The notes below the pieces were generated by a model. It worked only from the letters and a program-made list of their open reading frames with translations. It searched no databases and was not told the DNA's origin. From a virus, in IMG/VR virus record IMGVR_UViG_3300030060_001926, positions 40,184-82,250 of that record: a stretch of 42,067 bases of DNA; one strand, written 5' to 3'. The position numbers and the translations under genes are program-made. Positions 1-42,067 of the stretch are shown one piece after another (position 1 is the first letter of the stretch; each line of letters opens with the position of its first letter).

Positions 1-1838
1 ACCCAATCAACATGGCCTTCTTCTTTGACATACTTTTGAATACCATAAAATGTAAGGCCATATGCATCACACATGGTGCTACGCTTAGCAACCTTACGAG
101 GCAAACCATCAGGCCAGTAGTCAACAAACTTATCATACCATTCAATACTATCCTCGTTTGAATCCATTACCTCATAAGCATTGTTAGCTACATATTGATA
201 AAGGTCTTGTGGCTTTTTGCTTGGCAAAACATTTGTAAGTTTAGCAAGCTTACTGTCACGCATAATAGCAGACCAGTGTTGAACACCATTGTTTGCACCA
301 TCCTTTTGGATAGGTAGCTGTGTCATACCATCTGTTCTGCATAATTCAAAACAAGCAGCAAGACGTTGAAAGCTAGGGTTCTTTTTCTTAGCTTTTGATT
401 GCCAAGTGCAGTTAGTATATGGGTTTTCTACATACCCACGGATCTCATCCATGTTATCATCAACCCATTTAACACGTTCATCATAACTAAGTTTATCTTG
501 ATCAAACAAGTTAGCAGTATGAACCTTAAGCCAATACAAGCCACGCTCTGTTTGGGGAACAGGCTTAGCAAACTGAATCAATGCACGATCAAAGTCAATG
601 CCTTGACATGACAGCAGTTCACATACAGTATATGCACGACCACGAAAGTCAAGCGTGTATGGCATGTAAAAGAAGCCAGCGTCTTTCATTTTACGGGCAA
701 GCTCTAGACGAACAAGCATACGACTACGAGACTGTTCTTCTTTGTACCACTCACCCCATGCTTCTGTTGAATCAGCCATCCATTTTGCTTGCTCTTTCTT
801 AGTACCATCTTCAGGATACGGACGAGAGAATGCAAAGTCTCTGAATGTATAAGCAGGTAGGTTTGCTGTTCGGTGATCAGTATAAAACAGATCTGACATA
901 ACCTCGAAAATCTTTTCGTTGATTGACCATTCTGTATTCATCATAGCATTCAAACCATCAAGAACCATCTCGCTTGGCTTGGAGTTGTAGTCCCTAGGAT
1001 CACAACCAACAGGATGATAGCGTTTGATCATACGCTTACGAATCCAAGGCGACAAGAAACCACCATCTTCTTTTTCTGTATGTGGAACAGGAGGACAAAG
1101 CATAGGTCGATAAACCATACCGCCAAGCTCTAGAAGATTGTGTCGTTTATGAAGTTCACGAAGAACATCAGGTGAAAAAGAAATAAGCAAAGACTTTTTC
1201 TTACGTCCAGTCCACACTACCTTTGATGCAATGATATCAGACTGCATTGCAATCCGAAGCATGTTGTGACCAAAGTCTTCTTTTTGTTTAGGCGAATACT
1301 TATGTACGTCACCCATTTTCTTAGTAAAAGCACGGCATCTCTTTGGAGTCCAGTTCTTAATGAACTTAGATTGTCGAGTCCAGTCATCTTTAAACTTTTT
1401 CTTAGCTTGTTGATAGTTATTAATAGCGATAACATCATCAGCAATAAGTTTAGCTACTGATTGTGCAGAAGGTGCAGTCAATGGAACACCTTGAACAAAA
1501 TCAATATTAGTTAGCGTCTGTCGAGACAAGAACATATTAATAACAGAACGAATTGTAATGTCTGCCATCTTAGCAGCACCAACAGAAAGCAATGGAGCAA
1601 GCCATGCTGGATTCTTTGGTCCTTCACAAACCTTATCAATCCACATTTGATAGTATGGAGTTAGGTGAATAACAGCAGACTCAAGCAGCAACTGCTCAGG
1701 TTTGCCTTCATCTTTTGCACGTTCCCAGTCTTTCCAGTACCGCTCTACACCAGAATCAACAAGCTCTTCCTCCCATGCTACCTGTTCGTTCTTTCTGTTT
1801 TCTTGTTCGACTACAGTTAGTTCATCCCATAGGGACAT
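1..1838 (-). CDS. T7-like single-subunit RNA polymerase (3' end cut by window edge)
   Basis: Phage DNA-directed RNA polymerase that would transcribe the phage's own promoters. About 612 codons are present before the left edge cuts the gene. The T7 RNAP signature blocks appear in order and at T7-like spacing: DFRGR at about residues 397-401 (T7 421-425), motif A DGANNGVQHWSA with the catalytic Asp at about 513 (T7 D537), and motif B AKRSTMCDAYG with Lys at about 585 and Tyr at about 593 (T7 K631/Y639). Motif C (HD) lies outside the window. The ATG follows AAGGAG with good spacing, and that ribosome site sits inside the last codons of thyX, whose stop abuts the start codon, so the two genes are probably translated together. 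Base composition matches the AT-rich phage backbone, unlike the second polymerase at 6900-8753. Confidence 0.95.
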   Translation of the reverse strand, partial: MSLWDELTVVEQENRKNEQVAWEEELVDSGVERYWKDWERAKDEGKPEQLLLESAVIHLTPYYQMWIDKVCEGPKNPAWLAPLLSVGAAKMADITIRSVINMFLSRQTLTNIDFVQGVPLTAPSAQSVAKLIADDVIAINNYQQAKKKFKDDWTRQSKFIKNWTPKRCRAFTKKMGDVHKYSPKQKEDFGHNMLRIAMQSDIIASKVVWTGRKKKSLLISFSPDVLRELHKRHNLLELGGMVYRPMLCPPVPHTEKEDGGFLSPWIRKRMIKRYHPVGCDPRDYNSKPSEMVLDGLNAMMNTEWSINEKIFEVMSDLFYTDHRTANLPAYTFRDFAFSRPYPEDGTKKEQAKWMADSTEAWGEWYKEEQSRSRMLVRLELARKMKDAGFFYMPYTLDFRGRAYTVCELLSCQGIDFDRALIQFAKPVPQTERGLYWLKVHTANLFDQDKLSYDERVKWVDDNMDEIRGYVENPYTNCTWQSKAKKKNPSFQRLAACFELCRTDGMTQLPIQKDGANNGVQHWSAIMRDSKLAKLTNVLPSKKPQDLYQYVANNAYEVMDSNEDSIEWYDKFVDYWPDGLPRKVAKRSTMCDAYGLTFYGIQKYVKEEGHVDW

Positions 1839-2582
1839 TTACTTCTCCTTAGTTAGTGCTTCCCAGCTTGTTGGAAATAGTCTAGAAACTTCATCTCCAA
1901 TAGCAGAAGCAAATTGTTGGACTTCCCATTGTGCATGGGAATCAATCCGTTGCTTGTAAAATCTAGCATACGAAGCAAGCGAACCAGTCCAATACCATTC
2001 AGTCAAACACCCCTGAGGCAAAACAAATCTTGCTTGCTCTGGTGCAACACCTTCAGAAATCAATCGCTTATAGGCCATGACACACTGAGATACAGCATAA
2101 TGATAGTCACCATCAATGCACATAGCGTCAGCTTCCTTGTCGTACTGTAGCCATCCACTTGATCCTTGCTTAGCTCCATTTGTAGGACACGCACGCCATC
2201 GAGGATGATACCACTCAGGATCAGACTTAACATAACGACGAGAAACTTCATTTTCAACAAATCCTTGTTTGTGCTTGAACATCTGAGTCCTAATAGAAAT
2301 AGGAGCCTTGATGCGAAATGTAATTTGGGGATGGGCAAAGGGTGTCCAATGATTATGCTTAGCCAAGTAATTAATCAACTTAACATCTTTATCAGACAGT
2401 CTCTGCAAATCTTCTTTATGGTATGTAGACCGACTAGAGTCAAGCCTTTGCTTAGCTTTAGTATCTTCAGACCAGTTTGATTCCTTGTCAAAAGAAACTC
2501 TAGCAGAGTTAACCACTGTAAGATCAGATCCCATGTGATCAATGAGAGTTACCTCACCGAGATCGGGGTATTCCATAACCAT
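1839..2582 (-). CDS. thyX: Flavin-dependent thymidylate synthase ThyX
   Basis: Makes dTMP from dUMP using FAD, NADPH and methylene-tetrahydrofolate, supplying nucleotides for phage DNA synthesis. The ThyX signature region is visible as KHKQGFVENEVSRRYV (about residues 103-118 from the start used here). It matches the phage form of the RHR-x7-S motif, with Lys in place of the Arg residues. A second family block (ARFVLPQG...TEWYWTGSLASYARFYKQR...AQWEVQ) follows, as expected for the C-terminal half. Length is about 247 residues, usual for the family. The frame also opens at a TTG at 2591, but that is only two bases from AAAGGA, so ATG at 2582 (or 2576) is preferred. The start overlaps the end of the 157-residue gene upstream, and the stop abuts the RNA polymerase start. 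Confidence 0.93.
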   Translation of the reverse strand: MVMEYPDLGEVTLIDHMGSDLTVVNSARVSFDKESNWSEDTKAKQRLDSSRSTYHKEDLQRLSDKDVKLINYLAKHNHWTPFAHPQITFRIKAPISIRTQMFKHKQGFVENEVSRRYVKSDPEWYHPRWRACPTNGAKQGSSGWLQYDKEADAMCIDGDYHYAVSQCVMAYKRLISEGVAPEQARFVLPQGCLTEWYWTGSLASYARFYKQRIDSHAQWEVQQFASAIGDEVSRLFPTSWEALTKEK

Positions 2583-3027
2583 GGTTTTCAAGATCCTTTA
2601 ACATACAACTAGGAGTTTGACATCGTAGTTGTGGTATATTATTTGTAAACACTAGCATATTCTTTACCCAAGAAACACAATCTCTTTTGTTCTTATACAG
2701 ACCAGCAGTATAAAACCAATAGTAACAAGATGCAGTATTTGTTGTATGCAAATTACCTTCTTGTTGTATTTCATGTAGTTTCTTATGGGTATTACCAATG
2801 TATATCTCCTGACACGGCTGCTTAAAGCATCGATCAGAAACCCTGTCCTTCATCCACCTTATCTCATTATTAGAGAATGGATGAACAACCCAATCGTTTA
2901 CACGCAAAGCTAGATGAGTAACAGTAGTATCACATCCTACCAATTCTAAGATAGGATTGTGCCACTTCATATAGCCTGCTTGCAAATGGTTTTTCCAACA
3001 ATATCCAAGTACACTAATATCATTCAT
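2554..3027 (-). CDS. Unknown 157-residue protein
   Basis: Not recognised. The product is rich in Trp, His and Cys (for example NDWVVHPFSNNEIRWM and RDCVSWVKNML), has no hydrophobic segment and looks like a soluble globular protein. The gene begins only a few bases after the T-run of a strong terminator hairpin (3030-3102), and no Shine-Dalgarno sequence lies in front of ATG 3027. A nearby ATG at 3023 is out of frame. The true start could be further inside, for example MKWHNPILEL, which has a weak AGCAGG upstream. Its 3' end overlaps the thyX start, so it belongs to the thyX-RNA polymerase operon. A cysteine-peptidase-like fold could be imagined from the spaced Cys and His residues, but nothing here proves it. 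Confidence 0.6.
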   Translation of the reverse strand: MNDISVLGYCWKNHLQAGYMKWHNPILELVGCDTTVTHLALRVNDWVVHPFSNNEIRWMKDRVSDRCFKQPCQEIYIGNTHKKLHEIQQEGNLHTTNTASCYYWFYTAGLYKNKRDCVSWVKNMLVFTNNIPQLRCQTPSCMLKDLENHGYGIPRSR

Positions 3028-3029
3028 AA

Positions 3030-3102
3030 GAAAAAAATAGGGGGAGGTCTACACTGCTCTTTGCTCACGATGGCACTGCCTTTAGGTGTAGTCCCTCCCC
3101 CC
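3030..3102 (-). terminator. Strong stem-loop terminator after the DUF932 gene
   Basis: Read on the minus strand, GGGGGAGG pairs with CCTCCCCC (8 bp). After a small mismatch CTACAC pairs with GTGTAG (6 bp), and the outer arm is followed at once by TATTTTTTT. The loop of about 30 bases holds a small inner pairing (GGCA/TGCC). This is a textbook intrinsic terminator directly behind the DUF932 stop codon. It could also be an RNase III processing stem, as used in T7 early mRNA. Confidence 0.85.
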
Positions 3103-3108
3103 ATATCC

Positions 3109-4050
3109 TTAAGCGTTAGATAGAGTATATTCGAGAAGCTTCTGCTTCTTGTTAGCATTAGATCCATAGAAGTTAGCCGAGAACTTGTTCTCAAGCTTAT
3201 TCTCTCCACGGAAACTAGCATCATGGTCCATCCAGTTTGTCATTGCATTGAATGCAATCCAAGCATTGGAACCAAGAGCAGTAGACTCGTTATCGAAGAT
3301 CTGCCAGAACTTCATAACAGTACTTTGCTTCTTGTTGTAAGCTCGTCTATCGCTGTCATTCTTGATATCAGTATACACAGGAACATTCTTGACAACCTTA
3401 TTATAAGCATTGTCAAAGTAGTTAGCAACGTCACCTGAGGTCATGTTACATGACGCAAGATAGTTGGCCTGCTTTTGGAACTCTTCAGTCCGCTGATAGA
3501 AATTAATCATGGTAGTGGTAAGATCATCAATCTTATCTTCCATGTTACCCTTGTGTCGGATACTAATACAATGACCAGCAGCTTTACCTTCACTCATAGC
3601 CATGTTCAGAGTGTTCTCACACCATGGGCGAACAGACGTAGGAGTTGCTGAAAGAGAGTAAAGGCCATCATGACCATTAGTCAACAGCAGATAAGGCTTG
3701 ATAGGATCATCAGCATTACCAACATTAAAGCTACTTGCTTCTACAGCCAGCCATACCCGAGCACCATTACGGAGTTCACCAGCAGAGGTAACCTTAAGGC
3801 TATCATTGTTGGCAATACGCTCAGCCATGTACACTAGCTCTTGGTTCTGAACAATCTTGTAGTCAGGACCAACAATACCAAGAACTTCATTGGTATCAGT
3901 ACGAACAGTAGCACGACGGTTAGTCGTATAAGCTTCAGTTGAAGCAGTGGGAGCAATTAGATTATGTGACAGCTCTACCTTCCAGTCAAGACCGGAGTCA
4001 GCAAGAGTGTCAGATACAATCTGATTGCCCGCAAGATCTAGAATACTCAT
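3109..4050 (-). CDS. DUF932 / phage-plasmid-like protein
   Basis: A 313-residue member of the DUF932 (phage/plasmid-like TIGR03299) family, common in phages and plasmids and of unknown biochemical function. Family hallmarks are the opening region around DWKVE, the block GIVGPDYKIVQNQELVYM (about residues 57-75) typical of the N-terminal half, GARVWLAVE, the TNGHDG segment, and the C-terminal KFWQIFDNESTALGSNAWIAFNAMTNWMDH. The start ATG is preceded by GGAGATG. It lies inside the last 41 bases of the upstream small gene, so the two are translationally coupled. The gene is closed by the strong stem-loop at 3030-3102. It is the last and largest gene of a five-gene run that begins at 5101. Confidence 0.88.
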   Translation of the reverse strand: MSILDLAGNQIVSDTLADSGLDWKVELSHNLIAPTASTEAYTTNRRATVRTDTNEVLGIVGPDYKIVQNQELVYMAERIANNDSLKVTSAGELRNGARVWLAVEASSFNVGNADDPIKPYLLLTNGHDGLYSLSATPTSVRPWCENTLNMAMSEGKAAGHCISIRHKGNMEDKIDDLTTTMINFYQRTEEFQKQANYLASCNMTSGDVANYFDNAYNKVVKNVPVYTDIKNDSDRRAYNKKQSTVMKFWQIFDNESTALGSNAWIAFNAMTNWMDHDASFRGENKLENKFSANFYGSNANKKQKLLEYTLSNA

Positions 4051-4249
4051 TAGTTAAATCATCTCCATAGTTATCAACAAAGTGTTGGGCTGGAACCCAT
4101 TGTTCATTATCAATGCAAACCCAGCCATCATCAGTGTAATTAGTAATTATTTTACTTTTGTATAAACGTTCTAGGAATGCGAACTTCTGAATAATATTCA
4201 TCCCACTCAAATTCAGATGGTTCGTCGGCCCAGACTTCTTCATATTCAT
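4010..4249 (-). CDS. Small unknown protein (79 aa) overlapping DUF932
   Basis: No recognisable domain. The ATG overlaps the TGA of the preceding gene (ATGA) and its end overlaps the DUF932 start by 41 bases in another frame, a layout typical of coupled phage genes. The middle reads DGWVCIDNEQWVPAQHFVDNYGDDL, a Trp/acidic stretch that looks like real protein. A later start at MNIIQKF is possible. Confidence 0.55.
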   Translation of the reverse strand: MNMKKSGPTNHLNLSGMNIIQKFAFLERLYKSKIITNYTDDGWVCIDNEQWVPAQHFVDNYGDDLTNEYSRSCGQSDCI

Positions 4250-4467
4250 TGTAGTTCTTCCATGCTAAGCAATCCCCTTCCGAGGATTTCAAGATCAATC
4301 CGATCAAGCTCATCTTCAATTTCAGTAAGCGAAGTTTCTGCGTCACCAGTTGGTAGTTCTGAAGCATTCAGCATTTCCTTGATTACCATGAAGGTATTCC
4401 TAGCAGCAAGAAGAACAGAATCGTCCACAGATTCTAAGTCTTTCATGCAATTGTTCCCATTTAACAT
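4246..4467 (-). CDS. Small acidic helical protein (73 aa)
   Basis: Predicted acidic, helix-rich protein with leucine spacing that could form a short coiled coil (EIEDELDRIDLEILGRGLLSMEEL). Function unknown. A TTG at 4473 would add two residues; ATG 4467 is preferred. The stop overlaps the next start (ATGA), and the frame overlaps the upstream gene end. Confidence 0.55.
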   Translation of the reverse strand: MLNGNNCMKDLESVDDSVLLAARNTFMVIKEMLNASELPTGDAETSLTEIEDELDRIDLEILGRGLLSMEELQ

Positions 4468-4469
4468 TA

Positions 4470-4709
4470 TCAAATTTTCTTAATCCTTTCTGCAAGATTA
4501 TCAATCATATCAGGTGTTTGCCATCCGAGCACATCACCTTTAGAATAATCATAATTAATTTTGCCATTAGGATCAATAACAGCCACCTCATATTCAGGTG
4601 GGTTAGCTCCAGCGTTGGAGTAAAAGCCCTCTCCAGAGATAACGGAAAGGGACCAGCCATTGTCGAATGGTCCGATATACGATTGTTGTACAGTGCCGGG
4701 GAAACTCAA
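4470..4709 (-). CDS. Small unknown protein (79 aa), TTG start
   Basis: Unknown. Gly/Pro/aromatic-rich N-terminal half (GPFDNGWSLSVISGEGFYSN) followed by an alternating hydrophobic stretch (EYEVAVIDPNGKINYDYS) that suggests a small beta protein, then a short C-terminal helix ending KKI. The only start that keeps the full frame is TTG, overlapping the TGA of the upstream gene (TTGA), with GGAGG twelve bases before it. Translation therefore probably depends on ribosomes finishing the upstream gene. Confidence 0.55.
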   Translation of the reverse strand: MSFPGTVQQSYIGPFDNGWSLSVISGEGFYSNAGANPPEYEVAVIDPNGKINYDYSKGDVLGWQTPDMIDNLAERIKKI

Positions 4710-5101
4710 TGTACTGCAAAGCCTCCAGAGTTACGAACAAAGTCGATCCAATCTTGGAGTCGCCACAGTGGAATCTTGTAGTGATCTTTCCATTCATCTT
4801 GGAAGGGAACAAAGAGATCTACAGTCTCTCCCTCGTCAGTAGTCACAGTCTCAATGAAGTCAGGATAGTCTTCTTTGAGTGAGTCGAGTTCCTTCTGCAT
4901 GACATCAGCACATTCCTCAACTTGACTAGCAGGAATGCCTTGTCCATCATTGAAGGACATAGAAGCATCCAGCTCCTCGCCATAGATATGGCTACAGGCA
5001 TTGCCCATGAATTCATGGATAGGCCTCCATCCCCAGCAGTTAGCTCGGAAATAGTCATTCTCAGGATCAGTTGGATTGTTAGCGTAAACGTCCATTCCCA
5101 T
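4706..5101 (-). CDS. Unknown 131-residue soluble protein
   Basis: First gene of the small-gene/DUF932 run and first AT-rich gene after the GC-rich island. Begins MGMDVYANNPTDPENDYFRANCWGWRPI, an aromatic- and Asn-rich opening recalling small phage/bacterial proteins of unknown role, with a long acidic helical middle (ECADVMQKELDSLKEDYPDF) and a Trp-rich end (LWRLQDWIDFVRNSGG). The start at 5101 is chosen because GGAGA lies eight bases before it; the frame also opens at 5116 and 5095. No signal peptide or membrane segment. Confidence 0.65.
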   Translation of the reverse strand: MGMDVYANNPTDPENDYFRANCWGWRPIHEFMGNACSHIYGEELDASMSFNDGQGIPASQVEECADVMQKELDSLKEDYPDFIETVTTDEGETVDLFVPFQDEWKDHYKIPLWRLQDWIDFVRNSGGFAVH

Positions 5102-5164
5102 AATTATTATCTCCATTATTTAAAATTTAGACATCCATCAGCTCACATCAATAAGCTAGGTTAT

Positions 5165-5293
5165 TTGGCAAAGATACTACAGTATACAGGCGTGTTGCCA
5201 TTTACACTACTGGGCCTTCTAGGCCACTACCTAGGATCATGCCAGCTACAAAAGCTGAGCAGGCAGGATTCGAACCTGCATCTCCTAGTATAC
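5165..5293 (-). other. tRNA-like domain in permuted order
   Basis: On the minus strand a perfect tRNA T-arm (GCAGG-TTCGAAT-CCTGC, 5263-5279) comes first. A D-arm look-alike, TA-GTGT-AAATGGCA-ACAC (5192-5209), comes about 55 bases later. Flanking them, CCTGTATAC (5182-5190) can pair with GTATAC-T-AGG (5284-5293), a 9-bp helix with one bulge where an anticodon stem would be. No matching acceptor stem or anticodon loop is found, so it is not an ordinary tRNA. It could be a tRNA-mimic domain of the structured RNA, a permuted or decayed tRNA, or chance. Confidence 0.4.
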
Positions 5294-6060
5294 TGTTGTA
5301 TACCTTTGTAAGCTTTCACGAATACGTTACTTGCAGTATAAGGATTTCACGGCCTCGTCCGGAATCTATACCGTAGCGAGGCCCGCTTTGGGCCTAAGAA
5401 CTATTTATACTCGCCCAAACGAGTCGTACTTATGATGGATGCATCCATAAAGACGAGGGGTCCCATAAGTACATTAGTTCAAAAGTGGGCAGGATTTCTT
5501 GATTACCTGCAACGTTTCGGAACCATATCAAGTTCTAATATGTCCTACTTTGTACCACCTACACGAGCCTGACTAAGGCTGGCTCATCCGATTGGACTCT
5601 GCCAGATGGGTCACCATCTTGGTAGTTGTGCGTTAGCCCTATGGTAAAGGCTTGTTCCGCCACCACAGTCTAGCCTGATCGAGGCATAGACTTAGTTTGT
5701 TGTGTTGTTTGGCTGCACCGTTTGGGTCACCCCCACTCGCAGTTCCGGACTACGATAGGCTTTGTGTTTAGAGAGCGGCAGCACACTCTAGCGTCAGTCT
5801 ATATTACACCATTTAGGGGAGTAGACTGACCGCCATACAGTCCCCGAGGCATGGCGTATCCTCCTACATAGCGTAGGAAGTAACATCGCCTCTCAAACAA
5901 CATCAAAGAGACAGCCTGAGGTTGCCCTCAAGTTGCCCTGTGCGTCCCTTGTACGGGACCACACTTATTTCATGGTAGCATGAGCCTAGGTGAAATAACT
6001 TTTTAAGACCCTCGGTGTTTATTGCACCACCCTAGCGAACAGTACGCTACGATCCTGTTC
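5165..6060 (-). ncRNA. Large structured non-coding RNA candidate (GOLLD/ROOL-like)
   Basis: About 0.9 kb without a credible gene but crowded with helices. Read on the minus strand: GAACAG/CTGTTC (6034-6059), TTATTTCA/TGAAATAA (5965-5998), GTCCC/GGGAC (5945-5960), TGAGG-GCAA-CCTCA with a GNRA loop (5917-5930), CCTAC/GTAGG (5863-5877), CGCCAT/ATGGCG (5831-5856), a 9-bp GTCAGTCTA/TAGACTGAC helix (5793-5830), AGTCTA+GCCT stem (5667-5692), AGATGG-TGAC-CCATCT (near 5605-5620), GAGCC/GGCTC (near 5566-5586), GCAGG/CCTGC (near 5490-5510), a 9-bp GTACTTATG/CATAAGTAC helix enclosing an inner palindrome (5426-5472), ACTCG/CGAGT, GGCCTCG/CGAGGCC (5351-5383), then a tRNA-like end. Length, helix density, GNRA loop, phage setting and tRNA-like part fit the giant ornate GOLLD/ROOL type, but I have not matched it to any family. 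Ends are approximate and could reach the 84-aa gene at 6222. Confidence 0.6.
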
Positions 6061-6221
6061 ACGGCCATCTTTTGGTACTCCGTTTGTCTGCATGACAACA
6101 GTTGCAGGCACGGGCCAGCCTGAATAGCACCTTAGTCCCCCGAAGGGGACCAAGGGCCAGAGAGAGAGAATCACCCTGCATCCCCCAGAAGGGGACGTAG
6201 GGCGAGAGAAAAGAGCAGACC
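6061..6221 (-). other. Tandem stable hairpins behind the 84-aa gene
   Basis: Two similar stem-loops in a row on the minus strand: GTCCCC-TTCG-GGGGAC with an extra-stable UUCG loop (6135-6150) and CGTCCCC-TTCT-GGGGGATG (6179-6197). Each is bordered by GCCCT-type arms, and a CT-rich tract lies between them. A further CTGCA/TGCAG hairpin lies near 6090-6110. There is no clear T-run, so they may protect the mRNA 3' end, cap the structured RNA or act as weak terminators. No convincing gene; short frames here are incidental. Confidence 0.55.
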
Positions 6222-6476
6222 CTAGAGAGTGATGGGCTTGCCTTCTGCGTCCACGAAGGGATCTTCGGGCCACAGCTGGGCAGCCTTCTCATTCAGCTCC
6301 TTGCGATCAGCTTCTCCCCACCGATTCTGCTCGGTAGCACCCGTGTCCGGGTCCTTGATCGCCAGCTCCACTCCGTAGCAGGACTTGAACCTGTTACGCC
6401 AGTAGGCCAGAGCCTTGGAAGGGTCCGAGGGAGGCCCCTTAGGACCTCGTCTCTTCCGTTGAAGGATGGTCGTCAT
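6222..6476 (-). CDS. Small basic protein (84 aa) in the GC-rich island
   Basis: Unknown function. The N-terminus is strongly basic (TTILQRKRRGPKG), suggesting nucleic-acid contact. The rest is mixed charged with several Trp (LAYWRNRFKSCYGVEL, NRWGEADRKEL, LWPEDPFV). The start is well supported by GGAG seven bases upstream. It follows the compact RNA polymerase, separated from it by a terminator and a 365-base structured leader, so it is probably a separately controlled unit. GC-rich codon use groups it with the polymerase and not with the phage backbone. Confidence 0.65.
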   Translation of the reverse strand: MTTILQRKRRGPKGPPSDPSKALAYWRNRFKSCYGVELAIKDPDTGATEQNRWGEADRKELNEKAAQLWPEDPFVDAEGKPITL

Positions 6477-6841
6477 GACACATCTCCGGGGGTATGTACT
6501 TAGGTTGGACTAAGGTGTACAAGCCTAGTCACCAACCATAGTGTGAAGCTACCCAACCACACACTAATATCACCATCCCTAAGAGCTACCCTAGGGACCA
6601 GTACTACTATTACACCCAACTTTACGTCGGCTGCAACAATACCACTATAGTTCGTCGCTCGAACCACCGGGGCCGCAGATCACGGTGATCAGTCTCTAAG
6701 GCACGTGGTGTTCGTGCCGCTCCGGCGTACTTGCACTCCCACCGTGACTGGGGTCTCACGAACCACAGCACACTAGCGTAGCGGGAATGTATTGCGTCCA
6801 CCCTCTGACCCTACATGGGATCGGAATATTTATTCCCCCTT
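6477..6841 (-). other. Gene-free structured leader upstream of the 84-aa gene
   Basis: No credible gene on either strand. On the minus strand it holds the hairpin GGAATA/TATTCC just after the polymerase terminator, GGCACG/CGTGCC (near 6702-6720), GATCAC-C-GTGATC, TCCCTA/TAGGGA, TAGTGTG/CACACTA and CTTAG/CTAAG close to the start codon. This resembles the leader of the compact polymerase (8754-8975), which also carries TAGTGTG-type stems, and may hold the promoter and mRNA regulatory structure for this unit. Confidence 0.45.
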
Positions 6842-6875
6842 AGAAAAGAAACTCCCCGCCCGGTAGGGCGAGGAG
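6842..6875 (-). terminator. T-phi-like terminator after the compact RNA polymerase
   Basis: Minus-strand hairpin of 10 bp (one G-U) with core GCCC-TACC-GGGC at 6852-6875, followed by TTTCTTTTC. It shares its core with the hairpins at 8982-9009, 9456-9481 and 41874-41901. Confidence 0.85.
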
Positions 6876-6899
6876 AATGTGGTGTGTACGACTCGAAGG

Positions 6900-8753
6900 C
6901 TAGGCTCGAAGCAGGACAGCGTCAGCGGGAAGGGCATGGTAGACACGCCCGAGAGTTTCCGCATTCTCGCTCATCACCTCGTTGTACGCCTCGGTGGCGA
7001 CACGTTCCAAGATGTGCATGTGATTCGGGTGAACCCCAAACGCATCATGGATGGAGGTGACGAAGATGCCCAAGGCTCCCAGTTTCCGAATGATCCGAAC
7101 TGCGATCAGTCGGTCGAGCATGAAGATCCTTTTCGCCAAGAGCGGCGTTCCGGAATCTTCCAAGGTGTGAACGTAGGTCGAACAGCTGGGCTGTCCGATG
7201 ACCTTGAAGTTCTCATCCCTTCGCCTGTACCGAACAGCACGGGTCAGGCCCTTGTGGACTTTGAAGGGTGAGGTCTGGTACTCGTAGCCATCCGTTCCCC
7301 TGTAGATGGGGAGATCGCCGTTGGAGAGGTGATACTTCCAGTTCTTCCGGATCTCTTCCTGAAACGAATCAAGGAAGGGGAACTTGCGATGGAGGACTCT
7401 CGTCAACTTCTTCGAGAGCTTGCCAATGGCTTCCATCTGCTCATCGGGGGACAGGTCCTTACCGATGTGTTCGAGCAGAATCGGATGGATGGACGGCAAA
7501 CGCAATCCATCTTCCCCGAAGTTCCACTCACCGAAAGCGTCCTTGCTCATGTCCGTGAGCTTGCACGAGATGGCACTCTCGCCCCCGCCGTACTGGCCGG
7601 GAGTAATGCAGCTCTTGGAGATCGGCTTCAGGTCATCCAAGGAGTGAATCCTGAGATTACGGATGCTATCCGTGAGACCCTGTGAGAACCGATCATGAGC
7701 ACTGAGGAAGTGCGGACTCGCAACGTTCACCATCTGATGGTGTTCCGAGAAGTTTTGCCTCGCTGCGATGAGACCCATGCCCTGTGCGACAAAGTCGCGG
7801 TACACGGTGTAACTGGTGCTACCAGTCTCTCTGGCTTCGAGCCAACCGCGAGCAGCGGCCAACTCATCAGCGAACTTCTTGCCCTTCGCGTGGAACATCA
7901 GTTGTTCCTTGCTCTTGGCATCGCGATCCACTTTGTTCGCCCACGCATCTCTCATCGCGTCGGTCCACCGCCTAGTCCCGAAGGATTCGGTGATGTGCCT
8001 GCGAAGATTGAGCCAGCCCGCGTCCGTCAACTTCTCAGAACGCCCCTGCATGACGCACCGGAGGAACCGGCTGTAGACAGGGTGAAGGGCCTTCGGGTAC
8101 ATTCGACCCGACTCGTCCATGCGGGAAACAACGAGGTGGAACAAGTTTTCCTCGATCCGGTCGAAGAGGTCTGCCAGCTTATCGCCGGAAACCTGATCCT
8201 CTTCCGAAAGAAGGGACTCGATCACCTCATCCTCGTAGTCGTAGAAGATCTTGTTACGATCCTCTTCCGACAAGCTTTCACGGAACCGCTTGACATCGTC
8301 CCAGTTCGACTGGTTGATGGTCCACGGCTTGTCCGTGAGGAGCTGCATGGCCTCCGACTGCTCGTCCGAGACCTTGAGGTCAATGCGACGAGCAACGTGT
8401 GGTTGCACGTTGGGAGGGGTTCGGTGGGCGAGACGACGCTGAGGTGCGACCCACTTGTCCCGGTCGAGCCGTTCCAAGTTGTCGTCCAGTCGTTCGAACA
8501 CGACCTTCTGCACCTCATTCATCGAAGACACCATCTGGATCTTGGTCTCCCGTCCGTTCCTCTTGAGAGGTTCGGTTTCGAGCGACAGTTCCGAGCGGAA
8601 CGTCATCCAAAGTGAAATGGACATCTCCGACATCATCCAGCTTTCGGACTTCTTGTCCTCCAGCCACGGCTTGAGCTTCGACTGGAGGAGATCGTCCGTC
8701 AACTGACGGAGCTTCGCCTTCGAGTCGTTAGCAAGCGTCTTACAGAGTTTCAT
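6900..8753 (-). CDS. Compact, highly divergent single-subunit RNA polymerase
   Basis: A 617-residue protein with the T7-family catalytic skeleton. The sequence shows DESGR at 213-217 (T7 DxxGR), an Asp at 320 in RDFVAQGMGLIAA followed 20 residues on by MVNV (T7 motif A, D537), motif B as KSCITPGQYGG with Lys380 and Tyr388 exactly eight apart as in T7 K631/Y639, and motif C FVTSIHDAFGVHP with His569-Asp570 (T7 H811-D812). The N-terminal domain before DxxGR is about 210 residues shorter than in T7, the A-to-B spacing is shorter, and the C-terminal tail is about 24 residues shorter. The ATG has GGAAGGG upstream. GC-rich codons set it apart from the AT-rich polymerase at 1-1838. It is flanked by terminators on both sides and preceded by a palindrome-rich leader, so it is a self-contained transcription unit. 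Activity and promoter choice are inferred, not shown. Confidence 0.85.
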   Translation of the reverse strand: MKLCKTLANDSKAKLRQLTDDLLQSKLKPWLEDKKSESWMMSEMSISLWMTFRSELSLETEPLKRNGRETKIQMVSSMNEVQKVVFERLDDNLERLDRDKWVAPQRRLAHRTPPNVQPHVARRIDLKVSDEQSEAMQLLTDKPWTINQSNWDDVKRFRESLSEEDRNKIFYDYEDEVIESLLSEEDQVSGDKLADLFDRIEENLFHLVVSRMDESGRMYPKALHPVYSRFLRCVMQGRSEKLTDAGWLNLRRHITESFGTRRWTDAMRDAWANKVDRDAKSKEQLMFHAKGKKFADELAAARGWLEARETGSTSYTVYRDFVAQGMGLIAARQNFSEHHQMVNVASPHFLSAHDRFSQGLTDSIRNLRIHSLDDLKPISKSCITPGQYGGGESAISCKLTDMSKDAFGEWNFGEDGLRLPSIHPILLEHIGKDLSPDEQMEAIGKLSKKLTRVLHRKFPFLDSFQEEIRKNWKYHLSNGDLPIYRGTDGYEYQTSPFKVHKGLTRAVRYRRRDENFKVIGQPSCSTYVHTLEDSGTPLLAKRIFMLDRLIAVRIIRKLGALGIFVTSIHDAFGVHPNHMHILERVATEAYNEVMSENAETLGRVYHALPADAVLLRA

Positions 8754-8981
8754 GGTGAAACCCTTCCTGTCTCTTGCGAGACTGCTTGGTTAGTGACAGA
8801 GCCTGCAACGTTGCAGACTCAAGTCGGCACACAACCTTTCGGTCATGCACAGAACGAAACCCACACTACGACTAGTGTGGATAACTCACACTCACTCCCG
8901 TACACTACACATCCTTGCGTAGAGGAGTCTTTGAGTCATAGCACGGTAGGTACATCCTTGTACTTAAGTGCTTCCAAAAAT
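8754..8981 (-). promoter_or_regulatory. Palindrome-rich leader of the compact polymerase
   Basis: Gene-free, between a terminator and the polymerase start. On the minus strand it contains the GNRA hairpin GTCTC-GCAA-GAGAC (8769-8782) just before the ribosome site, a 22-base near-perfect palindrome centred on AACGTT (8799-8820), and the 8-bp stem CCACACTA/TAGTGTGG (8861-8880). A perfect DnaA-box 9-mer TTATCCACA (8876-8884, read on the minus strand) overlaps the edge of that stem. It may combine promoter, operator or origin functions; which one cannot be told from sequence. Confidence 0.5.
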
Positions 8982-9009
8982 CCTGTCTCACCCGGTAGGG
9001 CAAGACAGG
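8976..9009 (-). terminator. T-phi-like terminator after the 123-aa gene
   Basis: Minus-strand stem of 12 pairs (CCTGTCT/AGACAGG outside, TGCCC/GGGTG inside with G-U pairs), loop TACC, followed by ATTTTT. It is the clearest of the four related hairpins. Confidence 0.9.
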
Positions 9010-9019
9010 GGGGTTGAGT

Positions 9020-9391
9020 TCAGGTGAACAGCTTGAGGTCCTTGACAGCCACGCTCTTGTCGAGCGTCCACTCGGTGAGGTTGAAGTAGGGTTCGGGAAC
9101 CCAGTGCAACTCTTCACCCAGCTGATTGGCCGTGACGCAGACACGCATCACACACCAACGCGTCCTTCCGCCGCCAATCCTCTGAGCGAAGACGTGCGGC
9201 TCCGAAACGAAGCTGTCGTCGGACTCCGGCACGTAGTCGTGGAGCTTCTTGATCTTGTCGATCATCTTCTCCAGCTCCGGGCCGTTGCAATCCTGAAGTG
9301 CCTTCTCGAAAGAAGACGCGAACAGGACGTTAGTCCTGAACTCTATCGGCGTGCCTACAACACGACGATGCACGGTAATGGTAGCATCCAT
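9020..9391 (-). CDS. Unknown 123-residue island protein
   Basis: Not recognised. Soluble, with N-terminal beta-like sequence (ATITVHRRVVGTPIEFRTNVLF), a helical Lys/Glu middle (ELEKMIDKIKKLHDYV) and a beta-rich end containing RWCVMRVCVTANQL and WVPEPYFNLTEW. The start is supported by GGAG nine bases upstream. It forms a single-gene unit with terminators before (9456-9481) and after (8976-9009) and GC-rich codons like the polymerase downstream. A small hairpin CTCATC-GCGT-GATGAG lies in its leader (9422-9437) and may be an operator or an mRNA structure. Confidence 0.7.
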   Translation of the reverse strand: MDATITVHRRVVGTPIEFRTNVLFASSFEKALQDCNGPELEKMIDKIKKLHDYVPESDDSFVSEPHVFAQRIGGGRTRWCVMRVCVTANQLGEELHWVPEPYFNLTEWTLDKSVAVKDLKLFT

Positions 9392-9449
9392 AATGCTTAC
9401 TCCATTAGAGAAACAGTGTTAGCTCATCACGCGATGAGTTAGTACTGCG

Positions 9450-9481
9450 GAAAGCCTCAGTCACCCGTTAGGGCAGCTGAG
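9450..9481 (-). terminator. T-phi-like terminator after the zinc-ribbon gene
   Basis: Minus-strand hairpin CTCAG/CTGAG with inner GCCC-TAAC-GGGT and one C-A mismatch, followed by GCTTTCC. The T-run is short, so termination may be partial. Confidence 0.7.
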
Positions 9482-9503
9482 ACTGAGTGAGTCTCTGGGG
9501 GTA

Positions 9504-9773
9504 TCACTCCCCCCTTTCTGGTATCCGGTCCCAGAGAGCCGGAACCTCTGCACATTTCACGCAGACTTCTCCGTATCTCCACTCCGGGAACTCGTGCGAC
9601 CCGGTGTTGACCTCCACCGTGAGGTACGGTGTGTCACACTTCTCACACCTGAGTTCCTCCACAGCCTCCGGAGTCTCCGCTTCCGGATTCCTCAGGAAGG
9701 GGATCACAGTCGCGAGGACCATGAGGCCGATGAATGGGATGGCGAAAAGGACGATAAGGATGATGGTGAACAT
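9504..9773 (-). CDS. Membrane-anchored zinc-ribbon protein (89 aa)
   Basis: Residues 2-27 form one hydrophobic segment (FTIILIVLFAIPFIGLMVLA...), a membrane anchor. After an acidic linker come two CxxC pairs, CEKC and CVKC, about 28 residues apart, the pattern of a small zinc ribbon. The expected topology is an N-terminal anchor with the ribbon on one face of the membrane. The start has AAAGGA seven bases upstream. It is the first GC-rich gene of the island after the AT-rich pilin-like gene and is closed by its own terminator. Function unknown; binding a nucleic acid or a membrane protein partner is possible. Confidence 0.75.
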   Translation of the reverse strand: MFTIILIVLFAIPFIGLMVLATVIPFLRNPEAETPEAVEELRCEKCDTPYLTVEVNTGSHEFPEWRYGEVCVKCAEVPALWDRIPERGE

Positions 9774-9871
9774 TTGCTATTCCTTTCTAAGAATAGAGGG
9801 GTAACGGGGGGTAGCACAAAAACAATTTATACTACATGGCCTCGTGGATATTCTCGACCCCCTAGTCGATT
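9774..9871 (-). other. Junction between late genes and GC-rich island
   Basis: Gene-free. A 5-bp hairpin TCGAC/GTCGA lies just behind the pilin-like stop codon. A TAGTATAAAT stretch (near 9826-9836, minus strand) resembles GAGTATAAAT inside the structured RNA (near 5401-5411) and could be a promoter element. A GC-to-AT composition change falls here. Confidence 0.35.
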
Positions 9872-10066
9872 TTACGGTCCACCAATGCTACCATCTGGGT
9901 TAGTATCAAGAGCTGCACTTAGTTCTTGAAACTTTTCAACTTGCCCATCTCTAACTGTTTTAATTGCACCAATTGATCCTGCACCCATCACAGTGCCAAG
10001 GATCATGTATTCACCAGTTTGCATCCCACGTTCGTCTTTTAAAAATTGTTTAATAGCTGTAATCAT
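9872..10066 (-). CDS. Flp/PilA-like type IVb pilin-like protein (64 aa)
   Basis: The sequence opens MITAIKQFLKDERG then MQTGEYMILG, followed by a weakly hydrophobic helix (TVMGAGSIGAI) and a charged tail. This is the Flp (Tad) prepilin layout: a short basic leader ending in Gly, Glu at +5 and Tyr at +6 of the mature protein, then a hydrophobic stem. Caulobacter PilA has the same FLKDE.G....EY arrangement and a similar length. The hydrophobic stretch is less hydrophobic than in true pilins. The start is supported by GGAGAC upstream. It lies directly after the holin-like gene at the end of the late operon, with no other pilus genes. It could be a host-derived pilin decoy, a superinfection-exclusion factor or a lysis helper; the role is inference. 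Confidence 0.7.
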   Translation of the reverse strand: MITAIKQFLKDERGMQTGEYMILGTVMGAGSIGAIKTVRDGQVEKFQELSAALDTNPDGSIGGP

Positions 10067-10086
10067 TTAAGTCTCCATATGTTAAA

Positions 10087-10347
10087 TTATCTAGGTATGT
10101 CTTTTACAATAGACATCATTCTATTTGTAGACCACTCTCTGTTTTTATCAACGTTACTAATAATCATGTCAATCTCCCTTCGTAACTCTGTATTGTCTCT
10201 AGCTCTAATTTCCCTTTGGTGTTTTACTTGTTTTTCTAATGCGTTTACTTTGTGACTAATCCGCCACACAAAACCAATTAAAGCGAATAATGCAGTACTT
10301 AATATTGTCATCCCGATATCAACGAGATGTGCTCCTATGTCTTCCAT
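10087..10347 (-). CDS. Holin- or spanin-like membrane protein (86 aa)
   Basis: One transmembrane segment at about residues 9-29 (VDIGMTILSTALFALIGFVW), then a strongly charged heptad-rich region (VNALEKQVKHQREIRARDNTELRREIDMI) likely to form a coiled coil, and a basic C-terminus. Size, single membrane segment and position after the internal virion proteins match the T7 lysis genes 17.5 (holin) and 18.5 (spanin). A coiled coil of this kind leans toward an inner-membrane spanin or a class III holin. Start at 10347 is chosen because AGGAGG lies eight bases before it; the frame itself opens at 10377. Confidence 0.65.
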   Translation of the reverse strand: MEDIGAHLVDIGMTILSTALFALIGFVWRISHKVNALEKQVKHQREIRARDNTELRREIDMIISNVDKNREWSTNRMMSIVKDIPR

Positions 10348-10398
10348 TCTTTCTCCCTCCTGTGTAATGGTTAACAATCTTTATTACCCACTTCTAAG

Positions 10399-13300
10399 TT
10401 ACTGTCCGAACAATCCTTTCGGTGCTTCTTGAGTATCCCTGTCAATAATAGAGCTTACGACATCTTCGGGTTTGGAAGTAGGGGTAGTGATTTCGGGCGG
10501 CGCGGGTTGTTGGAGCGCGGCGGAAGAGGGTTGATTAACGGGGGCGGGGGGAGTGCCTATATTTTCAAGGGACTGCACAAGAGCCTGCCTAGTGTTAAAC
10601 TCTTTAATTACATCTGGAATATTTCCATCTAAAACCTGCTTATACATTTCCTTGGTATCATTATTCCACGTAATGGCTGCATGACTGCTTCTCATTCCGT
10701 AATGCAAGTTTGGAGTTTGAGAGCTGCCTGTAGTTCCTCCTCCTCCTGTTCTTCTGTTTGAATCCCTTGAGATTCCATCTCCACCTAGAGTGTACACACC
10801 TAATCTTATAGCTGAATCTGCATAAGGAATAATTCTGGTAGCGTTTAACATGTCTTGGTTATTGGGCATTGTAGTTAAGCCAAACATAGCTGCTCCTGCT
10901 TGAGCACCAGTAGATACAGCTCCTAGTGTAGTACCTAGTGCAGCAAAGGGAATGAACCCAGTATTCTTAGACAATGCTCTAGAGAAGTCATATTGACCGG
11001 GGAATTTGCCTTGTGCGATTCCGTCAATACCCATAGCAAGGACAGGGCCTAGAAGACTTAGCCATCTACCTAACAGAGGAGTTCTCACAAGTAGTTTAGA
11101 GAACTTAGCAAATCCGTCTTCTTCATACTCTTCTAGAATATCATCTAGTTCAATTCCTGCAGCTAATTGAAGTGCGGTCATGTAAAGCATATCCATGAGT
11201 AATAGACTGGTAAGACCAAAGGCTGTTCTACCCACGCTGCTCCTACTAGTCCTTCTAATCATTTGTTGACTAGCGAACAGTACAGGGTATCGACGATAGA
11301 TTTCAAACAATGCACTTGGAGTATCTAGCTCTCCTGTTCTTACGTCAAATACATTGGGAGTAAGAATAGCTTCTTCTACGTACTTCCTTTCTACTTCTTT
11401 CAATCCAGTAATTACATCTAGCTTTCGGTTATAGTCTTGTCTGTCAAGTCTAGAAGAGCGAGTTGTAAAGAGTTCGTGACTCATTTCAAAGGGTGAGTAT
11501 CTACCTTCTTCTGGCATCATGGTTTGCATATCAATGACTTTATCTACCTGTAACAACCCAGCCCTCATTAGATAAGATACAAGTTGTAGATCGCCTTCAA
11601 AATTACTGTACCCAGATTCTTTCATAGCTCCCTTTAAAGCTCTCTCTTGTTCTTCTATAGGTAATTTATCAATATTTTTCTCTTCTAATTTAGTTGCTAG
11701 CTCAAGCAGTTTACTTCTTCCTTTACTATCTAAATCTAATCCGCTTTGAATCCAAGAACGAGCATTGATGGCTCTAGCAGCAGTAATATTTTTAAGCTGC
11801 CATTTAGCCAGTCTCATTTGTTCGTTACCCATACCTTTAAATAATTTCATAGTTATGCCATCTTCTTGGGAACCAAAAGGTTTTTCAAACTCAGGTAAGT
11901 ATCCTTGTGTCATTGAATCAATGAGATAAGAGAAATCTTTAAGAACTCTTTTTCTTTCTTCTCTATTTGTAATACCCATAATAGGAGCGAAAGCAGTCCT
12001 AATAAATCCTGTTAAGTTTCTTCTGCCAATTAGTTCGTCCAAAGCAGAGTACCCGTTCTCAACAATAGATGTAGCTAAGAATAAGTTACCACCAAAAGCA
12101 ATTCTAGTGACAGCATTAGCTACTTCTGGTATAGCTGAGTCTATTGCGTTAGATGGACTAAGCTCTGTGTTTGGTCTTACCTTTCGCATTGCGTTATGCT
12201 TCTCATTTAAGATTGTTACAGTATCTGAAATTTGGCTCTTTGTTCTTGGGTTATTTTCTCCCTTACTGTCTAAGATAGCGTAGTTAGAATTATTAACAGC
12301 ACTTAAGAGATTCAACACTTGCTTAACATCACCGTGAACACCAAACTCTCTCATTGTTTTCTTTTCAGAAACTTCGTTATAGAGTCCGTGTCTAGCATTT
12401 TCTGCAAGAGCGGTTAAGTCAGTAACAAAGAATTCTTTCATATCATCGTGAGAATTTAACATTGCCTTAACACTAGGTAAGGCGAAGTTATCATTAGGAT
12501 AGTAAGCTCCTACTGCTGATCTTTCTAAGAAGTTAAAGAAGATATGATCTAAAGGATTTGTCTGTACACCAAAAGCTGAACTAAGAGAACGTGCTTTAAC
12601 TCTTCCCTCTACTCTAATGTTTGGAGTAATGCCTAGATTTTCCTTAGTCAAGCCTTCTAATCTTCTTGTGTTTACATTTTCTACAGTCTCGATAAACCCT
12701 TTGTAAGCTTCTTTAAATCTAGTTGTTTGAGTTCTAGTACCCTTAGCAAACATTTGATTAACAGTTACGTTTCCTTTGGTTAGTTGATTCATTAGTTTGG
12801 TCGAACCTAATCTAACCTTATTTAAAGCCATAATATCTCCGCCCTGCAATTTGCTATCAAGTATCATTACCTTGGCTCTTACGTCTCCTGTTTTATCTGT
12901 AATAGAGTATTCTAAAATAAAGTCGTACAATACTCTGTGATTTTCTTTTAGATTCTTAAGGTCACTAAAGCCTTTAGCGTTGTCTCCCAAGTGGGGTAAG
13001 AATCCTGCAGCAAGCATCATAGTTCCTTCTACTCTGCCATTTGCATTAAATTCTGATATTAGTTTCTTTTTAATTTCAGCCTTTGCTATATCTACGAATG
13101 TTCCCTTTGCTGTAATTAAATCACTGTTAACACTAGTGCTTAGTCTATAAGGAACTACATTAGTAAAGCCTGTCCCAAACTCTCCGATAGATTGTCCTGT
13201 ATCAATATTCTTTTCAGCCATTTGCCTAAACGTACTAGCCATTTGATTTAGCTGTTCTTTGATTAATTGTTTTTCTTCTTCAGAAAGTACTACCCCTAGA

Positions 13301-16300
13301 GCATCTTCAGATAAATCATATTCGTAACTACCAGCTACAGCTCCTTCATCTACGCTTTCAATAATCTGAACATTCAATACCTTGAATACTTCTTGAGTAC
13401 TCTTCTTCATTTTCTCTTCGCCACGTACAGTACTGTATAGAGGTCCGTTTAGTATTTTTACAATTTCTTTTTTATTCTCTCTCATAGACTGAGTAAAGGA
13501 ACTTAATAATTCTAACTCACGACGAACTGACGGAGTTCCTCTTGTGTTTGTAAACCCACCAGAGTTAGTAACAACGTTATCGTCAATCAGAGAAGTAAGT
13601 AACAAGGCAATTAAGTTGTGAGAGTTCCAAGTACCTTGGTGACCTGTATCTCCTAACAAAGCACCAACTAACCCGTCTCTTAAGCCCGGACTCATGTTAT
13701 TTGCGAGGGAACCTAGTCCTCTATTTACTGGTTCTCCGTAAGTATTAAACAGTCCTTCAGCAAGGTAAACAAAAGTAACAGCCTTTTCAAATGAATCTCC
13801 TTCTACTAGTACTCTTTCTAAATCAATTACAACTTCATCTGTTGGGTTTCGTACTTCATTTTCTAAGTCCTGCCGTTGTGTCTCAGCTGCATACTTACCT
13901 TTAACTTGATCTAAGCCTCCAATATATTCGTACCTAGTCATAGCTATAGTAGAAGCCCCTTCTCCAGCAGTTCCCAAGCCTACTGGTTCTCCGTAGTATC
14001 CTTCGCCCTTAGCCATGACAATATTATCTAGTTCAGTTTGTTCTTCGGGAGTTAATGAGTCCTTTGCCTTGAGTTCATTTTCCTTTCTAATCATGTTTCT
14101 AATTTCTAAATCTTTTACTGGATCTACTTTAAGGACTTCTAACTTGTCCATTTTCTTTCTCCACCCAAACCTTTTATCTGCAATGTCAGTACTATCAAAT
14201 TGATTTCCAGTATAAACATCATTACTGCTATCGTATCCGAAGACATTCAAAGCCATTCTTCTCATCTTCTTATCAAATTCTACATTGTCTGTTTCAAATG
14301 CACCTCGTAGAGAAAGCATAGTGTTAGACAAGTAGCCCATCATTCTTTTAATAGAGCTAGTAAACTTGCCCCATATACCTAGTTCTTCTGTAGTCAATCC
14401 TCTAATAACAGGTTGGACATCAGCGAGTAAGTATAGAGAAACAAACCCAGCAATAAACTCTTCTGGATCTTCTATATATCCTAGGAATTCTTCGTTTGCA
14501 GCTTCTGTTTCTACGCCACCATGCCAAGCTATTACAGCTTTTTTCATCATGCTTCTGCCTGCAGTACTTTGCGAAAGACCTACAAGTTCCATATACTCTG
14601 GGCTAAAGTCTTTAATAAATTTCAATCTAGCAATGTGGCCTAGCTCGTGAGCAATTATTTCTACAGCAGTAAAAGAATCTTTGGCTACTGATCTAAAGTT
14701 AGATCCTAGTCGAATAGTAAACTTACCGCCTGCTCGTTCAGCTTCTGCTCCTCGTTTGAGAATTTGATCCAAAGCTTTGAATTTTAATTCATGAACAATA
14801 TCAGGGTTTAGCATAAATGCTCTTGCAAGTAGAACTTTAACTGCGACTGATTCTTTTTTATCTATTCTTCCATTATGCACTAGCTCATCAATTTGTTTCA
14901 TTTGGTCTCTTACTAGCGGTTGCCAGAAAGGATCAAACGTTTCTACTCCATCCCCCGCCTCAATCTTTTTAATAACATCAGTAAGTTCCATAGTAGATCT
15001 TCCTACACCAGAATCCCAGTTCTGTTCAAAAATAGATCCCGGCAATTCATCTCTACTAGTTATATCTGTTAACTCTCTAATAGCATTTCTAATTGCATCT
15101 TGCATTTCTCTTTCATCTTGTACAGAAATACTTCCGTCTTCAGCTGGAGTAACAACTCCCTTTTCAATACGAGTTTGCAAGAAAGAATCATAAGCGTCAT
15201 CAGGATTTAAAGATCCGTCTGGATTTTCTAAAAGGAATTGACGAGCTGCATAGTGATGCTTGTTGTTTAGTCGAACGCCTTCATCAGAGATATTCATCTT
15301 TATTCTGGCAGACAAGTCCATCGCTGATTGAAGATCGATAGGCCAGCTATCTGCCTCTAACTCTTCTGGTTTGAAGAATAGTTTAACTTTGTTTTTTGTA
15401 AGATCTAGATTTGGATCTTCTAGCTTTAAAGCAACTAATCTAAGTTTATTAAACGCTGTTTGAGAACCGTTTCTGGTTTCGACAATTAGAGTTTCTAGTT
15501 CTTGTTTTAAAGTTTCAATTTCTGTTCCCGGTCCGATAGTATCTCTGCTTAACATGTGGACTAGTTTTCTTACTGGGCTGATATAAGATTCTCTCCAAGA
15601 GTCAACAGATGTACCTAGGTTTCCGTCGTTCCATCTAGCTCCTTCTCCAGAAGAGTAGTAGTCTAGATCTACAATCTCTACTATTCGCCCCTCAACGCTT
15701 GTCAGAGGATCCCTAACACTTCTGAGGGTAACTCCCCCTTCTTCGGAGGAAGCTCTTAGAAGGGACTCAGAGTCGTTTAAGGCAGCATGTTTAATCGCTG
15801 TACCATCGTATCCTAAGCCACTGGCTACTGCATCTTGCAAGGGAACTGCTCTTACTACTTGACCATTGTTATCTATCTTTACTCCTAACCCCTTGTTAAG
15901 CCAACTACTTAGAGTAAGGTCTCGCATTGTAGTAGCATTTTCAAGAGCCACAAACATTTTCATAGCTTCCTGAGGACCTAAGATTATCTTAGCATTTTTA
16001 GCCGTAATCTTTTGAGAGGTCATAAACATCATACCAAAACCTACAGCTGCTCCATACGGACTCTTTGCAGCTTCTCCTTCTCTTGATTTTCGTGAGATCT
16101 GGAGTCTGTATTGGTTTGTTTTCTTACCTTCTCCTTCCTTTACGTCTTGGTATATAACTTCTTCAATACCTACCTCTAATTCAAATGAAGGCATTCCGGC
16201 AACATGCTGTCTAGCTAATTCTCTTATCTCTGTTCTCTCTTGAATAGCTTCTTCCGTAGTCATGCCTTTGCCTATCTCTTGTTCCCATGTAGTAGGATCC

Positions 16301-19300
16301 ATAGCAAACTTAGAATACTTTCCTTCCTTGTAAGTTCTTAAGACATTACCATAAGCTTCGGTATATAAGATAGCGGCTAAGAATTTAGCTTTATCTGAAC
16401 CTTGGACTGCCCACCCTTCTTTTGTTAAGTCTGAAACTTCGAATAAATCAATCGTTTCAATCTCTTCTCCTTCATCAACTATAAGGGTATTGTAGTCTGC
16501 ATCTGTACCAAACTTAAAAGCATCGTCAAGCATAGTTCTTCTTAACAGCGTACCATCTGGATTATCTTCAGAAGCAACTGAAGTAAGGATATCAATCCAT
16601 TTCATATCGTCTGTTGGAGGATTAACTACTGCTACTGGATCTCCTCTTCTTGCAATCTCTAGCTTTCTTCTTCCTTCTGGATTTTTAATGTCTCTAGAGT
16701 ATCGAGCTACATCGTGTAGTCCGCTAATCCAAGCGTTCCTGTGAGCAACAGTATCTGAAGTTTCAACAAGATCCCTCTCTCTAACCCTTAGCATAACATC
16801 GCGTCTTGCTCTTTCTGCTTCTTTAATAACATAGAACCTAGCGAAGTTTGAAGGCTCTTCTTCTAACTGCCTCTCTAGTCCTCTATCCCTAGCCCATGAA
16901 TGTACTTCGTAATATAGTTTTGCAGCTCTTTGACCAGCGTTAGATCCCATATCAATGGCAATGTGTGCAGGCAAGACAGGAAGAACTTGAGGCAATTCTT
17001 CTGCATTCCAAGGCGAGTAGCCTCCAATGGCTTGTCCTCCTACCATAACATCTTCATCTCTAAGAGTCTCTTGATAGTTTCTAATCGAGTGTAGAGGTCC
17101 TAGTAAGTTATTTAATCTTTCTTGAATATGCAATCTTTGAAGTTTAAAGAAACCCATATCATAGTATTGAGATTCTTTATACTTAGGTCTCACAGCCATA
17201 GGTCCCTTTCGACCTGAAGTATGAATCATTACAGAAGTAGGATTATTTTCAGATACATGGTAAGGAGTATATCTAAAAGCTTGGTCAGAAGCCGCGACTA
17301 CTGCTTTATTTACGAGTCCTCCTGCCTTATTCTTAAGTTTAAGATATCGGCTTTTTGTCTTAGCTCTTTTCCACTCAGACATTTCGAATTCCATTTCTTG
17401 TTGTAGACTTCGGTGTCGTCTTTCTGAATGATCTCTCCAAGATTCTAAAACCTTTTCTAAGATAGAAGTTTCAGAAACTTCTTCGGTATAATCAGGGAAT
17501 ACATCTGCGGGTGGCTTGTCGTATCTAGACCATAACAGCATTTCTTGTTTAATCATTAAGTCTTCAACCTTATCTTCCAACTGTTTGTCTGTCATTCCGG
17601 AATCTCTGTCTTCTCTCAATGAAGGATCTCTAAGATCAAACATGCCTAAAGAATCTGCATTATCTTTGTCTGTTTCTAAGAAAGCGTCAAATTTAACTAG
17701 AATTTCATCTCTACTTAATCCTTCAGCATCCTCGCTCTTAAGGAAATCAAGGAAGCTTTCGTAGTATTTTCCTGTGTCTTTGTCTTGATAAAGAGATTTT
17801 CTTGCTACTCTTTCTAAAGATATGCCCATAGTATCAACTTGGTTACTTGTCGCATAGTCTCTAGTAGAGTTTCCACTAGGAAGCATTAAGTGATATAGCG
17901 CGTGTTTTTCAAACCCAAGGTAATCGTTAATATCAAAGTCAGTAAGACCTAGTAGATCAGCAGCTTCTTGCATTCTTTCAGCATTTAATCTGTATTCTTG
18001 AGAGTTTTGAATGTTTAAAGCTCTTAAATATCCAATAGTTTCTGCCGAAAGTTTGTCTTCTACTCCTGAAAGAATAGCTTGGAACTCTGAATAATTTGGT
18101 GATCCGGGGTGGATGGGTTCCCCTGCTTCTTTTTTCTCTTCTAAGAACTTCTTAGCTTTTTCAAATCGCTCGTCCCATCCCTTTGTTTTCTTCCATTCTT
18201 CAAAACTCATTTCGCCTTGTTTAGTATCTAGTCTCCACATTTGTCTTAACTTAGCATCTAATAGATCAATATGAGTAGCTGTGTTTTCTAAAGATTCTCC
18301 TAGGGCTTTATTGTCCATCTTCATAAGATCACGCCAAGCATCAATCAAGGGCTTATCTCTATCTTGATCAATCATAAGATACTTATGAACTAAAGTTTTT
18401 GTTTTATCGTTAGACCCTAAAGCAAGCTCTACTAGTAATACTCTAGTTTCATGGTGTCCGGATTGACTAAAGATAGCCTCTCTAATAACTTTAATGTTTT
18501 CTTCTGATGGTTTAATACCTGCTTCAACCATCGCATTCCAGCCCTCTCCACCCTTAGAAAACTCTTTAATAAAGTTTGGCATACCGCCGCCATAAATTTT
18601 TCTCATCACTGGAACTTTAAAGATACTTCTTAGTTTTTTAATTGCTTCAGCTTGCTTCTTTATTTCTTCATCTGTTTTTGCTTTTTCTTGTAAAGCAAGA
18701 TAATCTTTTACAGACCTAATATCAGTATCTTGAATGATCTTAAAGATTTGTCCTAATTCAGAATCAAAACTTGTAACTCCTGCTAAACCCTTGATTGCTG
18801 CTAACATATAAAAGTCTAATTCAGCCTTGGGCTTACCTCTAAATCCTCCGCTAGCTATTCTTTCAATAATTTCTGGGCCAGTCAAGGTCTCTCCATCTAC
18901 TTCTAACGTTGCAGTTGGATCATGAGCAAGAGATAGTAGCTTGTGTTCAAACACACCACTGGCTGTTCTATCGCTCCAGTTATCTAAAGACATTAGCATG
19001 TCTAAATTAACTCCTGTTCCTTCAGCCTCTCTAGCTTCTCTTAACTTCATTACTCTTTTAATAGCAGCATCTGTAAAGCCTTTGAACATAGGACCCATAG
19101 CTTCAATTGCCATTACCTCGCCAATTCTACCTAGAGGCACTAACACATGATCGCCGTGACTTAAGTCATACATTAATCCTTCGCCTGTATCAGCTAGGTT
19201 TCTTCTATCGATCTCTACTTCTTTACCATCGACCTCTACAGTAATGACTCCTTCTTCTACTCCCTCGTTAAACATAACCTTCTCTTGAGTAATCTGGTCA

Positions 19301-22300
19301 TGAATGAATCCTTGTGCATTTCTGGGAACATCAAGAACCATTTCCATTACCATTTCTTTAGCCTTAGCTCTAGTCATTACAGCCTCTTGTAAGGTAGCCC
19401 CTACAATTTGAGGAATAATAAAGAAGGGTAAGTCAGCCTCATCGCCAACTGGAGAAACTTCTCTATTTCTAAGGTCAGACCATTTAGCGTCTCTCCATGC
19501 TTCGTACGCTTGCTTTTGCTTCTTAGTAAATTTATCTTTACCAAGAATAAATCTCATTCTTTCTCTAGCCTTATAATTCTGAACAATCCTAGCCATTTGC
19601 ATTGCAGGGATAGGCATAGCAAAGTTAATCTCGCCCTCCATTGGGAGCCTGACAGTTACTGGCTCTCCTCCTGCTACAAACTCTTCAGTAGACTCTCCGG
19701 GTACGGGGTTACCATCTTTATCTGCAATAGCTGTTAGGTTTTGAATATTAGGTTGTGGCTTATCGCTAAGGAAGTCTACAATACCGTAACCTGCATTTTT
19801 AGCAGAACCATATCCAGATCTCCCATTGCCAAAGTCTTCTAGTAAGATTGCATTGTCTCCTTGGTACAATCCTCCTAGGTTATCTATAATAGCATCAGCA
19901 ATAACATCTTCAATGTTTTTAGTTAAGATTTCCCCATCAGGCATTACTACTTCGTACATTACGCGGCCTGACTCATCTTGTCTTTTGTTAAGAGTGAGAT
20001 TAAACTTATCCGCAATGTTCCTAATATCTCTTATTTTGTTTTGACTAAGCATAGAGGAAACTCTAGCTCGAATATGAAACCTTGCTTCTTGAATCCATTC
20101 TCCCTTGTTTCTGGTAAACTTTACAGGGAATCCTGTATCGGGATCTACCTCTAAAATCCAACCGCCTTCACGATCAGGATTATCAGGATTAGGTTGTCTT
20201 TCGTTAAACAAGGCTTCGTTAATAGCTGAAGAGGCTTCATCCATTCTTTCTACAAACTCTAAAGCAGTGTAAAGATTTACTGCTGAGTTAGGATTTGATT
20301 CGTCCCTAGAAGCTTCTTCTAAAGAATCAAGAACAGTTGCTAGTTGGTCCTGCCTCCATCCTTCAATTTTTGCTAGACCTCTTTCCTTCCATGCCCTAGC
20401 AATTTGAACTAAGCTTTCAGGATCGTAACGTAAAGTATTTTGAATGATCTGTAAGTCAATCATTGCCGCAGTGTTTACATCAACCAAATCATTATCTCTT
20501 AGAGCAGAACGAGATCTACCTAATACATTGTTCCTTCCGAACACATGGTATGGTTTTAAACCCACGTAATCTCTAAGATAAGGAGGCATGGCTTGATTAA
20601 TTTCCCAAGCACTGATACCTTCTTCTGGGTCTCGTATACTAGCTAGGTGATTTAGGTTTGCCTCAAATTGAATCCAAGCTTCTACATCTTTATCTAAAGA
20701 CCTAGTAAACTTTATTTCTGTTCCTCTCTTTTTGTCCTTTAACTTTTTAACTAGTTCTTGTTTCTCGCCTTTAAGAAGAGTTCTTTCGTCCTCGTTTAGT
20801 TTGCTTCGAGCATCCCAAGCCTCTTTCATTTCCTTTTCACCAATGCCCTTAGCAGCCTTGTTAAAGTTCTCTTCGCTAGATCCTATGCCTAGAACATATA
20901 GGTTGTACGAGTTTACAGCGTGGTAGTAATCCACAAATCCTAGAGCTTGAGCTGCATTGTCTCTTGCTGTAAAACCATCAATTAGTGTTCCGTAAGTTTC
21001 TGTAGGACTGTCAAGATACACTGTACCTCTTTGCCTTACGGGTTCATCGAGTTCTTTACCATCTTCATTAGATTTTTCTAAGACAGTTTCTACATCGTAA
21101 GAAGTACCTAATACATCGTCAGAAGAATGGTTATGTACCCAGTCTCCTCTAACGTATTGATACCTTCCTCCAATCCTAATGTCTGTCATTTTACCAACGC
21201 CAAGATATTTAATTTTACTAGCAGCACTTTCGGATTCTGCTCTAAAGATATCTTCTGCTTCTTCAGTGGTATAGGTTTCGTTCATAACCTTTTCAGATTC
21301 TTCGATACCACTTGGTTCTCTTTCTGCTAAAAGCTCTTTGTTTTCTTTCCATTCAGAATATGGGTGAAGATATCTAGCTATCTCTTCTGCGGTAAAGGTT
21401 TCGTTGTTTTCTTTTTTCCTTGCTAACGCAGAATCAAATAATCTCTGACCGGCATCAAAGAGTTCCGTTTGCTTCTTTCTTTCTTTTGCACCTGTTTGTT
21501 GTAGACGTAAGGCTTGAAACTTTTGAATGTCAGCAATAGTTTCTTCCTTTTGTATGTTAGCAATAATTGTTCTGTATTCTTTGTCTGTTTCTTTTAATGC
21601 CTCTTCTAATTCTATTGCCTCTTTATATTCGTCTGTTTTTTGTCGTCTTTGTTCCTGTGCCTTTCCGATTGTTTCTATCTTTCTTAAATCTTGCATAAGA
21701 CTTTTGGTAGAATATTTTTTAGCTGTAACCTTAGACTTTCCTGTTTGAAGTAACTCTTCAATTCGCTCTAAGAATCTCACTCCAGTTTTTGAAGTATCTC
21801 CTTGTAATACCTCTCTAAGTTCTTTAAGTATTTCTCTAGTTTTTTCAGAAAAGTTTTCTACTCTTACATCCTTAGAGTCAGAGTCAGCGATATCTTCTGC
21901 CACACTAGAAGCAAATTCTTGTTGCAACTTTATTATTCTTCTAATTCTGTTATTACCAAATATTACACCCTTATCATCTTTTAAATCTGAGTTTAACAAA
22001 GCTATGATCTTATCAAGCCGGTCCTGCTGTTCAATCAGTGTTTGTAATAAACTAGAAGTTCTTTCGTCATTTATATCAAGATCTGCCATAAGCGATGCAG
22101 TTTCTAAAGTTATTTTATCCTGCATTTTTTCTAAACGAACTCTTAGAGCAGATAGTCTTTTCTTTTCTGCAATTAGTTTTCTCTTTCTTTTTTCTGGAGG
22201 ATCTTTTTCTAATTCTCTGTCTACATCAGTTTCCTCTTTTGAAACCTTTTGTTTAAGGTCAGCTGCTCGTTGAGCAGTTCTAGCTTGTTTTTGTAATGGA

Positions 22301-24558
22301 TCTAATCCCTGTCTTCGTACAGGTTCATCAGCCTCAAGACCCGGCTCTTCAGACGTAGGAGGAACAGCAGGAGGATCTTCTACAGCATCCGTTGTATCCT
22401 CTGTTGTATCCTCCGTTGTATCCTCTACAGGTGTTTCTGGATCTTTGGGTGCTACCCTTTGTTTCTTAGGCTTAGGCCCTATAAAGTCTTGTTCAATAGC
22501 ATCTAGCTCTTTTTGATTTTCTTTAGTATCTTCGTTTGCTTTAATCTGCCTTTCGTTTGCCTTATTAATTCTTTTTGCCAGCAATTCACTAGCGACTTTA
22601 ATTTTATCTTCAGTCGATGCACCCTCAAAGTTTTCGCCCATTTCTTTTTGGACTGCGTCCTGTAGATCTTGAGGGACAAGATCAAACTCAGTTCCTTCTT
22701 CTATAATTTTATCAATGTATGCTTCATAAGTCATTCCCTCTGCCTTAGCCTTTTTACCAATCTCAATATGATGACTTACCCAACCTAGTATACTATCAAG
22801 ACTTTGTGAATCTCCGTCATTAGCGTTCATAATTGCATTAGCATTTCTTTGTACAACTTCTTGTGCAATCTTAGCCATTAATAATTCTTGATCTATTTGT
22901 TCAGCCTCAAAAGCAAAAACTGATTGACCATCTTCTCCTCTAGTTTTTAACTCCCCGACAATTTCATTTATAGATTCAATAATTTGTAATTTAGATAGTC
23001 CTGAATTTTCGTACAAGCTATGAACAATAGCTGCAAGGATACCAGAAGGTTTCGTGGGATCGTTAGGATCAGTACCCTCTGGACTGTCTACGTCAATCTC
23101 TGTTCCTTCTAGGGTTAGATCTGAGATACCTTCTTTTGTTTTACCTAGAATTTCAATCAACTCTAACCTTGCAATTTGAGTTTCGGGATCAACCCAGCCC
23201 TTTGCTGTCTTAATAAAGTTTTTTATTCCTGCAACTTGGTTTTCTTTTAGAAGAAGATTACTGGTGATCTGAGTAGTTTGTAATCCTACTTGACCAATCC
23301 CTAGATATATTCCACCTATAGCTGGATTGATTACAGGGGAGAATACAGATTCAATTAAGGATTCTTGTAACATTCCTTTTACAGACATACCGTCACTTGT
23401 ACCGGCTCTATAAACTTGACGATACTGGTTAAAGGCTTCAGCATAAAGTCCGGATACTGCACCTTCTCCTACGTCAGCAAGTCTATTGGCTGTAATCCTA
23501 GCAAGCATTCCTCTTTCAGAGAACGACTTTACAGCGGGAATCTTTTGGATTAAAGTAGGCCCGATATTTTCTGGTAAGTATCTTTGAATCCTACTTAAGT
23601 TTTTCTGAAACTTAGCTACCCATTGTGCAAACTTAACCCCTTGGTATCCTGTCTTTAAGAACTTAGCTACCAGAGTAATCTTAGCACCAAGTACAGCACC
23701 TGATCCAAAACTAACTGCACCTGCTGCTGCGCTAACACCCAAAGATTCTGCGAGGTCTGGGTCATTTAAGATACCTTGTACAACAAAGTTATAAGCATAT
23801 TCTGCAGCAATCTCTGCTGCACTGGCTGTTTCGTACCATTTAGATACTGACTTCATGTAGCTAATCATTTGCATTTCGTCGTTTAAATTATAGAAAAATT
23901 CACTAGGAGTTTCTGCATCTGCTACAAGATCTTTTAAGTTTTCTTCACTACCAAAAGTACTTAGGTATGCCCTATACATGGTCGGGTCTTTAATTTTTAA
24001 TACTTCTAAAGCCTGATCTGCATCCCATCCTTCTGGAGCATCCATGCCAATTAAATCATCTGGTGTTTCGTTGAAGTTTGTTAAGAGAGGCAGATCCCAC
24101 ATATCTACACCTGTCTTAGCTTCTTCGTCTACAAAACCGCTGCCAAGTTTTGCAAGATTCCATTTACTTTTTTCTGCGTAATATTTTAAAAGATCCACGT
24201 TTTGTTGAGTTAACTCAAGCATGGTTCCTTTATATTTTTCCCTATTATAAGTAGCTAACTGCATGTTAGCAGAATACTTATCTCGGAATTGGTTTCCGGA
24301 AAGGCCGCCGTAGTAGTCTCTACCCGACATATCTGCCATAGCTTCAGTAATATTAAATCGTCCCCTCATAACTTCCGAGCTGTCTAAGTCAACAAGAAAT
24401 GTATCCGGCATATCTAAAGATAAATCACTTCGTCCTAATGTTTCAAAGCCCTTTAATAATCCAGACCATTCTCTAAGTCCTTCATTTTCTTCTTTGTAGT
24501 TTCTTAACTCAAAGGGCAAATCACTTGTAGCCCACTTGTTAATTCCTTGACTGGTCAT
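10399..24558 (-). CDS. Giant virion/ejection-type polyprotein (4719 aa) with zincin motif
   Basis: One uninterrupted 14-kb frame, the end of the internal virion protein block. By position it corresponds to T7 gp16, the DNA-ejection protein, but it is more than three times longer. Visible parts: a Gly/Ala-rich hydrophobic segment at about 271-299; a long charged coiled-coil-rich stretch at about 640-1130; a repeat EDTTEDTTEDTT near 712-723; the metallopeptidase-like motif IIAHELGHIA at about 3301-3310, followed by Glu-rich sequence (EDPEEFIAGF) that could give a third ligand; three hydrophobic segments at about 4447-4470, 4491-4513 and 4534-4562 that could insert in a membrane; and a Pro-rich tail. 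The start overlaps the upstream stop (ATGA). Many marine phages carry such polyvalent giants. Roles in genome ejection or cell-wall/protein processing are inferred. Confidence 0.85.
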   Translation of the reverse strand: MTSQGINKWATSDLPFELRNYKEENEGLREWSGLLKGFETLGRSDLSLDMPDTFLVDLDSSEVMRGRFNITEAMADMSGRDYYGGLSGNQFRDKYSANMQLATYNREKYKGTMLELTQQNVDLLKYYAEKSKWNLAKLGSGFVDEEAKTGVDMWDLPLLTNFNETPDDLIGMDAPEGWDADQALEVLKIKDPTMYRAYLSTFGSEENLKDLVADAETPSEFFYNLNDEMQMISYMKSVSKWYETASAAEIAAEYAYNFVVQGILNDPDLAESLGVSAAAGAVSFGSGAVLGAKITLVAKFLKTGYQGVKFAQWVAKFQKNLSRIQRYLPENIGPTLIQKIPAVKSFSERGMLARITANRLADVGEGAVSGLYAEAFNQYRQVYRAGTSDGMSVKGMLQESLIESVFSPVINPAIGGIYLGIGQVGLQTTQITSNLLLKENQVAGIKNFIKTAKGWVDPETQIARLELIEILGKTKEGISDLTLEGTEIDVDSPEGTDPNDPTKPSGILAAIVHSLYENSGLSKLQIIESINEIVGELKTRGEDGQSVFAFEAEQIDQELLMAKIAQEVVQRNANAIMNANDGDSQSLDSILGWVSHHIEIGKKAKAEGMTYEAYIDKIIEEGTEFDLVPQDLQDAVQKEMGENFEGASTEDKIKVASELLAKRINKANERQIKANEDTKENQKELDAIEQDFIGPKPKKQRVAPKDPETPVEDTTEDTTEDTTDAVEDPPAVPPTSEEPGLEADEPVRRQGLDPLQKQARTAQRAADLKQKVSKEETDVDRELEKDPPEKRKRKLIAEKKRLSALRVRLEKMQDKITLETASLMADLDINDERTSSLLQTLIEQQDRLDKIIALLNSDLKDDKGVIFGNNRIRRIIKLQQEFASSVAEDIADSDSKDVRVENFSEKTREILKELREVLQGDTSKTGVRFLERIEELLQTGKSKVTAKKYSTKSLMQDLRKIETIGKAQEQRRQKTDEYKEAIELEEALKETDKEYRTIIANIQKEETIADIQKFQALRLQQTGAKERKKQTELFDAGQRLFDSALARKKENNETFTAEEIARYLHPYSEWKENKELLAEREPSGIEESEKVMNETYTTEEAEDIFRAESESAASKIKYLGVGKMTDIRIGGRYQYVRGDWVHNHSSDDVLGTSYDVETVLEKSNEDGKELDEPVRQRGTVYLDSPTETYGTLIDGFTARDNAAQALGFVDYYHAVNSYNLYVLGIGSSEENFNKAAKGIGEKEMKEAWDARSKLNEDERTLLKGEKQELVKKLKDKKRGTEIKFTRSLDKDVEAWIQFEANLNHLASIRDPEEGISAWEINQAMPPYLRDYVGLKPYHVFGRNNVLGRSRSALRDNDLVDVNTAAMIDLQIIQNTLRYDPESLVQIARAWKERGLAKIEGWRQDQLATVLDSLEEASRDESNPNSAVNLYTALEFVERMDEASSAINEALFNERQPNPDNPDREGGWILEVDPDTGFPVKFTRNKGEWIQEARFHIRARVSSMLSQNKIRDIRNIADKFNLTLNKRQDESGRVMYEVVMPDGEILTKNIEDVIADAIIDNLGGLYQGDNAILLEDFGNGRSGYGSAKNAGYGIVDFLSDKPQPNIQNLTAIADKDGNPVPGESTEEFVAGGEPVTVRLPMEGEINFAMPIPAMQMARIVQNYKARERMRFILGKDKFTKKQKQAYEAWRDAKWSDLRNREVSPVGDEADLPFFIIPQIVGATLQEAVMTRAKAKEMVMEMVLDVPRNAQGFIHDQITQEKVMFNEGVEEGVITVEVDGKEVEIDRRNLADTGEGLMYDLSHGDHVLVPLGRIGEVMAIEAMGPMFKGFTDAAIKRVMKLREAREAEGTGVNLDMLMSLDNWSDRTASGVFEHKLLSLAHDPTATLEVDGETLTGPEIIERIASGGFRGKPKAELDFYMLAAIKGLAGVTSFDSELGQIFKIIQDTDIRSVKDYLALQEKAKTDEEIKKQAEAIKKLRSIFKVPVMRKIYGGGMPNFIKEFSKGGEGWNAMVEAGIKPSEENIKVIREAIFSQSGHHETRVLLVELALGSNDKTKTLVHKYLMIDQDRDKPLIDAWRDLMKMDNKALGESLENTATHIDLLDAKLRQMWRLDTKQGEMSFEEWKKTKGWDERFEKAKKFLEEKKEAGEPIHPGSPNYSEFQAILSGVEDKLSAETIGYLRALNIQNSQEYRLNAERMQEAADLLGLTDFDINDYLGFEKHALYHLMLPSGNSTRDYATSNQVDTMGISLERVARKSLYQDKDTGKYYESFLDFLKSEDAEGLSRDEILVKFDAFLETDKDNADSLGMFDLRDPSLREDRDSGMTDKQLEDKVEDLMIKQEMLLWSRYDKPPADVFPDYTEEVSETSILEKVLESWRDHSERRHRSLQQEMEFEMSEWKRAKTKSRYLKLKNKAGGLVNKAVVAASDQAFRYTPYHVSENNPTSVMIHTSGRKGPMAVRPKYKESQYYDMGFFKLQRLHIQERLNNLLGPLHSIRNYQETLRDEDVMVGGQAIGGYSPWNAEELPQVLPVLPAHIAIDMGSNAGQRAAKLYYEVHSWARDRGLERQLEEEPSNFARFYVIKEAERARRDVMLRVRERDLVETSDTVAHRNAWISGLHDVARYSRDIKNPEGRRKLEIARRGDPVAVVNPPTDDMKWIDILTSVASEDNPDGTLLRRTMLDDAFKFGTDADYNTLIVDEGEEIETIDLFEVSDLTKEGWAVQGSDKAKFLAAILYTEAYGNVLRTYKEGKYSKFAMDPTTWEQEIGKGMTTEEAIQERTEIRELARQHVAGMPSFELEVGIEEVIYQDVKEGEGKKTNQYRLQISRKSREGEAAKSPYGAAVGFGMMFMTSQKITAKNAKIILGPQEAMKMFVALENATTMRDLTLSSWLNKGLGVKIDNNGQVVRAVPLQDAVASGLGYDGTAIKHAALNDSESLLRASSEEGGVTLRSVRDPLTSVEGRIVEIVDLDYYSSGEGARWNDGNLGTSVDSWRESYISPVRKLVHMLSRDTIGPGTEIETLKQELETLIVETRNGSQTAFNKLRLVALKLEDPNLDLTKNKVKLFFKPEELEADSWPIDLQSAMDLSARIKMNISDEGVRLNNKHHYAARQFLLENPDGSLNPDDAYDSFLQTRIEKGVVTPAEDGSISVQDEREMQDAIRNAIRELTDITSRDELPGSIFEQNWDSGVGRSTMELTDVIKKIEAGDGVETFDPFWQPLVRDQMKQIDELVHNGRIDKKESVAVKVLLARAFMLNPDIVHELKFKALDQILKRGAEAERAGGKFTIRLGSNFRSVAKDSFTAVEIIAHELGHIARLKFIKDFSPEYMELVGLSQSTAGRSMMKKAVIAWHGGVETEAANEEFLGYIEDPEEFIAGFVSLYLLADVQPVIRGLTTEELGIWGKFTSSIKRMMGYLSNTMLSLRGAFETDNVEFDKKMRRMALNVFGYDSSNDVYTGNQFDSTDIADKRFGWRKKMDKLEVLKVDPVKDLEIRNMIRKENELKAKDSLTPEEQTELDNIVMAKGEGYYGEPVGLGTAGEGASTIAMTRYEYIGGLDQVKGKYAAETQRQDLENEVRNPTDEVVIDLERVLVEGDSFEKAVTFVYLAEGLFNTYGEPVNRGLGSLANNMSPGLRDGLVGALLGDTGHQGTWNSHNLIALLLTSLIDDNVVTNSGGFTNTRGTPSVRRELELLSSFTQSMRENKKEIVKILNGPLYSTVRGEEKMKKSTQEVFKVLNVQIIESVDEGAVAGSYEYDLSEDALGVVLSEEEKQLIKEQLNQMASTFRQMAEKNIDTGQSIGEFGTGFTNVVPYRLSTSVNSDLITAKGTFVDIAKAEIKKKLISEFNANGRVEGTMMLAAGFLPHLGDNAKGFSDLKNLKENHRVLYDFILEYSITDKTGDVRAKVMILDSKLQGGDIMALNKVRLGSTKLMNQLTKGNVTVNQMFAKGTRTQTTRFKEAYKGFIETVENVNTRRLEGLTKENLGITPNIRVEGRVKARSLSSAFGVQTNPLDHIFFNFLERSAVGAYYPNDNFALPSVKAMLNSHDDMKEFFVTDLTALAENARHGLYNEVSEKKTMREFGVHGDVKQVLNLLSAVNNSNYAILDSKGENNPRTKSQISDTVTILNEKHNAMRKVRPNTELSPSNAIDSAIPEVANAVTRIAFGGNLFLATSIVENGYSALDELIGRRNLTGFIRTAFAPIMGITNREERKRVLKDFSYLIDSMTQGYLPEFEKPFGSQEDGITMKLFKGMGNEQMRLAKWQLKNITAARAINARSWIQSGLDLDSKGRSKLLELATKLEEKNIDKLPIEEQERALKGAMKESGYSNFEGDLQLVSYLMRAGLLQVDKVIDMQTMMPEEGRYSPFEMSHELFTTRSSRLDRQDYNRKLDVITGLKEVERKYVEEAILTPNVFDVRTGELDTPSALFEIYRRYPVLFASQQMIRRTSRSSVGRTAFGLTSLLLMDMLYMTALQLAAGIELDDILEEYEEDGFAKFSKLLVRTPLLGRWLSLLGPVLAMGIDGIAQGKFPGQYDFSRALSKNTGFIPFAALGTTLGAVSTGAQAGAAMFGLTTMPNNQDMLNATRIIPYADSAIRLGVYTLGGDGISRDSNRRTGGGGTTGSSQTPNLHYGMRSSHAAITWNNDTKEMYKQVLDGNIPDVIKEFNTRQALVQSLENIGTPPAPVNQPSSAALQQPAPPEITTPTSKPEDVVSSIIDRDTQEAPKGLFGQ
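22388..22432 (-). repeat. Tandem 12-base repeat encoding Glu-Asp-Thr-Thr
   Basis: About three near-identical 12-base units (plus strand cgttgtatcctc with one varying base) encode EDTTEDTTEDTT in a Pro/Thr/Glu-rich linker of the giant protein. Unit number could vary between relatives by slippage. Confidence 0.85.
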
Positions 24559-27500
24559 TTGTGATCTTCTCCTTTGAATTTGATAAATGGAAAACTAGCT
24601 ACTCTTTCTTTAATAGACTTTCCTTTTGAGTCAACACCTTCTGGTGTATATCTTACTCGAAAAATGTGTTCGTCTCCAGTTCCTGTGTTAGTGTTTAATG
24701 ATCCGGGTGTAGGGGAATAAAACTCTACCTTTACACTAGGTATTGATTGTCTTATAGTTCTGTCATCAAGTAAACGTGAAACTGGATCTGTATCTGTAAA
24801 GTAGCCTATCATTTCAAACATAAACATCGTAGGTATTTGCATAGCATAGTTTGCCCACCACTTTGGATTGCTCATTTCAGTAATATTATGTATCATTGGT
24901 GCTCGGTCCAATTCTTCTACGTATTGTGTTGATAAGACATCTTTAGTTAAACCAAAGAAAGAAGCGACTGTATTATCGCCTTGTGCCACTCTAAGCTTTT
25001 CTGTTTCTTCTAAGATAGCACCCATAATGCCAAGGTGAACAACGTGTAGAGGTGTACTATCTGGTGCATTCATAGCAGCTTCAATAGCTTTCTTTGCTAT
25101 CTTATTATAAGTGTTTTCGTCAAGTCCCATTTGTACAGCTTGTGCTCGCATTAAGTCAACACTTGGGTTATTTTCTGCTATTAAGTATTGTGACTCTAGA
25201 CTGCTTTGCATTGTTCCGCTAGGATTAAAAGGCATTCTGGCAAAAGTTTCATTCATTGCGGTATCATGAGTATTATCTAGTAAACTTTCAGGAACATCTA
25301 CTAATTGAAGTTTTTCCATAAAACCAGTATCAGCTGTTGGTGAAGCGTAAGAAAATACTCCGCCCCCGTCTTTAGCTATAGAGATTGAAGCTGCTGGGCT
25401 TATACCTTCTAAACCCTTATACATATATGCGCCAACGCTCAGTACCTCTTCAATACTTAAGGGAATTTGAGAAGTGTATGCTGCTCTGTTGTTTGTATAT
25501 TGCCTAAGATTATCCCTTACAGTGTTATTTTGTAAGAACTCTCTAATTAACATGTAACTAAGCATTTCAGCTTGAGGGTCTTCTCCCATTGTCCACATCT
25601 CTCCGCCAACACTGTCAACTCTAAAGAGACTATCTACAAAACGCTCTTTCATTTTTTCAAGAGTTTTTGAACTCATTCCTAACGTAGCAGCCATAGTGTT
25701 GTTAAGTTTAGTCCAATCTTCAGCTTTAAATTCGGTAAACCTAGTAGCAGGAAACGCTGCTTGAAGAACGTGTCTAGCTTTATCTAAACCGTCAACATCT
25801 AATCCAGTTAAAGGAGATTTAATTGATGTATTGAAACCGGGAGCATCTGTAACATCTCTTACTTCTCCCGGTACTCCTCCTCCGAAAATCCCAAAGAATT
25901 GGCTTCCTACTGTTTCATCGTCAAAAGGATTCGGAAGAATAAAACTATCTAAAAATCTGTCGATATACAAGCTATCTATCGAGTTTCTTCGCGCAGGTGT
26001 TAAAGTAGTTTGAGCACCTCCCGCTCTATTAGCCAAAGAAGAAAACATTGCCCGAGCCATTTGATTAGAATCTCGTTGCCATGCTGTTATTGTAGTAGTT
26101 TGTACTTGCTCGTTATTTGCTATTTGTTCTCTTGTTCTTGTATCTAGACTATAAAAATTAGCCATATTGCGTAACTGTTCATTGCCGCTTGCTTTTAATG
26201 CAAGTAAAACAGTTCTGTACGCTGCGTAATCGCCGTCCTGCCAACCCATAAAGTCTTTAATCTGCTTTGCTTTTTTATCTCCTGTATTACCTGAACTATA
26301 GAAAAATCCCAAAGTAGATACAGCCTTAAAAGCTTTTCTAATTGTAGCTCTTCCTTGTTCGGTAGAAGCATCTAATTCTTCTGTACCTAAGATATCTAAA
26401 CCTTCTTTTACTTGTTGACCGAATCCTTTTAACATAGGACCAAGATCTGTAACATTAGTTTTTTCTGCATAGTCTAGCCAATATCCAAGTATACCGGGGA
26501 TTACCATAGGGTTAGCTGTATTCCAATCAATCTCTAAACCAATCTGCCCACTGCCAATCTGTTTAATTCTAAAAACTTCGTCCACCATTCTTTTTCTTTG
26601 GGCTTGTTCTTCTGGGGTAACTTCTTCGGCAGGATCCGGAGGAAACATCATTTGTACCATTTGGTCTGAGTGATGCTTATGGCGTTCAAGTACATATTGA
26701 TTCCAAGTATTTGTATCTCTGCCGCTCTTTGGCGGTTCAAAAAGACCTAAATCGGTTTGTTCCTTTTTAGTAGTTGCTGTTGAGCCATCGGAATTTCTTA
26801 TCATTAGTTCAATTTCATTTACTGTACCGTTAGTAGAGTTTCTTCCGCTCTGCATTCTTTTAAAGGCAGCCCTTCCATTGTTATACAGTTCAATAATAGC
26901 CAGCTTTCTATTGATTGTCATGTCAGGATCTGTATCATAGATAGCAGAGTATACTGCTTGTTGTACATCTTGATAAGAATTAATATCACTACTTACGTAC
27001 TTTTTAAAACTATTGATAGTAGCCAGCTCATATTTACCTCTGTCAGTAGTAAGCATTTGTGATCTTCTGTTAAATTTAATTAGTACGTTATCATTAAATG
27101 CTTTAAGACTTCGTTGCAAAGTTTCACCAAAAGATTCTCCTTCTAGTTGAGGAAGAACAACTCTTGCTTCTCTTAGAATATCTAAAGCTTCTTTATGTTG
27201 TGTTGTTACGTCAACTCCTCTAGATTCAAATCCTATAAGATCCATTAGTACATTCGTCAGGTTCATTAATTTGTTTCGTATTTTAGGAAGATTATCTTTA
27301 TCTGTAATTTGAGAATCAACTTTTGCAGTCTTAAGAATTTGTGCAGTTTGTTCTTTAGATAATAACTCTTCTGTTTCAATGCCTTCTTTAATCTTTCTGT
27401 CATTTACTCTTTTTTGAGCAATAGCTATCATTTCCTTATCGCTAAAAGCTCCTGTATCGTATAAGACTTCTAAGACATCATAATCTGTTCCTTCAAGAGC

Positions 27501-28559
27501 AATACAGTGTCCCTCAATGCCTTCAATACACTCTGCAAAAGTTCTTTCTACTTCTACATCGTAAGGAAACTCTTCTGCAGACTGAGAACCAGCAAAGGTT
27601 TTTCTAAAGTCTTCTATAGATCTTCTTAAAAATTCACCTTCACCCATATTAACCCAGCCATCAAACCCTGCAAAAACGCCTCCATCAAAAGTACCGGGAG
27701 TAGAACTGTCTCTTTCCGCATCGGCAAAAGATTTAATGACACTTCCTACAATTGTGATAGGGGCTACGTCTGGATTCTCTCTTATTAGTCTGTTAACTTC
27801 CATGTTCATGCTACTATATTCTTCAGGATGTGAAGAGATTTCTTCTAAAATAAACTCCTCGTCTAAGTCTGTAATTCCAGTTTGGCTAGATGCTACCATG
27901 TCTGCCATGATTAGCCGGTAATCTTGATCCATCATGTCAGCTACAGCCTTACTTTGTTCTGGATCTAAGTAACCCAAGTCACTCCTAGATTTTGTAGCTA
28001 ATGCCTTTGCTGTCCAGCCTTTAATTTTATTATGCCTTTCTTTAATTAACTCAGCTTCCGTTTCAGCTTCGTATTCTGCTTCTGCTGCTCTTTGTTGAGA
28101 AACAATAGTTTCAGAGGTTACTCCGTGAGAGCGAAGCCACCAAGGCATTTCTGGGCTTAGCTGCTGGTATCTTTGAGCAGGAGAGGAACCTAGCTTTGGT
28201 TGTGTATCGAATAATTCGCTCGTTTTATATAGGGGTGTCTTGTCAGGAAAGACATAAGGAATATCTAAATCCATAGGACCTAAGCTTGGAAGAGGGAAAC
28301 CTGCTTCAGGATCTGACGGAGTAAGGTTTAAAAATTCCTTTTGCATTTCGTACAGTTCTTCTAATTCTTTTTGTTCTTCTCTGCTTCTTCCAAAGTTATT
28401 AAACCTATAGAGTAATTCATCATCATCCATTTTATTCAATTGAGGGTAATAAATACTTTCATCGCCTTGTCCCGCTCTGTATCCTTTGTAAAGCTCGTTT
28501 CTTACTCTGTCTCTGTTAGGATCATAGCCTTCTGTAAATCCAGTAATGTTACTACTCAT
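24555..28559 (-). CDS. Large internal virion protein candidate (1334 aa)
   Basis: Second-largest gene of the window, placed between small virion genes and the giant, where T7 has gp15. No domain is recognised. The composition is soluble, mixed charged and helical, with no clear membrane segment and a beta-like C-terminus (VKVEFYSPTPGS...HIFRVRYTPEG). Start at 28559 (MSSNITGFTEGYD) is chosen because GGAGG lies nine bases upstream, inside the last codons of the preceding gene. The frame also opens at 28613, which would overlap that gene by about 50 bases. Its TGA overlaps the giant's ATG, so both are made in linked amounts. Confidence 0.75.
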   Translation of the reverse strand: MSSNITGFTEGYDPNRDRVRNELYKGYRAGQGDESIYYPQLNKMDDDELLYRFNNFGRSREEQKELEELYEMQKEFLNLTPSDPEAGFPLPSLGPMDLDIPYVFPDKTPLYKTSELFDTQPKLGSSPAQRYQQLSPEMPWWLRSHGVTSETIVSQQRAAEAEYEAETEAELIKERHNKIKGWTAKALATKSRSDLGYLDPEQSKAVADMMDQDYRLIMADMVASSQTGITDLDEEFILEEISSHPEEYSSMNMEVNRLIRENPDVAPITIVGSVIKSFADAERDSSTPGTFDGGVFAGFDGWVNMGEGEFLRRSIEDFRKTFAGSQSAEEFPYDVEVERTFAECIEGIEGHCIALEGTDYDVLEVLYDTGAFSDKEMIAIAQKRVNDRKIKEGIETEELLSKEQTAQILKTAKVDSQITDKDNLPKIRNKLMNLTNVLMDLIGFESRGVDVTTQHKEALDILREARVVLPQLEGESFGETLQRSLKAFNDNVLIKFNRRSQMLTTDRGKYELATINSFKKYVSSDINSYQDVQQAVYSAIYDTDPDMTINRKLAIIELYNNGRAAFKRMQSGRNSTNGTVNEIELMIRNSDGSTATTKKEQTDLGLFEPPKSGRDTNTWNQYVLERHKHHSDQMVQMMFPPDPAEEVTPEEQAQRKRMVDEVFRIKQIGSGQIGLEIDWNTANPMVIPGILGYWLDYAEKTNVTDLGPMLKGFGQQVKEGLDILGTEELDASTEQGRATIRKAFKAVSTLGFFYSSGNTGDKKAKQIKDFMGWQDGDYAAYRTVLLALKASGNEQLRNMANFYSLDTRTREQIANNEQVQTTTITAWQRDSNQMARAMFSSLANRAGGAQTTLTPARRNSIDSLYIDRFLDSFILPNPFDDETVGSQFFGIFGGGVPGEVRDVTDAPGFNTSIKSPLTGLDVDGLDKARHVLQAAFPATRFTEFKAEDWTKLNNTMAATLGMSSKTLEKMKERFVDSLFRVDSVGGEMWTMGEDPQAEMLSYMLIREFLQNNTVRDNLRQYTNNRAAYTSQIPLSIEEVLSVGAYMYKGLEGISPAASISIAKDGGGVFSYASPTADTGFMEKLQLVDVPESLLDNTHDTAMNETFARMPFNPSGTMQSSLESQYLIAENNPSVDLMRAQAVQMGLDENTYNKIAKKAIEAAMNAPDSTPLHVVHLGIMGAILEETEKLRVAQGDNTVASFFGLTKDVLSTQYVEELDRAPMIHNITEMSNPKWWANYAMQIPTMFMFEMIGYFTDTDPVSRLLDDRTIRQSIPSVKVEFYSPTPGSLNTNTGTGDEHIFRVRYTPEGVDSKGKSIKERVASFPFIKFKGEDHK

Positions 28560-28563
28560 TGAA

Positions 28564-28953
28564 TCAATCCTCCCCCCCAAAGAAACTACCTGCGCCGCCT
28601 TCTTGCCCGCCAATAGAACCAGCTCCGAAATAACCGGTCTCTAGTAAACCTAACTGTGCGTCAGTAGCTCCCATAGCTTTTGCGTATTGTTGTTTAGCTA
28701 GCCGTAGTTCTTGTTGTCTTTTTCTTTGTTCTTTTGCTTTCCTTAAGTCTTCGAAATCCTCAATCATTTTATTCGCAGAATTCATAACAGAATTAATAGC
28801 CGAAAACATGTAAGCGGTGGCTGGATTGTTTGCGTTCCACGCTCCAAAGACCATGCCCTCTTCGTTAATCATCGCGGTACTAGTCTGAGGGGCTTCAGGC
28901 ATTGACCCTTCAATTTGAATAGTCTGAGCGGCATAATTAGGAATACTTGCCAT
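28564..28953 (-). CDS. Small virion-block protein (129 aa)
   Basis: Unknown. An Ala/Ser/Asn-rich N-terminal half (TAYMFSAINSVMNSANKM) leads into a Lys/Arg/Gln coiled-coil segment (about residues 65-92, EDLRKAKEQRKRQQELRLAKQQ) and a Gly-rich tail (GAGSIGGQEGGAGSFFGG). The coil plus Gly-rich end resembles small internal virion or scaffold-like proteins and the tail of the gp14-like protein two genes upstream. The start overlaps the previous gene by 17 bases, and its end carries the ribosome site of the next gene. Confidence 0.7.
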   Translation of the reverse strand: MASIPNYAAQTIQIEGSMPEAPQTSTAMINEEGMVFGAWNANNPATAYMFSAINSVMNSANKMIEDFEDLRKAKEQRKRQQELRLAKQQYAKAMGATDAQLGLLETGYFGAGSIGGQEGGAGSFFGGED

Positions 28954-29944
28954 CGTTTAACCTCCGAGATAATTTACTAAGTAAGTCTTCGTATTGATTT
29001 TTATAATCTAAGAACATATCCTTAGTTGTGGAATACATTCCATTTTCATCGTTGTACTTGACGCTCTCTAGAATAGCAGTAGTTGCAGCCTTAGCTGGAT
29101 CTCGTTCTTCTAATGAACCGTCAATGATTACGTTAGATCTAAATTCTTTAGGGATTTCTCCCTTTTTAATTCTATTGAATAAAGCTTTTTTAGTTTTTCT
29201 TTCGATCATGTTTTGTTCTGATCTAGATTCTTTAAGCATAGGTTTGAACCTATCTTTAACAACACCCCTTAAATCATTTAAAGAAATAAACTCTTCTTCC
29301 ATACTAAGCTCTGGGTTTTGTAAAGTATACACGGGAACTCTTTTGCCGTCAAGGGGGACTGACAAACGTCCTGATTCATCTGTTTCAATTTCCCCTCTGT
29401 AACCCATGTCATAAGCCTTGACCATTTCTTCTGAGTGAGCTTCGATACTAACATTAGGATCTAAAGAAAACTTTTTATTTCTTAACATATCTTTTATTTC
29501 CATAATCTGTGTCATTCTATTTCTTTCTAGTTCTTTCCCTGCGTTTGCCCCTCTAATATTAGTGAAGTATCCACCTAAGTTTTCTAATACGTATCCCGGC
29601 CAAGTTGCTGCGTTATCTCTAAAGTAATTTTCTTTGTCCTCCATTGTGGACATTCTATCAATAGTTTTCCTAATGTCTTTAGTAGTAAAGTCTTGGAACT
29701 CTTTTGATTCCATAGGACTTATTTTTTCTAAAGTATCCCAGTAGTAGTCAGTGTTATTGGAGGTGAATCCCCAGTTAGAAAACTCTTTTAACCACTCACT
29801 TGTCATATCTTTGTTGTTTAAATTAGAATGAGTTAGTAACCAGTCTTCAGATTTATTAATTTGAGCTTGACCAAAGGTATCGCTCTTGTCTGGGGTTTCA
29901 GCATTTCCTGACCCTACTATTTCTCTAAGTTTATCTATAGACAT
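28937..29944 (-). CDS. Virion-block protein of unknown function (335 aa)
   Basis: No recognised domain. Hydrophilic and helix-rich, with Trp and acidic clusters (EDWLLTHSNLNN, TSEWLKEFSNWGF, YYWDTLEKI) and a basic C-terminal third. Start at 29944 (MSIDKLREIVG) is used because GGGAGG lies five bases upstream and the preceding gene's stop is at 29946. The frame is open further upstream, but that extension runs antiparallel to the coding sense of the gp14-like gene and lacks a ribosome site. The setting inside the internal-protein block suggests a structural or ejection role. Confidence 0.75.
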   Translation of the reverse strand: MSIDKLREIVGSGNAETPDKSDTFGQAQINKSEDWLLTHSNLNNKDMTSEWLKEFSNWGFTSNNTDYYWDTLEKISPMESKEFQDFTTKDIRKTIDRMSTMEDKENYFRDNAATWPGYVLENLGGYFTNIRGANAGKELERNRMTQIMEIKDMLRNKKFSLDPNVSIEAHSEEMVKAYDMGYRGEIETDESGRLSVPLDGKRVPVYTLQNPELSMEEEFISLNDLRGVVKDRFKPMLKESRSEQNMIERKTKKALFNRIKKGEIPKEFRSNVIIDGSLEERDPAKAATTAILESVKYNDENGMYSTTKDMFLDYKNQYEDLLSKLSRRLNDGKYS

Positions 29945-29945
29945 T

Positions 29946-30656
29946 TTAACCTCCCATAGGTGCAGGTGGACCCATGCCACCCGGACCAAATCCCATTGAA
30001 GCCCAAATAGCATTAGTTTGATCAGCCATACCACCCATTCGTTCGTTATGTGCTGCTTTCTGCGCCGCTGCGCCAGCAAAAGCCATGCCGCCTTGAAGAA
30101 TACCTTGACCAATTGCCATGTTCATAATATTACCAGACTGATCAGGCATTTGCATTCCGGGCATGTATTGAATTTGATCATTATACCCAAAGTTTCTTTT
30201 GCCTAATTCAGCTTGCTGCTGTCTTTCAGAAGATCTTAATTGATTTTCATAAGTTAATCTTTTGTTAACGCTTGCTTTTTTAGCTGACTCTAAAGATTGC
30301 CTCATTAGCTGTTTAGCAGTCTGACCTTTAATATTCTTGCCGTTCAAATAACCAAGGAGCCTATCATTGGTTGCGTTCATATTTCTACTAAACTCTCCGG
30401 TCTCATTATTATAATTCAACCTAAGATAGTAGTCTCTCTCAGCCCTTGACTTGTTTGCAGCTTGAGCAATGAATTTATTTTGCTGCCACTGTTGAGCATT
30501 CTTCTTAGCAATTTGCCGATTCTTCTTTTGAATCTGCATTTTCTGTTCAAACTCAGCCCAATCCTGCTGCTGTTTCTGAACTTTAGCATCATTACTAGCT
30601 TGCATTCCGCCCATAATTGCAGAAGCAGCCATCATGCCGCCCATAATTAATGGCAT
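29946..30656 (-). CDS. gp14-like internal virion protein (236 aa)
   Basis: Resembles T7 gp14, one of the proteins ejected to form a channel across the envelope, in layout more than in sequence. It has a short N-terminal Met/Gly/Ala hydrophobic patch (MPLIMGGMMAASAIMGGM), a long Gln/Lys/Arg coiled-coil region (about residues 25-165), and a Gly/Met/Ala-rich C-terminal segment (MAIGQGILQGGMAFAGAAAQ) that could be membrane-active. Size is near T7 gp14 (196 aa). The start has GAGGAGG six bases upstream. It begins a run of structural genes after the terminase. Confidence 0.7.
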   Translation of the reverse strand: MPLIMGGMMAASAIMGGMQASNDAKVQKQQQDWAEFEQKMQIQKKNRQIAKKNAQQWQQNKFIAQAANKSRAERDYYLRLNYNNETGEFSRNMNATNDRLLGYLNGKNIKGQTAKQLMRQSLESAKKASVNKRLTYENQLRSSERQQQAELGKRNFGYNDQIQYMPGMQMPDQSGNIMNMAIGQGILQGGMAFAGAAAQKAAHNERMGGMADQTNAIWASMGFGPGGMGPPAPMGG

Positions 30657-30732
30657 ATTAAACCTCCTCAGAGCCTTTGTAAGGCGTTGTAGTAATTTAG
30701 GTAGGTCACCCTGTAGAATCCTTTAGGATGGC

Positions 30733-32430
30733 TTAGGACCAGCCTCTGGCTCTCCTATAGCCTGTCCACTTTGATCGGTTCTGATCGTAAGGTTTCTTAG
30801 GCTCTGGTCGGACCAATCTGACAGCACCTGAGGTTCCATTTAAGAATAACCCCGCCCGTCTGTCGTCGTGTTCCCAAGTTTTAATTAAGTCTTGATATTC
30901 TTTTTCCTTATTTCTTTCAATAACTTTATCAACGTCTACGCTAAGAAAGTCTTCCCAGTGTGAAACAGCTGCTGACAGACAATCGATACGGTCATCCTTT
31001 GGCAGTGCTCCTCTCTTGTCAAAAATTCTTGTAATTTGTTTTTGATTCTCTTCTTGACAAATAACTCTTCTGTCCATAACTAACCTGTGCTGTGCCATGA
31101 CAGGTTCCAACGCATCAATTATCCGTGCTTCCTTGCGTCCAGATACCCTGTACTCTTCTACGGCAACAGGCCCACATATCTGATGTACAATCGGCAAAAG
31201 TAATTGCGAATACATTCCATCGCCAAAGTTAGATTCAACTTTAATAACTTGAACCTGATAATCTCTCGCAAGCTTAGCTATTTTAGTTAAGATATTTTTT
31301 TCATATCCGCCCGGATAACCTATCATCTCGTGGATATAAACGTAGCCGTTACAGAAGGATGCGACACATACTGCCGTCTCGTCTTCACCTCTGCCACTAG
31401 GATCTACTGTAAGAATTCTTTGAGAGTATTCAATAAAAGTTCCTGAAACCCACATGGGTTCATACACAACGTCTCCACTAAGACCAAAGCTTGGTATACC
31501 TTTCATCTTAGTACTGTTTGCCCATACAATTTTATCTGGACAAATATTAGGATCTAAGTCAAGCACGATAAGATCTGATAATCTTAATGGGAATTTCTCA
31601 AAGTCAGCAAGAGACGTATCTAATTTATAGTGCAAAGCAAATGACTTAGGCCCAATCTTTGCTTGGCGTTCCATTAGAAGTTCTATAGGAAATCTTTCTG
31701 GTTGAACTGGATCCCCTTCTACCATACTAGAAGAAATTAAAAATTCATTAATGTCCTCCATCTCTGTTTCATCATTTCTATTAGGCATAACCGCAGGAAA
31801 CTTTGTTACTTTATAACCCGATTTTAACTGATTATATATAGAATCTTTAATTTGAGGTGTCCCTAAGAAGATAACTCTACCACCCACATTTCTAATCTGT
31901 TCAAACTCTCCAACCTTGTTCATTAACTTTTGTCTAGCTGCTGCAGTTTCACAGTTACCTTCTATCTCTACATCATCCGCAATAACATACTCGGCGTGAG
32001 ATCCTGTAAGTTGTGAAGTAATACCGCGAGCAAAACAAGATTTATCTTGACCGACTTTAGTCCTACACTCCACATTAAACGCAAACGCATTGTCTGAAGT
32101 GTGGTCGCCCGGTCTTAGGTGGCTACAGTATGGGACTAAGTCTAAAATTTTTCTTGTCATAGAAATAAACTCAGCTGCTTTATTACTGGTTGCTGAGACA
32201 ACCATGATTGTTGTATTTGGGTCCTTTAAAAGAAACCACGAAGCGAGGCACGAAGTAATCACAGACTTGCCAAAACCACGACCCGCTTGTAACTGCATGT
32301 CATTACCGAAGTTCTGAAGAGCGTCTGCCATTGCATACTGGGCAGGCGTAGGCTCACCTATACCAAGGTACTTGAAACAAGCCCATAGGTGATTCCTAAA
32401 GTCCTCTAACATCTCTTCGGGTATGTTCAT
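30733..32430 (-). CDS. Large terminase subunit (DNA packaging ATPase/nuclease)
   Basis: Motor that pumps and cuts phage DNA at the portal. ATPase motifs: Walker A QAGRGFGKS at 48-56, Walker B YVIADDVE at 148-155, coupling motif FLGTPQ at 188-193. The nuclease half shows acidic residues in the expected blocks: TVDPSGRGEDE at 341-351, KVESNFGDG at 397-405 and DDRIDCLSAAV at 479-489, the T7 gp19 type. Length 565 aa is normal (T7 586). The ATG overlaps the TGA of the small gene upstream. In T7 this gene comes near the genome end, after the tail fibre; here it lies before the internal virion proteins. Confidence 0.95.
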   Translation of the reverse strand: MNIPEEMLEDFRNHLWACFKYLGIGEPTPAQYAMADALQNFGNDMQLQAGRGFGKSVITSCLASWFLLKDPNTTIMVVSATSNKAAEFISMTRKILDLVPYCSHLRPGDHTSDNAFAFNVECRTKVGQDKSCFARGITSQLTGSHAEYVIADDVEIEGNCETAAARQKLMNKVGEFEQIRNVGGRVIFLGTPQIKDSIYNQLKSGYKVTKFPAVMPNRNDETEMEDINEFLISSSMVEGDPVQPERFPIELLMERQAKIGPKSFALHYKLDTSLADFEKFPLRLSDLIVLDLDPNICPDKIVWANSTKMKGIPSFGLSGDVVYEPMWVSGTFIEYSQRILTVDPSGRGEDETAVCVASFCNGYVYIHEMIGYPGGYEKNILTKIAKLARDYQVQVIKVESNFGDGMYSQLLLPIVHQICGPVAVEEYRVSGRKEARIIDALEPVMAQHRLVMDRRVICQEENQKQITRIFDKRGALPKDDRIDCLSAAVSHWEDFLSVDVDKVIERNKEKEYQDLIKTWEHDDRRAGLFLNGTSGAVRLVRPEPKKPYDQNRSKWTGYRRARGWS

Positions 32431-32561
32431 TTCTTTTTCCTACTAGGGGTTGGATTGTATTTAGGTGAAAGCTTGTAGTTATTATGCTTCTTAATTCCTT
32501 CAGCTTCTTTACCTTCCATACGAGTGGTTGTACCACACGCACATTTAAATTTATGAGCCAT
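32427..32561 (-). CDS. Tiny basic protein with CxC pair (44 aa)
   Basis: A short frame starting MAHKFKCACGTTTRMEG and ending SRKKK, with AGGAG eight bases before ATG 32561. Its stop overlaps the terminase start (ATGA). The CAC pair near the N-terminus could be half of a metal site. Function unknown; it is coupled to terminase translation. Confidence 0.7.
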   Translation of the reverse strand: MAHKFKCACGTTTRMEGKEAEGIKKHNNYKLSPKYNPTPSRKKK

Positions 32562-32571
32562 TATAGTTCTC

Positions 32572-33423
32572 CTAGAATTGGTTCTTACCTAATTGAATAT
32601 ACCATGAACCTGATCCAGTCCATTTACTTGCAAGATAGTTATTAATAGCGGTAGCTTGTGTGCCGTTAGTAGATAAGTCTAGCCTTACTTTATCAAGCGA
32701 ACCGGATGATTCACTAAAGTCTGCGTCACTAAAGTCCCACTCAGTAATATCACCGCCAGTTAATTCTTTTAAAATTAAAACTTTATTTGCATCAGAAGAA
32801 GCTAGCCAGTCAGCTTTAATTTGTGTTCCGTTGCTAGTAGTTGTAGCTAAACTAAGTTTTACTCCGTGATCTCCATTACCTTCAAAATAGTTTTGTGTGG
32901 TATTGTCCTGTAATTTAACCCATCCATTATCTCCATCTGATCCACCTATAAAAGATTGAGCCGTTGAACTATTATCTCTGTACCACCCAACTTGATCAGC
33001 GTACGTAGAAGTATCTGCTTCTATAGTCATTTGATTCTTTGGAGCACTTCCTAAACCACTTGTATCATCAGTAGCTGTGTCTTCTTTCATCTTTGTCCAT
33101 ACAATAGCATCGTCAACAAGAGCAGCAGTAGCATCAATAATGCCACGACCATCGCTAATCATTTTAGTAATAATTGCATTCATGCCTGAAGTCTTTGCAT
33201 CCATGCCAGTAAACAGACCATGAAGAACAGCTAGTGCTTCGTTTTTGCTAGGGTACTGTGTACCTATAAGCCTGTCCTCATTTACTTTTAAATACCACAT
33301 ATTAGTACTAGCGTTCTTTCTTATTTCAAACATACCAATGTATTCATTTCTATGATTATTGGAAGCAATGCCTCTAGTTTTTTTATAGTTAGTAGCTGCA
33401 TCTACAAATTGTCCTGCGGTCAT
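32572..33423 (-). CDS. Unknown 283-residue protein, probably virion-associated
   Basis: Not recognised. The N-terminal part (about 1-110) is mixed alpha/beta with IGMFEIRKN and MWYLKVNEDR. The rest is rich in Ser, Thr, Asp, Gly and Trp with short beta-like runs (WVKLQDNTTQNYFEG, KVLILKELTGGDITEWDF, GSWYIQLGKNQF), a composition common in fibre or decoration proteins. It lies between the tiny basic genes and the terminase. Its start overlaps the stop of the 73-residue basic protein (ATGA). A head-fibre or capsid-decoration role is a guess. Confidence 0.7.
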   Translation of the reverse strand: MTAGQFVDAATNYKKTRGIASNNHRNEYIGMFEIRKNASTNMWYLKVNEDRLIGTQYPSKNEALAVLHGLFTGMDAKTSGMNAIITKMISDGRGIIDATAALVDDAIVWTKMKEDTATDDTSGLGSAPKNQMTIEADTSTYADQVGWYRDNSSTAQSFIGGSDGDNGWVKLQDNTTQNYFEGNGDHGVKLSLATTTSNGTQIKADWLASSDANKVLILKELTGGDITEWDFSDADFSESSGSLDKVRLDLSTNGTQATAINNYLASKWTGSGSWYIQLGKNQF

Positions 33424-33641
33424 TTCTTACTCCTTTTCTTTTTCCAGCTAATCCTACCCGGACCTTTCTTCCTATTCTTAGCTGAAGTACATTGAGCTTT
33501 AGTAGGGCGACAAGCGGGGTAAGGCCGCTTGCTTTTCCCCTTAGCTGATTTTCTACCGCAAGGTTTACCTGTTTTACAATCGATCCAACCCTTACCCTTG
33601 TTTCTACCAAACCATTTTTTTAAGCCTTCTTTTTTAGCCAT
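33420..33641 (-). CDS. Small Cys/Lys-rich basic protein (73 aa)
   Basis: About a third Lys/Arg, with ordered Cys residues (IDCKTGKPCGRKSAKGKSKRPYPACRP, then AQCTSAKNRKKGPGRISW). The CxxGxPCGRK...RPYPACRP pattern recurs, from memory, in small proteins of marine phages and some giant viruses. It is probably a metal-stabilised mini-domain that could bind DNA or the capsid interior. The ATG overlaps the previous TAA (TAATG). Confidence 0.75.
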   Translation of the reverse strand: MAKKEGLKKWFGRNKGKGWIDCKTGKPCGRKSAKGKSKRPYPACRPTKAQCTSAKNRKKGPGRISWKKKRSKK

Positions 33642-33775
33642 TACTTCTTCTTCTTGGCAGGCTTCTTATGTCCATACCCTTTGTTTTTTAAAGCAAGATG
33701 CTCTTTAAATGTATTGGCTTTTTTTGACACACCCTTTGGAGAGTACATCATATGCGGTTTAAACTTCTTTGCCAT
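33641..33775 (-). CDS. Tiny lysine-rich protein (44 aa)
   Basis: Frame MAKKFKPHMMYSPKG...KPAKKKK, between two similar genes and overlapping both by TAATG. No Cys. Highly basic, so probably nucleic-acid associated. Real because of its coupled position and its MAKK start shared with its neighbours. Confidence 0.65.
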   Translation of the reverse strand: MAKKFKPHMMYSPKGVSKKANTFKEHLALKNKGYGHKKPAKKKK

Positions 33776-33930
33776 TATTTTTTCCCCTTAGATTTATTGC
33801 CCCAGTTCTTTGCACCTACCTTTCGGCACTTAACTAAAGCCCCCGAAGCGTAGGCACTAGGCCATTTGGTGTATCGGCTTTTAACCTTATGATAACATGC
33901 GTCCCGTTTTGCTTTCTTTTTTTTAGCCAT
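33775..33930 (-). CDS. Tiny basic protein with CYHKVK...CRKV motif (51 aa)
   Basis: Starts MAKKKKAKRDACYHKVKSRY and continues TKWPSAYASGALVKCRKVGAKNW. The ACY.KVK..Y..WPSAYASGALVKCRK signature is, from memory, a conserved short family in marine phages and large DNA viruses of protists. Two Cys could pair or bind metal. Start 33930 gives TAATG overlap with the upstream gene; the frame opens earlier at 33966. Confidence 0.75.
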   Translation of the reverse strand: MAKKKKAKRDACYHKVKSRYTKWPSAYASGALVKCRKVGAKNWGNKSKGKK

Positions 33931-34199
33931 TAGTTTGTACACTTCCATTTCTTTCGAGCTAAGCAAGCTCTCTTCTTAGGAGTTTTTCGGCAATCGATAT
34001 TAAACTTTTTAATTTGCCCCTTGTTTCTAGCGCAGAACGAACGTTTGCGTGGACCACCTCCCGGTTGCGGGGCTTTAAGTTTAGATCCGGTTTTTCTATT
34101 AATCATTCCTCGGCCCTTTGCGGTTAGGCCACCAGTCTTTGACTTACATCCGTTTTTAATAGTACAACCTTTCATCCCTCCCTTTTTCTTTTTAGCCAT
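33930..34199 (-). CDS. Small basic Cys protein with GGLTAKGRG motif (89 aa)
   Basis: Contains GGLTAKGRGMINRKTGSKLKAPQP and GGGPRKRSFCARNKGQ, a signature I associate with a conserved short family (DUF6321-like, from memory) in phages and giant viruses. Further Cys and Lys follow to the end (CRKTPKKRACLARKKWKC). The basic charge suggests DNA contact in the capsid or packaging. The start follows the upstream TGA by three bases with GGTGAG as ribosome site; its TAA overlaps the next ATG. Confidence 0.75.
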   Translation of the reverse strand: MAKKKKGGMKGCTIKNGCKSKTGGLTAKGRGMINRKTGSKLKAPQPGGGPRKRSFCARNKGQIKKFNIDCRKTPKKRACLARKKWKCTN

Positions 34200-34202
34200 G
34201 AC

Positions 34203-34328
34203 TCACCCCATCTTCTTATAAGAATTCATCTTTCGCTTCTTACCGGCTGCTGGTTTCTTTTTTTTATCGTAACCCGCTTTCTTGCTGTCTTTCTTAGCCA
34301 TAGCTGGCTTTGCTTTTGCGTATGCCAT
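34203..34328 (-). CDS. Tiny lysine-rich protein (41 aa)
   Basis: Frame MAYAKAKPAMAKKDSKK...MNSYKKMG with GGAGG seven bases before the ATG, inside the end of the upstream gene; overlap is TAATG. About 40 percent Lys. Function unknown; the first of the five tiny basic genes. Confidence 0.65.
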   Translation of the reverse strand: MAYAKAKPAMAKKDSKKAGYDKKKKPAAGKKRKMNSYKKMG

Positions 34329-34540
34329 TATCCTACCTCCTTTTTAAATGGAATTGAATCTGTAAATTTACCCTCTAGAAACTCTAAAGCTTCCTTCGGA
34401 ATGTCTTCTAATGTTTCTTTATTGTCTGTAATGACACCTCTAACTACCTGATATAAACCGGGAGTACACTTAGTAGGGTCATTTAAATCATCCATTAAAC
34501 ATTGCATAAGCATGTCATTAAGTTTTTCTACTTTATTCAT
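34328..34540 (-). CDS. Small acidic helical protein, possible small terminase subunit (70 aa)
   Basis: Helical, acidic: LNDMLMQCLMDDLNDPTKCTPGLYQVVRGVITDNKE then EDIPKEALEFLEGKF. The pattern of a helix, then a DP..C/RTPGLYQ turn, then a helix ending DN recalls small terminase or small DNA-binding proteins of T7-like marine phages, and T7 gp18 is of similar size (89 aa). It lies two kilobases before the large terminase, with the basic genes between. The identification is by pattern and place only. Confidence 0.6.
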   Translation of the reverse strand: MNKVEKLNDMLMQCLMDDLNDPTKCTPGLYQVVRGVITDNKETLEDIPKEALEFLEGKFTDSIPFKKEVG

Positions 34541-34558
34541 AATTTAATTTACCTCTTA

Positions 34559-37500
34559 TTAACCGCCATAATAGTTGTTGTACCATTTATTATGAGCACC
34601 ATTAGTAAAGTAGTCCGCATCGTTCGAGCCTTGGGTATACCAAGGCCAAACGTCTGTTGAGTTATCATGGAGATGCGTTCTTTCAAAAATACTTCTACCA
34701 CTATTACTTTCTGATATATACGTATATATAGGGTATCTAAAATCTCGTATACAGTTGCCAGTAATATCACACCTGTTAAATGTTTTATTATCTAGTGGAT
34801 CGCTGCTATTTCCGAAAATCATTCCGTGAGAAGACGTAGACATATTAGTGCCTGAAGGATACGGTCCGTCTCCTTTGACAATATTCCCTACAACATTCAT
34901 GTGTTCTACAAATGATTGAACTTGATTAGTCTCGCATTGTGCTTTAACCCAAATTCCTCTAAAATTGCTTTCATACCAATCCTTTTCAGACGATACTTCG
35001 GTCCCTCCTTGTCTCGTAGCTCCATTAAATAAACCGGCAACCCTTCGAAACGCAGCAGCAGCATGTATGTGGTTGTTAGTAATTTCAAGTCCGTTTACAT
35101 TCTCATTCCCAAGATTTTTTAAAGCATTTGAAAGATACAATGCTTGAAGGCCATATAAAGTACAGTCTTTAATTTTAATTCTATTGGCAACTGGCATAAT
35201 TTCAGTGGCAATTGTGCTCCTTGTCCAATAGCCTCTGATTGCAGAAGAAATTCCTGCTATATTACACTCTGAAACCTCTATCCCACTGTTTAAACTAATA
35301 GTGAATTGTTGTTCGGTAGTACCCATGTATAGCTCAGATCCATTTTCATAAGTACAGGTAAGAACCTTAACAGTGTCGTACCATACAGGAACATAGCCAT
35401 CAGTCAAAACCTGTCCACCGAGTTGCATTCCGTCACCATTCCCCCAGAAAGCCGATGCGCTAAAAACATTGTCTCCGCTAACGAAGCCTCCAACTCTAAC
35501 AAGTTTGTTAATGTTGCATCTTTTTAATTCAAAATGCTCTACTCCACAAACTCTTGAATTATATTTATAGATTTCAATTGCTGATGAATTATAAGAACCG
35601 TCTTTATAGTCTTGGTTTCCATATGGGTCGTCAAAATATCTAGGTGCAGGCCTGTTAGGATTTGGAACAAAAGGAGTAATGTCGCAATCAGTTATTTTTA
35701 AAGAGCCATAAATAAAGGCTCCGCCACACTTGAAAGCACAAACAGAATTTATGTTACAGTTAGTAATATCAATGTTACTGCACCCAAGATATTGCGTCTC
35801 ACTGTGAGCAGTAGCAGACCCTACGTCTACAAATACCGCAACAGTACAAGATTCAAAAGTACAGTCTTTAATTTTAATATTCGAACTAGCCTTTAATCTA
35901 ATACAAGAACTAAGGTGACTAACATTCATGTAGCTACTTCCTCTGCAGTTTTTAAACTTGCAGTTTTCAAAAGTTACATCCTTACAATTTTCTATCAATA
36001 CAGCATACTCACCATTAAAGTTTTCAAATACACAATCTCTAAATATAATGTCGCTTCCGTTTTTAATATGAACACCAGAATGCCTAGACTGAGTTACGTA
36101 AGCCTTATCTCCTCCATAGTTTGCAGAATCAGCGGCAGCAGAAGCCATTGTGCTTACAAAAGTGTCGGCATCTGTAGCACCAGTCAGTGTCATCCATCTG
36201 TTAATGTCTCCTGACTTAGCAACTTTGTGTGTTACTCCGTCTCCTCCAAGATCTGCATCTTGTACTAAGATAGCACCTCCACCACTTTGGTTCATTCCGT
36301 GACCTGTAGGTACTTGGAATGCAAGAGTAGTATTAGCAGTAGTTGTAAATGGAGTAGTACTTTGATCAAAGTCATTTAAGTAAACTGTTTTACCTAATAA
36401 GTCTTTAAACCTCATGTTTAAGAAAGTGACATTTTCAATTTGATTAGCACCGTTTGTGCCTTCTCCCGATCTTTCTACTAAAGATCCTGACTTAATCTTA
36501 CAAGCTGGGGCTTCATCTATAATTAAAGAATCACCATCAGTTGAGTCATTAATACCTATAACCTTTGCTAAGTGATACTGAGCGTGTTCTGTAACTGTGT
36601 CAGCATCCTCCTTTGTTTTTACATTTATTAACGCATCGCCAATAATTCTAATTAAATCTCCTATAGCAAAGTTAGCTACATCAGCTACCTTCATAACAGT
36701 ATCGCCCGGATATAGTTCTGCAGCAGTTGTTGTTTGAAGTTGAGTAGTTGTTCCGGGTTTAAGAACTTGTTTGTCCATGCAAGCATTGTATGATATAAAA
36801 ATACCACCGTCCTTAAGGGTAAGGTGTCTTTTACAAGGCATGACTAATTCTTCGGGGGTTCCATCGGTAGATAAAATAGCGTGGTTTCTGCCTCTAAAGT
36901 TTAAGATAGAAGTAGTAGAGCTAGATGATGCTGTTGTTTGTCCTAGAGTTCCACTAGTCAAGGCGGAGTTAACAGCGGTGTAATCGTGTGTTGCTCCGTC
37001 TGCTGTACCTCCCACAACGCTATCATAAGCTACGCTACTAACAGTGCTAGCTGCCCACCTACTATTTCCGTGATCCCAAGTTAAAGATTGCCCATCGGAT
37101 GGACTCATAGAATCATAGACATCGCTTAGAGCTTTAATGGAAGATCCTGTAGTTAAAACCTTTTCGCCAGAACCAAATGAATTTTCTAACTGAATAGGTT
37201 CCCAAGAGTTCCCATCATAGTAGACCATATCATTACCTGTTGGAGATGTGTCATCTACGTATACGCCACTGAGTTCATCGAACGTAGTATTAACAATAGC
37301 ATCTTCTACGTATTCGCAAGTAGCTGCTTCTCGTTCTGTTCCATCAGAGTTATTGCCAACATTAGCTGTAGGAGTAGCTGCAATCTTTTGACCATCTGCT
37401 AAATCTACAGAACCATCTCCTAGCACTGCTGTAGAGGCGTTGACAATCTGCCAAGCTGAACCGTTATATCTAATTAGGTTTCCGTTAGCAACGCTACCTA

Positions 37501-38452
37501 CTCCCCAGCTAGAGTCAGCTGTTCCTGAGCCTCCGTTATGCCCTACGGTTACACCTGCTGACAGAGTCCCAATACTAGCTGCTGAAACAGTAGTGTCAAT
37601 TACATTGAAAGCACCCTTGTATACAATGCCTGTACCCAAAGAAGTGACAGCGTCATTTAGAAGCTTACCTTGATTAGCCGACAAAGGCTGAGTAGTAGAA
37701 GTACTTGTTACATTATCTTGAGTATTTACCTTAAGACCAGAAGTTCCTTGGCCTAAAGAATCTCCATCTAAGTTAATAGTCAAAGGAGAAGATGCTGTAC
37801 CAGATCCAGACACTCCATTGGCCGAAATAATACCAAGAGTTGTTCCATCAATAAATGCTGGGTCAATTGTTCCGCTAGAGTTTAATACTAAGATACCATT
37901 AGGTCTACCTACAGAAGGGTTCAATGTATGGAAGTTTTTAAAGTAGGTCATTAGTTCTTGGCATATTGTCAATAACTGCTGAGATCCTACATTTAAATTC
38001 TTACTGCTAATCTTTGAACCAGAAGACCAAGTAACTAGGCCACCTACATTGTGGACTTTCTTAAGAACATAGATAGTATCGCTTGAGGAAAGAGCGGGCA
38101 ATGCTACCGCCGCCGCTCGTCCAGACATAGTAGTAGTCCACGAGTAATCCGAGTCTGTTTGAGAGAAAGTAATTGTGCCTCCGCTTAGAGTGTACATTGT
38201 ACTTCCGCTGGTAGAGCTATTAGGCAGCGTGTAAGCAGCCCAAGCTTCATCTGCTGTAATAGCCGGACTAATACTGCTGGTATCAAACTTCCTTACAACG
38301 ATAATTTCATCCTCATTGTTTAGAGTTGACGCTAAATCTGAAGATGAGTCAAGGATACTGCTAATGTCTATAGTATAACCATCAGCAATAACTTCAGTAC
38401 CTGTCTTAGTTATTAAGTTGACCTTATCGTCGTTGTTAGTATACGATGCCAT
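34559..38452 (-). CDS. Tailspike/tail fibre with parallel beta-helix (1297 aa)
   Basis: Host-recognition or depolymerase spike. The N-terminal third is Ser/Thr/Gly-rich with fibre-like repeats (SGSGTASSPLTINLDGDSLGQGTSGLKV). From about residue 780 onward come right-handed beta-helix rungs of the NosD/pectate-lyase kind, with stacked Asn, Cys and Phe ladders (VTFENCKFKNC, IKIKDCTFESC, SNIDITNCNIN, ...ELKRCNINK). No catalytic residues can be assigned. The start has AGGAG seven bases upstream. It lies directly after the gp12-like gene, where T7 instead has the internal virion genes. Confidence 0.85.
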   Translation of the reverse strand: MASYTNNDDKVNLITKTGTEVIADGYTIDISSILDSSSDLASTLNNEDEIIVVRKFDTSSISPAITADEAWAAYTLPNSSTSGSTMYTLSGGTITFSQTDSDYSWTTTMSGRAAAVALPALSSSDTIYVLKKVHNVGGLVTWSSGSKISSKNLNVGSQQLLTICQELMTYFKNFHTLNPSVGRPNGILVLNSSGTIDPAFIDGTTLGIISANGVSGSGTASSPLTINLDGDSLGQGTSGLKVNTQDNVTSTSTTQPLSANQGKLLNDAVTSLGTGIVYKGAFNVIDTTVSAASIGTLSAGVTVGHNGGSGTADSSWGVGSVANGNLIRYNGSAWQIVNASTAVLGDGSVDLADGQKIAATPTANVGNNSDGTEREAATCEYVEDAIVNTTFDELSGVYVDDTSPTGNDMVYYDGNSWEPIQLENSFGSGEKVLTTGSSIKALSDVYDSMSPSDGQSLTWDHGNSRWAASTVSSVAYDSVVGGTADGATHDYTAVNSALTSGTLGQTTASSSSTTSILNFRGRNHAILSTDGTPEELVMPCKRHLTLKDGGIFISYNACMDKQVLKPGTTTQLQTTTAAELYPGDTVMKVADVANFAIGDLIRIIGDALINVKTKEDADTVTEHAQYHLAKVIGINDSTDGDSLIIDEAPACKIKSGSLVERSGEGTNGANQIENVTFLNMRFKDLLGKTVYLNDFDQSTTPFTTTANTTLAFQVPTGHGMNQSGGGAILVQDADLGGDGVTHKVAKSGDINRWMTLTGATDADTFVSTMASAAADSANYGGDKAYVTQSRHSGVHIKNGSDIIFRDCVFENFNGEYAVLIENCKDVTFENCKFKNCRGSSYMNVSHLSSCIRLKASSNIKIKDCTFESCTVAVFVDVGSATAHSETQYLGCSNIDITNCNINSVCAFKCGGAFIYGSLKITDCDITPFVPNPNRPAPRYFDDPYGNQDYKDGSYNSSAIEIYKYNSRVCGVEHFELKRCNINKLVRVGGFVSGDNVFSASAFWGNGDGMQLGGQVLTDGYVPVWYDTVKVLTCTYENGSELYMGTTEQQFTISLNSGIEVSECNIAGISSAIRGYWTRSTIATEIMPVANRIKIKDCTLYGLQALYLSNALKNLGNENVNGLEITNNHIHAAAAFRRVAGLFNGATRQGGTEVSSEKDWYESNFRGIWVKAQCETNQVQSFVEHMNVVGNIVKGDGPYPSGTNMSTSSHGMIFGNSSDPLDNKTFNRCDITGNCIRDFRYPIYTYISESNSGRSIFERTHLHDNSTDVWPWYTQGSNDADYFTNGAHNKWYNNYYGG

Positions 38453-38461
38453 TGCATTCTC

Positions 38462-41179
38462 CTATGTAGTTAAGAATTTGGGAACTCTTTTAAATTTCCC
38501 TGTAACTTCTATGTTTGTTAAGTTCATTGGGTTAGGGTAATCAGATTCAATTTTAATAACAATATCATCTGTAAACCCCATAATTGGAAACTTGAAAGTT
38601 CCATCCTTTTCAAAAACCGTTCCGTCTGAACTTGTATTGTATTCTCCTGTAGAGATATACTCAAAGTTATAAACAGAAGGATCTCTTTCTTTCCTTGCCA
38701 CGCTTATATCGTAGTTACCTGTATTTCTGTGACGAATAACGCCATACCTTAAGTTTAAAGATCCCGGTACAATATTATTCTTTTCATCTCGCAGGAATAA
38801 TGTAGATAACTCTACTTCAGTTTTAAACCTTCTTCCTATATATGCAGAATATTCTCCAGTAAATATACCTTTAACTGTAAGCGAAGCTGCCATACCGTTT
38901 TCTGTTCCTGATGATACCGTACAGTCTACGCTAGAGCCGTCAGAAAATACTACAATATCTGTATTCTGTGAAATAATTAAATCTTGATTAAAAACTTCAA
39001 AAGTAGTCTCATCATTTTCTGGGTCATAGGTTGCTCCTGCTAGAGTAACAAGTGTTCTACTGTCTATTCTTGGGAGTTCTAAATCTTCTGGAATCAAACT
39101 CATTTTTTGAACTTGAAGAAAAGGTCCTCCTTCTGCACTTGTGTCTTCTAAAACTATAAACACACTATCTTCAATACAATTAATAGATTGAATCAAACTA
39201 TTGTTTGGCAAAGTAAAAGTAAAGAAAGCATTCTGTACAATACTTTCGCCCTGTACTTGGTTTCTATAGCAAAAAATTTTATTAGAAGGTTGATCTCCCT
39301 CAACGGCCATAATCATATTATGTGCTGTGGATACTGTAGAAGACCAAAATCTCTCCGGCAAGTAATCTGGTACGTGTCTAGATAATTCAAATGCTTGCTG
39401 ACCTGCTGCTTCAAATCTTTGGAAGTAAATAAACAATCTTTTCTTTGAGAAAAAGAATAAGTTATTGTTCATAACCATTGGCTCTACATCTTCTGTCATA
39501 GGAAAGAAAGAAGTTGGAGCAATTTCAGCAGTCAGTGGAGAGATTTGGTTCTCGGATCCAATTAACTCGTATTGTGTATCTCCTGATGTACCCAAAAAAA
39601 GAAAATCTTTAAATGGTTTTAAGAACGTAATGGGAGTAAATACGTTTGATGATACACTGAGATCAATTGGGTCTGTAAATACAATGTTTGCTGGGTCTTT
39701 TAAGAAGAAATTTGAAAAATCCCCCAGCTCTGAAGAAACTAAAGTATCTTCTGTAGCTAGAAACAATCTATCTCTGTAAAAAGAAATTGCTTTAATAGGT
39801 ACTTGCTTTGCTTTTCCACTTGACTCAGTAAAAAAAGAAGGACCGGGATTGCTTTTTACCGTGCCGCTAGTTCTAGGGTTCCAATCAACCTTTCTAATAG
39901 ACCATTGATTATTTTCTTCGTCTAAAAAGATTTGCATAGGCATTCTTTTTTGGTCAATGACGCTATGTTTATCTGGAGTTCTTACTTTTTCTAGGTAAGG
40001 AGACTTTTCTGTATTAATAACTCTATAAAATCCCGGTGTACTAGACAGGTATGCTTCTGATAAATAAAAAAGCTTACCTCTACCTTCTGGATCTCCGCTA
40101 TTAGGATACAGTTCCTTAAAGGATCTTGCTACAGTATTGATATCACCGTTATTCAAAGTTAAGTCTGATGTAGCAGGAGGAAACTTAAGAGAACTTAATC
40201 TACTTACAGCTTGTCCGAAGTGTAAAGTTAAAGGGTTAGGGTAGATATAGTCGTCTGGAGAAATAAACTCCGACCATTTGTATATATCCTCAAGTACAGC
40301 GTCTTCATCATCTGAAGGAACTCTTTCCCAATCCGTTGGATTCTGACTAGGTCTTGTTACATCTCCGTTGGTAGGTCCCGGTAAAGCATCTGCAGCAACA
40401 TCTTGTTTTACTCTCCATATACCAAACCTTAAATCATCTCTTCCATCTGGATCAGGATCGTTAGCAGGATATATTGACTTTAGATCTGAAGTGTCAATAG
40501 TTTTTTGACCCCAAACAAAATCAGTAAACTCAGTCCATACTTCAGCCTCACCACCTTCATCTACAGAAACAGTTGTTTCATATTCTAATTCAGGACCAGA
40601 AAAATCTGGAGTACTTAATGATCTTGTACCATCTAGATCGTGCATCATACTATCAGTATCCTCATTAATAATCTCACCATCGCTAGTAAACCCTGCTTTT
40701 ACTTCGGTATTTAAAACAAGAACAGAAGATCCTACAGAACAAGCCCTTAGCTTATCTTTTTGAGAACCCTCGCCAAAAGTTAAATACTTAAAAATATCTT
40801 CTGAAATATCTTGGTCTGTAATTTGGGTAGTAATGATATCGTTTTCTATTTTATATACGTATAGAAGTTTTGACCTCTCAACAGCATTAGTATCAATTCC
40901 AATAAGGTATCTTCTTTTAGCCCCGGCATTGTACCAGTACCACCAAAGACCTCCATTCTCTAAGTTATCTATGTCTAACTTGGGTAGTCCTTCTACCTTT
41001 TCAAAACCATTTCTTTTATCAATCGATCTTTCTGTAGTACAAAATACATTGTCTAAATTTTCTGCTTCATTAGGCAATCTTTTATTAGGAGCTTGTTTTC
41101 CCACTCCCCCTGAAAGGGTACTGATTGGGATTTTTGTTGGGAAAAAAGATCTTCTTGATTTTGCTGTTCTCTTAGCCAT
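38462..41179 (-). CDS. Tail tubular protein B (gp12-like nozzle)
   Basis: Forms the tail nozzle. The opening STLSGGVGKQAPNKRLPNEAENLDNV is the family hallmark (T7 gp12 begins with a similar GGVSQQ... N-terminus). The rest is a large beta-rich protein with segments such as FYRDRLFLATEDTLVSSELGDFSNFF and FLKPFKDFLFLGTSGDTQYEL typical of gp12 homologues. 905 aa against 794 in T7. It starts three bases after the gp11-like stop codon, with AGGGG as ribosome site. Confidence 0.9.
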   Translation of the reverse strand: MAKRTAKSRRSFFPTKIPISTLSGGVGKQAPNKRLPNEAENLDNVFCTTERSIDKRNGFEKVEGLPKLDIDNLENGGLWWYWYNAGAKRRYLIGIDTNAVERSKLLYVYKIENDIITTQITDQDISEDIFKYLTFGEGSQKDKLRACSVGSSVLVLNTEVKAGFTSDGEIINEDTDSMMHDLDGTRSLSTPDFSGPELEYETTVSVDEGGEAEVWTEFTDFVWGQKTIDTSDLKSIYPANDPDPDGRDDLRFGIWRVKQDVAADALPGPTNGDVTRPSQNPTDWERVPSDDEDAVLEDIYKWSEFISPDDYIYPNPLTLHFGQAVSRLSSLKFPPATSDLTLNNGDINTVARSFKELYPNSGDPEGRGKLFYLSEAYLSSTPGFYRVINTEKSPYLEKVRTPDKHSVIDQKRMPMQIFLDEENNQWSIRKVDWNPRTSGTVKSNPGPSFFTESSGKAKQVPIKAISFYRDRLFLATEDTLVSSELGDFSNFFLKDPANIVFTDPIDLSVSSNVFTPITFLKPFKDFLFLGTSGDTQYELIGSENQISPLTAEIAPTSFFPMTEDVEPMVMNNNLFFFSKKRLFIYFQRFEAAGQQAFELSRHVPDYLPERFWSSTVSTAHNMIMAVEGDQPSNKIFCYRNQVQGESIVQNAFFTFTLPNNSLIQSINCIEDSVFIVLEDTSAEGGPFLQVQKMSLIPEDLELPRIDSRTLVTLAGATYDPENDETTFEVFNQDLIISQNTDIVVFSDGSSVDCTVSSGTENGMAASLTVKGIFTGEYSAYIGRRFKTEVELSTLFLRDEKNNIVPGSLNLRYGVIRHRNTGNYDISVARKERDPSVYNFEYISTGEYNTSSDGTVFEKDGTFKFPIMGFTDDIVIKIESDYPNPMNLTNIEVTGKFKRVPKFLTT

Positions 41180-41182
41180 AGA

Positions 41183-41845
41183 TTATCCCCTGTTAGAAGT
41201 TCGCCAGTACCTAAGTGCTTGTGAAGACCTAGGATAATCATTCCGAGATCTAGCTGCTTGCAGTTTAGCCGAGGCAGCAGTAAACACAGATCTCCTTCTA
41301 TCATCTAGATCAGCAGCTTTACCTTTACTTTGATAAAACATTTCCATTTCTTTAAGATAGTTATCAGCATCTCCGTCACCTTGAGTAACTAGCTGGTATT
41401 GACGAGCAGCTGAAGATAGTATAGCTCTTTGTACAGGTGTATCCATGTCCTCCCAAGGAAGAGAAAGAATCAATTCATATCTGTATTCTGTATTAGTATC
41501 CCACTCATCACTTTGATCCGTAACATTCCAAAGGTATTTGTTTGTGCCTGTACCTTTTAAGATACCAATAATATTATAACCATCGTTGTTATTATGAAAG
41601 CTAATAAGCTCTGCTGAAATAGCATCTGCATTAATTACGATTTTGCCCTTAGCATCTAGTGTAATTTTTTTAATCAGTTTATTGTTTGCAATGCCTCGGA
41701 TTTGAAAGTCCCTGACAAATTGATCAAGAACAAACAAAGCAGTTTCGGTATCAAGCCCCGAGTTTTCATCTAGATCAGGAACTAAGGATTCTCCTGCCAT
41801 CAGAAGCATGTGATTTACTGCGTCAAGTTTACTAATGTCTCCCAT
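41183..41845 (-). CDS. Tail tubular protein A (gp11-like adaptor)
   Basis: Adaptor ring between portal and nozzle. The start LDAVNHMLLMAGESLVPDLDE and the block ETALFVLDQFVRDFQIRGI are typical of the gp11 family, as are QRAILSSAARQYQLVTQGD and the Lys/Arg-rich C-terminus ending RSSQALRYWRTSNRG. 220 aa (T7 196). The start is preceded by TAGGAGGAT. It follows the capsid terminator and begins the tail operon. Confidence 0.9.
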   Translation of the reverse strand: MGDISKLDAVNHMLLMAGESLVPDLDENSGLDTETALFVLDQFVRDFQIRGIANNKLIKKITLDAKGKIVINADAISAELISFHNNNDGYNIIGILKGTGTNKYLWNVTDQSDEWDTNTEYRYELILSLPWEDMDTPVQRAILSSAARQYQLVTQGDGDADNYLKEMEMFYQSKGKAADLDDRRRSVFTAASAKLQAARSRNDYPRSSQALRYWRTSNRG

Positions 41846-41861
41846 GAGGATCCTCCTATAT

Positions 41862-41901
41862 ATTAAGAAAGCCCCCCTCCACCCGTTAAGGCAGAGAGGG
41901 G
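41862..41901 (-). terminator. T-phi-like terminator after the major capsid gene
   Basis: Minus-strand hairpin CCCCTCT/GGAGGGG with inner GCC-TTAAC-GGGT and a T-rich run GGCTTTCTT. It lies exactly where T7 has T-phi (behind gene 10) and keeps the TAACGGGT core found in T7 T-phi (TAAACGGGT). It allows read-through to tail genes while boosting capsid mRNA, by analogy. Confidence 0.8.
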
Positions 41902-41931
41902 TATGTGTTGTCTAACAATCAGACTTTAATA

Positions 41932-42067
41932 TCACTGGGCTTCGACGTACTCACCGACACCGACACCACCAGAAGCTCCATCCATTTCTGCAAGTGCAGC
42001 AATTTCGGCTCGGGTATCAGTTGCACTAGCAGTTGCATCCATTGTGTGGATAACAGCTGCACACTCA
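41932..42067 (-). CDS. C-terminal end of probable major capsid protein (partial)
   Basis: The open frame entering from the right edge ends ...RAEIAALAEMDGASGG and GEYVEAQ, 44 residues seen. Identification rests on position: next upstream of the T-phi-like terminator and the gp11-like gene, as gene 10 in T7. The sequence itself is too short to prove it; a capsid decoration protein is the alternative. Confidence 0.6.
   Translation of the reverse strand, partial: ECAAVIHTMDATASATDTRAEIAALAEMDGASGGVGVGEYVEAQ

Follow-up and report, generated by a model that had tools for sequence, protein, structure and literature searches.

The gene at positions 6900 to 8753 (minus strand) of the window, the whole 42,067-nucleotide stretch of DNA analyzed here (positions 40184 to 82250 of an 82,250-bp IMG/VR virus record), is one uninterrupted open reading frame (ORF) with an ATG start. 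Its 617-aa product is well supported at the sequence level as a single-subunit RNA polymerase (ssRNAP), with the fold judged by profiles only. It is probably a functional, minimal, DNA-dependent enzyme that follows the plan of phage N4 RNAPII in a single chain, occupies a deep branch of its own, and acts as a second transcriptase beside the T7-like RNAP of the same phage. The ordinary enzyme is encoded at positions 3 to 1838 (minus strand), where the N-terminal 612 aa of a gene that exits the window match PHROG 414 (E = 6e-110). The initial annotation of this DNA had proposed such a pair, a compact ssRNAP with intact catalytic motifs beside a normal T7-like RNAP, and the proposal holds in the motif columns, in the profiles, and in the co-residence of the two genes. 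The compact polymerase lies in a GC-rich island that we found in two further viral contigs, L001 and L004, and a T7-like RNAP accompanies it in three out of three phages.

Family assignment of the 617-aa protein

The catalytic motifs of the window protein occur in the order DxxGR (residues 213 to 217), D320 (motif A), K376/K380/Y388-G389 (motif B), and H569-D570 (motif C). The first of these, DESGR, is the DxxGR upstream of motif A and aligns with residues 421 to 425 of T7 RNAP. In a free alignment of 17 ssRNAPs (the three island proteins and 14 reference RNAPs), DxxGR, D320, K380, Y388-G389, and H569-D570 all share columns with the references. The residues named in the initial annotation (D320, K380, Y388, and H569-D570) were correct, each falling in a single column, but its list overlooked DxxGR and K376 and did not give the strand. 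The motif-B arginine (R627 in T7) is present in all 14 references and is replaced by lysine (K376) in all three island proteins, a conservative change that does not disqualify them from ssRNAP membership.

Using hhalign, we compared a profile of the three island proteins with sets of known polymerases. Against N4-type RNAPII (gp15+gp16, represented by joined RNAP1 and RNAP2 from nine annotated N4-type phages), the probability was 97.3 (E = 2.2e-11, 365 columns), and the alignment superposed DxxGR and motifs A, B, and C. Controls for this match reached at most 0.7 in 30 column-shuffled versions and 0.1 in a reversed version. The probability was 13 against T7-like RNAPs (from four annotated phages and the L001 phage), 2.4 against vRNAPs, and 0.4 against phage PolA-type DNA polymerases; this last value rules out the DNA polymerase I family for the 617-aa protein. 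The L004 copy on its own matched weakly (4.4%).

Independent searches led to the same N4-type family, although the 617-aa protein gave next to no signal when searched directly. With relatives included, the best PDB profile match was N4 RNAP2 (6dt7_B, E = 0.025), and the L001 copy matched PHROG 2051 (E = 1.6e-8). The best tblastn match was the RNAP of the N4-like Erwinia phage S6 (E = 0.2), and a direct PHROG search with the 617-aa protein returned RNAPs only at E = 0.004 to 0.014. Single-sequence searches of PDB, Pfam, and NCBIfam with this protein gave no relevant match, and AF2 prediction from the three-sequence alignment had a pLDDT of 34.2 and a pTM of 0.24.

The copies in L001 and L004 are 66% and 39% identical to the window protein, respectively, and the distant copies share 38% to 39% identity. 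The gene is under purifying selection, with a dN/dS of 0.25 between the window and L001 and a range of 0.25 to 0.47 among the copies. Because there are relatives at these identities, a low dN/dS, and a profile match far above that of shuffled controls, the polymerase signal is more than chance.

The protein was initially described as lacking about 210 residues at its N terminus, and this count is right, as 212 residues precede DxxGR compared with 420 in T7. However, N4-type RNAPII has only 232 to 286, against 212 to 218 in the island proteins and 382 to 420 in T7-like RNAPs. Total lengths follow the same order, with 607 to 617 aa in the island proteins, 668 to 752 aa in N4 RNAPII (673 aa in N4 itself), and 779 to 883 aa in T7-like RNAPs; the motif-to-motif spacing of the island polymerase also fits N4 RNAPII. 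From these lengths, the missing N terminus corresponds to the N4 RNAPII design, realized in one chain. The protein is thus compact as claimed, but compactness is not new per se, since the nearest known family has the same truncated N terminus. N4 RNAPII itself has been described as a minimal, N-terminally truncated enzyme of 673 aa, which binds only single-stranded DNA and is recruited by gp2 (PMC4496689). What is new is an even smaller enzyme, made of one chain and deeply separated in the tree, with a co-resident T7-like RNAP and a GC-rich island with RNA elements around the gene.

The resemblance to N4 RNAPII of the Schitoviridae includes the truncated N terminus, the order DxxGR, A, B, C at similar spacing, the best profile match, and operation in a phage alongside another phage RNAP. 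In contrast, N4 RNAPII is a heterodimer whose two genes are split after DxxGR, whereas the island enzyme is one uninterrupted ORF in all three phages; the former has 673 aa and the motif-B arginine, and the latter 607 to 617 aa and lysine. The phages also differ, as the island resides in one with T7-like replication genes whose other RNAP is T7-like, and no homologues of the N4 helpers gp1 and gp2 were found in the island ORFs or the phage pieces searched. With the T7-like RNAPs of the Autographiviridae, the island polymerase shares the ssRNAP catalytic motifs, the single chain, and a full-length member in the same phage, but it has roughly 170 to 210 fewer residues before DxxGR, a weak profile match, and a separate deep branch. 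The N4 vRNAP belongs to the same ssRNAP superfamily but is a packaged protein of 3,500 aa with little profile similarity.

In a phylogenetic tree, the three island proteins formed a separate branch of length 2.76 with support of 100/100, outside both the N4 RNAPII clade and the T7-like group. The N4 RNAPII and T7-like profiles matched each other at 100% (E = 1.8e-43) and were closer mutually than either was to the island proteins. The tree thus sets the island polymerases apart as a deep lineage of their own, the third after N4 RNAPII and T7.

A GC-rich island shared by three phages

The island spans about 4.7 kb of the window (roughly 5180 to 9875) and has a GC content of 53% to 58%, compared with about 35% to 44% for the genome. 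GC3 is about 0.7 to 0.8 in the island ORFs (0.71 to 0.77 measured) and 0.2 to 0.45 in the neighboring genes, with 0.27 to 0.34 in the giant late gene and in those for terminase, ThyX, and the T7-like RNAP, and 0.45 in the first gene past the island; the shift is sharp at both edges. As the initial annotation had stated, the compact polymerase gene is GC-rich (GC 0.56, GC3 0.74) and the T7-like RNAP gene AT-rich (GC 0.41, GC3 0.32). The island occupies the same place in all three phages, directly after the giant late gene. At its start, just past the last AT-rich ORF, each carries the motif (T)AAATCGACTAGGGGGTC; in the window this 5' boundary motif, TAAAATCGACTAGGGGGTC, lies where AT-rich sequence gives way to GC-rich sequence (9856 to 9874, minus strand), with one good match per genome. 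It is a candidate promoter or RNA element. A search of the intergenic regions revealed no repeated promoter motif, and sigma-70-like promoters were not in excess.

When IMG/VR viral contigs were scanned with two DNA patterns, the C terminus of the giant gene, ORF123, and the polymerase, only L001 and L004 came up besides the window. Searches of annotated phages, of plasmids, and of 84,980 genomes gave no island polymerase within their sensitivity. Between L001 and L004, DNA identity is 93% for ORF123 with its flanks (dS 0.06), compared with a protein identity of 54% for the giant genes and about 50% for the genes other than the ORF123 block. The polymerase, unlike the ORF123 block, groups L001 with the window. 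This discordance indicates that parts of the island have been exchanged between these phages. Of the earlier suggestion of a separate genetic element, what is supported is that the GC-rich island acts as a distinct module subject to exchange. One recent acquisition would not explain a GC-rich composition that is kept across copies of 38% to 39% protein identity.

The 82-kb record contains two terminases (about 49% identical) and two tail-tube sets (34% to 40%), located in the window at 30733 to 42067 and in contig piece L010 at 3856 to 19674, so that two related phages may have been joined near the island into one chimeric contig. Two further, independent contigs likewise combine the island with both polymerases, and in the L001 contig a single terminase turned up.

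Several proteins in and around the island deserve mention in their own right. The giant protein adjoining it (4719 aa; 10399 to 24558, minus strand) contains a metalloprotease-like HExxH motif (HELGHIARLKF), and its conserved stretch R-x3-K-x7-YGG (residues 1977 to 1991) resembles motif B of N4 vRNAP. We rejected it as a vRNAP, as the best profile position fell exactly on vRNAP motif B but at 1% probability, and the motif score was not significant against shuffles. Just before the island, L001 (8435 to 8983) and L004 (8876 to 9460) encode a dockerin-like protein with DxNxDG repeats (Pfam E = 0.54, below the cut-off). Dockerin-like repeats of this type are associated with Planctomycetes, so the protein is a possible host clue; a genome search with it for a host found nothing. 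The L004 island also has an extra 161-aa ORF (13489 to 13974, plus strand), the ends of which resemble a sigma-type factor by eye and which has no Pfam or PHROG match.

Leaders, ribozyme, and tRNA-like RNA of the island

All of the features in this section lie on the minus strand of the window unless noted. The first ORF of the island, ORF89 (9504 to 9773, GC3 0.73), is small with a hydrophobic N terminus. It is followed by ORF123 (9020 to 9391), which adjoins the polymerase gene in each of the three phages, at 72% and 70% identity, and has no Pfam, PHROG, or NCBIfam match, and, beyond the polymerase gene, by ORF84 (6222 to 6476), a small basic protein with a homologue in the L004 phage (37% to 40% identity). 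Structured leaders precede ORF123 (9392 to 9503), the polymerase gene (8754 to 9019, conserved in the three phages), and ORF84 (6477 to 6624, conserved). Terminator-like hairpins follow ORF123 (8982 to 9009) and the polymerase gene (6852 to 6875, conserved in the relatives). The island genes are probably arranged as separate units, each with a structured leader, an ORF, and a terminator-like hairpin. Synonymous change in ORF123 (pS 0.36) is low compared with the polymerase gene (0.59 to 0.69), even between distant phages, which suggests recent exchange or an RNA constraint within the gene.

Hairpins with an AAGGA loop, one or two per phage, occur in the polymerase leaders, and their stems differ from phage to phage. 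In the window, the hairpin GUACAAGGAUGUAC (8950 to 8963) has an AAGGAU loop and matches the published CsrA consensus RUACARGGAUGU exactly, and a second AAGGAU-loop hairpin lies at 8905 to 8922. Among 500 shuffles, two such hairpins per leader never arose for the window and arose once for L004; the single hairpin of L001 was not significant (62 of 500). These CsrA/RsmA-type hairpins may place the polymerase under host CsrA control.

The 3' part of the island carries a Pistol self-cleaving ribozyme (RF02679; 5348 to 5424) that scored 51.7 bits against a gathering score of 34.5, and its homologue in L004 (14336 to 14392) also lies above this threshold at 37.3 bits. A manA-like RNA (RF01745; 5479 to 5690) scored 37.8 bits, under the Rfam gathering score of 55.2, and L004 has a manA-related sequence at the same place. 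Just downstream of the ribozyme, the island ends in a permuted tRNA-like RNA (5179 to 5296; L004 counterpart at 14459 to 14586, plus strand), in which a T-arm precedes a D-arm and the two are linked by an extended anticodon-type stem. It has only two acceptor pairs and no anticodon loop, and ARAGORN calls no tRNA gene. Its pairing holds in 51 of 52 cells and 8 of the 26 pairs have changed on both sides, compared with no both-side changes when the partner was slid by one to three columns. As the L001 contig stops before this part of the island, the ribozyme and tRNA-like comparison covers the window and L004; with just these two sequences, which also served to draw the structure, the compensatory changes are good but not final evidence for the fold.

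The closest parallel is the tRNA-associated theta ribozymes of gut phages (PMC10879173), which likewise place a small self-cleaving ribozyme near a tRNA-type RNA in a phage. In the present case, by contrast, the ribozyme is of the Pistol type, the tRNA-like RNA is permuted and acceptor-less, and both accompany a polymerase island.

Role of the polymerase and rival readings

If the protein is a second transcriptase, it most likely serves a small private set of promoters, those of its own island and perhaps some middle genes. In T7, the N-terminal domain serves in upstream promoter contact and in RNA exit; the island enzyme has no such domain and for this reason would probably not open a duplex promoter unaided. 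Candidate helpers are a gp2.5-type SSB of the phage, as gp2 helps N4 RNAPII, or the product of the neighboring ORF123. Processing of the island transcript at its 3' end would fall to the Pistol ribozyme and the tRNA-like RNA. Terminator-like hairpins behind ORF123 and behind the polymerase gene, together with the lack of a sigma-70-like promoter excess, spoke for the transcriptase reading; the motif-B lysine, the weak match of the lone L004 copy, and the lack of gp1/gp2 homologues and of a repeated promoter motif counted against it.

T7 RNAP primes T7 replication, and the initial annotation had raised a priming role for the compact enzyme as well, which here would mean that the polymerase primes or starts replication of the phage DNA from an origin within the island or close to it, instead of serving as a general transcriptase. 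The gene lies between the late and early blocks, a plausible origin or genome end, and is surrounded by structured DNA or RNA. However, a sister phage encodes a primase-helicase, a PolA-type DNA polymerase, and a gp2.5-like SSB, with matching ORFs in the window phage, so a dedicated primer is less needed; the T7-like RNAP could also do T7-style priming, and no origin-like repeat was identified. We consider this role unlikely. We would say much the same of the island being a separate mobile element, a satellite-like module riding in phages with its own polymerase, for which the sharp GC3 edges, the single invariant boundary motif per genome, and the differing histories of the island genes (an ORF123 block at 93% in phages otherwise near 50% in protein) are what one would expect. 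Its constant position in the three phages, its absence from the other viral, phage, plasmid, and genome collections at the sensitivity used, and the lack of any integrase or transposase ORF in the island or demonstrated direct repeats at its edges do not fit a mobile element well.

Other readings give the RNA elements a larger part or the polymerase a smaller one. The island might be a self-contained module passed from phage to phage, in which the polymerase makes and perhaps re-copies a structured RNA that cuts itself with the Pistol ribozyme and ends in the permuted tRNA-like RNA; we regard this as improbable, but if true, it would be a transcription or RNA-replication system running alongside the T7-like program of the phage. 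A decaying or non-catalytic relic retained for another role would accord with the motif-B change and the very long branch, yet the catalytic aspartates, lysine, and tyrosine are all kept in copies 38% to 39% identical and dN/dS is well under 1, which makes this quite improbable. The least probable reading is an RNA-templated polymerase that copies island RNA, with the island as a DNA-borne RNA replicon. It draws on the structured leaders, the ribozyme, and the tRNA-like RNA beside a divergent polymerase, and on coding mRNA that folds beyond codon- and dinucleotide-keeping shuffles (z of −5.8, −4.4, and −8.2). RNA-virus-like folding of the coding region, at first seen with z down to −10.5, was rejected after calibration, which placed it only in the upper range of phage genes: the excess per 150 nt was −3.6 kcal in the DNA polymerase gene of the window phage, −3.8 to −5.2 kcal in the island, and −7.0 kcal in the MS2 replicase. 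Because of this overlap, coding-RNA folding is not strong evidence, and the motifs are of the DNA-dependent ssRNAP type, with one known ribozyme per island.

On the preferred reading of a minimal second transcriptase, the island enzymes add a third deep lineage to the phage ssRNAPs and are the smallest of those compared, and so show how little protein the active site needs. A small, single-chain enzyme also makes promoter and template requirements directly testable in vitro. The presence of an N4-RNAPII-like enzyme in a phage of T7 type links two transcription strategies that are usually treated apart, and the island raises the question of what holds this part of the genome at a very different composition while its neighbors are AT-rich. 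A second polymerase together with RNA elements in a block of foreign composition suggests an extra transcription program in these phages.
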